From Fonticella tunisiensis (GTDB taxonomy: Bacteria; Bacillota; Clostridia; Clostridiales; Caloramatoraceae), in NCBI RefSeq assembly GCF_004364155.1, contig NZ_SOAZ01000017.1:1-63189 (forward strand): 63,189 nucleotides of DNA, written 5' to 3'. Below, piece after piece: positions 1-63,189 of the stretch. Made by a program: the position numbers and the translations under genes. The number at the start of each line of letters is the position of its first letter. The first letter of the stretch is position 1. Below the pieces are notes generated by a model. The model was given only the letters and a program-made list of their open reading frames with translations, was not told the DNA's origin and searched no databases.

Positions 1-92
1 TTCTTTCTTTGTTTAAAACTCCCTGTCTAAATTCCTGTTTTTTTAAAGAAGGCTAATTTTTCAGCTAAAATTTTAATGAGTTTTGCAATTGC

Positions 93-2135
93 CTATATAT
101 TTATTTGAATTGATTTTCTGGATTTTATATTTATATTTCGCCTTCTCTTTTTTGAATGAGCTATGCCTTCAAGGTGGCATGGGCTGTATTCATAACCTGC
201 ACCGCTATAATACTTGCTGAAAAGCTCATAGTACTCTAGCCTTAGGCCCTGTATGAAAACTATCAATCCCTCAAGGCCAATGATAACAAGGTTTCCAAGC
301 ACTATAACCAGTGCACTCTCAGCCCTATTTGACATCATCTTTGACAGGGTATCGAAGGCTATAAATAGACCGACATGGTTTATTGCAAAGGCCCCAACCC
401 TTATAAAGGACACCGTGTTGCTGAACATGGTAAGGAGCGTCTCAACAACTCCAAATCCTCCTTCAATGTAGTAATCAGCTTTAGACTCACTGTATAAAGG
501 CCTTACTCCCTTTATAAGGTTTGCAAGTGGCTCTTTAAGGAGCATTACAATAAGAAGTGATACAAGTATAATTGTTATGAGCTCACCAGGAATGAAGGTT
601 TCCATAGCCATGACTCTTGATACTACATAATAGAACAAAATCCAGTAAAACATAAGTCCCGCCAGTCCATTTCTGCCTAGCAGCCCCTCTTCTATATCCC
701 TGTTTTTATATGAGTTTGCAAGATTATATATAAATCCAACCGATAGAAGTATTACTCCAAAAACTACTGCACCTATAAGCATGGAATTTATGTTTTCCAT
801 AGGCCTTATAGGCTTTAACACATAGTTTTCGAGTATATCCTCAAATCCAAATATGCTTCCATATAGAAAGCCGAATATGGTTGAGCTGAATCCCAGCCTT
901 ACCAGTACTCCTCCAAGGTTGACACGTTTTTTTATTCTGTAGAGAAACTCCCCTGCAAGAAACAGGCAAAACCCCTGTCCCACATCCCCAAACATGATTC
1001 CAAAGAGAAGCATGTAGCTTATTCCCAGAAAGGCAGTAGGATCAAGCTCTCTATAGGAAGGTATACCGTAAAGCTTAACAATGGTTTCGAAGGGCTTTAA
1101 AAGCTTGGTGTTTTTTAAACAGGTCGGAGGTTCAAGGCCCTCCCTTGTTTCCTTTACCTCCTTAAATATGATGATAAGCTTATCCTGACATTCTCCAAGG
1201 CTGTTTAAAAGCACCTTCTTTTTATAAATTGGTACCCATCCTGTAAGATAAAAAAACTCTCTTGTACAGGCTATATGGCTTTTAAGTTCCTCTATCTTGA
1301 ATTCCATAGCAAGCCTTGAACAGTATTTTTGTATATCCTTCATATATTTGTGTTTTATATCCAGTAAACAGGATTTTATATATCTGATTTCACTCTCTAT
1401 CTGCTGCTTCCTTATATTAAGCTTTTCAATCCATTCTGCAGGGGAACCCTCATATTTTACAGCAGGGATGTACTCATCAAAGTTCAATGATTTTAAAACT
1501 CTGTCAACCTCTATTTCAACGGATTGTGGAACAACTATTAGAACTAATACATATTCTATATCTGTGTAAAGCTTGAAAACTATTGCCGATATGTTTTCAT
1601 AGTTCTTCTTTAGTTTATCCATATTATACTTTGAAAGCTTGCCCAGCTTCATCTTCATGTATTTCATACCCATTAGTTCTGACAGGTTTATATCGATATG
1701 CTTAAGATATGATAGATACTCCTCTAAAATCATAAGCTCATCATTTTCTTTGTTTAAACTGAGAAGCCTTTCATGTTTCTCCTCAACGATCTGATATATT
1801 TCATCAATGGCCTTTATGTCCTCTTGAAAATTGTAGCTTTCCCTTATGTGGGATAGATAAACCTTGTTTTTAATTTCAAATATTTCGCATATCGCCCTAA
1901 GCTTTGCTTCAACACTTCCAATATCCTTCTTCGAATTATACTGCCTTATATAGTTATAATCTATCAAGGCATCCACTTCATCCTGTGCCTGAAGGATTGG
2001 AAAGTTGTTCTGATTTATTTCCGTTATGGAGTTTACCATATGAACCGAGGATGAAAGTATGATTTTCTTTGCAATTTCATCCACATTTTCCATATGCCCT
2101 ATTATGTTTACCATTTCCATTTTTTCAACCGCCAT
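93..2135 (-). CDS. ntpI: V-type ATPase subunit I (a-subunit homologue)
   Basis: Membrane subunit of the rotary V/A-type ATPase that forms the ion half-channels next to the c/K ring. The 680 residues show the family layout: a soluble, partly coiled-coil N-terminal half (about residues 1-330) and a C-terminal half with about seven hydrophobic membrane segments starting near 'AFLGISYMLLFGIMFGDVGQ', a conserved signature of this subunit. Length is normal for bacterial NtpI. The ATG is preceded by a G-rich Shine-Dalgarno, and only 16 bases separate it from the C subunit, so the genes form one operon. Downstream subunits (K, E, A, B, D) must lie outside the window. The ion used (H+ or Na+) cannot be told from this subunit. 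Confidence 0.93.
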   Translation of the reverse strand: MAVEKMEMVNIIGHMENVDEIAKKIILSSSVHMVNSITEINQNNFPILQAQDEVDALIDYNYIRQYNSKKDIGSVEAKLRAICEIFEIKNKVYLSHIRESYNFQEDIKAIDEIYQIVEEKHERLLSLNKENDELMILEEYLSYLKHIDINLSELMGMKYMKMKLGKLSKYNMDKLKKNYENISAIVFKLYTDIEYVLVLIVVPQSVEIEVDRVLKSLNFDEYIPAVKYEGSPAEWIEKLNIRKQQIESEIRYIKSCLLDIKHKYMKDIQKYCSRLAMEFKIEELKSHIACTREFFYLTGWVPIYKKKVLLNSLGECQDKLIIIFKEVKETREGLEPPTCLKNTKLLKPFETIVKLYGIPSYRELDPTAFLGISYMLLFGIMFGDVGQGFCLFLAGEFLYRIKKRVNLGGVLVRLGFSSTIFGFLYGSIFGFEDILENYVLKPIRPMENINSMLIGAVVFGVILLSVGFIYNLANSYKNRDIEEGLLGRNGLAGLMFYWILFYYVVSRVMAMETFIPGELITIILVSLLIVMLLKEPLANLIKGVRPLYSESKADYYIEGGFGVVETLLTMFSNTVSFIRVGAFAINHVGLFIAFDTLSKMMSNRAESALVIVLGNLVIIGLEGLIVFIQGLRLEYYELFSKYYSGAGYEYSPCHLEGIAHSKKRRRNINIKSRKSIQINI

Positions 2136-2151
2136 AGAACCCCCCCAAATA

Positions 2152-3198
2152 CTATATGGCCTTAATTAAATACTTTTTGGCTTCCTCATATTCCATTCCA
2201 TACCTCACGTTTTCAACTATGGATATTATATCCCTTATTTCAAACTCAATAAGTTCCATAAAGCTAAGTAGAATGGATATATCCATTTTAAACCTCTTTT
2301 TAGCTGATTTTAGCCTGAAATACATAAACCTGTTCATTCGTCTTTCCATAAATATGTCCTGAAGGCTGTCACCCTTGAGCATAAATCCGTAGGGAGTATT
2401 TTCTATCATCTTTGAGAGCTCATTGGTATCCTTTGCATAGCAGAAGGTCTTGATTTTCTTATAATTAAACCTGTTGCCCCTATTTATGGAGTAATTAAAT
2501 ATTTCCTCAGGTGTCAGTTTATAATACTTCTTTCCTCTATATATCCACTGGATATTGAGCATATCAATATAGCTTCCGTAAAGATCGTAAAAAGCCCTTT
2601 GATCCTCCTCTGAAATCTTTTTAACGTTCTCCTCCAGTATGCTGAAATAGGCCTTATCAAGTGCCATTTCAAACCTGTACAAGGTTTCAGTTGTGCTTCC
2701 ATTAACGAGATTTTTTAAAAAGGGATGATAAACAGTTCCTTCAAGGGATTCTATTATTTCTTCAATGCTCTGGGCCTTGAGAAGCATATCCATATCGATA
2801 TATCTATACTTACCAGCAAATACAAGGTTTTCCCTTAAATGCTCAAAGTTTTTGTCGATGTGTACAAGCCTTGCAATCCTTTTAAGATCGTATATCTCAT
2901 ACTTTAAATAAAAACACTTAAAAAAATTTCTGTAATCCCCGTTGAAATAGTGAATCAGCTTATCCATTAAATTGATAAGGCCTTCCTTTAGAAGTCTTTC
3001 AATTTCATTTCTATGCATCAGATTAGGATCCTGGTCCTTAAAAAAATCTCCATATGCAGTATTCTCTTTAAGATAGAGGGCTATCACTGAAGGTGACTTG
3101 AGTGCAATCATTTTTTTATAATCTTCATCCCTTAAAAGCCTTGAGGACATGGAGGCTATCTTGGTATTCACCACTCTATACATCGAACCTTTAGCCAT
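2152..3198 (-). CDS. ntpC: V-type ATPase subunit C (NtpC/AtpC)
   Basis: Central-stalk cap subunit (d-like, vacuolar ATPase C/AC39 family) linking the rotor shaft to the membrane ring. The protein is about 348 residues, helix-rich and without membrane segments, starting MAKGSMYRVVNTKIASMSS, which matches the family's N-terminal pattern. I chose the ATG at 3198 because an AGGTGA ribosome site lies 6 bases upstream; a longer frame to 3237 has no such site. The Shine-Dalgarno overlaps the stop codon of the preceding stalk gene. The gene lies between the coiled-coil stalk subunit and subunit I. Confidence 0.88.
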   Translation of the reverse strand: MAKGSMYRVVNTKIASMSSRLLRDEDYKKMIALKSPSVIALYLKENTAYGDFFKDQDPNLMHRNEIERLLKEGLINLMDKLIHYFNGDYRNFFKCFYLKYEIYDLKRIARLVHIDKNFEHLRENLVFAGKYRYIDMDMLLKAQSIEEIIESLEGTVYHPFLKNLVNGSTTETLYRFEMALDKAYFSILEENVKKISEEDQRAFYDLYGSYIDMLNIQWIYRGKKYYKLTPEEIFNYSINRGNRFNYKKIKTFCYAKDTNELSKMIENTPYGFMLKGDSLQDIFMERRMNRFMYFRLKSAKKRFKMDISILLSFMELIEFEIRDIISIVENVRYGMEYEEAKKYLIKAI

Positions 3199-3202
3199 AC
3201 AA

Positions 3203-3529
3203 TCACCTGCCCGAAAAAATCTCCTTAAAGACTTCATCTAAAAATTTATCCCTGTTTTTTATATACTTTTCATACATATTCTGAGCTTTCTTTTCTGCGG
3301 ATTTCTTTATTAGCTCAGCTTCATTGCAGGCATCCCTAATCTGTGCGTCCTTTTTCTTCTCAGCTTTTTCAAGTGCCGAATTTATGATTTCACTTCTCAG
3401 CTTCTCTACCTCATCATCAATTTTACTCTTCCTGTCTTTTATCTCATTTTCAAGCTTCTCCCTCAACTCAACAGCGCTTTTATCAATGTGAATGATGTTT
3501 TTAATTATTTCTTCCATTGCATGCTCCAT
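3203..3529 (-). CDS. V-type ATPase peripheral stalk subunit (G/H, NtpF-like)
   Basis: A highly charged, Lys/Glu-rich coiled coil of about 108 residues without hydrophobic segments, as expected for the peripheral-stalk G/H subunit that pairs with subunit E. It is the first gene of the visible ATPase operon and ends 4 bases before the C subunit start. The start at 3529 (MEHAMEEIIKN) is supported by GGGGTGA 4 bases upstream. The identification rests on composition, size and position rather than on a distinctive motif, so the exact subunit letter is uncertain. Confidence 0.75.
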   Translation of the reverse strand: MEHAMEEIIKNIIHIDKSAVELREKLENEIKDRKSKIDDEVEKLRSEIINSALEKAEKKKDAQIRDACNEAELIKKSAEKKAQNMYEKYIKNRDKFLDEVFKEIFSGR

Positions 3530-3555
3530 ACGCTCACCCCCAATAACATACATTT

Positions 3556-3584
3556 ATTGTATTCCTTGTAAATCACAATTTCAA
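3556..3584 (-). promoter_or_regulatory. Sigma-A-type promoter of the V-ATPase operon
   Basis: TTGAAA, a 17-base spacer and TACAAT read on the minus strand; the -10 ends 26 bases before the chosen ATG at 3529. Confidence 0.65.
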
Positions 3585-3754
3585 ATTATCAATTTTTTTG
3601 TATATAGCCATATTAATCCATTTTATTTAATTTATTCAATACATAATGGTAAATATCTGATATAATAGAAATTTCATCTATTTTCACTTTCAGATGGCCT
3701 ATAGTTGCAATCTGCTGCAATTCATAGAACCAGAACTTTGCTGTTACTTCAAAG

Positions 3755-3874
3755 AAGCGGAGATAAAAAATATACAAAATGAGCTTTAGAACTTCTTTGC
3801 TAAAGCTCATTAATGAATGAGATATATTTTTTATCGCAGCGCTGATCTGTAAATTTATTTAGCACAACGAGTTA
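3755..3874. repeat. MITE-like dispersed repeat, copy A (truncated)
   Basis: Inverted GATAAAAAATATA / ATATATTTTTTATCGCAGCGC arms flank a short hairpin core, and the right end reads TAGCACAACGAGTTAA. The same arms occur at 28665-28923 and 19812-19960. The left terminal part seen in copy B is missing here. The rest of the 3530-4027 gap holds no other recognisable feature. Confidence 0.65.
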
Positions 3875-4027
3875 ATTTAAAGAAATTTAAAGTATTTCAC
3901 ATAAATACAAAGATACACATTCCTAAATCTTAAATATTATTTCTTTAATACATGAAATCATCCGGGTTTTATGTATTAATATATATGAATTTTACATATA
4001 ATATTAAATTTAAGGGAGTTGTGGGTT

Positions 4028-4963
4028 TTGATAATTTTAAATTCTCTTCAAAGCATATTAAGCATATTTATAATGATTTCTCTTGGATACTATCTTACCT
4101 ATAAAAAATGGTTTGATGATGATGTATCAAAGCTGTTTGCAAAACTTGTAACTACCATCTCCCTTCCGCCGCTTATGTTTTCCAACTTGATGACTAACTT
4201 TGACAGGAACAAGTTAATTTCATCGGCCAGCGGGCTTATAGTGCCATTTCTTTCAATGTTGATAACTTATTTAATAGGCAGGTTAGTATCAAGGCTTATA
4301 AGGGTAAGAAAAGAGAGGCTTGGAATATTTCATTCCATGTTTTTTGTTTCAAACACCATATTCATAGGACTTCCAATAAATCTGGCACTCTTTGGAGATG
4401 TCAGCGTTCCATATGTTCTTCTTTACTACATAGCTAATACAACTTTATTCTGGACCCTTGGAGTATATGGAATAAGCAGGGATGGTTCCGGCAAAGGAAG
4501 CGGCATTTTCACACTGGAAACTGTAAGAAGAATATTTTCTCCGCCTTTAATGGGCTTTATTGTAGCCGTCATTTTTATATTTCTAGATATTAAGCTTCCC
4601 ACCTTTTTAATGGATACCTTTAAATACCTTGGAAACCTTACAACGCCTATTTCAATGCTTTTTATAGGTATTACCATATACTCTATAAAGCTCAGGGATG
4701 TAAAGATAGACATGGATATGATTGCTCTTATTATTGGAAGGTTTGTAATATCACCACTTACTATACTGGCCCTTGCATACTTTTTCCCCATACCTGACCT
4801 TATGAAAAAGGTATTCGTGATTCAGGCTGCAATGCCTGTTATGACACAAACTGCAATTATCTCAAAGGCCTATGGGGCAGATCATGAATACTCAGCTATT
4901 ATGATAACCATAAGCACACTTGCAAGCCTCATTGTGATACCCATATATATGTCCATCCTCTAG
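4028..4963 (+). CDS. AEC-family (auxin efflux carrier-like) permease
   Basis: Integral membrane transporter of the AEC/BASS-like group, which exports or exchanges organic acids such as malate, malonate or amino-acid-like anions; the substrate cannot be told. About 311 residues with roughly ten hydrophobic segments in two repeats. Family-like features are the N-terminal GYYLTYKKWFDDD region, the intramembrane 'SLPPLMFSNL' stretch and the C-terminal 'QAAMPVMTQTAIISKAYGAD' region. The TTG at 4028 has AAGGGAG 9 bases upstream, better placed than the in-frame TTG at 4019. It is a single gene, and its stop codon abuts the inverted repeat starting at 4964. Confidence 0.85.
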   Translation: MIILNSLQSILSIFIMISLGYYLTYKKWFDDDVSKLFAKLVTTISLPPLMFSNLMTNFDRNKLISSASGLIVPFLSMLITYLIGRLVSRLIRVRKERLGIFHSMFFVSNTIFIGLPINLALFGDVSVPYVLLYYIANTTLFWTLGVYGISRDGSGKGSGIFTLETVRRIFSPPLMGFIVAVIFIFLDIKLPTFLMDTFKYLGNLTTPISMLFIGITIYSIKLRDVKIDMDMIALIIGRFVISPLTILALAYFFPIPDLMKKVFVIQAAMPVMTQTAIISKAYGADHEYSAIMITISTLASLIVIPIYMSIL

Positions 4964-5150
4964 GGGACGGTTAATTCCTTTAACTCCTTTTTTTAAAAAA
5001 CATCCCTTTCATTGAATTTGTTGCAAAATTCATCACAAAAATGATGTTTTTATTTTTAATTATTAACTGTGGAAATTTCATATTTCTAAATCCTTAATAT
5101 AACTAATTAACCCTCCAACTGCGGATGTACTATATTTTATTAACCGTCCC
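4964..5150. repeat. GGGACGGTTAAT inverted-repeat element (REP/MITE-like)
   Basis: A 187-bp non-coding element bounded by perfect 12-bp inverted repeats, GGGACGGTTAAT at 4964-4975 and ATTAACCGTCCC at 5139-5150. Its right 36 bp recur exactly at 18742-18777. The left end directly follows the AEC stop codon. Confidence 0.7.
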
Positions 5151-5224
5151 ACTTGCCAGCTGAAATTAACTAAGACGAGGCAATCAATTGGCTCTTTCCT
5201 CAATCCAGGTAAATAATATCTACA

Positions 5225-5266
5225 TATATAAAGGGTGACTCGATAACCCGAGACACCCTTTATATA
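5225..5266. terminator. Hairpin terminator after the surface hydrolase gene
   Basis: An 18-bp stem with one mismatch (TATATAAAGGGTG arm and its complement) lies just past the stop codon at 5275. A clear U-run is lacking, so termination strength is uncertain. Confidence 0.55.
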
Positions 5267-5274
5267 TTATAAAA

Positions 5275-8200
5275 CTATTTATTTCCCTTTCTTCCCTTTA
5301 TATAAGCTATTGTGGTACCTATTGAAATTAGTGAAAGTCCCAATCCTGCCACCGCATTAGCGTCAAACATTCCACCAGTCTTAGGAAGCTTTCCTTCTTT
5401 GTCCTTATCTTTTTCCATATCATTATCACTATCTTCATCATCGCCTGCTGCTTTCTTAAGTTCTGCTATCCTGGTTTCTGCTGCTATAAGCTTATTCAGG
5501 TTTGTTATGTTAGCATTGTTGTTTGCTGCTATTACTAGTTCCCTTGCTTTAGCTACTGCTGCCTCATCTTCCAGAGTTAACTTATCTACCTCTGGAAGGG
5601 CTGCTATTGCATCGATTGCTGCCTTTTCCCTTGCTGCCTGTTCCTCTGCTGCTTTCTTAAGCTCTGCTATTCTATTTTCTGCTGCTACAAGCTTATCCAG
5701 ATTTGTTATGTTAGCATTGTTGTTTGCTGCTATTACTAGTTCCCTTGCTTTAGCTACTGCTGCCTCATCTTCCAGAGTTAGCTTATCTACCTCTGGAAGG
5801 GCTGCTATTGCATCGATTGCTGCCTTTTCCCTGGCAAACTGTGCTGCCTGTTCTTCAGTAATCTTTGCTGCGTTAAAGTTGTCTATCGCCGCCTTCAGTT
5901 CTACAACTGCCGCATCCAATGCTGCCTTATCCGAATTGCTGTCACCTAACACCCCAAGGGCTTTATCAATCGCAGCTTTAAATACTGCCTTTGATCCTTT
6001 ATGATATTCTCCTGCCTTTGTACCTTCAACAGCACTATCATATAGCTTCTCAGCCACTGATATAAGAAGGCTTAGAGACTTGGTTTCTGTTGATGAATTT
6101 TCATCGTATACGTTTACAAGCTTTGCATTAGTGTAGAAAGTATTTAATATTGTTGTGAATGTAGCTCCCTTTGAAGCGAGTCCCTTTGCACCATACTGGC
6201 TCATGCCTACCCCGTGACCATTTCCACCACCATAGAAGGTTACTCCAATAATATTATTGTTTGCATCCTTCTCTATATCAAATGTAAAGAATGCTGATGG
6301 AAGTATACTGTAATTTGCCAGTGTTCCAGTGTATGAAGAGGAGCCGCCAGGTGCCCTGTAAAGTAAAACATCAGAACCAAGTGTATCAGATTTAGTTGGC
6401 CTTATTGTAAACCTTATGTTGAATTCCTTGATTATCTTGTAGGTTCCAGTCGTACCTTCAATTACAAGCTCCATTATATTGCCGCCTTCACCTCGCTTTG
6501 CAACATACATATTCTTAAACTGACCTATGCCTTCAGCAGGAATTGGCCTACTTATAAAGTTTCCACTTTCGTCCTTTGTCAGAATGAATAACGGATCAGC
6601 TGCATATCTTATTTGCAGGTTTTTGTTAACAGTATTTTCAAATTCAGTCTTTGAAAGACCAACCTTCCATCTAAACCATGCCGAATCCAGATCATAGGAT
6701 ATAAGAGAAAGATTTTTATAAAAATCAGCTATAGCCTTTTCGTTCTGAGTATCTATGGTAAGCATCTTTGTATTGTCCGCTGGATCATAAGTATAGCTCT
6801 TTCCAATTAAATATGGAAGTGGTGTTCCTGGGAACTTGTTAGTAACTGGGTCTGACCATACCTCATGCTTGGCAGCACTGTACCCTCCTGAAGTTGAATA
6901 ATATCTTGCGTCAACAAGCTCATTGCCACTCTTCATTATTATACCCCTGGTTTCATTTACTGCCTGTGTGGCTGTTGGGTTTTCAGCACTGTTATTATAA
7001 ACTTGACTTAGTGTACTGTCATCCACATGGAAGCCTCTCTCCGCAAACCTGCTGCTGTAATAGTCAGTAAGCGCATAGGTTCTTGCAGCTACTGCTTGGG
7101 CCTTTAAAGCCTCAAGTCCAAAGGATGCAGGCATTTCACTTGGAACTACCTGGAGGAGATAGTCGTCAAGCTGTACTTCATTTATAAGGTTTAGTTTTGT
7201 ATTATCTTTTGAAAGGGTTATTTCTATTGTTCCTCTGTAACCTGGTGCACCATAACCTCTCTTTAAACTCGGTATAGTGATTTTAGCATCCTTATTTGCT
7301 GGAACTGCATAAAGTCTGTTATCTGTCCTGTAAAGCACTATTCCATTCTTGGTAACTTGAATAGTGTTCTTGTCAACTGTGAAGCTTATTTGTTCGTCAG
7401 CTGCTATATCAAAGCTTCTGTCAGCCTTTTTATCAATTAGCTTAAATCCATCTGCAGCCTTCATATCAACCTGTGTGTAATCAAGAAGTGCTGGATTTGA
7501 TGGATCATTAACATTGCTTCTCAAGCCTATTCTCATGTTATTAACAGGAGTTTTTCCGTCGATAACGATTATATCAATTTTTTCTTCACTGTTAAGATAA
7601 ACCTTTATATTTTCCGCTCCGACCATTACATCAGATAATGACCTTTCAAAGGCTTTTCCATTGATTACCTGATAAACTATATAGTTGTCAGCAAGCTGAA
7701 CTACTCCTCTGTACTCAAGGTCTAATGTCTTGTTTACCGAATCCTTTGCCATTATCTTTTCCTGAAGCTCAAGGGCCATTGGATAGAAGGAAACTGATGG
7801 CTTGCTTTCGTTATGGAGCCTGTCAACGGCTGTTATCTGATAAACATATTCCTTTGAACTATCTGCAGTTTTGTCTACATAATTGAAGGATGTTTGTCCT
7901 GCAGTTCTTCTAACTGTTGCAAGAATATTTGATGGATCTTCAATATCTCCAAGTTTCTTTCCTTCAAATCTATATATTACATAATAGGTTGAATCATTAT
8001 CTGCTGCATCTGTCCAAGATAATTCGATCCCCTTATCCTGAGCCTTCGTGCTGATGACTCTTCCCACCTTGTTTGGTGCCTTATTATCAAGCCATGGCAT
8101 TGTTGGAACAAGAGCTTTAGTATTGAAGTATTCGTTCTTGATTTTGTCTGTTACTCCTAAATTATTAAGTCTTAATTGCTTTAAGCTGAAGAAAGAGCTT

Positions 8201-9483
8201 CCCTTTATTTCAGGATATAGAGCATTAAATTTAAGCTGGTTTCCTATTTCCTCTGGATTCTTCCAGTCAGTATCAGACGAATTAATCTTATAGTTTGCAT
8301 GTCCAATATAGAGCTGGCAGTTGGTTCCCTTAACTACGTTAGCCCACCAGTCAGCAAGTTCTCCATAGGGCGCGGCTGTAGTGCCAAATGCCCAGTAAAT
8401 CTGTGGAGTTATGTAGTCTATAGTTCCTTCCTTAGCCCACTTTCTTGTATCTGCATATATATCGTCATAACTTGCAGAGGAAGTTACAGGTGTATGTGAA
8501 CCTTCTCCCTCAGGACTTCCTGCCGGATGGTTGTCATAATGCCCCCATATACCAAAGGGGCTTACACCAAACTTAACATATGGCTTCTTTGCCTTTATAG
8601 CATTTGAAACCATGCTAATCATGGTATTGATGTTATTTCTTCTCCATTCCTTTATATCAGTAAAGCTTGTCCCATATTTTTCAAAGGTAGCCTTGTCTTC
8701 ACCAGCATCCCCGAAATAGTATGTAACCCCATTTCTAGTTACCTTATAGGGGTAGAAGTAATCATCAAAATGTATTGCATCTACATCGTACTTTTCAACA
8801 ACTTCTACTATAGAATCAGCAATGTACTGCATAACTGCAGGCTCACCTGGATTTAAAAGAAGCTTTCCATCAAACTTAACTACATATTCAGGATGAAGCC
8901 TTGCCCAATTGTTCGGCGCAAGTGTATCAAGCATCTGCTGTATAGTATCGTTTGGTTTATATGTATTTGTTACTCTGTATGGATTGAACCATGCATGGAA
9001 CTCCATGTTCCTTGAGTGAGCTTCCTCAATCATCCATGGCAATGGATCCCAACCTGGATCCTTTCCCTGTGTTCCCGTTAGATATTCAGACCATGGATTT
9101 ATATCTGACTTATAGAAGGCGTCAAGCTTTGGCCTTACCTGAACAGTAACTGCATTCATGTTTAGAGCTTCAAAATCATCTAAAACTTTTCTGAACTCAG
9201 CCTTGAACTCATCCTGGGTTAATCCCTTTTTGCTTGGAAAGTCAATGTTATCAACTGTAGATACCCATGCACTCCTGAATTGTCTCTTTTGATGCGCTGG
9301 ATCCTTTGGAATTTGAATCTGATTATTATGTAATGTGATTGGTGTTTGTGTACCATACTTAAATAGCGGCACCAATTCTCCATCATAGGCTTTAGCTATT
9401 CTTAAATTAGGTGCAAACATTGAAAAGGTCACAACTGAAGCCATGATTAAGGAAATTGATCTTAATTTTTTAAACTGTTTCAA
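5275..9483 (-). CDS. Wall-anchored GHL10 glycosidase-like / SpoIID lytic transglycosylase-like fusion protein
   Basis: Secreted 1402-residue protein of the cell surface. In order: a signal peptide (about 1-32); a GHL10 (DUF187, YngK-like) TIM-barrel glycoside-hydrolase-like domain at about 68-450 with acidic 'AIHFDDYFYPY'; a fibronectin-III-like domain at about 470-570; a SpoIID/LytB domain at about 700-1125 with the VPSEMP motif carrying the Glu essential in SpoIID, followed by ALKAQAVAARTYA; a FIVAR-like helical domain; two nearly identical 67-residue helical repeats; and an LPKTG sorting signal with membrane anchor and basic tail (from about 1366). SpoIID of Bacillus is a peptidoglycan lytic transglycosylase; cleavage by this protein is inferred. 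The TTG start has a GGGGGG ribosome site 7 bases upstream. A sigma-54 promoter precedes it. Confidence 0.88.
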   Translation of the reverse strand: MKQFKKLRSISLIMASVVTFSMFAPNLRIAKAYDGELVPLFKYGTQTPITLHNNQIQIPKDPAHQKRQFRSAWVSTVDNIDFPSKKGLTQDEFKAEFRKVLDDFEALNMNAVTVQVRPKLDAFYKSDINPWSEYLTGTQGKDPGWDPLPWMIEEAHSRNMEFHAWFNPYRVTNTYKPNDTIQQMLDTLAPNNWARLHPEYVVKFDGKLLLNPGEPAVMQYIADSIVEVVEKYDVDAIHFDDYFYPYKVTRNGVTYYFGDAGEDKATFEKYGTSFTDIKEWRRNNINTMISMVSNAIKAKKPYVKFGVSPFGIWGHYDNHPAGSPEGEGSHTPVTSSASYDDIYADTRKWAKEGTIDYITPQIYWAFGTTAAPYGELADWWANVVKGTNCQLYIGHANYKINSSDTDWKNPEEIGNQLKFNALYPEIKGSSFFSLKQLRLNNLGVTDKIKNEYFNTKALVPTMPWLDNKAPNKVGRVISTKAQDKGIELSWTDAADNDSTYYVIYRFEGKKLGDIEDPSNILATVRRTAGQTSFNYVDKTADSSKEYVYQITAVDRLHNESKPSVSFYPMALELQEKIMAKDSVNKTLDLEYRGVVQLADNYIVYQVINGKAFERSLSDVMVGAENIKVYLNSEEKIDIIVIDGKTPVNNMRIGLRSNVNDPSNPALLDYTQVDMKAADGFKLIDKKADRSFDIAADEQISFTVDKNTIQVTKNGIVLYRTDNRLYAVPANKDAKITIPSLKRGYGAPGYRGTIEITLSKDNTKLNLINEVQLDDYLLQVVPSEMPASFGLEALKAQAVAARTYALTDYYSSRFAERGFHVDDSTLSQVYNNSAENPTATQAVNETRGIIMKSGNELVDARYYSTSGGYSAAKHEVWSDPVTNKFPGTPLPYLIGKSYTYDPADNTKMLTIDTQNEKAIADFYKNLSLISYDLDSAWFRWKVGLSKTEFENTVNKNLQIRYAADPLFILTKDESGNFISRPIPAEGIGQFKNMYVAKRGEGGNIMELVIEGTTGTYKIIKEFNIRFTIRPTKSDTLGSDVLLYRAPGGSSSYTGTLANYSILPSAFFTFDIEKDANNNIIGVTFYGGGNGHGVGMSQYGAKGLASKGATFTTILNTFYTNAKLVNVYDENSSTETKSLSLLISVAEKLYDSAVEGTKAGEYHKGSKAVFKAAIDKALGVLGDSNSDKAALDAAVVELKAAIDNFNAAKITEEQAAQFAREKAAIDAIAALPEVDKLTLEDEAAVAKARELVIAANNNANITNLDKLVAAENRIAELKKAAEEQAAREKAAIDAIAALPEVDKLTLEDEAAVAKARELVIAANNNANITNLNKLIAAETRIAELKKAAGDDEDSDNDMEKDKDKEGKLPKTGGMFDANAVAGLGLSLISIGTTIAYIKGRKGNK
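5450..5852 (-). repeat. Two in-frame 201-bp tandem repeats in the surface protein
   Basis: The sequence starting GCTTTCTTAAG at 5450 recurs at 5651, an offset of 201 bp or 67 codons, with only a few base changes. Each unit encodes a helical, Ala/Glu/Lys-rich segment containing AIDAIAALPEVDKLTLEDEA. Confidence 0.9.
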
Positions 9484-9522
9484 AAAAAGACCCCCCTTTA
9501 CATTTTTCTCACCTTAATGTAG

Positions 9523-9539
9523 AAGCAAAAAACATGCCA
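9523..9539 (-). promoter_or_regulatory. Sigma-54 (-24/-12) promoter of the surface hydrolase
   Basis: TGGCATG-TTTT-TTGCTT on the minus strand: GG and GC are exactly 10 bases apart, as sigma-54 requires. It lies about 40 bases before the TTG start. Confidence 0.8.
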
Positions 9540-9576
9540 TGTTTAGTAATCCATGGTAAAACTGATTTCTCCAATA

Positions 9577-9632
9577 TGTGTATCTTTTAAATTTTGAATT
9601 GATACAATTTTGTGAATATAATTTGATACACT
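9577..9632 (-). promoter_or_regulatory. Putative activator half-sites upstream of the sigma-54 promoter
   Basis: Three related half-sites: GTGTATC at 9578-9584, TGATACAA at 9600-9607 and TGATACACT at 9624-9632. The last is identical to the half-sites upstream of the mur PTS operon (18528-18613), suggesting the same LevR-type activator. Confidence 0.55.
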
Positions 9633-9660
9633 TTAGCTGTAGATTGTTTGCTATTATTAA

Positions 9661-9690
9661 AAAACTGCCTGTCAATGGACAAGCAGTTTT
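9661..9690. terminator. Terminator after murQ
   Basis: A 13-bp stem (AAAACTGCCTGTC / GACAAGCAGTTTT, one wobble pair) with an AATG loop, flanked by T/A runs on both sides, lies downstream of murQ. Confidence 0.75.
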
Positions 9691-9748
9691 TTAACTATCT
9701 ATTGATTATTCATTCTATTTTCTAACATTTTTAGAACTTGATACAGTT

Positions 9749-10684
9749 CTAAACTGATGATACACTCAATATTTTATTTTCAAATTCATCCAAAGCCTTT
9801 GCAATATATCCCCTATTTTTCTCCAGGAGCTTTTTAGCCTCTTCCTTAGGAAGCCCTGTCTCAATCATTAATATGCTTAACTTCACATTATATCCTGTTT
9901 CATCAAGTACCTGCTCAATAAGGTTATCCTCAGCCTCGGTTGCAAGCTTCACAATTCTTCTAGCCCTTGCTACAAGCTTTTCGTTGGATGGCTGAACGTC
10001 CACCATAAGATTTCCATAAACCTTCCCAAGCTTTATCATAGCCCCTGTTGAAAGCATGTTGAGAATCATCTTTTGAGCAGTTCCTGCTTTCATCCTTGTT
10101 GATCCCATTATAACCTCCGGGCCTACAACTACGGAAATTGGAATGTCAGCATACTTGGCCATTTCACTTTCAGGATTCATAGTAATACAAAGAACAGCTG
10201 CTCCAACTTCCCTTGCGTATTTCATTGCCCCTATTACATAGGGAGTTCTTCCTGATGCCGCTATTCCACACACTATATCGCTCTCATTGAGGTTCTTTTC
10301 CATAAGTTCCCTCTTGCCAAGCTCGGCATCATCCTCTGCTCCCTCCACTGCCTTGAATATAGCTGTATACCCTCCTGCTATAAGGCCCTGTACAAGTTCA
10401 GAGTCAACTCCATAGGTTGGAGGGCACTCGGAGGCATCGAGTATACCAAGCCTTCCACTGGTACCTGCTCCTACATATATGAGCCTTCCCCCCCTTTGCA
10501 TTCTTTCAGCAATAAGATCAACTGCCCTTGCAATATCCTCTTTGGCTTTTTCAACCGCAAAGGCAACCTTCTTATCCTCTTCATTTATCATGGTTATCAT
10601 CTCAAGGGTGCTTACCCTGTCTATATTCATTGTATTGGGGTTTCTGCTTTCCGTAGCTAGCTTTGCCAAATCCTTTACATCCAT
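9749..10684 (-). CDS. murQ: N-acetylmuramic acid 6-phosphate etherase
   Basis: Cleaves the lactyl ether of MurNAc-6-phosphate to give GlcNAc-6-phosphate and D-lactate in the cytoplasm. The 311 residues are the normal MurQ length. It has the SIS sugar-phosphate fold with the signature '[21 protein letters not shown]', containing a conserved Glu of the active site, and the '[28 protein letters not shown]' region. The ATG has AGGAG upstream. It is the last gene of the mur operon, 19 bases after mupG. Its product feeds NagA, encoded at 21.9-23.1 kb. Confidence 0.97.
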
Positions 10685-10703
10685 TTGCGCCTCTCCTTTT
10701 AAT

Positions 10704-11792
10704 CTACTTCTTCAAAGTAAGTTTAAACTTCTGCCATGGTTCAATGAAATCAAGAAGAAAATGCTCCTCTTCTCTAATCCTTCCAACAACGTTTGTTTTT
10801 CCTGAATTCTTCATATCCTTACGGGCAAGCTGAAGCTCTCCTGCGTAATGTCCATAAAGTGAAGTATCTATAAGTATATCCCCCCTCTTTATATCAGGGG
10901 TGTTGAAGGGTACAAACTCATGTCCTTTGTACTTAACCCTACTCTGAGTTGACCTTATTAAATACTCTGAAACGTCTCCCCTGTTAAAGTGAAGCTCTTC
11001 GAGAACTATCTTTCTTTCTATTTCAGGAATATTATCCACCAGTTCAACCTCAAAGCTCAACATTTCTCTATCCATTTCCCCAAGGGCCTTAAGCTCCTCT
11101 TCAGAGGCAAAGCAGTTGGCTATTATAATATCATCTATAAGCCCAGTTGCCCAGAGATGCTTTGCTTGAACTGTTATTGGAAGCTCCCTGTGCATCTCAA
11201 GGGTGCATAGCCCCTCGTTTACAGGCCATGGCCCAAAGTTTGCTGCGTTTGATGAAATAAAGGCAGCCGTTCTTATTCCAAGCTCTTTGAACTGTCTGCT
11301 GCACTTTATGAAATGTTCATAGCTCAGGCCTGAATATCTATGGGGATAGAAGTTGTGACTTGCAAGCATGTTTTCAAGGTTTGGCCTGTGGCTCATTATA
11401 TTTTCAATATACCTGGTTCCACTGCTCATGTTTATTTCTATCTTGAGTCCAAAGGGGTTGAAGGTCATTATCGACTCCTCAAGCCCGCTAAATCCCATAT
11501 CAAGCCTTATACCATAGGCCTTAAGATCAGCAAAGAAGGTAAGATCCTTATAGCTGATTCCAAGGTCTCCAAACACCCTTGGACTTACGTCTGCAATAAC
11601 CTCCATACCAATTTTGTTAGCCTCAGATATAATATCCTTGAAGTCCTGTACTATCTTTTCCTTGTCCCCTGCTACTGATAAAAGGCAGGTAAACACCCTT
11701 GTAAAGCCATACTTATGTGCAAGCTTTAAGTAAGCTAAATTCTCCTCAAAGCTTGCCTTTTCTGGATATATTGAAATTCCTAACTTTCTCAT
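10704..11792 (-). CDS. mupG: MupG-type 6-phospho-N-acetylmuramidase (DUF871)
   Basis: The DUF871 family includes Staphylococcus aureus MupG, which hydrolyses MurNAc-6-phosphate-GlcNAc, the product of PTS uptake of the disaccharide, to MurNAc-6P and GlcNAc. The 362-residue protein starts [23 protein letters not shown], typical of the family's TIM-barrel N-terminus, and carries the C-terminal small domain ([20 protein letters not shown]). It sits between anmK and murQ with 1-19 base gaps, so the three are surely cotranscribed; the context supports the MupG role over other DUF871 proteins. The ATG has AGGAGGAAG overlapping the end of anmK. Confidence 0.88.
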
Positions 11793-11793
11793 A

Positions 11794-12954
11794 TTACTTC
11801 CTCCTAAAGTAGTTTTTTCCTGGCGTTATATTTCCAAGTATTACTCTCTCCACTGCACCTGTAGCTCCGATTACATTCCCTGCATTTCCATTCAAGGTCT
11901 CATTTGCAAGAACTGCAAAGGCTATAGCTTCCTTTGCATCGGAGGAATATCCCAGGTCTTCCTGAATAAGTACTCTACACTCCGGAAGAAGCTTCTTAAG
12001 CATAGCAACAAGGGTATTGTTGTAGCTTCCTCCTCCTCCAAGAATAACCTCATCTATTTTATGCTTTGGGAATACAAAGCTTCTATAATTTTCTGCAATC
12101 GAATGTGCAGTAAAGGCTGTAACCGTAGCTATAAGATCTACATCCCTTAAATGTCCCCATTTTATAAGAAGCTCGTCCACAAATTGGCTTCCAAAAAGCT
12201 CCCTTCCTGTGGTTTTTGGCGGGGCTGCCTTGATATATGGAATATTCATAAGCTCCTTTAGAAGTTGTTCATTAACCTCCCCCTCTGCCGCAAAGGATCC
12301 ATCCTTGTCATAAGTTAAACCCTTCAGCCTTTTTACAACCTCGTCGATAATCATATTTCCAGGTCCAGTATCAAAGGCGTACATGTCATCAAGTCCACAA
12401 TTTGCCGGAAGAACCGTTACATTGCCTATTCCCCCTATATTTTGAAGAGCCCTGTTCCTGTCTCCTCTGTAAAGTAAATACTCTGTATAGGGAACAAGGG
12501 GTGCCCCCTCTCCTCCGGCTGCCATATCCATTGTTCTAAAGTTTGAAACCACTGTGCAACCTGTTTCGTATGCAATAACAGCCGGCTCCCCTATTTGGAG
12601 AGTTGATTTGACAAAGTTTCCATACCCCCTCGGTATATGGAATACGGTCTGTCCATGGGAACCAATGAAATCCAGTCTGTCAAGCTCAAAGCCCGCTTTC
12701 CTGCATACTCCTTTGACAGCCTCTGCAAATAGATAACCAAGCTTGAAATTAAGGCTGCATACAAGTTCAACGTTTGATTTATCCACCAGGCAGCAGCTTC
12801 TTATCTCGTCCTTAATGTCTTCAGGAAGCTTCTCGTTTGTAAAATCAATAAGTTCAACTTTTGTTTTCTCCCCTGAACCCATGATTTTCACAAGGGCAGC
12901 ATCAATTCCATCCAGGGAAGTCCCCGACATAAGCCCAACTGCGTATTTTTCCAT
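11794..12954 (-). CDS. anmK: Anhydro-N-acetylmuramic acid kinase
   Basis: ATP-dependent kinase that opens 1,6-anhydroMurNAc and phosphorylates it to MurNAc-6-phosphate, the MurQ substrate. The 386 residues show the AnmK N-terminal phosphate motif '[18 protein letters not shown]', '[11 protein letters not shown]', '[12 protein letters not shown]' and '[12 protein letters not shown]'. Length is normal. AnmK acts on products of lytic transglycosylases, which fits the SpoIID domain of the surface protein at 5.3-9.5 kb. It is preceded by a fragment resembling nagK and followed at once by mupG. A 5' fragment of a second anmK copy lies at 23065-23166. Confidence 0.96.
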
Positions 12955-13002
12955 CCCGTCATCACTCCCTTCTATTGTTTCGTTTGTTAATTCAAATGCC
13001 CT

Positions 13003-13086
13003 TTAGTTCAAGGCAGCATTCACAAGTGCCTTCCTAATTATCGCTGTCAAGCCCTGCAATACCTGCATAAATAAAAGGACACAGAA
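13003..13086 (-). pseudogene. Remnant of a BadF-type GlcNAc kinase gene (nagK-like)
   Basis: Between the activator gene and anmK, the minus strand encodes CPFIYAGIAGLD, matching CVFIYAGLAGID of the intact nagK at 23.2-24.1 kb both in protein and, partly, in DNA. A shift of one frame then gives a short Ala/Lys-rich tail before a stop. No start codon or remaining catalytic parts exist. The match is short, so the call is tentative. Confidence 0.45.
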
Positions 13087-13122
13087 CCTCTTGAAAGATA
13101 GGTTTATAAATGTACTTAATCC

Positions 13123-15804
13123 CTACAAATTGACAAGTATTTCAACTATATTTGCTATATCATCATCTGTAAATTGTATATTGAGCTTTTCCTCGAGTCC
13201 CTTAAGACCGTCCTTTAGGTAGTTAAATAAGTCCCTATGGCGTGAAAATATTATTTCCTTGTTTTTGCATTTATCCGTCTCTTCCTTGTTCATGAGCTTT
13301 TGAATCAGACAGCCAAAATGCATCAAAAGTCCATTGAGCTTTTCACTGTCAAGGTGGATATCAAAGGCATACTTCATGGTAGATATAAGTTCCATGAAGG
13401 TATTGATTATATAATCATAATCCTTAAGATCAAGGTACTCCCTGTATACTAACTCCATATTTTTTATAAGTGTTTTATCCTTTATATGGGCGTCAAAATT
13501 TTCGCCCATAAATTCCTTGAAGAATTTATCCATGGGAATGTAGTCTACGCCCTGAATATTTACTTCAAAGGCGCTTATTATTGCTTTAACGTTGGCTTCC
13601 ATTCTTATATTCTCAACAGCCCGTCTAAACTCTTCTTTATCTTTTATACTCAGGTTAATAACGTCATATTGTTCCTTATCATATTTTGTATATATCAATT
13701 CCTTAATTTTTTGAGCAGTACCTTCGCCCGTAGAACAGGCTGTTATTATAACGTCCTTCCTATGTTTAATATCACTTTCAACATTATTTGCAAGATATCT
13801 ACTTTCAAAATCCAAAGATTTCACGATCTCATAAAGGCTTTGGTTCATTAGGGCTTTCCTGGTTGCCTCCAATACCATTACGGTAGTAACCATATCTACA
13901 GCCACTACCTCAATTCCCGTTTCATTCTTAATAATCTTATCGAAGTACTTAAGGGACCCCATATCAACGAGAAGCAGGGCTCCCATTCCCTCATCATGCT
14001 TCTTTACAAGCTCCTTTATCTTTCCCAAAGCAATTTCAGGCTTCATGGACAAAGGCATGTCAAAGCCAATGGTATGGTTGGTATTTAAAAGCTGATTTAC
14101 AACCTCAGCCATAGAGCTGGCGGTACAATTTCCATGCATTGCAACTATTACAGCCACCCTTCCCGTATTCGCTTCCACGTCCGCTGCAAAAAACATGGTA
14201 ATGAAGCCTATCTCATCCAGCGGAACCGCAACCTCATACCTCTGCTCCAGTTTTTCTGCAAGAAGCATGGCAAGCTTAAATTCCTCCGGATATTTCTTTC
14301 TTATCTCATCAAGTTTTGGATTTTCGATTATTTTGCTTGCCCTTGCCCTTCCAAGAAAGGTATCTATATGAACAAGAAGCCCAAGAAATGTATTCCTTGA
14401 TATCTTTCTTTTGAGCCTGTACTCAGCTAAATATATAAAGCTACTTAAAAAGTCATAGAGTTCAGTGCTAACTATGCGCTTTATATCATCCTCACCATGT
14501 TTATCCTCTATATTGGCAAGATACTTATTTAAGAAACTTTCCACCTCATTGGAAACCTTAAGCCTTATTTCATCCTGTCCAAGACCCTTGGCCTTAAGAT
14601 TTTCGCTTCTGTTCTCTATAAATTCATATATATTTGTAGACAGGCTATACTTATCCCCTGGATCTTCATCTGTGGATTCTCCGGAACTTTTTATCTCAAG
14701 CTTGAAACTTCTAGGAGTAACCTTCCTAGCCTTTAAAAGCCCGGCCCTTACCTTTTCACTAAAATCCTCAATGTTAATCCTTACCGTAAAATCAGTAAAC
14801 ATACTCCTTAAAAAAGCCTTGGCACAGGCTATCTGTATATCGCTTTTCAGTTCACCGATGTTATTAAGGCACTCATAGTTTAAAAGCGCAGTTGTGGCTT
14901 CATCCTCCACCTCTATCTTTTTACCTATTCTTTTGGATTCCTCCTCAAAGAAGTTCTCTATTAATTTTAGCCTCTCCTCCTCGCTCCTCTCACGAAGGGG
15001 TGGAAGGGATATGGTTACTGGTATTCTTCTCGTAAAGGTTTTAAGTAGGGCTGAGTTGATATTTTCCGTAGTTGCCGAAATTATCATTACATCTATCTTG
15101 ACTTCCCTGGTACTTCCAAGCGGGGTATACCTTCCCTCATCAATAAGGGTAAAGAGCATCTCCTGTCCCTCGGGAGGAAGCCTGTGCACCTCATCCAAAA
15201 ACAGTATTCCATCCCGTGCCCTTTCTATTATTCCTTCTCTATCCTCCATGGCTCCTGTATAGGCACCTTTTTTTACCCCAAAAAGATGTCCCATAAGGAG
15301 TTGTGGATTATTGGAGTAGTCTGCACAGTTGAAGACCACAAAACGGCTGCTGTCCTTTATAACCTTTACCTCAAGCGCATATTTAAACATACATTTGGCA
15401 AAAAAAGATTTACCAACTCCGGTTTCACCAACTATGAGAGTATGCAGTCCCCTGGGAGGATAAACTATTGCAGCTTTTGCCAGAGCAATGGGGTGCTTTA
15501 GGCTCCTGTCCTTTCCAATTACATTGTCAAACACGTTTGAAATTTCCTTTGGCTTTTTTTCAGTTATTGATTTTGCACTGTTGTCTTTGTTATTTTCTTT
15601 GATAAAATATAGAACAGGTCTACCCTCTCTTTTATCTATTAATCCATCCTTTAATAGCTTTCCAAACTCTCTGGCAACATTCGCTCTTTTCATTCCGAGG
15701 GCATTTGCCACCTCCTCGGTACTAAAGCCTGTCAGTTTTCCAGTTTCTCTAATTTGTTTCAAACATAAATCTCGAAGGATGTTGTAAACCTCTTGATATT
15801 TCAT
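13123..15804 (-). CDS. LevR-type sigma-54 activator with PRD and PTS domains (mur regulator)
   Basis: Transcription activator of sigma-54 promoters controlled by PTS phosphorylation. In order over 893 residues: winged-helix N-terminus (about 1-65); AAA+ sigma-54 domain with Walker A GETGVGKS (126-133), GAYTGA (180-185, the sigma-54 contact loop) and Walker B LFLDEVHR (201-208); PRD1 with a conserved His near 476; an EIIA(Man)-like domain with VAMHGNCTASS near 555; an EIIB-like segment with ACSTGEG near 686; and PRD2 with LLMHFG near 826. It lies inside the PTS-anmK-mupG-murQ gene string. Likely targets are the sigma-54 promoters at 18476-18493 and 9523-9539. ATG start with GGGAGG upstream. 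Confidence 0.93.
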   Translation of the reverse strand: MKYQEVYNILRDLCLKQIRETGKLTGFSTEEVANALGMKRANVAREFGKLLKDGLIDKREGRPVLYFIKENNKDNSAKSITEKKPKEISNVFDNVIGKDRSLKHPIALAKAAIVYPPRGLHTLIVGETGVGKSFFAKCMFKYALEVKVIKDSSRFVVFNCADYSNNPQLLMGHLFGVKKGAYTGAMEDREGIIERARDGILFLDEVHRLPPEGQEMLFTLIDEGRYTPLGSTREVKIDVMIISATTENINSALLKTFTRRIPVTISLPPLRERSEEERLKLIENFFEEESKRIGKKIEVEDEATTALLNYECLNNIGELKSDIQIACAKAFLRSMFTDFTVRINIEDFSEKVRAGLLKARKVTPRSFKLEIKSSGESTDEDPGDKYSLSTNIYEFIENRSENLKAKGLGQDEIRLKVSNEVESFLNKYLANIEDKHGEDDIKRIVSTELYDFLSSFIYLAEYRLKRKISRNTFLGLLVHIDTFLGRARASKIIENPKLDEIRKKYPEEFKLAMLLAEKLEQRYEVAVPLDEIGFITMFFAADVEANTGRVAVIVAMHGNCTASSMAEVVNQLLNTNHTIGFDMPLSMKPEIALGKIKELVKKHDEGMGALLLVDMGSLKYFDKIIKNETGIEVVAVDMVTTVMVLEATRKALMNQSLYEIVKSLDFESRYLANNVESDIKHRKDVIITACSTGEGTAQKIKELIYTKYDKEQYDVINLSIKDKEEFRRAVENIRMEANVKAIISAFEVNIQGVDYIPMDKFFKEFMGENFDAHIKDKTLIKNMELVYREYLDLKDYDYIINTFMELISTMKYAFDIHLDSEKLNGLLMHFGCLIQKLMNKEETDKCKNKEIIFSRHRDLFNYLKDGLKGLEEKLNIQFTDDDIANIVEILVNL

Positions 15805-15841
15805 CTACATCCCTCCCCGTAATTTTTTATCAGACGCGACT

Positions 15842-16135
15842 CTACTTTCTTTTCATGTCGTATTTTACAAGCCCCTTATACTCATCTTTCTCAAGCATAG
15901 TCCTAGTAATTTCAAAAAACATTATACAAAGTACCGCAAATATAATTGACAACCCATACCATATTGCAGGATGTATTTCATCAAATATAATATTAGGTAT
16001 AATCAATACTAAAAAGGCAGAAAAGCCTATTATCCATCTGTTAAGCTTGAACCTTTTCATCATAATGCGCGTAAATTTAACTGAGCCTAAGAGAAGCAGC
16101 ATTAAAAAAAGTATATACAAAAATTTTTCCCACAT
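15842..16135 (-). CDS. Small membrane protein of unknown function in the mur operon
   Basis: About 97 residues with three hydrophobic segments (roughly 3-20, 35-52 and 60-78) separated by basic stretches, ending in a charged tail. I do not recognise a family. The ATG at 16135 has TAGGAG 9 bases upstream; an upstream GTG is less likely. It lies between EIIA and the activator, co-directional with both, so it is probably cotranscribed. An accessory role in transport or signalling is possible but unsupported. Confidence 0.7.
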   Translation of the reverse strand: MWEKFLYILFLMLLLLGSVKFTRIMMKRFKLNRWIIGFSAFLVLIIPNIIFDEIHPAIWYGLSIIFAVLCIMFFEITRTMLEKDEYKGLVKYDMKRK

Positions 16136-16184
16136 AACTATCACTCCTATTATCTTAAAAACATTGGAGAAATCTTAATTTCCA

Positions 16185-16208
16185 GGCAATATCCCTTCGA
16201 ATATTGCC
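16185..16208 (-). other. Intercistronic hairpin between EIIA and the small membrane gene
   Basis: An 8-bp stem GGCAATAT / ATATTGCC with an 8-base loop. It has no U-run, so it may be a processing or partial attenuation site. Confidence 0.4.
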
Positions 16209-16225
16209 CTATAAACCCTGTAAAT

Positions 16226-16531
16226 TTATTTTTCGTGTAAAACCTTGTAAAGCCCCACTATGTGCTCAATAAGGTTCTTTTCTGATATGGCAGTCATGAG
16301 ATGATCCTGTGCATGAACCATTAAAAGATTCATCTGAAGGTTGTGTCCATTTATTTCAGCCTGTATAAGTTTGGTCTGAGTGTTGTGGGCAATATCAAGC
16401 TCCTCCTGGGCCTGCTTCAGAAGCTCCTCTGCCTCCTCGATTTTTCCCTCCTGAGCAGCCTTTATAGCATCGAAGGCAAAGGCCCTAGCGTTTCCACCAT
16501 GGGATATTATTTCAAAGATTTCATTTTCCAT
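16226..16531 (-). CDS. PTS EIIA, lactose/cellobiose family
   Basis: Cytoplasmic phosphocarrier that receives phosphate from HPr and passes it to EIIB. It has 101 residues, normal for the family, all-helical. The phosphorylated His lies in the conserved LLMVHAQDHLM near residue 78, and SHGGNARAFAFDAI is the family's first-helix motif. The ATG at 16531 follows GGAGGTAATTAAT. The intergenic DNA upstream contains the decayed end of a GH4 gene. Substrate specificity lies in the EIIC partner. Confidence 0.93.
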   Translation of the reverse strand: MENEIFEIISHGGNARAFAFDAIKAAQEGKIEEAEELLKQAQEELDIAHNTQTKLIQAEINGHNLQMNLLMVHAQDHLMTAISEKNLIEHIVGLYKVLHEK

Positions 16532-16561
16532 ATTAATTACCTCCACTATTATCATCTAGTA

Positions 16562-16720
16562 TTATTTAAACTGCAGCAAATATTCCCTATTTATATTTAA
16601 CAAATCCTCTAGAAATCCCTTCGCTACCTCATCTAATGGTAACAGCAGATGGCTTACAAAGGTCATTAGAGCTCTGTTTTTGTCACCTTGTACAGCTGCT
16701 GCCACAGCAGCAAGATTTAG
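16562..16720 (-). pseudogene. C-terminal remnant of a GH4 6-phospho-glycosidase gene
   Basis: The minus-strand frame ending at the TAA at 16562-16564 encodes AAVQGDKNRALMTFVSHLLL and then DEVAKG...REYLLQFK, which lines up with the C-terminus of the intact GH4 enzyme at 37.8 kb (AAVTGDYNTALLAMTINPLV ... KEYLPQFF). About 50 codons remain and the frame is closed upstream by a stop. No ribosome site or start is present. So a GH4 gene once lay between EIIC and EIIA here, as GH4 and EIIA still lie together in the second PTS operon. Confidence 0.78.
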
Positions 16721-16724
16721 TTAT

Positions 16725-16751
16725 ATAGCACCGGAAGACTCCCGGTGCTAT
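16725..16751 (-). other. Stem-loop after the EIIC stop codon
   Basis: A perfect 10-bp stem ATAGCACCGG / CCGGTGCTAT with a 7-base loop lies directly downstream of EIIC. It has no U-run, so it is more likely an mRNA-stabilising or processing element than a full terminator. It abuts the GH4 remnant. Confidence 0.55.
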
Positions 16752-16756
16752 GTGTT

Positions 16757-18085
16757 TTACATACTTAATTGGTTATTAGCTGCTGCATGCTCTTCAGCAA
16801 GCATTTTCTTCTCATACATCTTGAAGAATGGGTAGTAGATAACAAGTGCGATTCCTATATTGACAATTGTTAGTATTGCAGCTGCCCAGCTGCCATTGGT
16901 TGCCGCATAGGCTCCAAAGGGTGCTGGAAGAGTCCATGGTGCGAGCACTGTAAACCTGCCTACCAGACCTGCCGCTGATGCAATATAAGATACAATACCC
17001 GTTACAAGTGGTGCAATGATAAATGGTATTGAAAGTATTGGGTTCATAACTATTGGAACACCGAATATAATTGGCTCATTGATGTTGAATATTCCAGGTA
17101 CTATTGAGAATCGTCCAACTCTCTTGAGGTACTCTGATTTTGAGAACACCATTAGTATGCAAAGAGCAAGTGTAGCACCTGATCCTCCGATCCATACGAA
17201 CCACTGGAAGAACTGCTCTGGAACAAGGTTTGGCAACTGAGTGCTTGCTGTGCCAGCTGCAGCTGCCTGTGCATTTTGCTCAAGGGCTACAAGCCAGAAT
17301 GGCCTTAAAATTGAACCTATTACGGATACACCATGTATACCTGCTGCCCACAGTAGTGTTATAAGGAATATTGGAACTATTACTCCCCAGATACTGTTTC
17401 CTGCTACGTTCTGAATTGGTTTGAATACATCCATTAAGAACTTCTGAATGTCAAAGTTAAGCCATACCCTAATAAACCAAACAACTACTATTATAACTGC
17501 TGCCGGAATAAGTGCTTCGAAGGATCTTGCAACTGATTCTGGAACCTGCTCAGGCATTTTAATTGTAACGTGATATTTCTTTAAAAGTCTTAGAGTTTCA
17601 ACTGCAAATATCATGGCAAGTATTGCACCAAACATGCCTGCTCCACCAAGGTTGGCCATTGGAAGTACCCAGCCACCTATTGGAGCTGCACCCTTAACTC
17701 CAGCCTTCTGTGCTGCAGTTAATACTGCATCTACATTAACCGGTATTGTTAAGAGAAGGAATGCAGCAAGGGATAGAACCCCACCTGAAACTCCGTCAAG
17801 CTTGTAGGACTTCGCCAGGCTATACCCCATACCGTAGGCTGCATAAAGCGCCATAAGCCCTGTTGTTAATCTAAAGGGTATAAGTATTTTACCTGCATTT
17901 GGTGCTATAGCATCAGACCATGCCTTAACAGGTGGCTGAGCAACGATGATGAAGAATGAGCCGACTATAATTAAAGATAGTGTGGAGATGATACCGTCTC
18001 TGATAGCTCTCAGATGTCTTTGTTCTGCAAGCTTGGCCATTGGAGGCATAAATTTTGCCTCAATCCACTGAAGAAATTTTTCCAT
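16757..18085 (-). CDS. PTS EIIC, lactose/cellobiose family (putative muropeptide-sugar permease)
   Basis: Membrane permease of 442 residues with about ten hydrophobic segments. Family signatures include the N-terminal 'LAEQRHLRAIRDGI' and the conserved 'PGIFNINEPIIFGVPIVMNP' active-site loop. It is paralogous to the EIIC at 40.3-41.6 kb. Because the operon encodes anmK, mupG and murQ instead of a working GH4 enzyme, the likely cargo is MurNAc-GlcNAc or a related wall disaccharide; this is inference from context. The ATG at 18085 follows GGGGG by 8 bases, and the gene starts 28 bases after EIIB. Confidence 0.93.
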   Translation of the reverse strand: MEKFLQWIEAKFMPPMAKLAEQRHLRAIRDGIISTLSLIIVGSFFIIVAQPPVKAWSDAIAPNAGKILIPFRLTTGLMALYAAYGMGYSLAKSYKLDGVSGGVLSLAAFLLLTIPVNVDAVLTAAQKAGVKGAAPIGGWVLPMANLGGAGMFGAILAMIFAVETLRLLKKYHVTIKMPEQVPESVARSFEALIPAAVIIVVVWFIRVWLNFDIQKFLMDVFKPIQNVAGNSIWGVIVPIFLITLLWAAGIHGVSVIGSILRPFWLVALEQNAQAAAAGTASTQLPNLVPEQFFQWFVWIGGSGATLALCILMVFSKSEYLKRVGRFSIVPGIFNINEPIIFGVPIVMNPILSIPFIIAPLVTGIVSYIASAAGLVGRFTVLAPWTLPAPFGAYAATNGSWAAAILTIVNIGIALVIYYPFFKMYEKKMLAEEHAAANNQLSM

Positions 18086-18113
18086 AAACAAATCCCCCTT
18101 TCCTATTTACAAA

Positions 18114-18422
18114 TTACTTTACATGCTTTTTTATTTGTTCCAGGACCTTAGGAGCGCCTATTGGAGTGTATCCCATAGGTACTATAAGCTCGATTGGAAC
18201 ATTAGCACTTGAGGCCTGCTCCTTAAACACATCCATTCTATGCTTTACTTGTGGCGCAACTATAGCAAGGTCATATCCTCCTGTCTTGAGCTCCTCTTCG
18301 AACTCCCCGGTACCTACCGCTTTGATCTCGAGGGGAAATCCCTGCTTATCCGCTTCCTGCTTTATAGCCTTAACGACTATAGCACTTGACATTCCGCCGG
18401 AACAAACCATTAGAACCTTCAT
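18114..18422 (-). CDS. PTS EIIB, lactose/cellobiose family
   Basis: Cytoplasmic phosphotransfer protein, 102 residues, with the phosphorylated Cys in the N-terminal P-loop 'MVCSGGMSSAIVVKAI'. First gene of the mur PTS operon, about 55 bases downstream of a sigma-54 promoter. It differs clearly from the two EIIB proteins of the other PTS locus (37.2 and 41.7 kb), which suggests a different substrate branch. ATG start with GAGGTAATTTAT upstream. Confidence 0.93.
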   Translation of the reverse strand: MKVLMVCSGGMSSAIVVKAIKQEADKQGFPLEIKAVGTGEFEEELKTGGYDLAIVAPQVKHRMDVFKEQASSANVPIELIVPMGYTPIGAPKVLEQIKKHVK

Positions 18423-18475
18423 ATAAATTACCTCCTATGTTTTAAATATGATTTCTATTTTTCAGTATTAATTAT

Positions 18476-18493
18476 AAGCAATAACTGTGCCAA
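18476..18493 (-). promoter_or_regulatory. Sigma-54 (-24/-12) promoter of the mur PTS operon
   Basis: TTGGCACAGTTATTGCTT on the minus strand with GG and GC 10 bases apart, close to the sigma-54 consensus. It lies upstream of the EIIB gene. Confidence 0.88.
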
Positions 18494-18527
18494 GTTATAA
18501 ACAAGCTGATTAATCAAGCTTTTAAAG

Positions 18528-18613
18528 ATAGTGTATCATTTATTATTTCCCTTGATACACTATTTTGTTCTAAAAAATGGCATAGTGTATCATAAATATG
18601 ATACACTATGCCA
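18528..18613 (-). promoter_or_regulatory. Upstream activating sequences for the LevR-type regulator
   Basis: Two dyads of the same half-site. The first pairs ATAGTGTATCA at 18528-18538 with TGATACACTAT at 18553-18563. The second is a perfect 16-bp inverted repeat at 18578-18613 with a 4-base centre. They lie 35-120 bases upstream of the -24 element, where sigma-54 activators normally bind. Confidence 0.78.
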
Positions 18614-18741
18614 TGAGGATGTGTAATGATATTAAATCTTTTTTTTCTGCAATTAGGTTCAGATACAAAAACGTATTTTAAAACATGACACACAAATTTT
18701 CTTTAATACCAGCTTGTTTATCGCTGTGTTTTTCTTATTCA

Positions 18742-18777
18742 CCAACTGCGGATGTACTATATTTTATTAACCGTCCC
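18742..18777. repeat. Right end of the GGGACGGTTAAT element (second copy)
   Basis: These 36 bp are identical to 5115-5150. Read on the minus strand, the terminal GGGGACGGTTAA supplies the last codons and the stop of the zinc-ribbon gene. Confidence 0.85.
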
Positions 18778-19255
18778 CATGTTCATTTGATTCATCTGAT
18801 GCATTATCCTTTTCACACTCTTTTTCCAGTTCTTTATTCTCATCAACCTTTACATCTCTATCCTGTACACCAATAACCTCCTCAGCCATCTCCTGTTTTG
18901 TCCCACACATTGGGCAATAAGCAATTTTGATATCAAGTTCCTGACCACATCTTGGACATATTTTCATACCCTTGAGGGAGGCTATTTTCTCCTTTATTCC
19001 TAGAATTATTTTATATTTTTCGTTAATTTGAACACAAATATCGCTTATATCCTTATCGAAATCCTTTTCACCGCCATATCTTTCATAGAACAGCCTTCCA
19101 AGTTCATAATACAGATTTTTTATCTTTCCCTCCTGGGATGCTATTTCTCTCCCAAGCTTTGTTATTTCCACCATGTCTCCGGATTTTTTAGCAACATACT
19201 TTGCGCTGCCTTCTACGCTTTTTGCAATTTTAGATATGCTGTCTTTAAATGGCAT
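18767..19255 (-). CDS. Coiled-coil protein with C-terminal zinc ribbon
   Basis: 162 residues. The N-terminal 95 residues are helical and charged, probably coiled coil. A four-Cys zinc ribbon follows (CPRCGQE ... YCPMCG near 98-118), then a very acidic tail. This layout is common in small Firmicutes proteins of unknown role. The ATG has AAAGGAGGGATTGT upstream. The final codons and stop (…HGDG, stop) come from a repeat element inserted at the 3' end. No operon partner is visible. Confidence 0.75.
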   Translation of the reverse strand: MPFKDSISKIAKSVEGSAKYVAKKSGDMVEITKLGREIASQEGKIKNLYYELGRLFYERYGGEKDFDKDISDICVQINEKYKIILGIKEKIASLKGMKICPRCGQELDIKIAYCPMCGTKQEMAEEVIGVQDRDVKVDENKELEKECEKDNASDESNEHGDG

Positions 19256-19477
19256 ACAATCCCTCCTTTATGTTTAAAATAAATGTCCCAGCATAGAGCA
19301 TTAATTTCATAAACTTAATAAGTTTATCTGGAAGCTATATCGTCTTTTAATATATAAGCCTCAGCCCTTTACAGCCCCTACTATATGTATATTCATAATT
19401 ATCCTGTTGATGAAGAAACATTGAAAGTCTTGATTTTTTCTTGTCTGATTGCTTGTTTATACCTTAAAATTTAACTA

Positions 19478-19506
19478 TTGACAAAAGGGTTTAGTTATAA
19501 TAATAT
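19478..19506 (+). promoter_or_regulatory. Sigma-A-type promoter in the 19.3-20.0 kb gap
   Basis: TTGACA, 17 bases, TAATAT. Followed directly by a Fur-like dyad and about 160 bases later by a terminator, with no ORF between. Confidence 0.6.
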
Positions 19507-19511
19507 TTAAT

Positions 19512-19526
19512 TGAAAATAATTTTCA
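19512..19526 (+). promoter_or_regulatory. Fur-family operator (7-1-7 dyad)
   Basis: TGAAAATAATTTTCA is a perfect 7-1-7 inverted repeat that differs from the classical Fur box by one base per half. It covers the expected transcription start, so binding would block the promoter. Confidence 0.6.
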
Positions 19527-19699
19527 ATATAACATTGCCCCAGTTAAATTAAAAACTGGTCATTCCCCTTTTAATTTCAGGATGTCCTATTCATCCTGAA
19601 GATATATACCGTGCAGCATGATGCAATGTCTATGATTAATCTCCCAAAGAACACTTGTACCATAAAACAGGGTTAAGTCTAAGGCTTAGCCCTGTTTTT
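19513..19699 (+). ncRNA. Candidate Fur-controlled small RNA
   Basis: From the predicted start near 19513, the transcript would fold hairpins at 19540-19559 (CCAGTT / AACTGG) and about 19576-19600 (TTCAGGAT / ATCCTGAA), and would end in a terminator at 19664-19699 whose 14-bp stem with one wobble is followed by TTTTTATT. No ORF with a ribosome site lies inside. Expression is not demonstrated. Confidence 0.42.
19664..19699 (+). terminator. Rho-independent terminator of the candidate small RNA
   Basis: AAAACAGGGTTAAG pairs with CTTAGCCCTGTTTT, followed by a T-rich tract. Confidence 0.75.
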
Positions 19700-19811
19700 A
19701 TTCACATCCTCCCAAAATTCAATCCATTATAGTTACAGCTCCTTTATCCCAAAACTCAACAGGAAAAATTGCATAATTATTTGTTCAGAGGATAAGCTAA
19801 AAATAAACTAA

Positions 19812-19960
19812 GTTAACTCGTTTTGTACTCTGAAAAGCCAATTGGAATAAAAGCAGAAAATATATACAGATAGGCGCTGCGATAAAAAATATATTTCATT
19901 CACTTAGAACCTCTGTGCACAAGCCTGGTTGTGAGAACAATATATTTTTTTATTACGCGT
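19812..19960. repeat. MITE-like dispersed repeat, copy C (degenerate)
   Basis: It starts AGTTAACTCGTTTTGTAC and contains GGCGCTGCGATAAAAAATAT followed by ATTTCATTCAC, shared with copies A and B. The opposite end is a degraded ATATATTTTTTTAT. Confidence 0.55.
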
Positions 19961-20043
19961 CTTTTGAAAATATAGCTGGAACAGAGCGTTATTTTAATTT
20001 CAAGGGATACTTCATAAAATCAGTGAAAACAGGAGATGATAAA

Positions 20044-20496
20044 ATGAACAATACTACCATAAACGAATTAAACACACTTCTAAAAGGTGAATACATGGCC
20101 ATAGACGGTTATGAAAAATTTATACAATCAGTTGACAATATGGAGGCTAAAAAAACTCTTCAAAACATACAACAGGATCATAAAATGCATGCTATTATGA
20201 TAGCTGAACGGATTCAAAACCTTGGGGGAACGCCAGTGGATGGTGTTGGTATAATAGGCAGGGTTTCGGAGGTTATATCGAACATAAAGGATGGAAGGGA
20301 GAAAAGCGATATTCAAATACTTAAAAGAGCCTATGACGGGGAAGATGTCGGAATCAAAATGGCCACAGAGGTTGTGAAGGGCGATCTTGATGATGAAAGC
20401 CTTAACCTGGTTAAGGGTATGCTGGATGATGATAGATCTCACCTTACTACTCTAAACAACATGATATCACAGATCGGAGGAATCAGTAGTTTATGA
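20044..20496 (+). CDS. DUF2383 ferritin-like helical protein
   Basis: 150 residues, all-helical, in the pattern of the DUF2383/ferritin-like four-helix bundle: INELNTLLKGEYMAIDGYEKFI, then a conserved HKMHAIMIAERIQNLGG helix and a C-terminal DDRSHLTTLNNMI helix. Glu and His residues sit where di-iron ligands occur in the superfamily, but metal binding is inferred. The ATG at 20044 has AGGAG 8 bases upstream; the frame is open further upstream through a repeat and should not be used. Its role (stress, sporulation or metal storage) is not established. Confidence 0.8.
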   Translation: MNNTTINELNTLLKGEYMAIDGYEKFIQSVDNMEAKKTLQNIQQDHKMHAIMIAERIQNLGGTPVDGVGIIGRVSEVISNIKDGREKSDIQILKRAYDGEDVGIKMATEVVKGDLDDESLNLVKGMLDDDRSHLTTLNNMISQIGGISSL

Positions 20497-20535
20497 CAGG
20501 AAGAGGCAGTCTAAAAAGATAATCAAAATGTTTCC

Positions 20536-20555
20536 GGCGGGCCTAAAGACCCGCC
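20536..20555. terminator. GC-rich hairpin between convergent genes
   Basis: GGCGGG / CCCGCC stem with a CCTAAAGA-type loop between the DUF2383 gene and the convergent Hsp20 gene. There is no strong U-run. Confidence 0.5.
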
Positions 20556-20574
20556 ACTGCAATATACACAGCTT

Positions 20575-20985
20575 CTATTTATTTTCATTTTTCCTCTTTG
20601 GCAGAACAAGTTTTAACACTCCATTTTCAAATCTTCCATCGATTCTTGATGGATCAACATCTTCAATGTAAAAACTTTTTCTTATACCTCCGACATACCT
20701 TTGATATCTTATAAAAGCCCCATTTCTGTTTTCCACATATTCATTTCTGTTTGCAGTAATTGTAAGATAGTTATTATTATACTCAACATTTATACCTTCC
20801 TTTGTAACACCCGGAAGATTTGCCTGAACAAAATAGGCATCCTTTGTTTCCCTTATATCTATACTCATAATACCTTCATTCAAAGAAATAGTTGGCGCAA
20901 ACAATAAATTGTTAAATATATCTATAAGCATGTTTGCAAGAAAGTTGCTGCCAGGGTTCCCTCCCTGAGGAATAAGATTGAACAC
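20575..20985 (-). CDS. Small heat-shock protein Hsp20 (alpha-crystallin domain), copy 1
   Basis: 136-residue ATP-independent holdase chaperone. The alpha-crystallin domain runs from about residue 40 (MSIDIRETKDAYFVQANLPGV) to the C-terminal 'FENGVLKLVLPKR' signature; a C-terminal IxI anchor is not evident. The GTG start has AAGGAGGTGG 8 bases upstream. It is a single gene convergent to the DUF2383 gene, and a second paralogue lies at 35.0-35.5 kb. I found no CIRCE operator. Confidence 0.93.
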   Translation of the reverse strand: MFNLIPQGGNPGSNFLANMLIDIFNNLLFAPTISLNEGIMSIDIRETKDAYFVQANLPGVTKEGINVEYNNNYLTITANRNEYVENRNGAFIRYQRYVGGIRKSFYIEDVDPSRIDGRFENGVLKLVLPKRKNENK

Positions 20986-21125
20986 AATACCACCTCCTTC
21001 AAGGGGTATGGAATGAAATATTCTTATTTTATAATATTCCTGAATTATACTGGTGTGACATCCTATAACTTTTCACTGCGAAGCAGAGATGGACTGCCAT
21101 AAAAGGATTTTAAATGATTAAAGTA

Positions 21126-21154
21126 AAACAGGTATGCCTGACGCATACCTGTTT
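21126..21154. terminator. Terminator after nagB
   Basis: Perfect 12-bp stem AAACAGGTATGC / GCATACCTGTTT with a 5-base loop, directly after the nagB stop codon. Confidence 0.8.
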
Positions 21155-21155
21155 A

Positions 21156-21902
21156 TTATCCTGTTATATCCGATTCGGAAAGCTTTGATGCTGCTTCTTT
21201 ATCCAGTATGAAAGTTACATCTGGATGAAGCTGAAGTATTGAAGCCGGAACATCCGGTGTTATTCCTCCATGTACCGCTTCCCTGATTATGTCTGCCTTG
21301 CCTGTGCCTGAAGCAAGTAAAATAATCTTTCTAGCGTGCATTATAGTTTTAATTCCCATGCTTATGGCCCTTGTTGGGACTTCCTCAATGGAATTAAAGA
21401 ACCTTGAATTGGCTTGAATTGTCTCTTCATCCAGATTTACCATATGGGTTTCTGCTTCAAATTTTACATCGGGTTCGTTAAATCCTATGTGGCCATTGTT
21501 TCCTATACCAAGCACCTGTAAGTCTATTCCTCCCGCCTCCTTAATCTTCCTTTCATATTCCTTACATTCTCTGGCAACATCCTCCGCCATGCCATCCGGT
21601 ATATGGACATTATTAAGGTCTATGTTTACATGCTTGAAGAGGTTTTCCATCATGTAGTAGTAATAGCTCTGGGGATTATCCTTACTAAGCCCTAAGTACT
21701 CGTCAAGGTTAAAGGTCTTAACATCCTTGAAATCAAATGTTCCCTCGTTGTAAAGCCTTACAAGTTCCTTATAAAAACCTACAGGCGTTCCTCCAGTTGC
21801 AAGGCCAAGTATACTATCAGGCTTGAGTATAAGCTGACTGGCAACCATCCTTGCTGCAACTTTGCTCATCTCATCATAATCTTTAGTAACTATAATTCTC
21901 AT
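21156..21902 (-). CDS. nagB: Glucosamine-6-phosphate deaminase
   Basis: Converts glucosamine-6-phosphate to fructose-6-phosphate and ammonia. 248 residues, normal for the short Gram-positive form. Seen motifs are GLATGGTPVGFY near the N-terminus, catalytic Asp in FNLDEYLGL, and GIGNNGHIGFNEP with the active-site His. The ATG at 21902 has AGGAG at suitable distance; a GTG nine bases upstream is less likely. It follows nagA by 11 bases, in the operon nagK-nagA-nagB, and completes the route from wall amino sugars to glycolysis. Confidence 0.97.
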   Translation of the reverse strand: MRIIVTKDYDEMSKVAARMVASQLILKPDSILGLATGGTPVGFYKELVRLYNEGTFDFKDVKTFNLDEYLGLSKDNPQSYYYYMMENLFKHVNIDLNNVHIPDGMAEDVARECKEYERKIKEAGGIDLQVLGIGNNGHIGFNEPDVKFEAETHMVNLDEETIQANSRFFNSIEEVPTRAISMGIKTIMHARKIILLASGTGKADIIREAVHGGITPDVPASILQLHPDVTFILDKEAASKLSESDITG

Positions 21903-21913
21903 AGCACACACTC

Positions 21914-23059
21914 CTATCTTTTATTAAATACTGTATTACCTTTTACTATTGTAGTTATTGCATTAAATTCATCATCGAATATTACAAGGTCTGCATCCTT
22001 GCCTTTTTTTATGCTTCCTTTAACATCATCCATACCAATAACCCTTGCAGGGTTTAATGATGCCATAGCGACAGCCTCATAAACCTCTAAATCGGTGTTA
22101 TCAAGCATGTTCTTTATAGCTCTGTTCAAAGTAAGGACGCTTCCTGCTAAAGTGCCATCTTCAAGCCTTGCAGCCCTATCCTTCACAACAACCTTCTGTC
22201 CACCGAGCTCATATACTCCATCCTCCATGCAGCCTGCCATCATACAGTCAGTTATGAGCACCACCTTATCATTTCCCTTTATATCCTTTAATATCTTAAA
22301 CACTGCTGGATGAACATGAATGGTATCTGCTATAAGCTCGCAGGTTATATTGCTTCTAAAGGCTGCACCAACGATTCCAGGCTCCCTGTGGTTTAATGGT
22401 GTCATGGCGTTGAATGTGTGGGTTACATGCCTAACTCCCCTTTCAATTGCCTCCATGGCCTGTGCATAGGTAGCATTTGAATGTCCAATAGAGAGTACTA
22501 TTTCTTCATGTTCCTTCATTTTATCAATAAATTTGTGATTTTCATCCTTTTCCGGCGCAAAGGTCAATATTTTTATTACATCAAGATAATCCTTTATAAA
22601 ATCATAATCGGGCTCTACGATATACTTTGGATTTTGGGCTCCCTTATATTTTTCATTTATAAATGGACCTTCCATATGGGTTCCCAGGACCTGTGCCCCT
22701 GGCATATTTATCTTCATCGCTTCCCTTACAGCATCAAAGGCTCTATAAATTGACTCCCTGTCCATAGTCATGGTCGTCGGAAGAAAGCTTGTAACTCCAT
22801 TACCGGCAATAGACCTGCTTATAGTTTCAAGGGCTTCCATTGTTCCCTCCATGGTGTCCCTTCCTCCTGATCCATGTATGTGCACATCTATTAAACCCGG
22901 TGAAACATAATTGTCCTCTGCATCGATAATCTCCAAATTTTCAAAATCGTTAAGCGCTTCCCTGTCTACTATACCATTTATTTTTTCATCGAACAAGAGT
23001 GCCTTTCCTGAGATCACCTCATTTTCCATGATTATTTTACCATTGATTATGGCCTTCAT
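21914..23059 (-). CDS. nagA: N-acetylglucosamine-6-phosphate deacetylase
   Basis: Metal-dependent amidohydrolase giving glucosamine-6-phosphate and acetate. About 381 residues. Metal and substrate motifs visible: HIHGSGG, HMEGPF, IGHSNA, THTFNAM and catalytic Asp in ITDCMMAG. The likely start is the ATG at 23059 with GGGGAG upstream; a GTG at 23068 is also in frame. The 5' region overlaps the end of an anmK-derived fragment that now supplies its ribosome site. Its substrate comes from MurQ or NagK. Confidence 0.97.
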   Translation of the reverse strand: MKAIINGKIIMENEVISGKALLFDEKINGIVDREALNDFENLEIIDAEDNYVSPGLIDVHIHGSGGRDTMEGTMEALETISRSIAGNGVTSFLPTTMTMDRESIYRAFDAVREAMKINMPGAQVLGTHMEGPFINEKYKGAQNPKYIVEPDYDFIKDYLDVIKILTFAPEKDENHKFIDKMKEHEEIVLSIGHSNATYAQAMEAIERGVRHVTHTFNAMTPLNHREPGIVGAAFRSNITCELIADTIHVHPAVFKILKDIKGNDKVVLITDCMMAGCMEDGVYELGGQKVVVKDRAARLEDGTLAGSVLTLNRAIKNMLDNTDLEVYEAVAMASLNPARVIGMDDVKGSIKKGKDADLVIFDDEFNAITTIVKGNTVFNKR

Positions 23060-23064
23060 AAATA

Positions 23065-23166
23065 TCACGCTCCCCGTTTTTTCATTGTCCTTCTTATCCT
23101 AACCAGGGCTGCATCTACACCATCAAGGAATGTCTCTGACATTAACCCCACAGCATACTTTTCCAT
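23065..23166 (-). pseudogene. 5' remnant of a second anmK gene
   Basis: A 33-codon frame starts [23 protein letters not shown], where position 11 is Glu and residue 13 is Phe. The intact AnmK starts [24 protein letters not shown]. The phosphate motif is mutated (GTSLDG became ETFLDG) and the frame ends after a basic tail, overlapping the start of nagA. It lies between nagK and nagA. It may still be translated as a leader peptide, but no kinase could result. Confidence 0.87.
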
Positions 23167-23180
23167 ACGATTCTCCGCCC

Positions 23181-24098
23181 CTAATTAGTTATATATTTCT
23201 TTGCCAGATAATATCCTCCCTTTGAAGGTGAAACATCATCATCAACAATAATAAACTCCTTAATGTATTTTGCAAGCTCCATCTCAAATTCCTTTCTTAC
23301 CAATTTAACTCTCCTGATTATTCCACCGCTAATCCCGATTTTAACCTTTGAATTAAAACCCAGTTTCCTGTATACCCTCCATGTAATAAGGGCAAGATCC
23401 CTTCCCGCTTCCCTCAAAATAGAAACTGCGTTTTCTTCCCCCTCTTCTCCAAGTTCAGCCACAAGAGGCGCAAGTGCAGCAATATCTGCCTTCCGGGAGG
23501 AATATATAAATTTTTTAATTTCCTTTACCTTTTTCATTCCGAGCCTCTCTAAAAGCTTTTCAGTTAACCTGCTCTTTTTAATGCATTCATCCTCTTCAAG
23601 GGCTGCCCTTTTGAAGGCCTGAAGAGCTATGTAGTAGCCGCTTCCCTCATCTCCAAGTATATGTCCCCATCCTCCTGCCCTTTCAAGTTTGCCTTCGTGT
23701 ATTCCATAGCATACGGAGCCTGTTCCTGATATGGTTAATATTCCGTCATCCCCCTTTAAAAGTGCAGCCAGGGCAATCTCTGCATCGCTAACTATCTTAG
23801 TCTCTACATTAAACCTATCGCTTAAAGCCTTTTCGGCCTTGGCTACATCTGCCCCATCTATTCCTGCAAGGCCAGCGTATATAAATACGCATTCTGATTC
23901 ATTGTAAACCAGATTCGTGGTTTCCATGCATTCATTTGCTGCGCTTATTATGTTTTCAATGGCCCATTCTCCGTTTAAAATAAGGTTCCCAGGGCCTGAG
24001 TATCCACTTCCAATCTCCTCTCCATCAATAGTGTAGGCAGTAGCTTCAGTTTTTGTTCCTCCCCCATCAATTCCAATAACATACTTCACTCCAAACAC
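23181..24098 (-). CDS. nagK: BadF-type N-acetylglucosamine kinase
   Basis: ATP-dependent sugar kinase of the BadF/BadG/BcrA/BcrD superfamily, most like bacterial GlcNAc/MurNAc/GlcN kinases. 305 residues. Motifs: N-terminal phosphate loop IGIDGGGTKTEATA, then YAGLAGID, then ISGTGSVCYGI and GWGHILGDEGSG. GlcNAc released by MupG would be its substrate, giving GlcNAc-6P for NagA. The start is ambiguous between GTG at 24098 and GTG at 24089. First gene of the nag operon. The exact sugar cannot be fixed from sequence alone. Confidence 0.85.
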   Translation of the reverse strand: MFGVKYVIGIDGGGTKTEATAYTIDGEEIGSGYSGPGNLILNGEWAIENIISAANECMETTNLVYNESECVFIYAGLAGIDGADVAKAEKALSDRFNVETKIVSDAEIALAALLKGDDGILTISGTGSVCYGIHEGKLERAGGWGHILGDEGSGYYIALQAFKRAALEEDECIKKSRLTEKLLERLGMKKVKEIKKFIYSSRKADIAALAPLVAELGEEGEENAVSILREAGRDLALITWRVYRKLGFNSKVKIGISGGIIRRVKLVRKEFEMELAKYIKEFIIVDDDVSPSKGGYYLAKKYITN

Positions 24099-24295
24099 CA
24101 GCCCTTCATGACTTTACTGCATATTACACAATCCATCACAAACTTCAAGGAATTATTTCAATCATAGTAATTATATCATAATTTTTTTTAAAAATTGTTA
24201 TTCTTTTTATTTTATTGAATATAAATTTCTAAAAATATCATAACATATGAAAAAATTTTTTAACCCTTCTGTATCAAGGGAAATAAAACAGGATA

Positions 24296-24332
24296 AAAAA
24301 TACACCATTTCATTTAGAAATGATGTATTTTT
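24296..24332. terminator. Terminator after the dehydratase-activase gene
   Basis: AAAAATAC.CCATTTC pairs with GAAATGATGTATTTTT (one wobble) around a short loop, flanked by T runs on both strands. The rest of 24099-24349 shows no other feature. Confidence 0.75.
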
Positions 24333-24349
24333 ACTATATATAAAATAGA

Positions 24350-27300
24350 CTAACTCTCCCTTGTTGCTGCAACATCCTCATTGTGTAGCTTTTCTATCGT
24401 TTTATCCTTTTCAAGAGCCTTAAACGCCGCTGAAAGCATGAGCTTAATCCTATTTAGCTGATTTACTTCACTTGCCCCGGGGTCATAGTCAACTGCAGCG
24501 ATATTGGCCATAGGATAGATACTCTTTAGCTTTTTTATGACTCCCTTTCCAGTTACATGGTTTGGAAGGCATGCAAAGGGCTGCATACATAGTATGTTGT
24601 GTACTCCGCTCTCTATGAGCTCAACCATTTCAGCCGTCAGGAACCACCCTTCTCCAGTCTGGTTTCCAATTGAGATTATGGTCGACGCAAGCTCTGCAAG
24701 GTGCTCAATTCTCCTTGGAGGTTCAAACCTTTTACTTTTTTTCAGAGCAGATTTCATTTCCTTCCTGTAGAACTCTATTCCCTCGACTAAAAGCTTTCCA
24801 ATTATCTTAGACTTTTTACTTCCCGCAAGATAATTATATTTGAAATCATTATTAAAAGCGCTGTACAGGAAAAAATCAGTAAGGTCGGGAACAACGGCTT
24901 CTGCTCCTTCCCTTTCAATCATCTCAACAACGTTGTTATTGGCGGTTGGATGGAACTTAACAAGTATTTCTCCTACAAGTCCAACCCTTGGCTTTTTAAT
25001 ATCATTTATCTCAAGGCTGTCAAAATCCTTTACTATGCCTTTAACGTATTCCTTAAACTGTTTTCTATTTCCTCTTCTTACAGACTCTTTACATTTCCTA
25101 TTCCATTTTTCATAAAGTAAATTTGCAGATCCTGGAATCTTCTCATATGGCCTTACCCTGTAAAGTACCCTCATAAGGAGGTCCCCGTATACAAGCGCCA
25201 TCATAGCTTTATTTAAAAGTCCAGGAGTGATTTTAAATCCCGGGTTTTTCTCAATTCCCACAGCATTTAATGAAATTACAGGAATTTTACTGAATCCCGC
25301 ATCCTTGAGGGCCTTTCTTAAAAATCCTATGTAGTTTGTAGCTCTACAGCCTCCTCCTGTCTGAGTGATTATCACGGAGGTGTTGTCTACATCGTATTTT
25401 CCCGACTTTAACGCTTCAATAATCTGCCCCACAACTATTATGGAAGGATAGCATGCATCGTTGTTTACATATTTTAAACCTTCATCCACGGCCTTTTTAT
25501 CAACGGAGGGAAGAACCTCGAGATTATATCCCGATGCCTTGAAGGCCTCCTGAAGAAGATTAAAGTGTATTGGAGACATTTGAGGCGCTAAAATGGTGTG
25601 TCTTTTTCTCATTTCCTTCGTAAAGACTACCCTCTCCTCATGGGCCTCAGGCCTTTTAAGATTAATACCTGCTTTGTCCCTCTCATCTAATGCAGCCTTA
25701 AGGGACCTTATTCTTATTCTTGCAGCTCCAAGGTTATTTCCTTCATCAATTTTAAGCACGGTATATATTTTACCATGCTTTTCAAGTATCTCCTTCACCT
25801 GATCTGTAGTTACTGCATCAAGGCCGCATCCAAAGGAGTTTAACTGTATAATCTCAATATTATCCTGCTTTGCAGCAAAGCTTGCAGCAGCGTAAAGTCT
25901 TGAATGGTATACCCACTGGTCAACAACCCTGAGGGGTCTTTCAACTTCACCAAGATGGGCAACTGAATCCTCCGTTAATACCGCCATGTCAAAGCCAGTA
26001 ATAAGCTCAGGTATTCCATGATTTATCTCTGGATCAATATGGTAGGGCCTTCCTGATAATATAATTCCCTTCTTTCCTGTTTTCTTCAGGTATTTTAATG
26101 CTTCTTCTCCCTTCTGCCTTATGTCCCTCTTTACCTTTTCTTCCTCCTGCCATGCAGCCCTGACAGCCTGCTCTATCTCCTTTAAAGATATATTAAAGTC
26201 CTTGAGTTCATCATAAAGCCTTTTTATTAGTTTTTTCCTATCGTGCAGTGCCAAAAACGGATTCATAAATTTTATTTTCTTAAGCACATCCATGTTGTTC
26301 TTTATAACCTCGGGGTAGGAGGTCACTATGGGGCAGTTATAGTGGTTGTCTGCATTTTCCTGTTCCTTCTTTTCATAGGGTATACAGGGATAAAAAATGA
26401 ATTTAATCCCCCTGTTTACAAGGTTCATGATATGTCCGTGGGCGAGCTTTGCAGGGTAGCATACAGATTCAGATGGCATGGTCTCAATACCAAGCTCATA
26501 TATTTTCCTTGAAGACATGGCTGAAAGCTCAACCCTGAATCCAAGTTCAGTGAAGAAGGTGAACCAGAAGGGGTAGTTTTCATACATATTAAGAACCCTT
26601 GGTATGCCAACGGTTCCCCTCTTAGCCTCCTCCTTCTTAAGAGGCTTGTACCCAAAAATTCTTTTATATTTATACTCATAAAGATTAGGTACGTCCCTCC
26701 TGTGGCATTCCTTTCCTGCTCCCCTTTCACATCTATTGCCCGATACAAAACTCCTCCCATCGGAGAATTTATTTATGGTTAAAAGGCAGTTGTTTCCGCA
26801 AAGCCCGCATCTTCTTATCTTTGCGTCAAAGTTGAAGGAGTTTAGTTTATCTTCATCTAACAGGGTGCTTACGTGACCTTTTTCGTATCTTTCCTTTGCT
26901 ATAAGTGCCGCACCAAATGCTCCCATAAGGCCTGCAATATCAGGCCTTACAGCCTCCCTTCCTGAAATGAGTTCAAAACTTCTTAAAACTGCATCGTTAT
27001 AGAAGGTTCCTCCCTGAACGATTATCCTTTCTCCCATCTCCTTTGGATCCCTTATTTTTATAACCTTTAAAAGGGCATTTTTAACAACTGAATATGCAAG
27101 ACCTGCTGATATATCTGAAACTTCGGCTCCTTCCTTTTGGGCCTGCTTAACCTTTGAGTTCATAAATACAGTACACCTTGTACCTAAATCAACGGGATTT
27201 TTGGCCATAAGTCCGGCCTTTGCAAAATCCTTAATGTCCATATGAAGAGAATGGGCAAAGGTTTCTAAAAATGAACCACACCCTGATGAGCAGGCCTCAT

Positions 27301-28624
27301 TTAAAAGTATGCTTTCTATCACTCCATTGCATACTTTAAGGCATTTCATGTCCTGACCGCCAATATCCAGTATGAAATCTACCCCTGGAAGAAAGAATTC
27401 TGCTGCCTTGTAATGGGCTACGGTTTCAATTTCTCCAATGTCGACTGAAAGTGCAGCCTTGAGTAACCCTTCTCCATATCCCGTAACTGCAGAATTTGCT
27501 ATTCTGCCCTTTTTAGGCAGCTTTTTATAAAGATCCCTTAGTATTTTTACAGCGGAATCAAGGGGGCTTCCTTCGTTGCTTCCGTAGTATGAGTATAGAA
27601 GTCTTCCTTCTTCATCGATTAGGGCAGCCTTTGTTGTCGTAGAGCCTGCATCAATACCAAGAAAACAATCCCCTTCAAAGCTTCCCAAGTCCCTTCTTTT
27701 TACTCTGTTTTTATCATGTCTTTTTTTAAAATCGTCATATTCCTTATCGTCTAAAAAAAGAGGTCTTAAAAGCGCCACTTCCTTTTCCGTGGTGCTGTTT
27801 ATGTTTGTAAGGCGTTCCTTCAAACTTTTAAACGTAATAACTTCTTTAAGATCGCATGAAAGTGCTGCACCAATGGCTACAAAGAGCTGAGAGTTCTCAG
27901 GAAATATTACCTGCTCCTCCTTTAAGTTTAAGGTTTCTATAAACCTCCTTCTAAGCTCCGATAAAAAGTAAAGGGGACCACCTAAAAACGCTACATTTCC
28001 TTTAATTGGCCTTCCGCAGGCAAGTCCACTTATAGTCTGATTTACAACGGCCTGAAAAACCGATGCGGCTATATCCTCCTTTGCAGCACCTTCATTAAGA
28101 AGGGGCTGCACATCCGTTTTTGCGAAGACCCCGCATCTTGATGCGATTGGATAAATCACTTTGTAGCCCTTTGCAAGCTCATTGAGCCCTCCTGCATCCG
28201 TTTGTAGAAGGGAAGCCATCTGATCTATAAAAGCTCCGGTACCTCCCGCACAGGTGCCGTTCATCCTTTGTTCTATCTGCCCATCAAAGTAAGTTATCTT
28301 TGCATCTTCACCTCCAAGCTCTATTGCAACATTCGTCTCCGGATGAAGCTCTTCGATGGCTTTTGTACCGGCTATAACTTCCTGAATAAAAGGAATGTTT
28401 AACCACTTTGAAACTCCAAGTCCTCCAGAGCCTGTCGTCACTATAGATATGTATCTGTCCTTGAAGCCTTCATAGGCTTCAGTAATAACATCAACTATTG
28501 TGCTTTTTATATCTGAAAGATGTCTTCTATATTTTTTGTATAACAATCTTTTAGTGCTGTCTAAAATTACAAGCTTTACTGTGGTTGAACCTACGTCCAG
28601 CCCTAAAAATAAAACATCATTCAT
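24350..28624 (-). CDS. Giant acyl-CoA dehydratase activase-like protein (BadF/HgdC x2 + DUF2229 + HgdB-like)
   Basis: About 1424 residues. Two BadF/HgdC-type ATPase modules occur in tandem: the first from residue 1 ([34 protein letters not shown]) and the second from about 320 ([33 protein letters not shown]). A Cys-rich linker ([13 protein letters not shown]) and a DUF2229/HgdB-like region with [10 protein letters not shown] and NNDACYP motifs follow. The family couples ATP hydrolysis to electron transfer through a [4Fe-4S] cluster to 2-hydroxyacyl-CoA dehydratases; these large fused forms are widespread in Clostridia and their substrate is unknown. ATG at 28624. No dehydratase subunit genes are nearby. 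Confidence 0.9.
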
Positions 28625-28664
28625 AAATTCCGCCCGCCTTGTCAAAAGATAAAGATATATTAAT

Positions 28665-28923
28665 TTAATCCGTTGTGCTAGTTCAGGAGCTGAGCGAAGA
28701 TAAAAAATATATGAAATTCACATAAAGCGTGCAAATAGAAGTTCTTGGCGAAGGGATGCAGAAAAATCCTAGAACTTTCGTGACTTAAGAGAAGCGAGTT
28801 TAACGAAAGTTCTTGATTTTTCAAATCCCAAGCCTTAGAATTTCTTTGCTAAGCGTGCTGGTGAATGAAATATATTTTTTATCGCAGCGCCGATTTATAA
28901 ATTTATCTAGCACAACAAGTTAA
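28665..28923. repeat. MITE-like dispersed repeat, copy B (most complete)
   Basis: A 259-bp element with inverted ends: TTAATCCGTTGTGCTAG on the left and its partner CTAGCACAACAAGTTAA on the right, each followed inward by GATAAAAAATATAT-type arms. It has no ORF. TTAA-like sequences at both tips suggest target duplication. It occupies most of the 28625-29126 gap. Confidence 0.7.
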
Positions 28924-29080
28924 TTTAATGTTAATAATGATAGATAGATGATAATCCTGTATATTTTTATTGTCAATATTTTAAGTACCTGTAATTTTAT
29001 TCAAAAATGTCATACTATATCAATAATTTTATCATTGTTATTCATTTAATACTACTATCTCGAATTTTCGTTGATTTAAC

Positions 29081-29118
29081 AAATTAAAGGACATGCCCCT
29101 CGACACGTCCTTTAATTT
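29081..29118. terminator. Terminator after the proline-rich gene
   Basis: 15-bp stem AAATTAAAGGACATG / CACGTCCTTTAATTT with one wobble and an 8-base loop. Confidence 0.7.
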
Positions 29119-29126
29119 AAATATGT

Positions 29127-29504
29127 CTAATAACACACAAAGCTGACTATTCTTCTAACATCAAGTCCAAAATAAACCCATCTTCGTCCGCTCCATCTCC
29201 AGCCTGCTATAGTACCTCTTCTTATATATGTGGGCCAAATCCAGAAACTTCTTCCATTTCTCAGCCAGACATAGGTGTATTTAAAAAGGCAGAACCTTAA
29301 TGAGCCTGGCGAAACAGCCTGTACGCCTAACTGTGTTTGCTGGGGAGTAACAGCTGGTGGTGGGCCTGGCGGCTGGGCTCCCTGACCTGGACCTGGCTGG
29401 GTGCCTGGTCCAAATGGCGGTCCTTGAGGCGGTGGAACATATGGTCCCGGACCAAACCTGCAGTAATAACATATTGGTAGATCTTCAAAATCATCGGGAT
29501 ACAA
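29127..29504 (-). CDS. Proline/glycine-rich protein with aromatic-basic C-terminal domain
   Basis: 125 residues. It has a short acidic N-terminus with CYYC, a Pro/Gly/Gln-rich middle (about 18-60), then an unusual C-terminal domain rich in Trp, Tyr, Arg and Phe (about 70-125; pattern WLRNGRSFWIWPTYI and GWRWSGRRW). I do not recognise a family. Composition would suit a spore-coat or surface-layer protein, but there is no signal peptide. The TTG start is preceded by AAAGGAG 9 bases upstream, and a terminator follows, so it is likely a single-gene transcript. Confidence 0.65.
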   Translation of the reverse strand: MYPDDFEDLPICYYCRFGPGPYVPPPQGPPFGPGTQPGPGQGAQPPGPPPAVTPQQTQLGVQAVSPGSLRFCLFKYTYVWLRNGRSFWIWPTYIRRGTIAGWRWSGRRWVYFGLDVRRIVSFVCY

Positions 29505-29735
29505 ACTTTAACACTCCTTTTTATAGTTACAATATATAGTATGAACTTTAAGGCTAAAATGACACGATAAAAACTTTGTGAAATATTTATTTCCTTTTAA
29601 TATTTATTTTTCAATAGCAGGCTGTTTAAGGAAAAATATATGAAAATAAAACTGTGGAAAACGACAAAAACTATATAGTAAAGTCTTTTATGAAACTTTA
29701 TATACTACTCTCCTATAAAAGGGAGGAGGATTTAA

Positions 29736-31079
29736 TTGTCATATAAAAAAGATGTTTTCCATTTAAGAAGCCTTTTATTAGCCCTTGATGAAAAGGAATA
29801 TGAAAGCCTCATTGAGGACTTACATCCTGCAGATATACTGGATGTTATAAGGCAGTTTAAAGATGACAGAGTAGATATTTTAAACAGGCTTCCTGCATGG
29901 ATGATTGCATATATTCTAGATGAAGCAGACGATAAGGAAAAGTATGAGCTTTTGAGCGTTCTGCCTAGGCCCAGAAAAAAAGAAATAATAGGGGAGATGT
30001 CATCGGATGAGCTAACTGATATGGTAGGCTCTATTACCCCTGAAGAAGCAAAGGAAATATTTACAAATATGGATTCAGAGGACGCAGACGAGTTAAAGGA
30101 GCTTTTAACTTATAACCCGGAAACCGCCGGGGGAATAATGGCAAAGGAATTTTTATCTGTAACCGAAAACATGACCGTAGAGGAGACCCTTGAGTATTTA
30201 AGAAAGGAGGCTCCTGGTGCTGAAACGACTTATTACATATATGTTCTAGATGAAAACCAGAGGCTTAAGGGAGTGCTTTCGCTTCGAAACCTCGTAATAA
30301 GCGACTTAAAAGCCAGAGTTTCCGACATAATGCATGAGCGTGTTATAAGCGTCCCTGTTACAATGGATCAGGAGGAGGTTGGGCACCTCTTTGAAAAATA
30401 TGGATTTTTAACCATGCCGGTTGTTGATGATAAGGATAAAATGCTTGGAATTATAACCTTTGATGATGTGATGAACATTTTAAGAGAGGAAACAACTGAG
30501 GATATATATAGGCTTGGAGGGGTACAGGAAGGTGAAAAGATAACAGGTACAGTTACTGAATCTGTTAAAAGGAGGCTTCCCTGGCTTTTTATAAATCTTC
30601 TCACAGCCATTTTAGCTTCCTCCACCGTTAGCCTTTTCGAAGGTACTATAGCAAGGGTTGTAACACTTGCTACTTTTATGCCAATAGTTGCAGGCATGGG
30701 GGGAAACACCGGAACCCAAACCCTAACAATAATAGTGCGTGGGCTTGCCCTTGGTGAACTAACATTTGAGAACGCTAAAAAGGTACTTCTTAAAGAAATA
30801 GGCGTTGGTGTAAGCACTGGTATTTCAATAGGAGTTACGGTGGCCTTATTGGGCTTTTTTTGGGCTGGAAAGCCTGTATTCGGACTGGTAATTGGACTTT
30901 CAATGCTTCTTAACATGACAGCGGCTACACTTGCTGGTTTTTTAGTACCATTAATTTTGAAAAAGCTTCATGTCGATCCTGCCCTTGCATCAGCAGTTTT
31001 TGTAACCACAGTTACAGACGTTTTAGGTTTCTTCTTCTTTTTAGGACTTGCAACTGTTTTTATTTCATATTTAACGTAA
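29736..31079 (+). CDS. mgtE: MgtE-type magnesium channel
   Basis: Membrane Mg2+ channel of 447 residues. In order: MgtE_N superhelical domain (about 15-125), two CBS domains (about 135-255) that sense cytosolic Mg2+, the connecting helix, and five transmembrane helices in the C-terminal third. The pore signature 'PIVAGMGGNTGTQ' holds the conserved residues of the selectivity filter. The TTG start is preceded by GGGAGGAGG. Upstream DNA (29505-29735) shows no M-box riboswitch. Single gene followed by a strong terminator shared with asnS. Confidence 0.96.
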   Translation: MSYKKDVFHLRSLLLALDEKEYESLIEDLHPADILDVIRQFKDDRVDILNRLPAWMIAYILDEADDKEKYELLSVLPRPRKKEIIGEMSSDELTDMVGSITPEEAKEIFTNMDSEDADELKELLTYNPETAGGIMAKEFLSVTENMTVEETLEYLRKEAPGAETTYYIYVLDENQRLKGVLSLRNLVISDLKARVSDIMHERVISVPVTMDQEEVGHLFEKYGFLTMPVVDDKDKMLGIITFDDVMNILREETTEDIYRLGGVQEGEKITGTVTESVKRRLPWLFINLLTAILASSTVSLFEGTIARVVTLATFMPIVAGMGGNTGTQTLTIIVRGLALGELTFENAKKVLLKEIGVGVSTGISIGVTVALLGFFWAGKPVFGLVIGLSMLLNMTAATLAGFLVPLILKKLHVDPALASAVFVTTVTDVLGFFFFLGLATVFISYLT

Positions 31080-31112
31080 AAACGCTCTGGCGCCTGCACC
31101 AGAGCGTTTTTT
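31078..31112. terminator. Bidirectional terminator between mgtE and asnS
   Basis: AAAAACGCTCTGG pairs with CCAGAGCGTTTTT around an 8-base loop, with T runs on both strands. It serves the convergent genes. Confidence 0.9.
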
Positions 31113-31114
31113 CC

Positions 31115-32506
31115 TTAAAACTCTGCATTTCCTGTGGTTCTTGGGAATGGTATTACGTCCCTTATATTTGACATTCCTGTAAGATACATTATCATTCTTT
31201 CAAACCCAAGCCCATATCCTGAATGCTTTGTACCCCCGTATTTTCTAAGCTCTAAATACCACCAGTAGTCTTCCTTCTTAAGTCCAAGCTCCTCCATTCT
31301 CTTTTCAAGAACGTCGAGCCTCTCCTCCCTCTGGCTGCCTCCTATTATTTCTCCAACTCCCGGAACCAGAAGGTCCATGGCTGCAACCGTTTTTCCATCA
31401 TCGTTTAACCTCATGTAGAAGGCCTTAATATCCTTTGGATAATTGATTACAAAGACAGGCTTTTTAAACACCTTTTCAGTAATATATCTTTCATGCTCTG
31501 TTTGAAGGTCCATTCCCCATTCTACAGGATATTCAAACTTTTCCCCTGATTTCTTAAGTATGTCTACGGCCTCCGTATATGTTATCCTTTCAAAATCGGA
31601 GTTTACAATATTGTTGAGCCTGTCAAAAAGTCCTGTATCTATGAACTTGTTGAAAAACTCCATTTCCTCGGGAGCATTTTCCATTACATAGGTTATAATG
31701 TACTTAACCATATCCTCGGCAAGCCTCATGTTGTCCTCTAAATCTGCAAATGCCACCTCAGGCTCTATCATCCAAAACTCTGCAGCATGCCTTGCTGTGT
31801 TGGATTTTTCTGCCCTAAAGGTTGGACCAAAGGTGTATACATTTCTAAAGGCAAGTGCAAAGGTTTCAGCCTCAAGCTGTCCACTTACCGTAAGGTTTGT
31901 TTCCTTTTCAAAGAAGTCCTGCGAGAAATCTATATCCCCTTCAGGAGTTCTTGGTGTATCCCTAAGATCAAGGGTAGTTACCCTAAACATGGCACCTGCA
32001 CCCTCTGCATCGCTTCCTGTAATTATAGGAGTATGTACGTATACAAATCCCCTTTCCTGGAAGAACTTGTGGATTGCATACGCAGCAAGGGACCTTACCC
32101 TAAATACCGCCGAGAAGGTGTTGCTCCTTGGCCTTAAATGTGCAATTGTCCTTAAATATTCAAGGGTATGCCTTTTCTTTTGAAGAGGATATTCCGGTGT
32201 TGAAGTACCTTCAATCACTATTTTCCTTGCTTTAATTTCAAAGGGCTGCTTTGCTCCTGGAGTAAGCTCAAGAATACCTTCTACTACTATGGATGAACTT
32301 ACCGAAAGCTTTGTAATCTCCTTGAAGTTTTCAAGGCTTTCATCGAACACTATTTGAATGTTTTTAAAAAAGCTCCCATCGTTTAGCTCTATAAATCCGA
32401 ATACCTTTGAGTCTCTGACTGTTCTAACCCATCCTGAAACCTTTACTTCTTTTCCACCAAAGCTTTCTGCGTCACGATAAATTTGTTTTACAAGAGTTGT
32501 TTCCAT
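31115..32506 (-). CDS. asnS: Asparaginyl-tRNA synthetase
   Basis: Class II synthetase charging tRNA-Asn; 463 residues, normal length. N-terminal OB-fold anticodon domain ([24 protein letters not shown]), class II motif 2 ([21 protein letters not shown]) and motif 3 ([27 protein letters not shown]). The '[15 protein letters not shown]' segment is typical of AsnRS rather than AspRS. An AAC-specific T-box leader upstream confirms the identity. The ATG has AAAGGAGG upstream. Confidence 0.97.
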
Positions 32507-32554
32507 AGCCTAGCCTCCTTTATATTGTATTTGACAGTATCCAGTTTTTTTATA

Positions 32555-32806
32555 AACAAAAGCCTCCGTCCAACAAAGGGACGAAGGCATATCTTCGCGG
32601 TGCCACCCAATTTGCCAGTAAAGGCCTCTCAAAGTACTTAATAATACTTTCCAGTCTGTAACGGTCTGGCTCCGTCTAATCCTACTCTCAGGGGATTTCG
32701 GTTAGAGGCTTTGGGATGTTCTTCAATACAGGCTTCATACTGGTCTTTCACCACCACCAGCTCGCTTAAAATCTACTCTGTATCTACTCTTCCCTTCATA
32801 GCCTTT
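32555..32806 (-). promoter_or_regulatory. T-box riboswitch (tRNA-Asn) of asnS
   Basis: The leader shows stem I (starting AAGGCTATGAAGGG), an AGCTGGTGGTGGTGAAAGACCAG arm, the specifier codon AAC at 32718-32720 followed by A, the T-box core GGGTGGCACCGCG near 32596-32612, and the terminator hairpin GCCTTCGTCC / GGACGGAGGC followed by TTTTGTTT at 32555-32588. Uncharged tRNA-Asn is expected to stabilise the antiterminator. Confidence 0.95.
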
Positions 32807-32870
32807 AAATTATATTATATTCAAAGAAAATTATAATATTCAAGGATTATATTGTCAACTGCTTTGACTA

Positions 32871-34010
32871 TTATCTTCCTATAACCCTTCTTATAAAGGG
32901 CTTCTTTACATGTATTGCACTTTCCGGGCAGAGCTCCTGGCAGCAGTAGCATCTTATGCAGTCCCTGTACCTGTGTGTTGGTGGTTTTGACTTATCCCCA
33001 TCATGCCAGTTAACAGCCTTTGGTTCAACGGGGCACATCCTTACACATACTCCGCATTTTACACATTTGTCAGTGTTTATGTATGGCTTTGGAACCAAAA
33101 GGTTTCTTACAATGCTCAAAGCCCTTCCAGGTTTATATGGTTTTAATGGCTCCCTATCCACATCAAAACTGGCATCAATAAAACTATTGATATCATCGCC
33201 AACGATCTCTATTTCCTCTTTAATATATGTACCAAGCCCTCCCTCTTTTCCCGCTGTAATAGTTGGGACAAGTTCCGGATTTAAATTTACAATTCTGCAT
33301 GCCGTTGCATCAAGTGCAATGGGATCGGAGGAAAATAGGATAACATTCATCTTCTTTGGCCTTCCTCCCCTTGGACCGTTTCCTTCCATGGCATAAATTC
33401 CATCCATTATGAAAAGCCTTGGTTTTAAGAATCTATTTAAATCCACAAGCATTTTTGCAAACTTGTTTATATCAGGAAGCTTAACATGAAACTCTCCCTT
33501 TAAAGGTCCAGGTATGCATCCAAACTGATTTTTAACAGCACCTGTCATCTTTGATAAACCATGTGTTTTAAGCTTTGAAATGCTTATTAGCCCATCACTC
33601 TCTAAAACTCCCTTTGCAATTGTGAACTTCTTGTTTTGAATCCCTTCCTTAAAGTCCACTTCCACACCATTATGAAAATCAGCCATCTCTATTCCGAGTT
33701 CATCTGCAGCTGCTGCAATGCCTGACCTTTTAGCAGTGGACTCCGGGCTGTTATATGCGGGAGAATCTCCATAGGTAAGTAAAACCCCTTCATTTTTAAA
33801 TATCTCACCCACAGCCTTAAATACCGAAGGATGGGTTGTCACACATCTTTCCGGAGAATCTGTTGATAACAGATTAGGCTTTAAAAGGATCCTTTCTCCC
33901 GGTTTTACAAAGCTTTCAGCCCCTCCAATTAGTTTTATTCCCCTTTCAACTGCAGCCTTTACCTCATCGTATTCATAGCTTTCACATCTAATAACCGCTA
34001 CCTTCGCCAT
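32871..34010 (-). CDS. DUF362 protein with two ferredoxin-type [4Fe-4S] motifs
   Basis: 379 residues: DUF362 domain (about 1-300, start MAKVAVIRCESYEYDEV, with the conserved LLKPNLLS segment) followed by a dicluster ferredoxin module (CVKCGVCVRMCPVEP ... CIRCYCCQELCPE). The spacing of eight Cys fits two [4Fe-4S] clusters. The family occurs widely in anaerobes; no reaction is established. The ATG at 34010 follows GAGGTGTATT. It lies just upstream of the asnS T-box and reads in the same direction but is probably a separate transcript. Confidence 0.88.
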   Translation of the reverse strand: MAKVAVIRCESYEYDEVKAAVERGIKLIGGAESFVKPGERILLKPNLLSTDSPERCVTTHPSVFKAVGEIFKNEGVLLTYGDSPAYNSPESTAKRSGIAAAADELGIEMADFHNGVEVDFKEGIQNKKFTIAKGVLESDGLISISKLKTHGLSKMTGAVKNQFGCIPGPLKGEFHVKLPDINKFAKMLVDLNRFLKPRLFIMDGIYAMEGNGPRGGRPKKMNVILFSSDPIALDATACRIVNLNPELVPTITAGKEGGLGTYIKEEIEIVGDDINSFIDASFDVDREPLKPYKPGRALSIVRNLLVPKPYINTDKCVKCGVCVRMCPVEPKAVNWHDGDKSKPPTHRYRDCIRCYCCQELCPESAIHVKKPFIRRVIGR

Positions 34011-34084
34011 AATACACCTCACCAGCAACAAATATTTATATCATTAATTATAATGCAACTTTTTCCAACAATCTACAATAAAAT

Positions 34085-34112
34085 AGGTGTCACAGCCATA
34101 GCCATAACACCT
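34085..34112 (-). terminator. Terminator after the tiny-ORF cluster
   Basis: AGGTGT / ACACCT stem with a long loop, followed on the minus strand by ATTTTATTG. The stem is short. Confidence 0.4.
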
Positions 34113-34182
34113 GCCTTCATGCTTTTTCTTTTTTATATAAAACCTTTAGTTTTTATAAATCCTTGCTCAATAAGGAAAATAT

Positions 34183-34347
34183 TTAACTTTCTTCTTCGGT
34201 TATATCCTCTAAAACCCTTGATTTTGCAGTGTTCTCCCCATCTGACCTTTTAAGGCTCACATTGTCCGGTCCGAAGGCTAAATTTCTTTTCATCTCATCC
34301 CTTATATCGTCCTGAAGAATCCTTCTTCGCTTCTCTCTGTTTTCCAT
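34183..34347 (-). CDS. Tiny charged protein (54 aa), unknown
   Basis: A 54-residue, highly charged, soluble protein (MENREKRRRILQDDIRDEMK at its start), with no Cys and no membrane segment. The ATG is preceded by GGAGGGAATAGC, a good ribosome site, which is the main support. Third of three co-directional tiny ORFs (34605 to 34183). I do not recognise it; small sporulation or nucleoid-type proteins in Clostridia can look like this. Confidence 0.6.
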   Translation of the reverse strand: MENREKRRRILQDDIRDEMKRNLAFGPDNVSLKRSDGENTAKSRVLEDITEEES

Positions 34348-34373
34348 GCTATTCCCTCCAGGAAGTCCAATTT

Positions 34374-34514
34374 CTACTTAGTAGGCATTCCATCAAAGCT
34401 TTCAAACTTAGGGCCAACCGACTTATTGTTCTGCCTTCCCTTTGGCCTGTCTATGTCGTTTTTCTTGTTCTGCCTGTTGCTGGTTTTATTTGTCATATTT
34501 TGATGATCAGTCAT
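34374..34514 (-). CDS. Tiny Asn/Lys-rich protein (46 aa), unknown
   Basis: 46 residues, rich in Asn, Lys, Gln and Arg (contains KTSNRQNKKNDIDRPKGRQ), soluble and basic. The ATG has GGGGAGGTAATT upstream and overlaps the stop codon of the preceding 32-residue ORF by eight bases, suggesting translational coupling. The composition resembles minor spore proteins, but there is no recognisable family motif. Confidence 0.6.
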   Translation of the reverse strand: MTDHQNMTNKTSNRQNKKNDIDRPKGRQNNKSVGPKFESFDGMPTK

Positions 34515-34605
34515 AATTACCTCCCCTTTCTGTTATTAGATTTCCCTCAGGGCATTCTTTTATTCTCAGATTTTCTCCTTTGTAAACGTACCTGTCATCA
34601 TGCAT
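34507..34605 (-). CDS. Tiny protein (32 aa), unknown
   Basis: 32 residues (MHDDRYVYKGENLRIKECPE and then a short acidic end). The ATG has CAGGAG 7 bases upstream and TATAAT lies about 20 bases further up. Its stop codon is overlapped by the start of the next tiny ORF. The real gene begins here; the longer frame to 34746 crosses the start region of the divergent DUF2512 gene and lacks a ribosome site. Confidence 0.5.
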   Translation of the reverse strand: MHDDRYVYKGENLRIKECPEGNLITERGGNYD

Positions 34606-34650
34606 AAATTCTCCTGTAAATGAAATTATAATAAAGGGAGGTTGTTTTAG

Positions 34651-35004
34651 ATGACGGGTTTGTTTATTAAATTGATTATTTGTCCACTTATTGTGATGGC
34701 TTCGGATTTTATATTCCGTGATGTATATTTTCCATTCTTCTTTCAATCGCTGCTTGTTGGACTAATCCTTGCAGTATTAGCCCATATAATGGAGCTTTTG
34801 ATACTTGGAAAGGGTACTTTCTGGATAAGCAATGTACTTGACTTCGTGGCAGCCCTTGCGATTGTATACTACAGCCAGTTTTTCCTTGAAGGGGTTGTAA
34901 TAACTCCCGGAGGAGCGTTTTTAACTGCAGTGCTTTTATTTATATCTGAATATATCCAGCACCTTTATCTGATTAAAAACGGTAAAGTAGAAAAATCGGG
35001 GTAA
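34651..35004 (+). CDS. DUF2512 (YndM-like) small membrane protein
   Basis: 117 residues with four hydrophobic segments, matching the DUF2512 family of Bacilli and Clostridia (start MTGLFIKLIICPLIVMASDF). No function is known; members are often linked to sporulation. The ATG has AAAGGGAGG upstream. It is divergent from the tiny ORFs and convergent with Hsp20 copy 2; its stop codon is inside the shared terminator. Confidence 0.8.
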   Translation: MTGLFIKLIICPLIVMASDFIFRDVYFPFFFQSLLVGLILAVLAHIMELLILGKGTFWISNVLDFVAALAIVYYSQFFLEGVVITPGGAFLTAVLLFISEYIQHLYLIKNGKVEKSG

Positions 35005-35016
35005 ATTCCCCGATTT
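34993..35016. terminator. Bidirectional terminator between DUF2512 and Hsp20 copy 2
   Basis: Perfect 9-bp stem AAATCGGGG / CCCCGATTT with a 6-base loop. It includes the DUF2512 stop codon. Confidence 0.8.
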
Positions 35017-35455
35017 ATTGTATTTCAATCTTTCTTTTTCCCTTGCCCTTATTCATCTTTGGAAGCGTTACTTTTAAGACACCATTTTCAAATGAGGCGG
35101 TTATTTTACTCTCATCAACGTTTTCCATATAAAAGCTTCTCCTCAGTTCTCCAAAATACCTTTCGCGCCTTACATAGTCATCCCTCTTGTCCTCTACGAT
35201 ATCCTTTCTTTTAGCCGATATCGTCAGGTAGTTGTTTTCGTAATCTATATCTATTGAATCCTTCGATACGCCAGGCAGGTCGGCTTCGACCATATAGGCA
35301 TCGTCTGTTTCCCTAAGGTCAACTCTGAAGTTGTTGTTCATAAAATCAAAGGACGGCAAAAGGCCTTCAGTAAAGAAATTTCCAAAGAAATCATCGAAGT
35401 AGTTTCCCCTTCTTGGTATACCCCTGTTTCTTCCATATGGAACCATTCCAAACAT
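35015..35455 (-). CDS. Small heat-shock protein Hsp20 (alpha-crystallin domain), copy 2
   Basis: 146-residue holdase chaperone. A Gly/Arg-rich start (MFGMVPYGRNRGIPRRG) and the FDDFFGNFF stretch are typical of the N-terminal arm; the crystallin domain spans about 45-140, ending FENGVLKVTLPKMNKGKGK. The start at 35455 is set by GAGGTGATTGAA upstream. A paralogue of copy 1 at 20.6 kb, clearly diverged. Single gene. Confidence 0.94.
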   Translation of the reverse strand: MFGMVPYGRNRGIPRRGNYFDDFFGNFFTEGLLPSFDFMNNNFRVDLRETDDAYMVEADLPGVSKDSIDIDYENNYLTISAKRKDIVEDKRDDYVRRERYFGELRRSFYMENVDESKITASFENGVLKVTLPKMNKGKGKRKIEIQ

Positions 35456-35611
35456 TTCAATCACCTCACGCAAAAATATTATTAAGCATATCGTATATAG
35501 CTATACTTTACTCATACATTTTTATCATCACTATGGGGTCCTTTTATATTTTTTGCTTTACTCCATCATTTTTATACAAAAAACCTCTGAATTTATCAGA
35601 GGCTTTAAAAT

Positions 35612-36007
35612 CTATTTGGATCTTTCCCAGTAGATATCTTCAACCATAGCATCTATAACCTTTTCGATGGCCCATACTTCAACGGGGCCGGCATCACCAT
35701 AATTATCAACGCCCTTTACCTTATCCTCATAATTTACCGTAATGATCACGTTTGCATGATCAGCTACGGGAATTGAATAGTTATCCTTAAGTCCAAGGAA
35801 GTTCAGCTTCTCAATAAGGAATGCAAGTCGTTTAAACTCAATTTCATCTACTTTTCCAACATATGTACCTATCTTGTCAACAAATTCCTTCCCTTCATAT
35901 ACCGCAGTCCCATCGCTTTTAAATGTCACCGTATAAATGGGACATGTCCCTGCACATACTGTCCTTTCCATAGATATCTCAGTTATCTTGTCCTTTAGAG
36001 TACTCAT
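35612..36007 (-). CDS. DUF6438-like small protein
   Basis: 131 residues with the pattern 'MERTVCAGTCPIYTVTFKSDGTAVYEG' near the N-terminus, characteristic of DUF6438 proteins, which have a beta-rich fold of unknown role. The two Cys in C-A-G-T-C-P could bind metal or form a disulphide. Start at 36007 chosen for GGGAG 8 bases upstream. No signal peptide, no clear partners; single gene between Hsp20 and the HD protein. Confidence 0.7.
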   Translation of the reverse strand: MSTLKDKITEISMERTVCAGTCPIYTVTFKSDGTAVYEGKEFVDKIGTYVGKVDEIEFKRLAFLIEKLNFLGLKDNYSIPVADHANVIITVNYEDKVKGVDNYGDAGPVEVWAIEKVIDAMVEDIYWERSK

Positions 36008-36179
36008 TAAAATCACTCCCATTCCAGACATAACATCTTAAAAATAACGTTTCACAAATTACCCTGCTAATTATAATTATACAATTAAAATTTTAACATT
36101 TAGGAATTGTTATAAAATTAATTATAATTTACTGCCCCTTTTATTTTTAAAGCCAGCAGATAATCGCTGGCTTATTGTT

Positions 36180-36818
36180 TTACTTTTTCATGCTTTTTTG
36201 TATCTTCCTGCATTTTTCAACAAACATTTCGATTCCTTTTTCCTCGTCTCTTCTTTTATTATCGCTCATATTCCCCCTCCCAAACCTGTCACAAATCGAA
36301 AGAAGCGCTAATTCATCAAGAGAAACTTCCCTTAGCATCTGCTCCGTATTAGCTGAAGGGGAATTCTTAGCTAAAAATAGAGGCTCCATATGCCATCTTA
36401 CGAGTGCCGCCACCTTCTTTATGAAAGCCTCATCATCCATGAATTCCTTCAAAAATTCTACAGCCATATCCTTTCCAACCTTCTCATGGTTGTAGGAGGT
36501 TATTTTACCCTTTCTAACCCTTGTTGTTGAGGGTTTGCCTATATCATGAAGAAGGGCCGCCCACATAAATACCCTGGGGGATTCACTTTTATCCTTTCTG
36601 TTGGCGGCTTCATCAAGCACCATCATGGTATGGTTCCATACGCTTCCCTCAGGATGATATTTTTTGTTCTGTTCTGCCTTTGTCAGGTCAAAAAGCATAT
36701 TAAACGGGTATTCTCTTAACTTATTTTCATGTAATAGGCTGTTCAGGTATTCAGAGGGCCTTTCATCCTCTAAAATATGTTTATCTATATCGTTAAACAA
36801 TGATTGGCTATCCACCAT
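36180..36818 (-). CDS. HD-domain phosphohydrolase (CCA-enzyme HD-like)
   Basis: 212 residues. The HD signature is intact: H in WNHTMMVLDEA, then 'ALLHDIGKPSTTR' with the HD pair, a later H in NHEKVG, and RWHMEP. The order resembles the HD domain appended to bacterial tRNA nucleotidyltransferases, but no nucleotidyltransferase domain is present. Expected to be a metal-dependent phosphohydrolase; the substrate is unknown. The ATG follows GGAGGAGGTCTT. Confidence 0.82.
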   Translation of the reverse strand: MVDSQSLFNDIDKHILEDERPSEYLNSLLHENKLREYPFNMLFDLTKAEQNKKYHPEGSVWNHTMMVLDEAANRKDKSESPRVFMWAALLHDIGKPSTTRVRKGKITSYNHEKVGKDMAVEFLKEFMDDEAFIKKVAALVRWHMEPLFLAKNSPSANTEQMLREVSLDELALLSICDRFGRGNMSDNKRRDEEKGIEMFVEKCRKIQKSMKK

Positions 36819-36899
36819 AAGACCTCCTCCAATACTGTTTTTTTAATATATATTTCCCAAATTTTATTAAATTAACAAAAACACAAATCAATCCAAAAA

Positions 36900-36924
36900 A
36901 ATACGCTGACGGCGTCAGCGTATT
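36900..36924 (-). terminator. Perfect hairpin with terminator character
   Basis: AATACGCTGAC / GTCAGCGTATT with a 3-base loop, followed on the minus strand by TTTTTT. It lies 200 bases beyond the orphan EIIB terminator, with no ORF between, which hints at a short independent transcript in 36925-37140. Confidence 0.65.
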
Positions 36925-37141
36925 GGTGGGGGTAATTACTGATTAAATTAAAGGTGGGAGGAAAGGCAATGCACCTTTCCATATCATAAAGTACATTTTG
37001 TTACTTGCTGAAATCCATTTAAGTACTTAATCGTCATCCTTTATCTTAGGAGGGGGGAAATAATAATTATTTTTAAATAATTATTATTATTTTAATATCA
37101 TTTTATAGCAGCACATTCCACATGTCAAGAGAAATTTATAA

Positions 37142-37172
37142 AAAGGCTGCTCATTATTTTTTGAGCAGCTTT
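37142..37172 (-). terminator. Terminator overlapping the end of the orphan EIIB gene
   Basis: GGCTGCTCA pairs with TGAGCAGC around an 8-base AT loop, with a downstream T run on the minus strand. The EIIB stop codon is in the loop. Confidence 0.7.
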
Positions 37173-37459
37173 AAAGCGAAATTTATAACATTTTTACCGT
37201 TGAGCATGCCATAGTCTACTGTGTTTATCATTTCTACGGGTATACCCCTTTCCTTTCCCATTTCCTTAAGGCTTGCAAGCTTGTATCTAATCTGCGGGCC
37301 AACCAGAAGCACATCTGCCTTTTCAATATGTGACCTTACTTCATCAACTGAAACAGCCCATATCTTTGCATCAAGTCCCATATTTTTAGCTTCTTTTTCC
37401 ATATTCTGCACCAGCAAGCTGGTTGACATACCTGCTGCGCAGCAAAGTAAAATATTCAT
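37154..37459 (-). CDS. Orphan PTS EIIB, lactose/cellobiose family (duplicate of the EIIB at 41.7 kb)
   Basis: 101 residues, about 90% identical to the EIIB at 41658-41963, including the phospho-Cys loop '[16 protein letters not shown]'. It stands alone between two terminators with its own sigma-54 promoter and half-sites. Start at 37459 with GGAGGGTTATC upstream; a longer frame to 37513 runs into the promoter. It could supply a second phosphocarrier for the same EIIC or give a regulatory input to the activator; neither is shown. Confidence 0.92.
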
Positions 37460-37507
37460 GATAACCCTCCTTGCAGTATTATGTAATTCATATTTTACTT
37501 TAATAAT

Positions 37508-37526
37508 ACGCAATTATTATGCCAAA
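37508..37526 (-). promoter_or_regulatory. Sigma-54 (-24/-12) promoter of the orphan EIIB
   Basis: TTTTGGCATAATAATTGCGT-like sequence on the minus strand: TGGCATA, ATAA, TTGCG, with GG and GC 10 bases apart. Confidence 0.78.
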
Positions 37527-37592
37527 ACACTAAAATTATACAAATTTATTGATTTATCTAAAATTTTCAGATTACCATTTACATGTTTTTAA

Positions 37593-37685
37593 CAGTGTTT
37601 TGATAATAATTTTAGTGTTTTATTTGAGTTGTTTAGTGTTTTAGTACTTTTATGAATATTTTTAAAAAGAGTATATCAGTGTTTT
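37593..37685 (-). promoter_or_regulatory. AGTGTTTT half-sites upstream of the orphan EIIB
   Basis: AGTGTTTT occurs four times in the same orientation (about 37594, 37613, 37634, 37678), and an inverted AAAACACT lies beside the promoter at 37524-37531. The same motif precedes the second PTS operon. Confidence 0.65.
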
Positions 37686-37689
37686 ACAT

Positions 37690-37729
37690 AAAAAATAGCT
37701 TTATGGATCATTACCATAAAGCTATTTTT
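37690..37729. terminator. Terminator after the GH4 gene
   Basis: AAAAAATAGCTTTATGG pairs with CCATAAAGCTATTTTT around a short loop, with T runs on both strands. Confidence 0.85.
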
Positions 37730-37782
37730 GTAAATATTCTATAGGTAAAAAAAATATGGAATGAAAATTTCAGCGGTTAAAA

Positions 37783-39111
37783 TTACTGTTCTTTTTTGAA
37801 GAACTGTGGTAAATACTCCTTGTGAGCTTCAAGCATCTCATCAAGTATCTTCTTTCCAACTGTGTCTGACTGAACAAGGGGATTTATAGTCATAGCAAGA
37901 AGTGCTGTGTTATAATCTCCAGTTACAGCAGCTTCAACCGCTACCCTCTCAAAGGATTTAATCGATTGTACAAGTCCATTTACTGCGACTGGAAGTTCTC
38001 CAATGTTTAATGGTTTTGGTCCATCCTTTGTGATTACACAGCTTACTTCAACTGCCGAGTCATCTGGAATCCCCTTTATTGCCCCATTGTTTCTTGTGTT
38101 GACAGGCTGAATATCCCTTCTATCGTTATAGATAGAATCTATAAGCCTTACTGCAGCATCGCTGTAGTATGCTCCACCCCTCTTTTCAAGTTGTGGCGGC
38201 TTTACAGCAAGGTTTGGATCCTTGTAGAGTTCAAAGAGTTCAGCTTCAACCCTTTGTACAACCTCTGCACGGGTTCCTTCCTTCTTAAGTGCCTCCATCT
38301 CCTCTTCAAGCATTTCACTCTTTTTGAAGTAGTATCTGTGATAAGGGCATGGAAGAATTCCAAGTGCCTTAATGAATTCCTTTTCCCAAGCTATGCTTTT
38401 AATATTCTTTGGATCGTTTCCGCCTTCACCGTTTGCAAGCATATCTATACATTTCTTGGTAACGTTTTCCCCATCAACATATACGTTAAGTCCAAACACC
38501 ATGTGATTGAGCCCTGCAAAATCTATTCTAACTCTGCTGTGGTCAACTCCAAAGGCCTTTGCAACCCCCATCTCCATTCCTATCGGAACATTGCAAAGAC
38601 CAATAACCTTCTTTATATGTCCATACCTTAAAACCGCCTCAGTAACCATACCAGCTGGATTTGTGAAGTTTATAAGCCATGCATCAGGACAAAGCTCTGC
38701 CATATCCTTTGTAATATCAAGTATTACCGGTATGGTTCTAAGCCCCTTAAAAAGTCCTCCAGGTCCGTTAGTTTCCTGTCCGATTACGCCGTATTTTAAC
38801 GGAATTGACTCATCAAGGGCCCTGGCCTTTAAAAGCCCGACTCTAAGCTGGGTAGTTACAAAGTCTGCACCCTTTAAAGCTTCTCTTCTATCAAGTGTTA
38901 AATGAATTTCTATTGGAAGTCCTGCCTTTTCAACCATCCTCTTTGCGAGGTTTCCAACTATTTCAAGCTTTTCTTTTCCTTCTTCTATGTCAACAAGCCA
39001 TAATTCCCTTAATGGAAGTGAATCATACCTCTTTATAAATCCCTCAACCAATTCAGGAGTGTAGCTTGAACCTCCACCTATGGTTACAACCTTAATCCCC
39101 TTCTTTTCCAT
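37783..39111 (-). CDS. GH4 family 6-phospho-beta-glucosidase-like enzyme
   Basis: NAD- and metal-dependent hydrolase of 6-phospho-disaccharides delivered by the PTS; 442 residues. Motifs: NAD-binding VVTIGGGSSYTPELVEGF at the N-terminus, NFTNPAGMVTEAVLR, the metal-site Cys in GLCNVPIG, and FAGLNHMVFG. The start at 39111 follows GGAGGATGTAGC. Last gene of the second PTS operon, 13 bases after EIIA. With the ChbG-like deacetylase, the substrate may be a chitobiose-type or cellobiose-type phosphate. Confidence 0.93.
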   Translation of the reverse strand: MEKKGIKVVTIGGGSSYTPELVEGFIKRYDSLPLRELWLVDIEEGKEKLEIVGNLAKRMVEKAGLPIEIHLTLDRREALKGADFVTTQLRVGLLKARALDESIPLKYGVIGQETNGPGGLFKGLRTIPVILDITKDMAELCPDAWLINFTNPAGMVTEAVLRYGHIKKVIGLCNVPIGMEMGVAKAFGVDHSRVRIDFAGLNHMVFGLNVYVDGENVTKKCIDMLANGEGGNDPKNIKSIAWEKEFIKALGILPCPYHRYYFKKSEMLEEEMEALKKEGTRAEVVQRVEAELFELYKDPNLAVKPPQLEKRGGAYYSDAAVRLIDSIYNDRRDIQPVNTRNNGAIKGIPDDSAVEVSCVITKDGPKPLNIGELPVAVNGLVQSIKSFERVAVEAAVTGDYNTALLAMTINPLVQSDTVGKKILDEMLEAHKEYLPQFFKKEQ

Positions 39112-39124
39112 GCTACATCCTCCT

Positions 39125-39433
39125 TTATGCATAGAGCTTTTCATAAACATCAATTATCTCATTTGCAAGGTCCTTAACTGTTATAGCATTCATGAGATGG
39201 TCCTGAGCATGAACCATTAATAAACCTACTTCTGTTCTATTTCCTGCTGCCTCGTTCTGTATAAGCTCTGTTTGAATTCTATGGGCTGCGCCTAGTTCCT
39301 CTTCTGCCTTTGCAAGCGCTTCCCTTGCACCTTTTATATCTCCTTTTTTAGCAAGACTTATTGCTTCCATTGCAAAGCTTCTTGCGTTTCCACCGCTTAA
39401 TATGATTGTCATTACTATTTCCTGATATTCCAT
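39125..39433 (-). CDS. PTS EIIA, lactose/cellobiose family
   Basis: 102-residue helical phosphocarrier with LLMVHAQDHLMNAITV containing the phosphorylated His and the SGGNARSFAMEAI first-helix motif. A paralogue of the EIIA at 16.2 kb. The ATG at 39433 is kept because it aligns with that paralogue, although the ribosome site is weak; an internal ATG at 39412 has AGGA upstream. It sits between chbG and GH4. Confidence 0.92.
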   Translation of the reverse strand: MEYQEIVMTIILSGGNARSFAMEAISLAKKGDIKGAREALAKAEEELGAAHRIQTELIQNEAAGNRTEVGLLMVHAQDHLMNAITVKDLANEIIDVYEKLYA

Positions 39434-39520
39434 TTAATTCACAACCTTTCCTTCAATATTGTCGCAATTGATTTTCAAGGAGATTAAAACTTTAAAATTA
39501 TCCCCTTAGTTTAGGCATTG

Positions 39521-40255
39521 CTAAATAGCCTTGTAGTTTATAAGTTCAATGCCGCGTTCTTCAAGAGCCTTCTTTAGGCTGGGATCTGTCAAAACGCTGA
39601 GCTCATTTGCCCTTTGAAGGTTGTATGAACTTCCTGATAATACATCCTTATCAACAAATGCTGGATGACACATTAACTCAACGACTTCAAAGTCCCTGGC
39701 AGCATCCAGTAAAGTTTTAAGTGTATCAACAGTTAATCCGTCTCCATAGAATTCATGAATGAAGTGATTGACAATATTATTGTAAGCCCTCACAGGCAAG
39801 TTATACTTTTCAGCCAGTTTCATCACCACTGGAAGTATTTTTTTCTGTGTATGCACGTGATGATGGCTGTCGAGGTGGGTTGGAGTGAGCCCAAAGGATA
39901 AAAACCTTTCTATCTGAGCTTCAAACTCCCTTTCCACATCCTCAACTTTAATCTTGTCCGTCATATCCTTAAGTCTATGGAATCTACCATTTTCATCTAC
40001 TAAGGACGGCACGTCATTTCTGACGGGCTTTCCCATTGTGAGCACGAGGTGAATTCCAACACCAAGCCCTGGATTTTCTTTTGCCAGGGAGGCTGCATGC
40101 TCAGCCCCCGGCATATTTGTCATCATGGTTGTAGATGTTACAACTCCGTTTTTAAAGGCCTCTATAACCCCCAGGTTAACCCCCTTTGAATATCCGAAAT
40201 CATCCGCATTAACTATAAGCTTCGTAATAATCGCCCCCATTACATGAATACCCAT
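39521..40255 (-). CDS. chbG: YdjC/ChbG-family carbohydrate deacetylase
   Basis: Family members remove an N-acetyl group from chitooligosaccharide (or its phosphate), allowing further breakdown. 244 residues. The signature is clear: IVNADDFGYSKGVN with the metal-binding DD, and 'THLDSHHHVH' with metal-binding His. Located in the PTS operon between EIIC and EIIA, as in chb operons. The start is uncertain: the ATGs at 40255 and 40240 both lack a good ribosome site. The presence of a deacetylase argues for N-acetylated substrates for this PTS. Confidence 0.88.
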   Translation of the reverse strand: MGIHVMGAIITKLIVNADDFGYSKGVNLGVIEAFKNGVVTSTTMMTNMPGAEHAASLAKENPGLGVGIHLVLTMGKPVRNDVPSLVDENGRFHRLKDMTDKIKVEDVEREFEAQIERFLSFGLTPTHLDSHHHVHTQKKILPVVMKLAEKYNLPVRAYNNIVNHFIHEFYGDGLTVDTLKTLLDAARDFEVVELMCHPAFVDKDVLSGSSYNLQRANELSVLTDPSLKKALEERGIELINYKAI

Positions 40256-40290
40256 ATTGAAATTATTTGTTATCTAATCTCCAATATTTT

Positions 40291-41619
40291 TTATGCTGCT
40301 TCTTCGGACATTTTTTCTTCTTCAACTTTCTTCTTATCCCACATCTTAACGAATGGATAGTATATTGCCATTGTGACGAAGAAGTTTACTATCTGAAGAA
40401 CAGCACCTGATATCTTTCCACCCGTTGCAAGATATCCACTTATTACAGGTGGGGTTGTCCATGGAACTGCTATACCCGCTGGTCTAGCAACAAGTCCTGT
40501 GCTCATGGCAATGTAGGATATAATTACTATTGCAATTGGTGAAAGAACAAATGGTATTATCATTATTGGGTTTAAAACTATTGGCATACCAAAGGTTATT
40601 GGTTCGTTGATGTTGAATATTCCAGCACCTATAGAGAGTCTTCCAAGGCTCTTGAGCTGTTTGCTCCTAGCAACAGTTAAAAGAAGCACTACAAGTGAAA
40701 GAGTTGCACCTGAACCTCCAATGTGTATGAAGTTATCGAAGAACTGCTGAGTTACTACGTTTGGAAGCTGTGCTCCTGGATTAGCCTGGAATACTGCTCT
40801 GTTCTGGTCCATTAATTGAAGCCATATTGGTCCCATAACTCCACTTACCAGGTTTGCACCGTGAAGACCAACTGACCAGAATAGCTGCACCAAAAGTTCT
40901 GAGCCAACTGCACCGAATAGGCTTGCTCCAAGAATGCTGAGTGGTCCTGAGAGAACCTTTGTTATGAAGTTGTGCATATCTCCCCATGAAGTCATTTCAA
41001 ATCCTAAACGTATAACCCATGTTACTGTTATAACTGCCGCTGTAGGTATAAGCGCAACGAAGGATTTGGATACTGCAGGTGGAACTCCTGCTGGCATCTT
41101 AATAACTATACCCTTTTGAATAATCTTTCTGTATATTTCTGTTGATATTATCGCCATAATCATGGCAACGAACATACCCTTACTTCCCATAAGGGCTGCT
41201 GGGATTGCTCCTCCAACTTCTACCGCCTGCTTTGCACCTTCCGGTGTAAACATAACCTTAAATGGTGTTACAAGCAGGAATGATGCAAGTGATATAGCAC
41301 CTGCTGATATTGCATCAACCTTGTAGTTTTCTGCAAGTCTGTAAGCAACACCTACGCTTACAAATACCGCCATAAGGTCAAAGGTTACTCCAACTGGATA
41401 GAGAAGCTTTGTAAGCCACTTCTCCCCAAAAGTTCTTGCCATAAATTCGTTGTATCCTGGTATTGGTAAAAATCCAAGAATTAAGAATACTGAACCAACA
41501 ATTATAAATGGCATTGCAAGAATGATTCCGTCTCTTATTGCCTTTAAGTGCTTTTGCTCTGATATTTTTCCAGCTACTGGCATAACCTTTTCTTCAAAGG
41601 CTGCTATAAACCTATCCAT
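40291..41619 (-). CDS. PTS EIIC, lactose/cellobiose family
   Basis: Membrane permease of 442 residues with about ten hydrophobic segments, 'SEQKHLKAIRDGI' near the N-terminus and 'AGIFNINEPITFGMPIVLNP' as the conserved transport loop. A paralogue of the EIIC at 16.8 kb. ATG with AAAGGGG upstream. It lies between EIIB and chbG in an operon read from the sigma-54 promoter at 42042-42058. Confidence 0.94.
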   Translation of the reverse strand: MDRFIAAFEEKVMPVAGKISEQKHLKAIRDGIILAMPFIIVGSVFLILGFLPIPGYNEFMARTFGEKWLTKLLYPVGVTFDLMAVFVSVGVAYRLAENYKVDAISAGAISLASFLLVTPFKVMFTPEGAKQAVEVGGAIPAALMGSKGMFVAMIMAIISTEIYRKIIQKGIVIKMPAGVPPAVSKSFVALIPTAAVITVTWVIRLGFEMTSWGDMHNFITKVLSGPLSILGASLFGAVGSELLVQLFWSVGLHGANLVSGVMGPIWLQLMDQNRAVFQANPGAQLPNVVTQQFFDNFIHIGGSGATLSLVVLLLTVARSKQLKSLGRLSIGAGIFNINEPITFGMPIVLNPIMIIPFVLSPIAIVIISYIAMSTGLVARPAGIAVPWTTPPVISGYLATGGKISGAVLQIVNFFVTMAIYYPFVKMWDKKKVEEEKMSEEAA

Positions 41620-41657
41620 ATCTATTACCCCTTTCTTCTGTATGGTAAGCTCCTTAA

Positions 41658-41963
41658 TTATTTATTAAGGAGCTTTAATGCAAAGTTAACAACGTTTTTA
41701 CCGTTAAGCGTTCCATAATCTACTGTGTTTATCATTTCTACAGGTATACCCTTTTCCTTGCCTAATTCCTTAAGGCTTGCGAGCTTATACCTTATTTGTG
41801 GTCCAACAAGAAGCACATCTGCCTTATCGATGTGGTTTCTTATTTCATCCACCGAGACAGCCCAAATTTTTGCATCGAGGCCCATATTCTTAGCCTCTGC
41901 TTCCATCTTCTGCACAAGTAAACTAGTTGACATACCAGCTGCACAACATAATAAAATATTCAT
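41658..41963 (-). CDS. PTS EIIB, lactose/cellobiose family
   Basis: 101 residues with the phospho-Cys loop [17 protein letters not shown]. First gene of the second PTS operon, 38 bases before EIIC, following a sigma-54 promoter. Nearly identical to the orphan EIIB at 37.2 kb. ATG with TAGGAGG upstream. Confidence 0.95.
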
Positions 41964-42041
41964 AGTTAAAACCTCCTAAGCATATATATTTATTTATTTT
42001 TAATTTTATTTAAGTTTATTTGGTTTTGGCATATATATAAT

Positions 42042-42058
42042 ATGCAAATACCGTGCCA
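42042..42058 (-). promoter_or_regulatory. Sigma-54 (-24/-12) promoter of the second PTS operon
   Basis: TGGCACG-GTAT-TTGCAT on the minus strand, GG and GC 10 bases apart; a near-consensus site about 80 bases before EIIB. Confidence 0.87.
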
Positions 42059-42122
42059 AAACACTATTACAGCGAAAAAATCATTTTTTTCTATTAAATT
42101 TCGACTAATTTTGATATAAAAT

Positions 42123-42226
42123 AAAACAGTATTTTTTAAAATTTTATAGTGTTTTAAAAATATCACTTAGTGTTTCGATATTTTCCCATAATTTTTAAAA
42201 TAAAACACTAGTGTTTTAGTGTTTTT
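42123..42226 (-). promoter_or_regulatory. AGTGTTTT half-sites upstream of the second PTS operon
   Basis: Several copies of AGTGTTTT or a close variant, including the perfect palindrome AAAACACTAGTGTTTT at 42202-42217 and copies near 42147, 42169 and 42218. They lie 65-170 bases upstream of the -24 element, as expected for a LevR-type activator. Confidence 0.72.
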
Positions 42227-42232
42227 ACAAAA

Positions 42233-42266
42233 AAAGAACATATTTTATTTGTAAAATATGTTCTTA
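42233..42266. terminator. Terminator after the second LevR-type gene
   Basis: AAGAACATATTTT pairs with AAAATATGTTCTT around a short loop, just past the stop codon at 42287. Confidence 0.75.
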
Positions 42267-42286
42267 AATACGTTTACTATATTTTA

Positions 42287-44968
42287 TTATGTGTTATCCT
42301 GTAAGAAAAAATTCATTATATAGCAAACCTCATCATCGCTTATAGAAATATCATATTTTTTCTCCAATGACCGTATCTCGCTTCTTATTACTCTATACAT
42401 ATCCTCATGCTGCCTTATATAAGCTTCCTTGTCTATATACTCTATCTTTACATTATCCTGCACCAGCCTATCTATTACATAGCTTATATGAAGGGTAACG
42501 CCAATAAGCCTATCCATATCCATTTTTACGTTGAGCTTCGATTCTATAGCCATTACAAAATCTCTTACATCCTTGTATACCTTAAGCCCATCTACATTCT
42601 TTAGCATATACTTTAAGGTATCGCCCATTTTAAGATAGGTAGTTTGTGTATCAATAATGTTCTGTATTTTCTTTACTGCCTTAAGATTTAATACCTCCTC
42701 AAGACTAAACCGGGGAAGTTTTACATCTATATTAAAGGGACTTATAATACACAGTATTTCCCTTTCCATACTTATTGCATGGAGCCTTGCCTTTATATCC
42801 TCTTTTCCAACGAGATTTACAGGTATGACTTCAAAAATTCTGCTGTCAAATTTAAGATGACCCTGCAGGAAGTTTTTAATTGCTGTAGCACTGCCCTCTC
42901 CTGTAGTGCAGACAGTAACGATTGCAAACCGTGGTTTTTCCTGGTGCCTTTCCTGAGAATTTTCATCTTCATCGCCATATCCTGATATTCCAGCAACATC
43001 TATATATATATCTTCAAGATTGCTTCCCATCATCGCTTTTCTTGTAGCCTCTATAACATGGAGAGTGCTTACCAGTGGTACCACCTTTACAGGTACGTTT
43101 AATTCCTCTTCAATTATCTTTCCAAAGGCAGTCAGCGACCCCATATCTACAAGAAACAGAAATCCTGAACTGTTGGCTGATTCCTTGATATATTCCTTAA
43201 GCTCATTTAATACATCCTGTGGACTTTTATCCAGAGGGGCATTTATGCCCACAGCATACTTGGCTCCAAGAAGTGTATTTGCAACCTCAGCCATGGATGT
43301 AGCGGTGCTATTGCCATGTGCCATTATTATTATGCCTACATTGCTCCTCGGACTTTTTGGCTCCTCATCATCAAGCACGAAGAACATGGCTAAAAATCCA
43401 GCCTCGTCAATTGGAAGGCTTATATCAAGGGCGCTTTCAATCATCTTGAGGCATTCTATGGCAACTGCAAACTCCTTCGGATGTTCAGTTCTTATCTTGT
43501 TAAGCTGGGGATTTATAATCTTCTTATTTCTTCTTATTCTTTCAATGGTTGTTTCAAGGTGAAGGGCTATTCCAAAGTACACTCTGGAGCTTAGCACCTT
43601 ATCCAGCTCTTTTTCACTGTACTTCACAATCTCATCAACTATATTCAATATAAGTGGATCTATAACGTTTTTAAGGGTAGATTTGTCTATTCTATCATTT
43701 ACTCTGTGAAGATATCTCGTAAAATACCCCTCTATATCCTTCTGCATCGTTTTTTCCAGTTCTTCACCCGTTACGCCTCTGCTCATAAGCTCGCTGACTC
43801 TTGAATCTATCATTTCATAAATGTTATCTTCTTCATCAATATGCTGCAGAACCAGTTTATCCTGCTCCTTATTAAATATGAAATATCTGCTGTTTATATC
43901 TATTAGTCTGTTCCATATCTGCCTGTGTTCAATCTCTTTAAGAAGCCCTTCCTTAATATAGTTTGGCAGTTCAGAGCTGTTAATCCTTACGGACTCCTTT
44001 TTATGGGTAAGAAAGTCTGCATATGCCCTTGCACAGAGAAGCTGTATATCGGCCTTAAGCTGTCCTACATTGTTTGGGCAGTTATAGCTTAAAAGAGCCC
44101 TCATAGAATTTACAGATACCATTATCTCCCTGTCCAGCCTGTAGGACTCTTCTCTGAAGAAGTTTTTAATTAGGCCAAACCTTTCCTCCATCCCCCTCTC
44201 GCTGAGGCTTGGAATCCTTATGATCATAGGTATTCTTCGGGTAAAGGTTCTAAGGAGGGATGACTCAGGATTTTCCGTTGTTGCGGATATGATAAGCACA
44301 TTTGCCTTTCTCTCAACATCAGTCTCCCCAAGGCGCCTGAAGGTTCCCCTGTCCATAAATGTAAAAAACATCTCCTGCCCTTCTGCCGGTAAGCGATGCA
44401 CCTCATCAAGGAAAAGTATTCCCCCGTCTGCCTTTTCAATAAGTCCCGGCCTGTCGGAATCTGCTCCGGTGTATGCCCCTTTTTTTACTCCAAAAAGCTG
44501 ACTTAAAAGAAGCTGCGGATTATTTGCATAATCTGCGCAGTTAAAGGTTATGAAGGGAGCGTCCTCCTTCATCTTTTTCATCTCTATGGCATATTTGTGC
44601 ATTATGGAGGCAAACATGGTCTTACCTACACCTGTTTCCCCTAAAATCAAAGTATGCATGCCCTTTGGCGGGTAAAGGATAGCAGCTTTTGCCTGCTCTC
44701 CTGCAGTTACAAGGCTTTTATTTTCCTTAATCAACCTGTCAAGGGTGGTCTCAAATTCCTCCGGTGCCCCTTCATCTTCTACAACGCTGAAAAGCACAGG
44801 CCTTCCTTCACTCTTTTTAACCTTTCCCTCGCTCCAGAGTTTATTTAAATCGCTGCTTACGTTAGCACGGGATAATCCCAATGTTTCAGCCAGAGTTTTA
44901 GCATCTATACCTTTTCCATCTCTTGTTAATTCCTTAAGTTTATTGAAAACCAGCTCTATCCTCTTCAA
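42287..44968 (-). CDS. LevR-type sigma-54 activator with PRD and PTS domains (second paralogue)
   Basis: 893 residues, the same length and domain order as the paralogue at 13.1 kb: winged-helix start, AAA+ domain with GETGVGKT, GAYTGA and LFLDEVHR, PRD1, an EIIA(Man)-like domain with MAHGNSTATSMAEV, an EIIB-like segment with TVCTTGEGSA, and PRD2. The TTG at 44968 is preferred because AGGAG lies 8 bases upstream; the GTG at 44977 and ATG at 44974 are too close to it. It reads toward the PTS operon, separated by a terminator. Likely targets are the promoters at 42042-42058 and 37508-37526. Confidence 0.93.
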   Translation of the reverse strand: MKRIELVFNKLKELTRDGKGIDAKTLAETLGLSRANVSSDLNKLWSEGKVKKSEGRPVLFSVVEDEGAPEEFETTLDRLIKENKSLVTAGEQAKAAILYPPKGMHTLILGETGVGKTMFASIMHKYAIEMKKMKEDAPFITFNCADYANNPQLLLSQLFGVKKGAYTGADSDRPGLIEKADGGILFLDEVHRLPAEGQEMFFTFMDRGTFRRLGETDVERKANVLIISATTENPESSLLRTFTRRIPMIIRIPSLSERGMEERFGLIKNFFREESYRLDREIMVSVNSMRALLSYNCPNNVGQLKADIQLLCARAYADFLTHKKESVRINSSELPNYIKEGLLKEIEHRQIWNRLIDINSRYFIFNKEQDKLVLQHIDEEDNIYEMIDSRVSELMSRGVTGEELEKTMQKDIEGYFTRYLHRVNDRIDKSTLKNVIDPLILNIVDEIVKYSEKELDKVLSSRVYFGIALHLETTIERIRRNKKIINPQLNKIRTEHPKEFAVAIECLKMIESALDISLPIDEAGFLAMFFVLDDEEPKSPRSNVGIIIMAHGNSTATSMAEVANTLLGAKYAVGINAPLDKSPQDVLNELKEYIKESANSSGFLFLVDMGSLTAFGKIIEEELNVPVKVVPLVSTLHVIEATRKAMMGSNLEDIYIDVAGISGYGDEDENSQERHQEKPRFAIVTVCTTGEGSATAIKNFLQGHLKFDSRIFEVIPVNLVGKEDIKARLHAISMEREILCIISPFNIDVKLPRFSLEEVLNLKAVKKIQNIIDTQTTYLKMGDTLKYMLKNVDGLKVYKDVRDFVMAIESKLNVKMDMDRLIGVTLHISYVIDRLVQDNVKIEYIDKEAYIRQHEDMYRVIRSEIRSLEKKYDISISDDEVCYIMNFFLQDNT

Positions 44969-45177
44969 AGGCATCACTCCTGATGAAATTATATTTACGG
45001 GAACATTTGTTATAAATCCTAAAAAAGATGCATATTTTAATGTAATTCTACGTTTTCAGACTTTTTCCTTCTTTCTTATTTTAACACAATTTTGAGATTA
45101 TGGATTAAACATTTTCAGTGCATCTATTCATTTTAATGTAAGAGAAAATCATCAGCTACCAGCTACACATGCATAAA

Positions 45178-45224
45178 AAAGAGCATACATAGATGTAGTT
45201 TACACAAATCTATGTATGCTCTTT
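45178..45224. terminator. Terminator at the end of the 165-aa gene
   Basis: A perfect 17-bp stem (AAAGAGCATACATAGAT and its complement) around a 13-base loop that holds the stop codon of the gene at 45200. Confidence 0.85.
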
Positions 45225-45697
45225 AATGATTGTTGAAAATTATTCATTAACACCTTCATTTTTTTGATGCGTTCTTTGCCTTTTTCAGTAGAAGCAGTTT
45301 TTCTTTTCATCGTTTTAATTTTATCTACATGTCGAAAACACATTGCTGACCAATCATCATTTATGGATACTTGGGATACCGCCTCAAATTCAAATGGCGC
45401 AAAAATATCCCATGTTGTGTTTCGTTTTATATCAGATTTATATTTTTTAGAAGTCCCCTTTGGATAGCAAAACCATAAATGTCCATCTTCGCCTAAGGCT
45501 TTCACTGCTTTTTCTGCAAGTATATGGGCTTCTTCCATGTCCTTTGCAAATACTTGTATGAAATCATATGTTCCTCTTATCTCTGTATGCACTTCGGCCT
45601 CTATACAATCTATTACTTCGTTATATTCTTCTGGTGCATTTAAAATTAGAATAGGATTTTGCTCCTTTAACCCTAGTTTCTTCAAGATTGGATTCAT
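45200..45697 (-). CDS. DUF3052-like hypothetical protein
   Basis: 165 residues, soluble. The N-terminal half (NPILKKLGLKEQNPILILNAPEEY) and later 'DGHLWFCYPKGTSKKYKSDIKRNTTWD' resemble DUF3052-type proteins, in which an opening 'LNAPE' and a 'WFSYPK' segment are common. The C-terminal tail is Lys-rich. The ATG has AAGGGAGAAGG upstream. Single gene, no context clue, function unknown. Confidence 0.62.
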   Translation of the reverse strand: MNPILKKLGLKEQNPILILNAPEEYNEVIDCIEAEVHTEIRGTYDFIQVFAKDMEEAHILAEKAVKALGEDGHLWFCYPKGTSKKYKSDIKRNTTWDIFAPFEFEAVSQVSINDDWSAMCFRHVDKIKTMKRKTASTEKGKERIKKMKVLMNNFQQSLKSIHRFV

Positions 45698-45797
45698 ATA
45701 CCTTCTCCCTTCTAAATTTTATTGCAAAACCGCATAACGCCATCGTATAGTGTCCCCTTTATTGTATTATACATTATTTAGTAATGCCTCAAAAATA

Positions 45798-45831
45798 AAA
45801 TTACTATAGAAGTTGTCTCCTATAGTAATTT
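45798..45831 (-). terminator. Terminator after the Cys-rich DUF1292-like gene
   Basis: AAATTACTATAG pairs with CTATAGTAATTT, followed on the minus strand by TATTTTT. Confidence 0.75.
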
Positions 45832-45896
45832 CAAGTTTGAATTAGTCTCTTCCAAATAGATTTACAAAAATCTGTGGACATTTTTAATACTAACGG

Positions 45897-46550
45897 TTAT
45901 CTTTCTACGCTCTCAAACACCGATACTATAAAGTCAAATTCCTCTTCATCGGTTATCTCACCATAGGTATCCTCAACAATTCCTGGATAATAATAAAGTA
46001 CGTACTTTTCCCTGGAGGATAACCCTTCAATTATAATATATTGCTTATTCTTTAAATCATCCTCTACGGTTGCCAAAACTTTAAATCTTTCCCTAACACC
46101 GGTTCTTTCATTGGTAAGATCGAGAATGAAGTTATCATGGAAGGTTACCTTTATCCTTTCATGGTCGCAATATGCAACCCATGAACCTGGCCTGCAGCTT
46201 AGACAACTTGCAAGCTTACATCCAGCGGGACATTTAAGTCTCTGACACATATTACATTTTTCAAGCTGGGTTAATGCATCATTATTCTTTCTTTTAAACT
46301 CCTCAAGCTCCCTAATATTTTTATCATCGTTTAAAAATCCTAAAATCCCGTCTTTTTCTTCCCTGCTTTCCACTTCATCCAGAAGCTCCATATATCTTTT
46401 TAAAACGGAAACTCTGCTGACGTATTTCCTTTCATTTAGTTCCCTTTTATCAACATAGGGCGATATGTCGCTTATTGCGCTATTAATATTGTAGAGTATT
46501 TTACCATAGTATTCCTTTTCCTTTCTTATATAATCAAGGGCTTTTCCCAT
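45897..46550 (-). CDS. Cys-rich protein with C-terminal DUF1292-like domain
   Basis: 217 residues. Helical charged N-terminus (1-95), a dense cysteine cluster at about 98-128 (CNMCQRLKCPAGCK, CLSCRPGS, YCDH) likely to bind zinc, and a beta-rich C-terminal domain with the DUF1292-type ending (KYVLYYYPGIVEDTYGEITDEEEFDFIVSVFE). I do not know a function. It follows the pspA-like gene by about 145 bases, with a hairpin between, so it may be partly independent. Confidence 0.62.
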   Translation of the reverse strand: MGKALDYIRKEKEYYGKILYNINSAISDISPYVDKRELNERKYVSRVSVLKRYMELLDEVESREEKDGILGFLNDDKNIRELEEFKRKNNDALTQLEKCNMCQRLKCPAGCKLASCLSCRPGSWVAYCDHERIKVTFHDNFILDLTNERTGVRERFKVLATVEDDLKNKQYIIIEGLSSREKYVLYYYPGIVEDTYGEITDEEEFDFIVSVFESVER

Positions 46551-46588
46551 AATGCACCACCTTTACTGATTGATTTAAACTATCTTGA

Positions 46589-46623
46589 CCGGGCGGACAA
46601 TACAGAGTGTTCCAGCCGCCCGG
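46589..46623 (-). terminator. Terminator after the pspA-like gene
   Basis: CCGGGCGG pairs with CCGCCCGG around a 19-base loop. No long U-run. Confidence 0.6.
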
Positions 46624-46695
46624 CCAGAAAATTTCAAACAAAGACAGCACTATAGTTTTTTAATAAACGAATAAATCTTCATGCTGGAATGTGGG

Positions 46696-47343
46696 TTAAT
46701 TTTGCTTATACTTCTTAAGCTCCTCATCAAGATCATATTCCTCAAGCTTTTTGAACTCGTCGTCAAGGGTATTGGTTCTTAGATCTTCAAATCCCTCGGC
46801 CATTGCTTCCTTCTTCTGAATTTTTCTTTCTATATCATCAATATTTATTCTATTGGTTTTCGTTTCAACGTTTGCAAGTATTTCGTTTACCCTTCTTGAG
46901 GCTTCAGCATTGTTATATCTTGCAGCTGCTTCATCCCTGTAGTTTCTTGTTCTTTCAATTTCCTCTTCAAGTTCCCTAAGCTTTTCCTTAACCGCTTCGG
47001 CTTTCTTTACGGCTTCGTCGTAGCTTTTCTTTAAGCTATCATAGGTTTTATCGGCCTCAAGCTTCTTTTGAAGGGCCTTTTTAGCAAGCTCTTCATTTCC
47101 CTTTGAAAGGGCAAGCTTAACCTTCTCATCGTAGTCCTTTGATTCCCTTAGGGCGTTTTCCATTTTCTTTTCAATCTCATGCACATTTCCAAGTATCTGT
47201 GCTGATGAAATCTTAGCGTTATTGAGGCTCTCCTCCATATCCCTTATTTTCTGATCTAAAAGCTCAATAGGATTTTCAATTTCATCAATAGCGTTATTTA
47301 CCTTCGCTCTAAAAATGTTTGAAATTCTTTTAAATACTCCCAT
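46696..47343 (-). CDS. pspA: PspA/IM30-family membrane-stress protein
   Basis: 215 residues, almost wholly alpha-helical coiled coil, starting MGVFKRISNIFRAKVNNAID, the amphipathic helix typical of PspA/IM30 (ESCRT-III relatives) that bind stressed membranes. ATG with TTAAGGAGG upstream. It lies 13 bases after the Ser/Gly-rich membrane protein gene, so the two are cotranscribed. The C-terminal part is truncated relative to Vipp1. The inducing signal is unknown. Confidence 0.9.
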   Translation of the reverse strand: MGVFKRISNIFRAKVNNAIDEIENPIELLDQKIRDMEESLNNAKISSAQILGNVHEIEKKMENALRESKDYDEKVKLALSKGNEELAKKALQKKLEADKTYDSLKKSYDEAVKKAEAVKEKLRELEEEIERTRNYRDEAAARYNNAEASRRVNEILANVETKTNRINIDDIERKIQKKEAMAEGFEDLRTNTLDDEFKKLEEYDLDEELKKYKQN

Positions 47344-47356
47344 TTTAAAATCCTCC

Positions 47357-47794
47357 TTAATATCTTCTTCTAAATTTTCTTATGATTATATAAATTACGG
47401 CACCTATGACAACAATTTTAATAAGGTCCCATGCAATTGAGTATCCAAAACCAAACCCAAATAAACTTCTGGTCCCAAAGAAAGGAAGTGGTATTGGTAT
47501 GGGTATATACGATCTCTGGGTACTGCTTCTCGGAGTTGTTTTAAACCATCCTGATGAACCTGAGGATGAACTGCCCTTTGAATTGAAAAAACTTCCTGAT
47601 TTATAAGAGCCAGAACCTCCAGATGATTTAAAACTTCCCGATTTAAAGCCCCCTGAGCTTGACTTTGGTGCTGCATAGGCCACCGTATATTTTTTATCCC
47701 TGGTTACAACATTTGTAATACTTTGAATTGGTAGGCTTGTAAAGATGAATATTAGTGTTAGAAAAATCGTAAGAAGCAGGCGTTTTATTTTCAT
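47357..47794 (-). CDS. Ser/Gly-rich secreted or membrane-anchored protein next to pspA
   Basis: 145 residues. An N-terminal hydrophobic signal (about 5-27), then a Ser/Gly/Lys-rich low-complexity linker (45-85), a Pro-rich stretch (IPIPIPLPFFG), and a C-terminal membrane helix (DLIKIVVIGAVIYIIIRKF) followed by RRRY. The start at 47794 has GGGGGTG 6 bases upstream. No family recognised. Coupling with pspA suggests an envelope-stress role; this is inference. Its promoter is at 47849-47877. Confidence 0.68.
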   Translation of the reverse strand: MKIKRLLLTIFLTLIFIFTSLPIQSITNVVTRDKKYTVAYAAPKSSSGGFKSGSFKSSGGSGSYKSGSFFNSKGSSSSGSSGWFKTTPRSSTQRSYIPIPIPLPFFGTRSLFGFGFGYSIAWDLIKIVVIGAVIYIIIRKFRRRY

Positions 47795-47848
47795 TCCTTT
47801 CACCCCCTATAGCTGCCTATGTATTAATATTTCGCAGCTCATATTTTT

Positions 47849-47877
47849 ATTATATGGTATTTAATACTACTTAACAA
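47849..47877 (-). promoter_or_regulatory. Sigma-A-type promoter of the pspA cluster
   Basis: TTGTTA, 17 bases, TATAAT on the minus strand, about 55 bases upstream of the first gene. Confidence 0.65.
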
Positions 47878-48002
47878 GCATTAAATTACCTTATATAGTA
47901 TAATTAATAACCGCTTTATTAAAGATATAAATGCAAACTTCAAATATCTATTCTTTTCTTCAATTTACTCCTTATTTCAAAAAATTAAATGTGAACATTA
48001 AC

Positions 48003-48031
48003 TTGTAATAAGTTAATAGATACTATATAAT
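48003..48031 (+). promoter_or_regulatory. Sigma-A-type promoter of the DUF1836 gene
   Basis: TTGTAA, 17 bases, TATAAT, 38 bases before the ATG. Confidence 0.65.
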
Positions 48032-48069
48032 GTAATTATAGAATACAATAAACCTTTGGAGGTTATTTT

Positions 48070-48657
48070 ATGAAAAGAAATATTGATATAGAAAACCTAA
48101 AAAAGCTGGCAAAACAAATTTCTGATAGTACAATAATATCATATGAGGACCTTCCTGAATATGATCTTTTTCTTTCCCAGGTAATCGATTATTTAAACGA
48201 CAGATTTGCAGGTGAGAATTACACAAATAATATAGTCCAGAACTACATTAAAAGTGAAGTAATATCCAAGCCCGAAGGTGGAAAGAAAAGGGGGTATACA
48301 AGGGACCACCTTGCACAGCTTGTACTTTTAAGCTACATGAGACCTATTCTTACTGCAGAAGAGATAAAGAAGGTTTTCAGGCTTGCCTTTAACGACATAA
48401 ATGAATCCAGCGATGATATACTTACATGGGAAAAGGCATATAAAATATTTTCTGATTTTCAGAGGGAGAGCCTTGAAGATTTTAACTTGCGAAAGTATTT
48501 CAATGAAGAGAAGCTCTTTAAAATCATAGAGGAAAACAACCTAAAACCCGAGGACGAGGAAAGGATACTTATTTTCCTGGTTGTTATGACATTAATTGCC
48601 CAGGCATCTTCCATAAAAAAACTTGTGCAGAGGATAGTAGCTGAGTATGAAAAATAG
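48070..48657 (+). CDS. DUF1836 protein
   Basis: 195 residues matching the DUF1836 family of Firmicutes: an N-terminal segment with 'LPEYDLFLSQVIDYLND', a central MerR-like helix-turn-helix region around NIVQNYIKSEVISKP...KKRGYTRDHLAQLVLLSYM, and a helical C-terminus. A DNA-binding role is often assumed but not shown. The ATG has TTTGGAGG upstream. It is convergent with srlD across a strong terminator. Confidence 0.8.
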   Translation: MKRNIDIENLKKLAKQISDSTIISYEDLPEYDLFLSQVIDYLNDRFAGENYTNNIVQNYIKSEVISKPEGGKKRGYTRDHLAQLVLLSYMRPILTAEEIKKVFRLAFNDINESSDDILTWEKAYKIFSDFQRESLEDFNLRKYFNEEKLFKIIEENNLKPEDEERILIFLVVMTLIAQASSIKKLVQRIVAEYEK

Positions 48658-48678
48658 ATGGAGCACCTGAATGGCCGT

Positions 48679-48725
48679 AAAATATAGAAAAAAGACAACA
48701 AATAGTTGCCTTTTTTCTATATTTT
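48679..48725. terminator. Bidirectional terminator between DUF1836 and srlD
   Basis: A 20-bp stem with one mismatch (AAAATATAGAAAAAAGACAAC / GTTGCC-T6-CTATATTTT) around a short loop. Confidence 0.85.
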
Positions 48726-48729
48726 ATTC

Positions 48730-49506
48730 CTAGTGCATTACTTGTCCACCAGTTATGTTTATTGATTGGCCAGTAAGGTAACTTGCTTTATCTGAAGCAT
48801 AGAATGTTAAGACATTCGCTACATCCTCAAAGGTGCATCCTCTCTTGAGTGGTACTTTATCGATATAGTACTGCTTTACTTCTGATTCCTTTATACCCAG
48901 CTTCTTAGCGTATTGAGGTATTAAACTTTCAAACATATCAGAATCAAGAAGATTTCCCAGCATCAATGAATGCACTCTTATATTATGCTCTGCTAAATCT
49001 AGTGCCAGGCTTTGAGTTAATCCCACTCCACCGAACTTAGCTGCAGAATATCCTGCGTTATGCTTACTTCCAACCTTTCCTGACTTTGAGTTAATTTGAA
49101 TTATGCAGCCCGGAATACCCTTTTCAATCATTACCTTTGATACTTCTTTTGCACAAAGGAAGTATCCAGTTAGATTTACGTTTATACACCAATTAAAAGT
49201 CTCTAACTCAAAATCAGTAATTTTTGCAGCCTTTGCTACTCCTGCGTTATAAATCAATAGATCTATTCTACCAAGCTTCTCGACAACTTCATTTACCATA
49301 TTTTTAACCTGTTCTTCATCGGTAGCATCGGCTCCGATAGCTATACTTTTTTGCCTGGTGGTCTTTTTTATTTCCTCTGATACCTTTAAAGCATTTTCAT
49401 AGTTTATATCTGCCACCGCAACGTCATATCCTTCCTTCGCCATATGTTTGGAAAGGTATTCTCCTAAGCTTCTTCCTCCACCTACCACTAGTGCAACCTT
49501 CGTCAT
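48730..49506 (-). CDS. srlD: Sorbitol-6-phosphate 2-dehydrogenase
   Basis: Short-chain dehydrogenase converting glucitol-6-phosphate to fructose-6-phosphate with NAD. 258 residues, strikingly close to Escherichia coli SrlD over its length: GGGRSLGEYL in the nucleotide loop, the INSKSGKVGSKHNAGYSAAK catalytic segment with Tyr and Lys, and a C-terminal TGQSINITGGQVM. The start at 49506 follows GGAGG by 8 bases. Last gene of the glucitol operon. Confidence 0.96.
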   Translation of the reverse strand: MTKVALVVGGGRSLGEYLSKHMAKEGYDVAVADINYENALKVSEEIKKTTRQKSIAIGADATDEEQVKNMVNEVVEKLGRIDLLIYNAGVAKAAKITDFELETFNWCINVNLTGYFLCAKEVSKVMIEKGIPGCIIQINSKSGKVGSKHNAGYSAAKFGGVGLTQSLALDLAEHNIRVHSLMLGNLLDSDMFESLIPQYAKKLGIKESEVKQYYIDKVPLKRGCTFEDVANVLTFYASDKASYLTGQSINITGGQVMH

Positions 49507-49601
49507 TATCAATTCCTCCTTAATAGGTGAAATATCAATCTGTTTATATTTCTTTGACTTGATACCATCTTTAATATATAATAATTAATAGTTAGGTAAT
49601 T

Positions 49602-49967
49602 TTAAGCTCTTATTATTTCAATAGTTGTACCATTTTTAAGTGGTACAATTTCTTTTTTCTCTAAGAATAATGTTCCAGGAATTGCAGCTTCAGTTTCACC
49701 GCTGAATTTAAAGGTTATATGACCTAAATTCCTTAAATTCTGATTGACCACACTTCCTACTGCTGTTATCTTATACTGCCATCCATCAATGATTAAAATG
49801 TCGTCTACCTTTATATCATTTAAAAGATTATTCTCATTATGGATATAACAATAATCAATTAACTCCTGCGGAACATTTTCATTAAATATGACGAACATAT
49901 TTTGAGTTAAGAACTGTTCTGCGCATCTTCCAACGTTAGTTATGGTTGTTCTGTAAATTAACTCCAT
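49602..49967 (-). CDS. srlB: PTS glucitol EIIA
   Basis: 121-residue phosphocarrier of the glucitol PTS (EIIA-Gut). MELIYRTTITNVGRCAEQFL at the N-terminus, 'IDYCYIHNEN' with the candidate phosphorylated His, and the conserved TAVGSVVNQNLRNLGHITFKF. The ATG at 49967 has AAAGGGA 8 bases upstream. It is between the second EIIC part and srlD. Confidence 0.95.
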   Translation of the reverse strand: MELIYRTTITNVGRCAEQFLTQNMFVIFNENVPQELIDYCYIHNENNLLNDIKVDDILIIDGWQYKITAVGSVVNQNLRNLGHITFKFSGETEAAIPGTLFLEKKEIVPLKNGTTIEIIRA

Positions 49968-49999
49968 AGTCAAAATCCCTTTCTAAAGAAGTCTTTAAA

Positions 50000-50566
50000 T
50001 TACTTATAAAGTCCAAAACTTGCAAGCCAGGCGATTACAACCGTTGGTGCTCCTGTTAAAAATCTTGAATAAAGTACCGATGGTACCCCAACCTGAACCG
50101 TCTCCGGTTCTGCTTCAGCCAGTCCAAGTCCTACTGGTATGAAGTCAGCAGCAGCCTGTGCATTTATTGCAAATAATGCTGGTAATGCAAGGTGTGGTGG
50201 AATGTTTCCCTTTCCAATTTCAACTCCAATTAGCACGCCTACTATCTGGGCTATAACTGCTCCGAGCCCTAAAAATGGTGATAGCAGTGGAAAGGAACAT
50301 ATAAGCGATATAAGTATCAATCCTCCTATATTCCCTGCCAGAGGGGTAAGTAGATTTGCAAACCACTTGCCAGCACCAGAAGCATTAATTATGCCTATTA
50401 AGGTAGCAACGAATGCTATGAAAGGTAGTATTGTATGTAAAACTGTATCTATTGTATCCCTGCCTGCCTGGAAAAAGGTGCTTGTTACCTTACCAAGTGC
50501 AATACCAATTTTAGCAACTAAGCCCTGACTTTGTTCACTTATCTTCTTGTTTACATCATATCCCAT
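50000..50566 (-). CDS. PTS glucitol EIIC2 domain as a separate protein (C-terminal half of SrlE)
   Basis: 188 residues with four or more membrane segments, equal to the C-terminal half of E. coli SrlE (EIIBC): [19 protein letters not shown] and [21 protein letters not shown]. In most enterobacteria it is fused to EIIB. Here it has its own ribosome site (GGAGGTG) and ATG 19 bases after the EIIB gene, in the same reading frame but with two stop codons between, so it is a designed split and not a frameshift. It forms the glucitol permease with SrlA. Confidence 0.9.
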
Positions 50567-50584
50567 TTAAAGCACCTCCATATA

Positions 50585-50956
50585 TTAATCTAAAACTTCA
50601 ATATTTTCAGGTCTTACAGCCGAAACATAAATATCTTCCTTTATAAACATGGCCAGAGGACCACTCTTACCAGTTGCCATGATATTTACTGTCGGTATTC
50701 TCTTTTGAGGATAAATCCCACATCTTAGAGTTCCTCCACAGTTTATTACCGCACAAGCGATTTCACTGTCCTTAACTCCATATTTAAATCCATCCACTAA
50801 TTCGCATCCTGTAAGCTCTGCAATTCTTACGGCTACTTCCGGCTTTGCACCTCCAGTAATGTAAACTATCTTATTTCTTGTTTCAGTTGGCTCTACAACA
50901 ATTGGACCTCCCCACCCTCCTGGGCCTCTATGAATTTTCACCCTTCTATAACTCAT
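50585..50956 (-). CDS. PTS glucitol EIIB as a separate protein (N-terminal half of SrlE)
   Basis: 123-residue cytoplasmic EIIB-Gut. The phosphorylated Cys is in 'AELTGCELVDGFKYGV', and MSYRRVKIHRGPGGWGGPI is the family's N-terminal motif. The ATG at 50956 follows AAAGGAG by 9 bases. It ends at TAA and the permease half follows as a separate cistron. It lies directly downstream of srlA. Confidence 0.93.
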   Translation of the reverse strand: MSYRRVKIHRGPGGWGGPIVVEPTETRNKIVYITGGAKPEVAVRIAELTGCELVDGFKYGVKDSEIACAVINCGGTLRCGIYPQKRIPTVNIMATGKSGPLAMFIKEDIYVSAVRPENIEVLD

Positions 50957-50986
50957 ATGGCTCAACTCCTTTAATCATATTTTTAA

Positions 50987-51568
50987 TTAATATGCACTAG
51001 TGTTAACATGTGCAATATCAATTTTATCCTTTAACTTAATTCCTTGCTGCCTTTCAACTATTGCAGTTGTAAAGTCAGTCACCCATCCCCTTATAAAGTT
51101 AGTCACCATACCTACTAGAAAATATCTAACTGCTAAGTCTGCAGTTGATAGTCCTAATTGGGTAATACCATTTGCTATACCTAGATAAACAAATAGTTCA
51201 CCAGGGTTTATGTGTGGGAATAACCCATTCATCGTATGGCATGAGAAACTTGCTGCAGCATAGTAGCTTGGCTTATATTTTTCTGGTAAGAACTTGCCTA
51301 ATGACAAAGTCATTGGATTTGCAAATATGAATGTTCCAATTACAGGTAGAACCAAATATCTGGTAAATACATTTGAAGCAGACTTTCTCGCAAGCCTTTC
51401 AACCCTATCTGTACCAACAAACTTAATTATGGCATTCATTACAACCATAAGTGCTATTAGAAGTGGAACTATACCTGTTGTGAAATCCATAAATACTTTA
51501 GCCCCTGCTCTAAAAAGATTCATGAACCATTCTGCACTCTGCGCTAATACATGGAAAAAATTAGTCAT
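50987..51568 (-). CDS. srlA: PTS glucitol EIIC
   Basis: 193-residue membrane protein, the first permease half of the glucitol PTS, with about four membrane segments; conserved stretches [39 protein letters not shown] and [21 protein letters not shown] with AAGGAGGTATTGATAA upstream. It follows gutM by 42 bases. Confidence 0.95.
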
Positions 51569-51610
51569 TTATCAATACCTCCTTATAATTAATATGTAAG
51601 AGATTGGAAT

Positions 51611-52015
51611 TTAGTTGTTTACTGCACCTTCGACAGCCTCACCTCCCCCAAAGGTCTTATAATTATTTACAGCATCTAAAATTGCTGCCTTCATCGATTT
51701 GTTGTAGGTCTTTAAATCATCCTCCGTTATGTCTTCAATATTTTTGCCTTCAAGCCCTGTAAACTCTTTAACTCTGGCCAGCACTGTCAATCCCTGCATC
51801 TTTTTGGATAGCAAAATCTTGCCTTCTTCATCTATCAACATCATTACAACTGTCCCTGCCTGAAAATATCCTTTTTTTCTACCTATAGCTACTCTACCAA
51901 GTCTTCTCATTTCTATATAATTCTTATTAAAGTTTTTAATTTGAATTAGTCCGAATAGGAAATTTAATATCCACATTGAAGCACCAAGAATAATTAACCC
52001 TGATATTGAATTCAT
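51611..52015 (-). CDS. gutM: Glucitol operon activator GutM
   Basis: 134 residues: one N-terminal membrane segment (LIILGASMWILNFLFGLIQI) then a soluble domain containing 'GRVAIGRKKGYFQAGTVVMM', typical of GutM/SrlM. In E. coli it activates the glucitol operon; the mechanism is not settled. Its start codon overlaps the stop of the regulator gene (ATGA), indicating translational coupling. Confidence 0.93.
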   Translation of the reverse strand: MNSISGLIILGASMWILNFLFGLIQIKNFNKNYIEMRRLGRVAIGRKKGYFQAGTVVMMLIDEEGKILLSKKMQGLTVLARVKEFTGLEGKNIEDITEDDLKTYNKSMKAAILDAVNNYKTFGGGEAVEGAVNN

Positions 52016-53982
52016 ACCATTATCTCCTTTTGCAATAACTTTCTAAACTCCACATAGCTTTTTACTCTACAAATATTTTCAATTAAACGTTTATTTTGAC
52101 ACAATTTAAGTAGCTCTTCATATGTCTTAATTATAAGTTCTGGATCTACATCTTCTTTAGGAATCATTAGAAGGATAATGATTCTAACTTCTTTTCCTCC
52201 CCAGAAAACAGGCTCCTTCAAAATCCCTACTGCTATTGAAATCCTGTCTCCTCTATAATTTATAGCATGGGGGATCGCTACATAGTTATCAAAGGAAGTT
52301 GGTGCCTTAAATTCTCTTTCTATGATTCTGTCTTTAAAACCTGCATCGATTTCTCCAATTTTCCAAAGTTCATCAACCATAAGCATCAAATTATCTATAA
52401 AAGTTTGTCTGTCAAGTATGAAAAACATGTCTTCAACTACCGTCATATTAAGAAGTGATAAATTGGATTCAAAAAGTTTTAAATTATATTTTTTAAAGTA
52501 ATATATCCTCTCAATTTCTTTTTGAACCTCATTCTCATTAAATATGGCATTAACCTTTATAATGGGTGTCTCTGTTTCAATATTTATATCCACAGTAGTA
52601 AATACTATGTCATATTCATTTAATAGATCTCTTGTCAGTTCTATATCCGAGAAAGTATTAAATACTTTATCTTCACCCAAAAACTTCCTTAATTTTACAT
52701 AAAGTAACTGAGCAGTACCAAGGCCTGTCCCACATACTAGCGCAACCTTCTCTATATGGAAAAGTTTTTGATTACTTCTCTCTATATAGCTTCCAAAATG
52801 GAGTGCTATATAACCTATCTCATCTTCATTCACTTTTACATTATAGTTTTTTTCTATAACCTTAGCTGCTATCTTTGCCATTTCATATGGGAGAGGATAA
52901 CAATTCTTTATATCCTTTAACAGTGGGTTCTTTATCTTTATATTGAATATAAGTCTATTTAAGGTAAAGTTTAAATGATATTCCAATCCCCACATAAGCT
53001 CCTTATCATATTTCATGTCAATTCCCGTACTTGCAGACACTTCTTCAATAATTTTTTCTACCAGCTGTTTTACATGGGAACTTATTCTTATATTGCATGA
53101 CCTATCATTATTTATTGGCACTTTTCTTCCAAGCAGTGGAAGAGTTAAAAATACAATTTCATTATCGTTTATTTCACAGTTAAATTCCTTCTCAAGTTTA
53201 TCTCTTATCTTCTTCGCCAGTATGTATTCCTCCGTCGTTGTAATTTCTTCATATTTTTTATCCAAACTTTCTATATATCTTTTGTCCTTTGACCTTCTTA
53301 AAAGCACTGCTATATAAGTCAATAGTTCTCTAAGGGTTTCATCGGTTATTAGAAAATTATCATGATAAAACAAATTCACTAAATAATTTTTAATCTCACC
53401 ATATCTTGACTTGTCTATAGTTCCAAAGTAGTATTCTGCGGTACAATCAGTTATAAAACCTTTACATAGAAAATCCAAAATAAATAATCGTATATTTAAT
53501 TCATTTCCCTTTAACTCTATGCCTTCATTTTGTTTTCCTTTGATGATTAAACCATAAGCACTTAAAGGTTCAGATATCCTCTTCAAATCATTTATCAGTG
53601 TAGTTCTTCCTACGCTTATTTCATTGGCCAGTTCATCAATTTTTATAGGAACTTTAGAGTTTATTAGTCTTTTTATTATATACTTTAGGCGTTCTTCAGG
53701 AGTATTTAAAAGCGGAAGATTGTTCTGTTGGAATAAACATTGATTTATTAACTCGTTAAACCGTTCTCGATCGTAAATTTCCAGTTTGTATCCTGCATCC
53801 TTAATATTGACAAGTTGAGCAATTTCTTTTTTCAATGTACTGTTGAGGAGCTTAATATAATTTCTTATAGTTCTAGTACTTACACCAATTATTTCAGCGA
53901 AGTCTTCTAATTTATTATATTCATTCTGAATAGCCTTTTCTAATATACGCAATTGCCTTCCATCTATTGGGAACCTTCCCAT
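52012..53982 (-). CDS. gutR: PRD-containing transcription regulator of the glucitol operon (GutR-like)
   Basis: 656 residues of the BglG/MtlR-type: two N-terminal helix-turn-helix segments (IIGVSTRTIRNYIK and EISVGRTTLINDLK), PRD1 and PRD2 (a conserved His in ALHFGSYIE), an EIIB-Gat-like segment with LVCGTGLGTAQLL and a C-terminal EIIA(Mtl/Fru)-like domain with phospho-His in YVAIPHAIN. First gene of the operon and coupled to gutM. An extended inverted repeat at 54120-54194 is the probable binding site. ATG with AAGGGAG upstream. Confidence 0.9.
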   Translation of the reverse strand: MGRFPIDGRQLRILEKAIQNEYNKLEDFAEIIGVSTRTIRNYIKLLNSTLKKEIAQLVNIKDAGYKLEIYDRERFNELINQCLFQQNNLPLLNTPEERLKYIIKRLINSKVPIKIDELANEISVGRTTLINDLKRISEPLSAYGLIIKGKQNEGIELKGNELNIRLFILDFLCKGFITDCTAEYYFGTIDKSRYGEIKNYLVNLFYHDNFLITDETLRELLTYIAVLLRRSKDKRYIESLDKKYEEITTTEEYILAKKIRDKLEKEFNCEINDNEIVFLTLPLLGRKVPINNDRSCNIRISSHVKQLVEKIIEEVSASTGIDMKYDKELMWGLEYHLNFTLNRLIFNIKIKNPLLKDIKNCYPLPYEMAKIAAKVIEKNYNVKVNEDEIGYIALHFGSYIERSNQKLFHIEKVALVCGTGLGTAQLLYVKLRKFLGEDKVFNTFSDIELTRDLLNEYDIVFTTVDINIETETPIIKVNAIFNENEVQKEIERIYYFKKYNLKLFESNLSLLNMTVVEDMFFILDRQTFIDNLMLMVDELWKIGEIDAGFKDRIIEREFKAPTSFDNYVAIPHAINYRGDRISIAVGILKEPVFWGGKEVRIIILLMIPKEDVDPELIIKTYEELLKLCQNKRLIENICRVKSYVEFRKLLQKEIMV

Positions 53983-54119
53983 CTGAGTCTCCCTTTCTCC
54001 TTTTCTCTTGTTAATTAAATTATAGTTAAATTGAATTTAATAATTAATACATATTTTTTCAAAACCTACAATGAAAAAATTGTATTAATTACAATTTCTG
54101 TTTTTACGCATAATATAAA

Positions 54120-54194
54120 CCTTACAAGAACGTTTTTCAATATTGTTTAAAGTAATTTGATTCAAGTTAATATTCAAAAAACATTCTTGTAAGG
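54120..54194. promoter_or_regulatory. Extended inverted repeat upstream of the glucitol operon
   Basis: Arms of about 25 bp (CCTTACAAGAACGTTTTTCA ... and its near-complement ending TTCTTGTAAGG) with a 24-base centre, in the gap before gutR. Probable operator for the PRD regulator. Confidence 0.6.
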
Positions 54195-54267
54195 TATAGT
54201 AGTAATTATATTCTTATAATACGACAAATATATGTCCAGAATTACATAGCAAGTTCAACTATATTAT

Positions 54268-54335
54268 AAAAAATCCGATATCCCTCCTGTGCACTTTTAT
54301 AAAGCAATATTGATGAAGGTGATATCGGATTTTTT
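54268..54335. terminator. Terminator after mtlD
   Basis: AAAAAATCCGATATC pairs with GATATCGGATTTTTT around a 38-base loop. Confidence 0.65.
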
Positions 54336-54410
54336 ATTTTGCTGTTAAGTTAATCTAGCTATATATTACAGCATATTTACATAATATAAATTTATTAAAT
54401 GAAAATCCTA

Positions 54411-55574
54411 TTATGAAATATATTCTTTTATATTTTTATATACTTCAACTATTTTATTTCCAACCTCTGTATCTTCACTAATTCCTGTAACTTTCTCGAG
54501 TGTTTTTGCTATCCCAATTTCCCTTATCATATTTCTTAATTCCATAGATTGCTCATCTTCTGGATTTTCATAGTGCAGTGCTGCTGCTATTCCTAAAATC
54601 AATGCTTTACATTCTATTCCATAACCCAGCGCCGTTAGAAGTGGCTTTACAAGTCGGTCTTCTCTACCAAGCTTTCTTAAAGGCTCCCTGCCTACTCGCA
54701 ACACCTCATCCCTTAGATAAGGATTACTAAATCTATTTAATATCTTTTCAATATATTTTGCGTGCATATCAGGATCAAAGTTATGCTTCCTAATTAATGC
54801 AGCACCACTTTCCTCCATTGCACCTTTTACATAATGATAGATATTTGCATCGGCAATACTCTCACTTATTGTTTTATACCCTTTTAAAAATCCAAGGTAA
54901 GCTGTGATTGCATGTCCTGTATTTAATGTAAAGAGCTTTCTTTCTACATAGGCAATCAATCTATCGGTTACTTCCATTCCGTTAATTTGTGGAACATCCC
55001 CTTTAAAACCAGTAATATCCACAATCCATTCATGAAAGGCTTCAACATCCACCTGTAAAATGCTATCCCTGTTCCCCTGACTGGGTGGAACAATTCGGTC
55101 TACTGCAGAATTCGGAAATCCAACATACTTGTTTAAATATTCAACTTCCTCTTCATTTAAGAACTTCAGTACCTCTTCCTTTAAAAATTCTGAAGCACCA
55201 ACCATATTCTCACAAGCAATGATGTTCAAATAGAATTCTTTTCCATCTTTATGTCTTTTATTAATTCCCTCTGCAATTACAGGCGCAATTTTAGGTAAAA
55301 CCCTCGGTCCCACCGCAGTTGTTATGATTTCTGCTTCAATTATATGGTTGATTAACAGTTCATCATTAACATTGCATGCAGAAATATTTTCAATATGCTC
55401 CTTTTTTACTTCTTTGTCCAAAACATTTATCCAGTATTCCTTGTCTTTATTAATTTGATCAACAATCATCTGGTTAACATCTGCGAAAACAACATGGTAA
55501 CCTGATTGGGCTAAAAGTGCACCTATAAAACCTCTGCCTATGTTTCCAGCTCCAAATTGGATGGCTTTCTTCAT
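54411..55574 (-). CDS. mtlD: Mannitol-1-phosphate 5-dehydrogenase
   Basis: NAD-dependent oxidation of mannitol-1-phosphate to fructose-6-phosphate; 387 residues of the polyol long-chain dehydrogenase family. N-terminal AIQFGAGNIGRGFIGALL nucleotide loop, NSAVDRIVP motif, and the catalytic Lys in 'ERKLFTLNTGHAITAYLG'. ATG with TAAGGAG upstream, 13 bases after mtlA1. Last gene of the mtlR-mtlA1-mtlD operon. Confidence 0.97.
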   Translation of the reverse strand: MKKAIQFGAGNIGRGFIGALLAQSGYHVVFADVNQMIVDQINKDKEYWINVLDKEVKKEHIENISACNVNDELLINHIIEAEIITTAVGPRVLPKIAPVIAEGINKRHKDGKEFYLNIIACENMVGASEFLKEEVLKFLNEEEVEYLNKYVGFPNSAVDRIVPPSQGNRDSILQVDVEAFHEWIVDITGFKGDVPQINGMEVTDRLIAYVERKLFTLNTGHAITAYLGFLKGYKTISESIADANIYHYVKGAMEESGAALIRKHNFDPDMHAKYIEKILNRFSNPYLRDEVLRVGREPLRKLGREDRLVKPLLTALGYGIECKALILGIAAALHYENPEDEQSMELRNMIREIGIAKTLEKVTGISEDTEVGNKIVEVYKNIKEYIS

Positions 55575-55587
55575 TACAAATCACTCC

Positions 55588-57465
55588 TTAATTTTCACTT
55601 ACTGTAAAGGCTCTGTATATAACTTCTATATCATTTGCATTAATTAGTTCCTGTGCTTTCTTTTCATCTTCTAAAGTAGTTGCAATGTTAGCTAAAATTT
55701 TTAAATGTTCATCCCCAACTCCTGCAATTCCAATCACAAGATAAGCTTTTTCTTCACCGAAATTAACCCCATCAGGGAATTGAAGAACTACGATACCTGA
55801 CTTCTTAATTTTCTCCTTTGCAGCTCCTACACCATGTGGTATAGCAACTCCACTGCCTATATAAGTCGATACCATTTCTTCCCTTTCCTTCATTGCCTGA
55901 ATATATTCATGATCGACATAACCACTTTCCACTAAAAGCTGACCTGCCATTTCGATTGCCTTTTCCTTGTCAACACTTGGCAATCCAAGTTTGATATTTT
56001 TTTTAAGCAATATCTCTTGTTTCTCTTCCTTTATAACTTCTTTTACTTCTTCTTTATGCACCTTAGATGTTTTATTTCTGCTTAATCTTTCAACCAACTC
56101 ATCATATTGAGGATCATTTACAAAGTTTGTAATAGAAATATGCTCTGCATTTGGTGCTATTGCCTTTGCCCTGGCTGTTAGACTTTGCTGTGTTACTACT
56201 ATATCAGCATCCTCTGGAATATCTTCTATTGCTGTGTTTATCACTTCTATATTTAATCCTGCTTTTTTAAACTTGTTTCTCAGTGTAGATGCTCCCATTG
56301 CACTTGAACCCATTCCTGCATCGCATGCAAACACAACTTTATTTACTACTGTCTTTTTAGTTCCCTTTAATTCCTTTACCATGTCCTTTGCCCTTGCTAA
56401 GTCTTCATCTCCGGATAGATTCTTTGATCTCTTTATGAAGAACGATGCCACAAGGAATGATACTGCTGCTGCAACCAGTACACCTGATATTACCCCTGCA
56501 AATCCACCCTTTGGTGTCATTGCAAGTAATGCAAATATACTTCCTGGTGACGGTGTTGCTACTAAACCTGCGTTAAAAAGTCCAAATGTAAATACTCCAC
56601 TCATTCCCCCTGCTATTACCGCTAGTATTAATACAGGATTCATTAGTACATATGGGAAGTATATTTCATGTATTCCTCCAAGGAAGTGAATTATTATCGC
56701 TCCTGGTGCAGATTCTTTAGCCATTCCCTTGCTGAATACCCAGTATGCTAATAATATTCCAAGTCCCGGACCTGGATTTGTTTCCAGTAGGAAGAAGATT
56801 GATTTTCCAAATTCCTTTGACTGTTCTATTCCTATTGGCCCTAATACTCCATGATTTATTGCATTGTTTAAGAATAGTATCTTTCCTGGTTCTATAAATA
56901 ATGATGCTAATGGTAATAATCCAGCTTTTACTATCGCCTCAACTCCTGCTCTTAGCACGTTATTTAACGCTAATACTACAGGTCCTATCCCTAGATATGC
57001 CAGTAAGGCTAATATCATACCAATAATCCCTGCTGAGAAATTGTTTACCAGCATTTCAAATCCTGCCGGTATCTTACCTTCCACAGCCTGGTCAAATTTC
57101 TTTATAACATATCCTCCAAGTGGTCCCATAATCATTGCGCCAATAAACATTGGTACATCTGCTCCAACCACCACCCCCATGGTAGCTATTGCTCCAAGCA
57201 CTCCACCTCTGTTGCCTCCTACCATTTTACCTCCTGTGTATCCTATAAGTAGTGGCAACAAGTTTGTAATCATAGGTCCTACAAGCTTGCCTAAATTTTC
57301 ATTTGGTATCCATCCAGTTGGAATAAATAGTGCAGTTATTAGTCCCCATGCAATAAATGCTCCGATATTCGGCATTACCATTCCGCTTAAGAAACGTCCA
57401 AAGGTTTGTATTTTTTCTTTAATTCCAACCTGTGAAGCCACATTAGTTTGTGTGTTCATACTCAT
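55588..57465 (-). CDS. mtlA: PTS mannitol EIICBA (full length)
   Basis: 625 residues. EIIC membrane domain (about 1-340, with the [15 protein letters not shown] active loop), EIIB (about 375-465) with phospho-Cys in [16 protein letters not shown], a charged linker, and EIIA (about 485-625) with phospho-His in GSGVAIPHG. Imports mannitol as mannitol-1-phosphate. The ATG lies inside the 3' end of mtlR (23-base overlap), so translation is coupled. Its first ~460 codons are more than 98% identical in DNA to the second mtlA at 59.9-61.3 kb. Confidence 0.96.
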
Positions 57466-59596
57466 TTTTTCTCCCCCTTAATAAATTCATTTTTTCATAG
57501 TAAAATCCTTCAATAATATTACTTATTTGTATACAAATTTGCTCCTTATCGCAATCTTTTATAGCTTCAACAAAATCTGGCTTTTCGATTAAGGCCCTAC
57601 TTATTTCACTTACCACTTCAAGATAGGCTTTTGAACAGTTAGCTGGGGCCAGCATAATAATAGCAATATCTATTCGCTCTTTTCTGTTACCCATAAACAT
57701 ATAGTCAATGCCCTTATCCAGGCAAACAAAGCCTAATTGTAATTTTTTAATTGATTCAGAGCGACAATGAAGTAAGATAATACCTTTATTATTTAAAATA
57801 GTACTGCCTAATCTTTCCCTTCTCTTAAGCTCATATTCCAGTATCTTCTGCTGCTCATCTGAATCTGCATAAATTTGAGCTACTTTTGTGATTAATCCTT
57901 CAATATCGTTTACTAGAATTTTTTCATAAAAACTTAAGTTGTTTAATAACTCAATACTAGCTTTCGTATATTCTTCAATTAAAACCAGCACATCTTTAAA
58001 ATTCTTTTTTTCTTGCATATCTTCAGTTTTTTCGGTCACTTCTTTGAGTTCCTTTAAAGCCTGTTCTATTTTTGTTTTATCTTCATCGAGCAATAAAGGA
58101 TTTACATATACTGTCTTAATACTAGATTCCATTTCTATTGTAGATATTATCAATTCTATATTTTTTTCCCTTAGCAATTTATCATCTAAATGAATAGAGG
58201 AGATAATATCAACTACCTGAATATTTTTAAACTCTTTTTCTAATCTTGCAGCTAATAACCTTGATGTTCCAATTCCACTTGCACATACTACAGCTACTCT
58301 GTAGAGTCTTTGTTCTTTCTCCCTTTCATTTTCAATGGCAGCTCCTAGATGCAACGCAATGTATCCAATTTCTGACTCTGGAATTTCAACGTTTAAAAAT
58401 TCCTTTAAAACCTGAGCACTTTTTTCACTTATCTTATAAATTGTAGGATAATTTTCTTTAATCTTGGATAATAATGGATTTCTTATATCTAAATTCATCT
58501 TTAAACGGCTAATTGCAGGCCCTAAATGATTTACAAGACCTAATAAAACTTTTTCATTATGCTGCAGCGCATAGCCTGTTTCTTCTTCTGCGATTCTAAT
58601 CATTTCCTTTGCTACTTTAATTAACTCGAATTTTCCAATGATTAACCTTTCTTCTTCCTTATTATCAATTCTAAGCTTTGCACCCTTTAAGTGCATTGTA
58701 ATATATCCTATTTCATCTTCCGGGATCTCTAAATCAAAAAGTACTGAAATATCTTTTGCAAGATGCTTTGCCATATTGTATTCCTGAGTTGCTCTTAATT
58801 CTTCTAATAAATCCTTGTTTATAGTAATCTTCTCATTATTCTTTAAGCGCTGGAGTGCCAAAGCTAGATGAACTATTAATCCAACATATGCGCTGTCTGC
58901 CAGTTGTAGGTTCATCTTTTTTTCAGCAGCATAAACTAGCTTTTCCAAGTTTTCTATTGTATTTTTATCAATTAAACTCAACAATCTATTACGTGCGTTA
59001 ATTTCTATTCGACCCTTACTATTTGAAGTATTTCCAACATTATCTTTAATAATTTGCAACAGCTGGCCTTCATCTAAATTTTCATACAATAGGTTAACCA
59101 TGGCCTTACGGAAATCTGTTTCCTTCCCTTCAACATAAATTCCAAAGCCCGGTCTTCTGATTAATTTTATATTATAATTTTGAAACCATTCCTCCACCTT
59201 ATCCAGATCAGAACTTAATGTACCTTCTGCAACTCCCAATAAATTTGAAAAGTAATAAAGCTTAATCGGTTCCTTTATCTGCAAGAGTTCAGCTATAATT
59301 ACATATTTTCTTTCCTCAGGACTATAATCTTTTGGAACAGATTGTTGTTCAAGAAACCGTTTTAGTTTATTCTTGCTCTCAAGATTTTCTCCTAACAACA
59401 GTCCTACCCCTGGCTTTTTTATGAAACTAATTTTGTTTTGATTCAACCATTCTTCTATACTAGGCATATCTCTCAAAATCGTCCTGGAACTTACATTTAA
59501 TTTTTTTGCTATCTCCTTTATCGTGATTGGCCGTGAATAGTCTGCCTCTAGTAATAACAAAAGAATAGATTTCATTCGTGAAGTGAGCGACACCAT
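57443..59596 (-). CDS. mtlR: Mannitol operon regulator MtlR (PRD type)
   Basis: 717 residues. N-terminal helix-turn-helix ([20 protein letters not shown]) and a second HTH ([19 protein letters not shown]), PRD1 and PRD2 (His in ITMHLKG and ALHLGAAIE), an EIIB-Gat-like segment with [14 protein letters not shown], and a C-terminal EIIA-like domain with LLHCRSES. Activator of mannitol genes whose activity depends on PTS phosphorylation. ATG at 59596 has AGGAGG about 12 bases upstream, a little far. Its 3' end overlaps mtlA1. Confidence 0.93.
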
Positions 59597-59661
59597 TTTC
59601 GTTTGCCACCTCCTTCCGGAATATTAATGACATTTTTAAATAATTTAAATCTTTCAATTCA

Positions 59662-59690
59662 ATTATAATTTATGCAAACTCTCTACTCAA
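59662..59690 (-). promoter_or_regulatory. Sigma-A-type promoter of mtlR-mtlA-mtlD
   Basis: TTGAGT, 17 bases, TATAAT on the minus strand. A dyad matching the one before mtlA2 lies 17 bases upstream of the -35. Confidence 0.65.
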
Positions 59691-59707
59691 TCTAAAGATA
59701 ATACTAT

Positions 59708-59730
59708 ATGTCATAAATACATAGTGACAT
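59708..59730 (-). promoter_or_regulatory. MtlR operator upstream of mtlR
   Basis: A 23-bp near-dyad ATGTCA...TGACAT. It shares TGTCACTAT-N6-TATGACA with the site before mtlA2 (61395-61417) at the same distance from the -35. Confidence 0.65.
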
Positions 59731-59842
59731 ATTTGAATAATTGCTATGCATAATATTTAACCAATTGTTTTTAAAATCCCACACATATTAGACGAACAAT
59801 CCTTTCAAATATAATAAATCTATTACTATACATTCTAATAAA

Positions 59843-59886
59843 CATACACAAAGCAGCGGTACTATTCTCCCACTGCTTTGTGTATG
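59843..59886 (-). terminator. Terminator after the short mtlA copy
   Basis: CATACACAAAGCAGCGG pairs with CCACTGCTTTGTGTATG (one wobble) around a 10-base loop. Confidence 0.75.
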
Positions 59887-59892
59887 TGTTTC

Positions 59893-61284
59893 TTATTTTT
59901 TTAACCTTTCAATTAACTCATCATATTGAGGATCATTTACAAAGTTTGTAATAGAAATATGCTCTGCATTTGGTGCTATTGCCTTTGCCCTGGCTGTTAG
60001 ACTTTGCTGTGTTACTACTATATCAGCATCCTCTGGAATATCCTCTATTGCTGTGTTTATCACTTCTATATTTAATCCTGCTTTTTTAAACTTGTTTCTC
60101 AGTGTAGATGCTCCCATTGCACTTGAACCCATTCCTGCATCGCATGCAAACACAACTTTATTTACTACTGTCTTTTTAGTTCCCTTTAATTCCTTTACCA
60201 TGTCCTTTGCCCTTGCTAAGTCTTCATCTCCGGATAGATTCTTTGATCTCTTTATGAAGAACGATGCCACAAGGAATGATACTGCTGCTGCAACCAGTAC
60301 ACCTGATATTATCCCTGCAAATCCACCCTTTGGTGTCATTGCAAGTAATGCAAAAATACTTCCTGGTGACGGTGTTGCCACTAAACCTGCGTTAAAAAGT
60401 CCAAATGTAAATACTCCACTCATTCCCCCTGCTATTGCCGCTAGTATTAATACAGGATTCATTAGTACATATGGGAAGTATATTTCATGTATTCCTCCAA
60501 GGAAGTGAATTATTATCGCTCCTGGTGCAGATTCTTTAGCCATTCCCTTGCTGAATACCCAGTATGCTAATAATATTCCAAGTCCCGGACCTGGATTTGT
60601 TTCCAGTAGGAAGAAGATTGATTTTCCAAATTCCTTTGACTGTTCTATTCCTATTGGCCCTAATACTCCATGATTTATTGCATTGTTTAAGAATAGTATC
60701 TTTCCTGGTTCTATGAATAATGATGCTAATGGTAATAATCCAGCTTTTACTATCGCCTCAACTCCTGCTCTTAGCACGTTATTTAACGCTAATACTACAG
60801 GTCCTATCCCTAGATATGCCAGTAAGGCTAATATCATACCAATAATCCCTGCTGAGAAATTGTTTACCAGCATTTCAAATCCTGCCGGTATCTTACCTTC
60901 CACAGTCTGGTCAAATTTCTTTATAACATATCCTCCAAGTGGTCCCATAATCATTGCGCCAATAAACATTGGTACATCTGCTCCAACCACTACGCCCATG
61001 GTAGCTATTGCTCCAAGCACTCCACCTCTGTTGCCTCCTACCATTTTACCTCCTGTGTATCCTATAAGTAGTGGCAACAAGTTTGTAATCATAGGTCCTA
61101 CAAGCTTGCCTAAATTTTCATTTGGTATCCATCCAGTTGGAATAAATAGTGCAGTTATTAGTCCCCATGCAATAAATGCTCCGATATTCGGCATTACCAT
61201 TCCGCTTAAGAAACGTCCAAAGATTTGTATTTTTTCTTTAATTCCAACCTGTGAAGACACATTAGTCTGGATGTTCATACCCAT
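59893..61284 (-). CDS. mtlA2: PTS mannitol EIICB (second mtlA copy, no EIIA domain)
   Basis: 463 residues equal to the EIIC and EIIB parts of the full-length MtlA at 55.6 kb, with about eight substitutions; phospho-Cys loop [16 protein letters not shown] intact. It stops two codons after the shared ...YDELIERL, exactly at the EIIB boundary. It needs EIIA in trans, perhaps from the full-length copy. It has its own promoter and MtlR-type operator, and a terminator before mtlR. Such EIICB forms exist naturally in Bacilli, but there EIIA (mtlF) is encoded nearby; none is here. Confidence 0.93.
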
Positions 61285-61346
61285 CTCCTCTCCTTTCCGT
61301 TTTCAATATTTACAATATTATTTAAATTTGTAATATTTATAATTTT

Positions 61347-61376
61347 ATTATAGTGTTTACTAATAATTTAAATCAA
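61347..61376 (-). promoter_or_regulatory. Sigma-A-type promoter of the short mtlA copy
   Basis: TTGATT, 18 bases, TATAAT on the minus strand. Confidence 0.62.
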
Positions 61377-61394
61377 CACAAAGAAATCCGATAC

Positions 61395-61417
61395 TTGTCA
61401 TAATCAGATAGTGACAA
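61395..61417 (-). promoter_or_regulatory. MtlR operator upstream of the short mtlA copy
   Basis: A 23-bp dyad TTGTCA...TGACAA on the minus strand, with TGTCACTAT-N6-TATGACA in common with 59708-59730, 18 bases upstream of the -35. Confidence 0.65.
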
Positions 61418-61492
61418 TATTAAATAATATATATAAAAAACCTGTATTCCGTACATAATGTATATAAATAAAAAACTTATGTTAAAACCCAA

Positions 61493-62640
61493 CACCCCTC
61501 AAACCCTTGTCCCATCTATCCTTAACCCTATTCTCCTATTTCTATCCAAGATAAAAAAGTCATGTCAAAAATCACCCATTTTCCTTATCTCTTTCTCCTA
61601 ATATTTTCCTATTTTTAGCCTCATTTTAGATAAAAAAGTCGTGTCAGGAATAGGGAAAAGTTAAAAGGAAAAAGGGGAAAGTTTTAATCAATATCTTTCA
61701 TCAATACACCCTTCAAACCCTTTAATATCAATACCTTTAGCCTTATCCCTTTGCCCTTAAAACTAACAAAAAGCCATGGTTCTAATAAGGTTTTCTACCC
61801 TATTTTCACCATGACTTTTAACATGACTTTTTTATTTTTGATACAACTTTTTTATTCGTGACACGAGTTTTTTTGGGTTATATACCAGCCTTTGAAATAA
61901 AGTTGTTCCGTAAAAAAATAATAAAAAAGGGCAGAGTTTGGATTTTGTTTATCTAAAATCCTCTCTACCCTTTTTCTTTCAGTGCTTTTGAGTCTTTACC
62001 CTTATACCTTTTCCCTTAAACCTATCCTCGTCCACGGAACGACTTTCATGTTACTGCGAAGTTTATTGCAAATAAACAAATGTGTATATTTAAAATAATC
62101 TCCACTCCAGCCCCCACACCCTCAACCCCTTATCCCTTCTCGCCTTGAACCTATTTCCCTATTTCTACAAGATAATAAAGTCCGCTCTAAAATTCCTTAA
62201 TTTCATCCCATTTGTTAACACTTTTTTCCTTAATACTTGTAACAATTTTTAAAATAAAGTTGGTTCTTTTTAGGGGTAAGTTGAAAGGAGAATAGGGTCA
62301 AGTTTCATGGGTTAAGGGGTAAGAGTTTATTTAACCTTTTCACTTGCTTTATCAATATTATCTTCAATATAGTAGTCAATACTTCTCTCAATCCCTTTAA
62401 AATCAATAGTTTTAAGGTTTCAATCAACACAATATTCTAATCAAAATTCTAATGAAAAATCTAACCCCTTAACCCTTACTCCTTTATCCTCTCATCCTAT
62501 TATGCAGCCAATCAGGAGTTATCCTGCATCTGCTACGAGGTTTTGGAATGAACTTTATTATCATAGAGTCAACTTTATTATCATGGAGTGGAGTTTATTG
62601 TGTATATACACCTGCATCTACTGCGAGTTTTTGGAAAGTG
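61493..62640. repeat. Non-coding repeat field
   Basis: About 1.1 kb without a credible ORF. A ~70-bp unit of pyrimidine-rich DNA ending (A)AGATAAWAAAGTC occurs at 61493-61561 and 62115-62182, with a degraded copy ending at 61646. The core ACTTTWTTATC (either strand) recurs in short tandem groups of about 18-20 bp near 61822-61875 and 62550-62595. A direct repeat beginning CCTGCATCTRCTRCGAG is at 62523 and 62610. Flanking DNA to 62703 shows nothing else. Confidence 0.6.
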
Positions 62641-62703
62641 ACCTTTTTAAGACATATCAGATTACTTAATGGGCCTCCATTGATTACAATTAAGTTTGCT
62701 ATC

Positions 62704-63010
62704 TTACATTTTTAAGTAACTCCGAGTACCTTTACAACGTGGAAATCTTGAACAACTATAAAACTTCCCATATATTCCATCCTTTAACACCATAGAAGAA
62801 CCACATTTGGGACATTGAAGTCCAACAGCATTAGAAGTCGAGTCAAATGCTTTTACTGGATTACTTATTTGAGTTTTTATTTCCGTTTTGCCTGTACCCT
62901 TATGTTTTCTTTTGCATTCTGTACAAATTTTTCCAATTCCCGATTTAAGATTACTATCCAAAAAATCTTCTTGGGGCTTAACTTTACCGCATTTAATACA
63001 TATCCTGTAC
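62704..63010 (-). pseudogene. Zinc-finger protein gene truncated by IS66 insertion
   Basis: The open frame after the IS end encodes about 101 residues with two Cys4 sites: CIKC ... CTEC and CPKC-G-...-YSCSRFPRCKG, the latter like the C4 zinc finger at the end of bacterial topoisomerase I. The first Cys pair lies just 4 codons from the IS boundary and no start codon separates them, so the 5' end is lost. A TTG at 62961 could give an 85-residue remnant. Confidence 0.6.
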
Positions 63011-63189
63011 GTAAGCGTAAAATAATCCCCACCTATTATGTAGATGGGGATTGATGTATCATTATTCTTGACTAGAAACTCTGCAGTTGTCAGGTAATGT
63101 ATCTGACCAGGGAAGTAAAGAATCTATAATGTTCTTGTCCTTGGTATCGACATTTGGAATCTGTTCAAAGAGGTATGTCAGGTAGTTAA
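63011..63189. mobile_element. IS66-family insertion element (one end, runs off the window)
   Basis: The end begins GTAAGCGTAAAATAATCCCC, agreeing with the GTAA start of IS66-family terminal repeats, and contains a subterminal ATCCCC / GGGGAT dyad. The transposase C-terminus follows inside. The other end and the 8-bp target duplication are not visible. Confidence 0.7.
63062..63187 (-). CDS. IS66-family transposase, C-terminal end (partial)
   Basis: The last 41 codons of a transposase entering from beyond the right edge: NYLTYLFEQIPNVDTKD then IIDSLLPWSDTLPDNCR, the typical end of IS66 TnpC proteins (…LLPW…LP). The stop TAA is at 63062-63064, 51 bases inside the element end at 63011. The frame is open to the window edge. 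Confidence 0.82.
   Translation of the reverse strand, partial: NYLTYLFEQIPNVDTKDKNIIDSLLPWSDTLPDNCRVSSQE

Follow-up and report, generated by a model that had tools for sequence, protein, structure and literature searches.

Closest described systems

In the published accounts considered here, wall-sugar recovery goes with MurR-type regulators. In S. aureus, the mupG-murQ-murP-murR genes combine MupG and MurQ with a PTS for wall sugars, and the account in PMC6262408 describes MurP as a protein of EIIB and EIIC domains and MurR as a putative regulator. The B. coagulans CELO2 operon (celR-celB-celA-DUF871-celC) likewise brings together a PTS of the lactose family, a gene of the MupG family and a regulator, celR; it is ascribed to cellobiose, is listed without MurQ, AnmK or a hydrolase, and is presented in a main text that makes no mention of sigma-54 or LevR (PMC6271610). 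A PRD sigma-54 activator that joins a PTS to a polymer-degrading enzyme is found in LevR-levDEFG-sacC, in Table 1 of the Clostridiales reconstruction of Nie et al. 2019 (PMC6615313). None of the 39 EBP groups in that table has a MurNAc or peptidoglycan operon, and these words are absent from its main text. C. difficile Cwp19 is a surface protein whose GHL10 domain is a lytic transglycosylase domain; the layout described for it includes CWB2 repeats but lacks a SpoIID domain (PMC6016235). In a C. difficile rpoN mutant, cwp19 expression is higher, not lower.

The locus analysed here lies in a 63,189-nucleotide stretch of Fonticella tunisiensis DNA (the window) and is a new combination of known parts. 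It resembles the CelR/LevR regulons in the domain order of its activator, the GAYTGA-type loop, the candidate PTS-phosphorylated residues, a sigma-54 promoter with several upstream sites and an adjoining PTS operon, but differs in its half-site, GTGTATCA, and in its predicted targets, the genes for MurNAc enzymes and for a hydrolase of the wall. Whereas LevR-levDEFG-sacC concerns levan and a single listed operon, here peptidoglycan is the probable polymer and there are two promoters. Unlike the S. aureus genes, the cluster encodes AnmK and an activator of sigma-54 type, and its lactose-family PTS is made of three proteins.

A PTS-mupG-anmK-murQ cluster and its LevR-type activator

The cluster and its likely pathway partners comprise the following genes.

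18114-18422, minus strand: PTS EIIB (PF02302)
16757-18091, minus strand: PTS EIIC (PF02378; TIGR00410 over cut-off)
16226-16555, minus strand: PTS EIIA, lactose/cellobiose family (PF02255)
15842-16135, minus strand: 97-aa membrane protein, in no Pfam or NCBIfam family, conserved between EIIA and the activator
13123-15804, minus strand: LevR-type activator (N-terminal HTH, AAA+ with GAYTGA, PRD1, EIIA-Man, EIIB-like, PRD2)
11794-12954, minus strand: anmK, anhydro-N-acetylmuramic acid kinase (NF007142, 596 bits, cut-off 435)
10704-11792, minus strand: mupG, 6-phospho-N-acetylmuramidase family (PF19200, E 8.6e-98; PF05913, E 1e-40; PDB 1x7f, E 2.4e-132)
9749-10684, minus strand: murQ, N-acetylmuramic acid 6-phosphate etherase (TIGR00274 over cut-off)
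21156-24098, minus strand: nagB, nagA (both named by eye) and a BadF-type GlcNAc/MurNAc kinase (murK-like; PF01869)

The activator has the full LevR/CelR domain set, with profile matches to Sigma54_activat (E 2.5e-41), EIIA-man (E 3.7e-10) and two PRD stretches; the EIIB-like stretch, which contains Cys690, was recognised by eye. The GAYTGA form of the GAFTGA-type loop occurs in the window activator and in 6/6 orthologues, and H479, H557, C690, H817 and H829 are among the residues invariant in seven aligned orthologues. The activator clade is supported at 100/100. Compared at the level of domains, these candidate phosphorylation residues fall where such residues are important in CelR (PMC10864463). 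The same source reports that mutation of PRD1 His467 or PRD2 His822 in B. thuringiensis CelR is without effect, which we count against the regulon reading.

The mupG product has both MupG_N and MupG_C domains, with MurQ and the PTS adjoining, and the set of MupG, MurQ, AnmK and PTS fits the predicted uptake of wall sugars. MupG is known to cleave MurNAc6P-GlcNAc (PMC6262408), whereas the product of lytic transglycosylases is GlcNAc-anhMurNAc; the scheme thus lacks a glucosaminidase step, which counts against it. Around the gap between the activator and anmK there are a weak terminator-like site (12997-13015) and sigma-70-like sites, both classes being near shuffle level; with these sites present, read-through to anmK-mupG-murQ is putative, a further point against the scheme. 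In front of the nagB-nagA-murK-like genes, no exact sigma-54 motif is present in the window. In several relatives, murK or nagA/nagB lie inside the cluster. The window also holds a second cluster (37783-44977) with a GH4 enzyme, YdjC and a LevR-type gene of its own.

In principle the operon could serve a different beta-linked disaccharide (cellobiose or chitobiose, for instance), and its MurNAc enzymes would then be incidental. The PTS subunits are lactose/cellobiose/chitobiose-family proteins, none of which reaches the equivalog cut-off for the named members listed, and the B. coagulans operon, whose DUF871 protein is proposed in PMC6271610 to be a 6-phospho-beta-glucosidase, is tied there to cellobiose use. 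However, MurQ and AnmK have no known role with such sugars, at least one of MupG, MurQ and AnmK adjoins this PTS in 12/12 loci compared, and the second cluster would suit such a substrate better; we regard this explanation as improbable.

A surface hydrolase with two candidate glycan-cleaving domains

Downstream of murQ lies a gene for a surface protein.

9656-9695, minus strand: strong hairpin in the murQ-hydrolase gap, with a T-rich arm (-23 kcal/mol, z -6.9)
5275-9483, minus strand: surface hydrolase, 1402 aa, TTG start (GHL10 69-405; SpoIID/LytB 766-1123; C-terminal repeats; LPKTGG anchor signal)

The hairpin is likely a terminator, although it is absent from the terminator-scan list. The GHL10 domain of the hydrolase is matched by PF02638 (E 7.3e-82), and the best PDB match is Cwp19 itself (5oq2, E 1.8e-105 over 64-456). 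The SpoIID domain is matched by PF08486 (E 8e-28) and TIGR02669 (E 2.1e-54, 185 bits against a cut-off of 83), whilst the stage II sporulation protein D equivalog TIGR02870 is not reached (130.6 bits against 234.75). Residues 1136-1216 match PDB 2jnk (E 5e-6), and the anchor signal was read by eye. VVPSEMPASF of the hydrolase aligns to VVASEMNASF of 4rwr, and the Glu of this SEM motif is presumably the catalytic Glu of the SpoIID/LytB domain.

Such an enzyme might serve the cell's own wall. The regulon would then be the same and its purpose recycling: the hydrolase would act as an autolysin in turnover or in the separation of cells, and the fragments would be recovered by the PTS, as with Atl-MurP-MupG in S. 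aureus. The anchor would hold the enzyme on its own wall, and E. coli DigH, a GHL10 protein, works on denuded septal glycans. Cwp19 is likewise described as acting in autolysis (PMC6016235), and S. aureus MurP-MupG as recovering the cell's own turnover products (PMC6262408). Against this, an own-wall autolysin induced by its substrate would be self-amplifying, and a nutrient response is the better match for PTS gating. Own-wall recycling is a serious possibility, if one we would not favour.

Sigma-54 promoters and shared upstream half-sites

From the sequence of the locus, the first-pass annotation had proposed two sigma-54 promoters fitting TGGCAYR-N4-TTGC, a LevR-type gene between them and upstream half-sites common to both. 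Both promoters are exact matches to the motif, and the gene between them is the activator described above. The genome carries rpoN (contig C25, E 6.9e-60), on which the earlier proposal had depended.

18585-18606, minus strand: distal dyad of the PTS promoter, GTGTATCA-N6-TGATACAC, within a perfect 17-bp hairpin
18531-18560, minus strand: promoter-proximal dyad of the PTS promoter, GTGTATCA-N14-TGATACAC, 60/38 bp upstream of TGGC
18478-18492, minus strand: sigma-54 promoter of the PTS operon, TGGCACAGTTATTGC
9739-9765, minus strand: two more hydrolase half-sites, CTGTATCA at 199 and GTGTATCA at 218, just past murQ and in the murQ end
9578-9631, minus strand: three phased candidate activator half-sites of the hydrolase promoter, AGATACAC at 38, TTGTATCA at 60 and GTGTATCA at 84 bp upstream of TGGC
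9525-9539, minus strand: sigma-54 (-24/-12) promoter of the hydrolase, TGGCATGTTTTTTGC

With -24 TGGC and -12 TTGC elements at both promoters and rpoN in the genome, sigma-54 dependence of the hydrolase and PTS promoters is supported as a prediction. The motif occurs 25 times exactly in the 3.1 Mb genome, against once for the reversed pattern. Two of the 25, at 37510 and 42044 in the window, are part of another PTS cluster.

The sharing of upstream sites proved real, but it involves more than TGATACACT: an 8-mer half-site recurs at conserved spacing. Counting the bases between half-site and TGGC and allowing at most one mismatch, the hydrolase promoter has half-sites in the same direction at 218, 199, 84 and 60 and one in the opposite direction at 38; those of the PTS promoter stand at 193, 106 and 60 in the same direction and at 92 and 38 in the opposite one. 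In both cases TGTATCA-type half-sites precede the -24 box at a fixed spacing of about 60 and 38 bp, and the hydrolase has another at 84. Of the three half-sites nearest the hydrolase promoter, two have a single mismatch, a point against the regulon reading. When each 300-bp upstream region was dinucleotide-shuffled 20,000 times, two phased half-sites arose in 0/20,000; both real regions contain five half-sites in all, a number reached, whatever the positions, in 1 and 2 of 20,000.

Paired half-sites are absent from the other 23 exact promoter-motif matches genome-wide, and a genome search with TGTATCA-N45-65-sigma54 marks only these two promoters (backward control, 0). The genome has 25 copies of AGTGTATCA, compared with 8 of the backward control; six of the 25 lie upstream of the hydrolase or PTS promoters, one of them within the murQ end. 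Around the other AGTGTATCA sites (14 regions of 809 bp and a tandem pair on contig C15, with window sites 6380, 8921 and 39720 set aside), relaxed promoter patterns returned nothing phased and two weak matches, TGGTAGAATCTCTTGT and TGGCAAACAGCCTTGA.

Conservation of the signature among relatives

At the level of sequence, the activator orthologues travel with one DNA signature, candidate half-sites of TGTATCA type that precede a sigma-54 promoter by about 60 and 38 bp. Orthologues were found in 15 genomes of the order (two frame-shifted), and paired half-sites lie upstream of EIIB in 15/15 of these and in 0/5 genomes that have the same PTS and no intact activator, counts that are not independent since the genomes are related.

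The hydrolase shares in this signature less regularly. A promoter with half-sites precedes the GHL10 gene in 5/8 activator genomes with a GHL10 match, the other seven having none at the cut-off used; one of the five is unlinked to the PTS, its hydrolase being on another contig, 25 kb from the nearest end. The activator might control the PTS operon only; a different activator would then act at the hydrolase's sigma-54 promoter, whose half-sites would be coincidental or relics. The mismatches noted above would agree with this, as would the lack of the 38-bp inverted half-site at the hydrolase promoters of the four other genomes and the three activator genomes (G137, G181 and G214) whose GHL10 gene is without the signature; we count both of the latter against joint control. 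Yet the phasing at 84 and 60-61 is common to the window, Caloramator proteoclasticus and G023, and partly to G021, an exact GTGTATCA lies at 61 before the unlinked hydrolase gene of G094, phased sites did not arise by shuffling, and among the 30 best hydrolase loci 0/23 from genomes without a detected activator carry sites. Control of the PTS operon only is in our judgement quite unlikely. The earlier claim that one activator links hydrolase and PTS operon is thus backed by the comparison of relatives, although the hydrolase link is not universal.

Among 80 MupG loci, the stretch retrieved includes a GHL10 gene at three (L035, L037 and L041) and the later part of the hydrolase gene at L003; the idea of GHL10 as a general neighbour of MupG is suggestive, not strong.

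The composite pattern TGTATCA-N45-65-sigma54, run in 14 of the 15 activator genomes (all but G122), gave 22 matches: 12 PTS promoters, four hydrolase promoters, one duplicate and five others. The duplicate lies 1.9 kb upstream of the G023 hydrolase promoter that it repeats, and the DNA between the copies has no ORF that reaches 150 aa. As further regulon members we rejected matches inside an ABC-transporter gene and inside a MATE-like transporter gene and two that precede butanediol-dehydrogenase-like genes with their own activator (all named by eye); the fifth is at G023 2705079. An 84-bp pattern, run in seven genomes only, gave two extra matches that belong neither to this PTS nor to a hydrolase: one precedes a mannose-type PTS next to a LevR-like gene of its own (by eye), the other is close to a contig end.

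Proposed mechanism

Taken on the sequence evidence above, a two-promoter, PTS-inducible PRD/sigma-54 regulon for peptidoglycan sugars is the probable explanation. The peptidoglycan substrate proposed earlier draws its support from the protein families present (GHL10/Cwp19, SpoIID, MupG, MurQ and AnmK). In the absence of substrate, phosphorylated EIIB would phosphorylate PRD2 of the activator and so hold it inactive. Once the PTS imports wall sugars, the EIIB phosphate would pass to the sugar, and the freed activator could bind the half-sites and drive sigma-54 RNA polymerase at the hydrolase and PTS promoters. The hydrolase, through its GHL10 and SpoIID domains, would then cut further external glycan to give anhydro ends, and MupG, AnmK and MurQ, together with the kinase-NagA-NagB route, may convert the pieces to GlcNAc-6-P for central metabolism.

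A more specific claim, which we hold to be possible but doubtful as a whole, is that the locus forms a self-amplifying wall-foraging circuit and not simple own-wall recycling: imported traces of wall sugar would call up a surface enzyme with two lytic-transglycosylase-type domains, whose anhydro-sugars would be consumed by the same operon (AnmK, MupG and MurQ), the PTS including an unrecognised small membrane subunit, the 97-aa protein.

If the regulon reading is true, a PTS-sensing PRD/sigma-54 activator would also run the cutting enzyme, and peptidoglycan would be a regulated, inducible nutrient of clostridia, like levan or cellobiose. Sequence-based prediction of regulon members would be possible with the half-site and its spacing. 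The 97-aa membrane protein, given its conservation, is a new candidate for a component of the PTS.

Sigma-54 promoters and candidate activator sites

The first-pass annotation had proposed a single sigma-54 regulon joining the surface hydrolase to the PTS/mupG/anmK/murQ operon. Both of its promoters were recovered at the positions it had assigned, and a search of the genome (3.1 Mb, 64 contigs) found one clear rpoN gene.

9525-9539, minus strand: sigma-54 promoter of the hydrolase, exact TGGCAYR-N4-TTGC
18478-18492, minus strand: sigma-54 promoter of the PTS operon, exact TGGCAYR-N4-TTGC
15842-16135, minus strand: 97-aa membrane protein, between EIIA and the activator

The exact promoter motif is present in 25 copies genome-wide, compared with one for the backward-read motif; AGTGTATCA occurs 25 times, compared with eight for its backward control, and six of these occurrences lie upstream of the hydrolase or PTS promoter. 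Tandem AGTGTATCA repeats are also located past an alpha-amylase-like gene (L136 1630-1650; G000:C15:44629-44650), with no sigma-54 site nearby.

At the PTS promoter, candidate activator half-sites GTGTATCA and TGATACAC, at 60 and 38 bases from the -24 box, form a dyad with a 14-base spacer; a second dyad lies at 106/92. The hydrolase promoter carries GTGTATCA at 84, TTGTATCA at 60 and AGATACAC at 38, the latter two with one mismatch each, in the same phase as at the PTS promoter. With at most two mismatches in all and a spacer of 12-15, the dyad is found at only these two of the 25 exact promoter matches; stray half-sites (one or two, with one mismatch) occur at five of the remaining 23. Three phased half-sites were observed at the hydrolase promoter and two at the PTS promoter, whilst even two were seen in none of 20,000 dinucleotide shuffles per upstream stretch. 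The distal dyad of the PTS promoter sits inside a perfect 17-bp hairpin with T residues after it (18577-18614, minus strand), a structure that may also serve as a terminator of the upstream gene.

The window holds a second sigma-54 PTS cluster (37510-44977), encoding a GH4 enzyme, YdjC, EIIC and a LevR-type activator of its own; exact copies of the promoter motif stand at 37510 and 42044, both without the dyad. By eye, a PRD regulator is flanked by two PTS EIICB genes (55588-57465 and 59893-61284, minus strand) that are almost identical except that the second has no C-terminal part, and that are probably a recent duplication.

Conservation of the activator and the PTS promoter

Of 80 loci obtained by scanning for MupG relatives, five contain a close activator orthologue: Caloramator proteoclasticus (L003), a Caloramator sp. 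MAG (L005), C. algidicarnis (L007), C. rhizosphaerae (L008) and C. ganghwense (L010). Among 225 genomes of the order, with four candidates scored per genome, the activator was found at E <= 1e-250 in 13, including the five from the MupG scan (coordinates match); frame-shifted copies in G023 and G122 bring the total to 15, a possible undercount as further frame-shifted copies could escape the same search. All 15 have a sigma-54-like site before EIIB with half-sites (at most one mismatch) at 57-60 and 37-40 bp, the weakest promoter being that of C. ganghwense (-12 of TTGA). In a tree of 29 activators (five of 34 rows were dropped as fragments or duplicates), seven orthologues form a clade with support of 100/100, separate from the window's second LevR-type protein; orthologues score 1148-1963 bits, compared with at most 709 for others.

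Five genomes have the same PTS and small membrane protein without an intact activator, one of them (G194) retaining a short activator-like stretch. None of the five has a sigma-54 match upstream of EIIB, and half-sites are absent from the 400 bp ahead of EIIB and ahead of the operon's first gene, apart from one GTGTATAA before murQ (G188).

Seventeen further MupG loci (L013, L017, L020, L023, L026, L027, L030, L033, L036, L038, L043, L044, L045, L057, L059, L066 and L067) have LevR-like genes belonging to other clades, in many cases together with sigma-54-like sites and with no MurQ in the stretch; these would be MupG-PTS operons with different PRD activators in control. The phased half-site pair is absent at the sigma-54 sites found there. 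Sigma-54 control of such operons may therefore extend beyond the activator described here. Elsewhere, a LevR-like activator of 1015 aa (G000:C1 around 25799; L002, L139, L175) matches the sigma-54 DNA-binding domain model at positions 104-160 (E 2.4e-7), resembling a protein with an RpoN-box-like stretch.

No Pfam or NCBIfam model matches the 97-aa protein above its cut-off. The protein lies between EIIA and the activator in all ten loci aligned, with NRW and IMFFE..R invariant. Matches occur in 47 of the 225 genomes at E <= 0.001 and in 20 at E <= 1e-13; in all 20 the best match adjoins EIIA of the same PTS (the 15 activator genomes and the five without an intact activator), whilst ten weaker matches examined were beside none of the genes tested. 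Since the strongest matches all adjoin EIIA, even without an intact activator, the protein goes with the PTS, as a candidate new component, and not with the regulator.

Conservation of the hydrolase promoter

Hydrolase matches at E <= 1e-60 were found in 77 of the 225 genomes, with only the two best candidates scored per genome. Among the best 30 loci of these 77 genomes (one per genome), a sigma-54 site with half-sites is present at five, in the window, C. proteoclasticus, G021, G023 and G094, all of which are activator genomes. The signature is absent at the other 25, comprising two activator genomes (G137, G181) and 23 without a detected activator, three of which match the SpoIID part only. 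In G214, also an activator genome, the GHL10 gene is a distant one and lacks the sites; overall, the signature is present in five of the eight activator genomes having a GHL10 match, and the seven others have none at the E <= 1e-60 cut-off.

In C. proteoclasticus, G021 and G023 half-sites lie at 84 and 61 (G021's second with two mismatches), and the 38-bp inverted half-site is absent at these promoters and in G094. The hydrolase gene is directly upstream of EIIB in C. proteoclasticus, and beyond murQ in the window. In G094, from another family, it is on contig C100, 25 kb from the nearest end, with the PTS genes on C94 and C95; its promoter has CTGTATCA at 74 and GTGTATCA at 61 and 167. That the signature accompanies an unlinked hydrolase gene is the best single argument for the proposed co-regulation. 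The G094 ORF is 528 aa with GHL10 only, and may be truncated, because likeness to the window protein continues across two stop codons.

G023 has two copies of the hydrolase promoter and its half-sites, separated by 1.9 kb (L222 11614 and 13485), with no ORF of at least 150 aa between them. G138 (L224), where no activator was detected, encodes a relative of the hydrolase's SpoIID part (57%) some 3 kb beyond murQ and a distant MupG, in the same orientation.

Operon layout and predicted pathway

EIIB, EIIC, EIIA, the 97-aa protein, the activator, AnmK, MupG and MurQ are all encoded in the same direction. Because of a strong hairpin 3′ of murQ, transcription of the hydrolase is likely to depend on a separate promoter. 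EIIC is followed by a hairpin lacking a T-tract, and a weak terminator-like site precedes anmK (nine such sites in the region, compared with 10.4 in shuffles); the run of genes may form one transcript or more than one.

The hydrolase (1402 aa) comprises a signal-like N-terminus (by eye), GHL10, SpoIID/LytB, repeats and LPKTGG. GHL10 and SpoIID are combined in four of the 225 genomes (G000, the window's own, G020, G021 and G023), with the frame broken in G021 and G023. The GHL10 part matches the solved Cwp19 structure (E 1.8e-105), and we take E. coli DigH also to be of this family. SpoIID is a lytic transglycosylase, and the residues flanking its presumed catalytic Glu can be aligned here. Cwp19, whose catalytic domain is GHL10, is reported to yield anhydro-muropeptide and reducing-end products (PMC6016235), and DigH is described as a denuded-glycan hydrolase, glucosaminidase or muramidase, which can free anhydro-muropeptides from strand ends (PMC12288456).

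AnmK fits the anhydro-sugars left by lytic transglycosylases. S. aureus MupG is reported to cleave MurNAc6P-GlcNAc (PMC6262408); lytic transglycosylases leave GlcNAc-anhMurNAc, so the route would still require a glucosaminidase, or a MupG of broader specificity, to close this gap. A strict wall-sugar reading has against it a B. coagulans DUF871 (MupG-family) gene, part of a PTS operon and tied to cellobiose; MurQ and AnmK are both missing from the listed genes of that operon (PMC6271610).

For B. thuringiensis CelR, mutation of EIIA-Man His546 or EIIB Cys682 is reported to lower expression, and of PRD2 His839 to raise it, with no effect for PRD1 His467 or PRD2 His822; in LevR and C. acetobutylicum CelR, phosphorylation of a PRD2 histidine by EIIB is inhibitory (PMC10864463). 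All seven orthologues keep the activator residues H479 (PRD1), H557 (EIIA) and C690 (EIIB-like), as well as H817 and H829 of PRD2. By analogy with these mutant data, and given the invariant candidate residues, the signal would most likely be incoming sugar draining phosphate from EIIB.

Relation to known regulons

A 2011 survey associates sigma-54 generally with the cell exterior; for LevR/CelR-like activators the association is with cell-wall saccharides (PMC3162934). Table 1 of a 2019 Clostridiales sigma-54 regulon reconstruction has 39 groups, with MurNAc or peptidoglycan in none; muramic, MurQ, MurNAc and peptidoglycan are absent from its main text (PMC6615313). Among the open-access papers listed, judged by title and abstract start, none describes a MurNAc regulon of this kind under a sigma-54 or LevR-type activator.

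The proposed link between hydrolase and PTS operon holds in only a few lineages, which limits the weight of the finding. We consider the finding real, with shared sigma-54/activator control well supported by the comparison of genomes. The regulon is built of known kinds of parts in a new combination, and its signature is explicit and testable.
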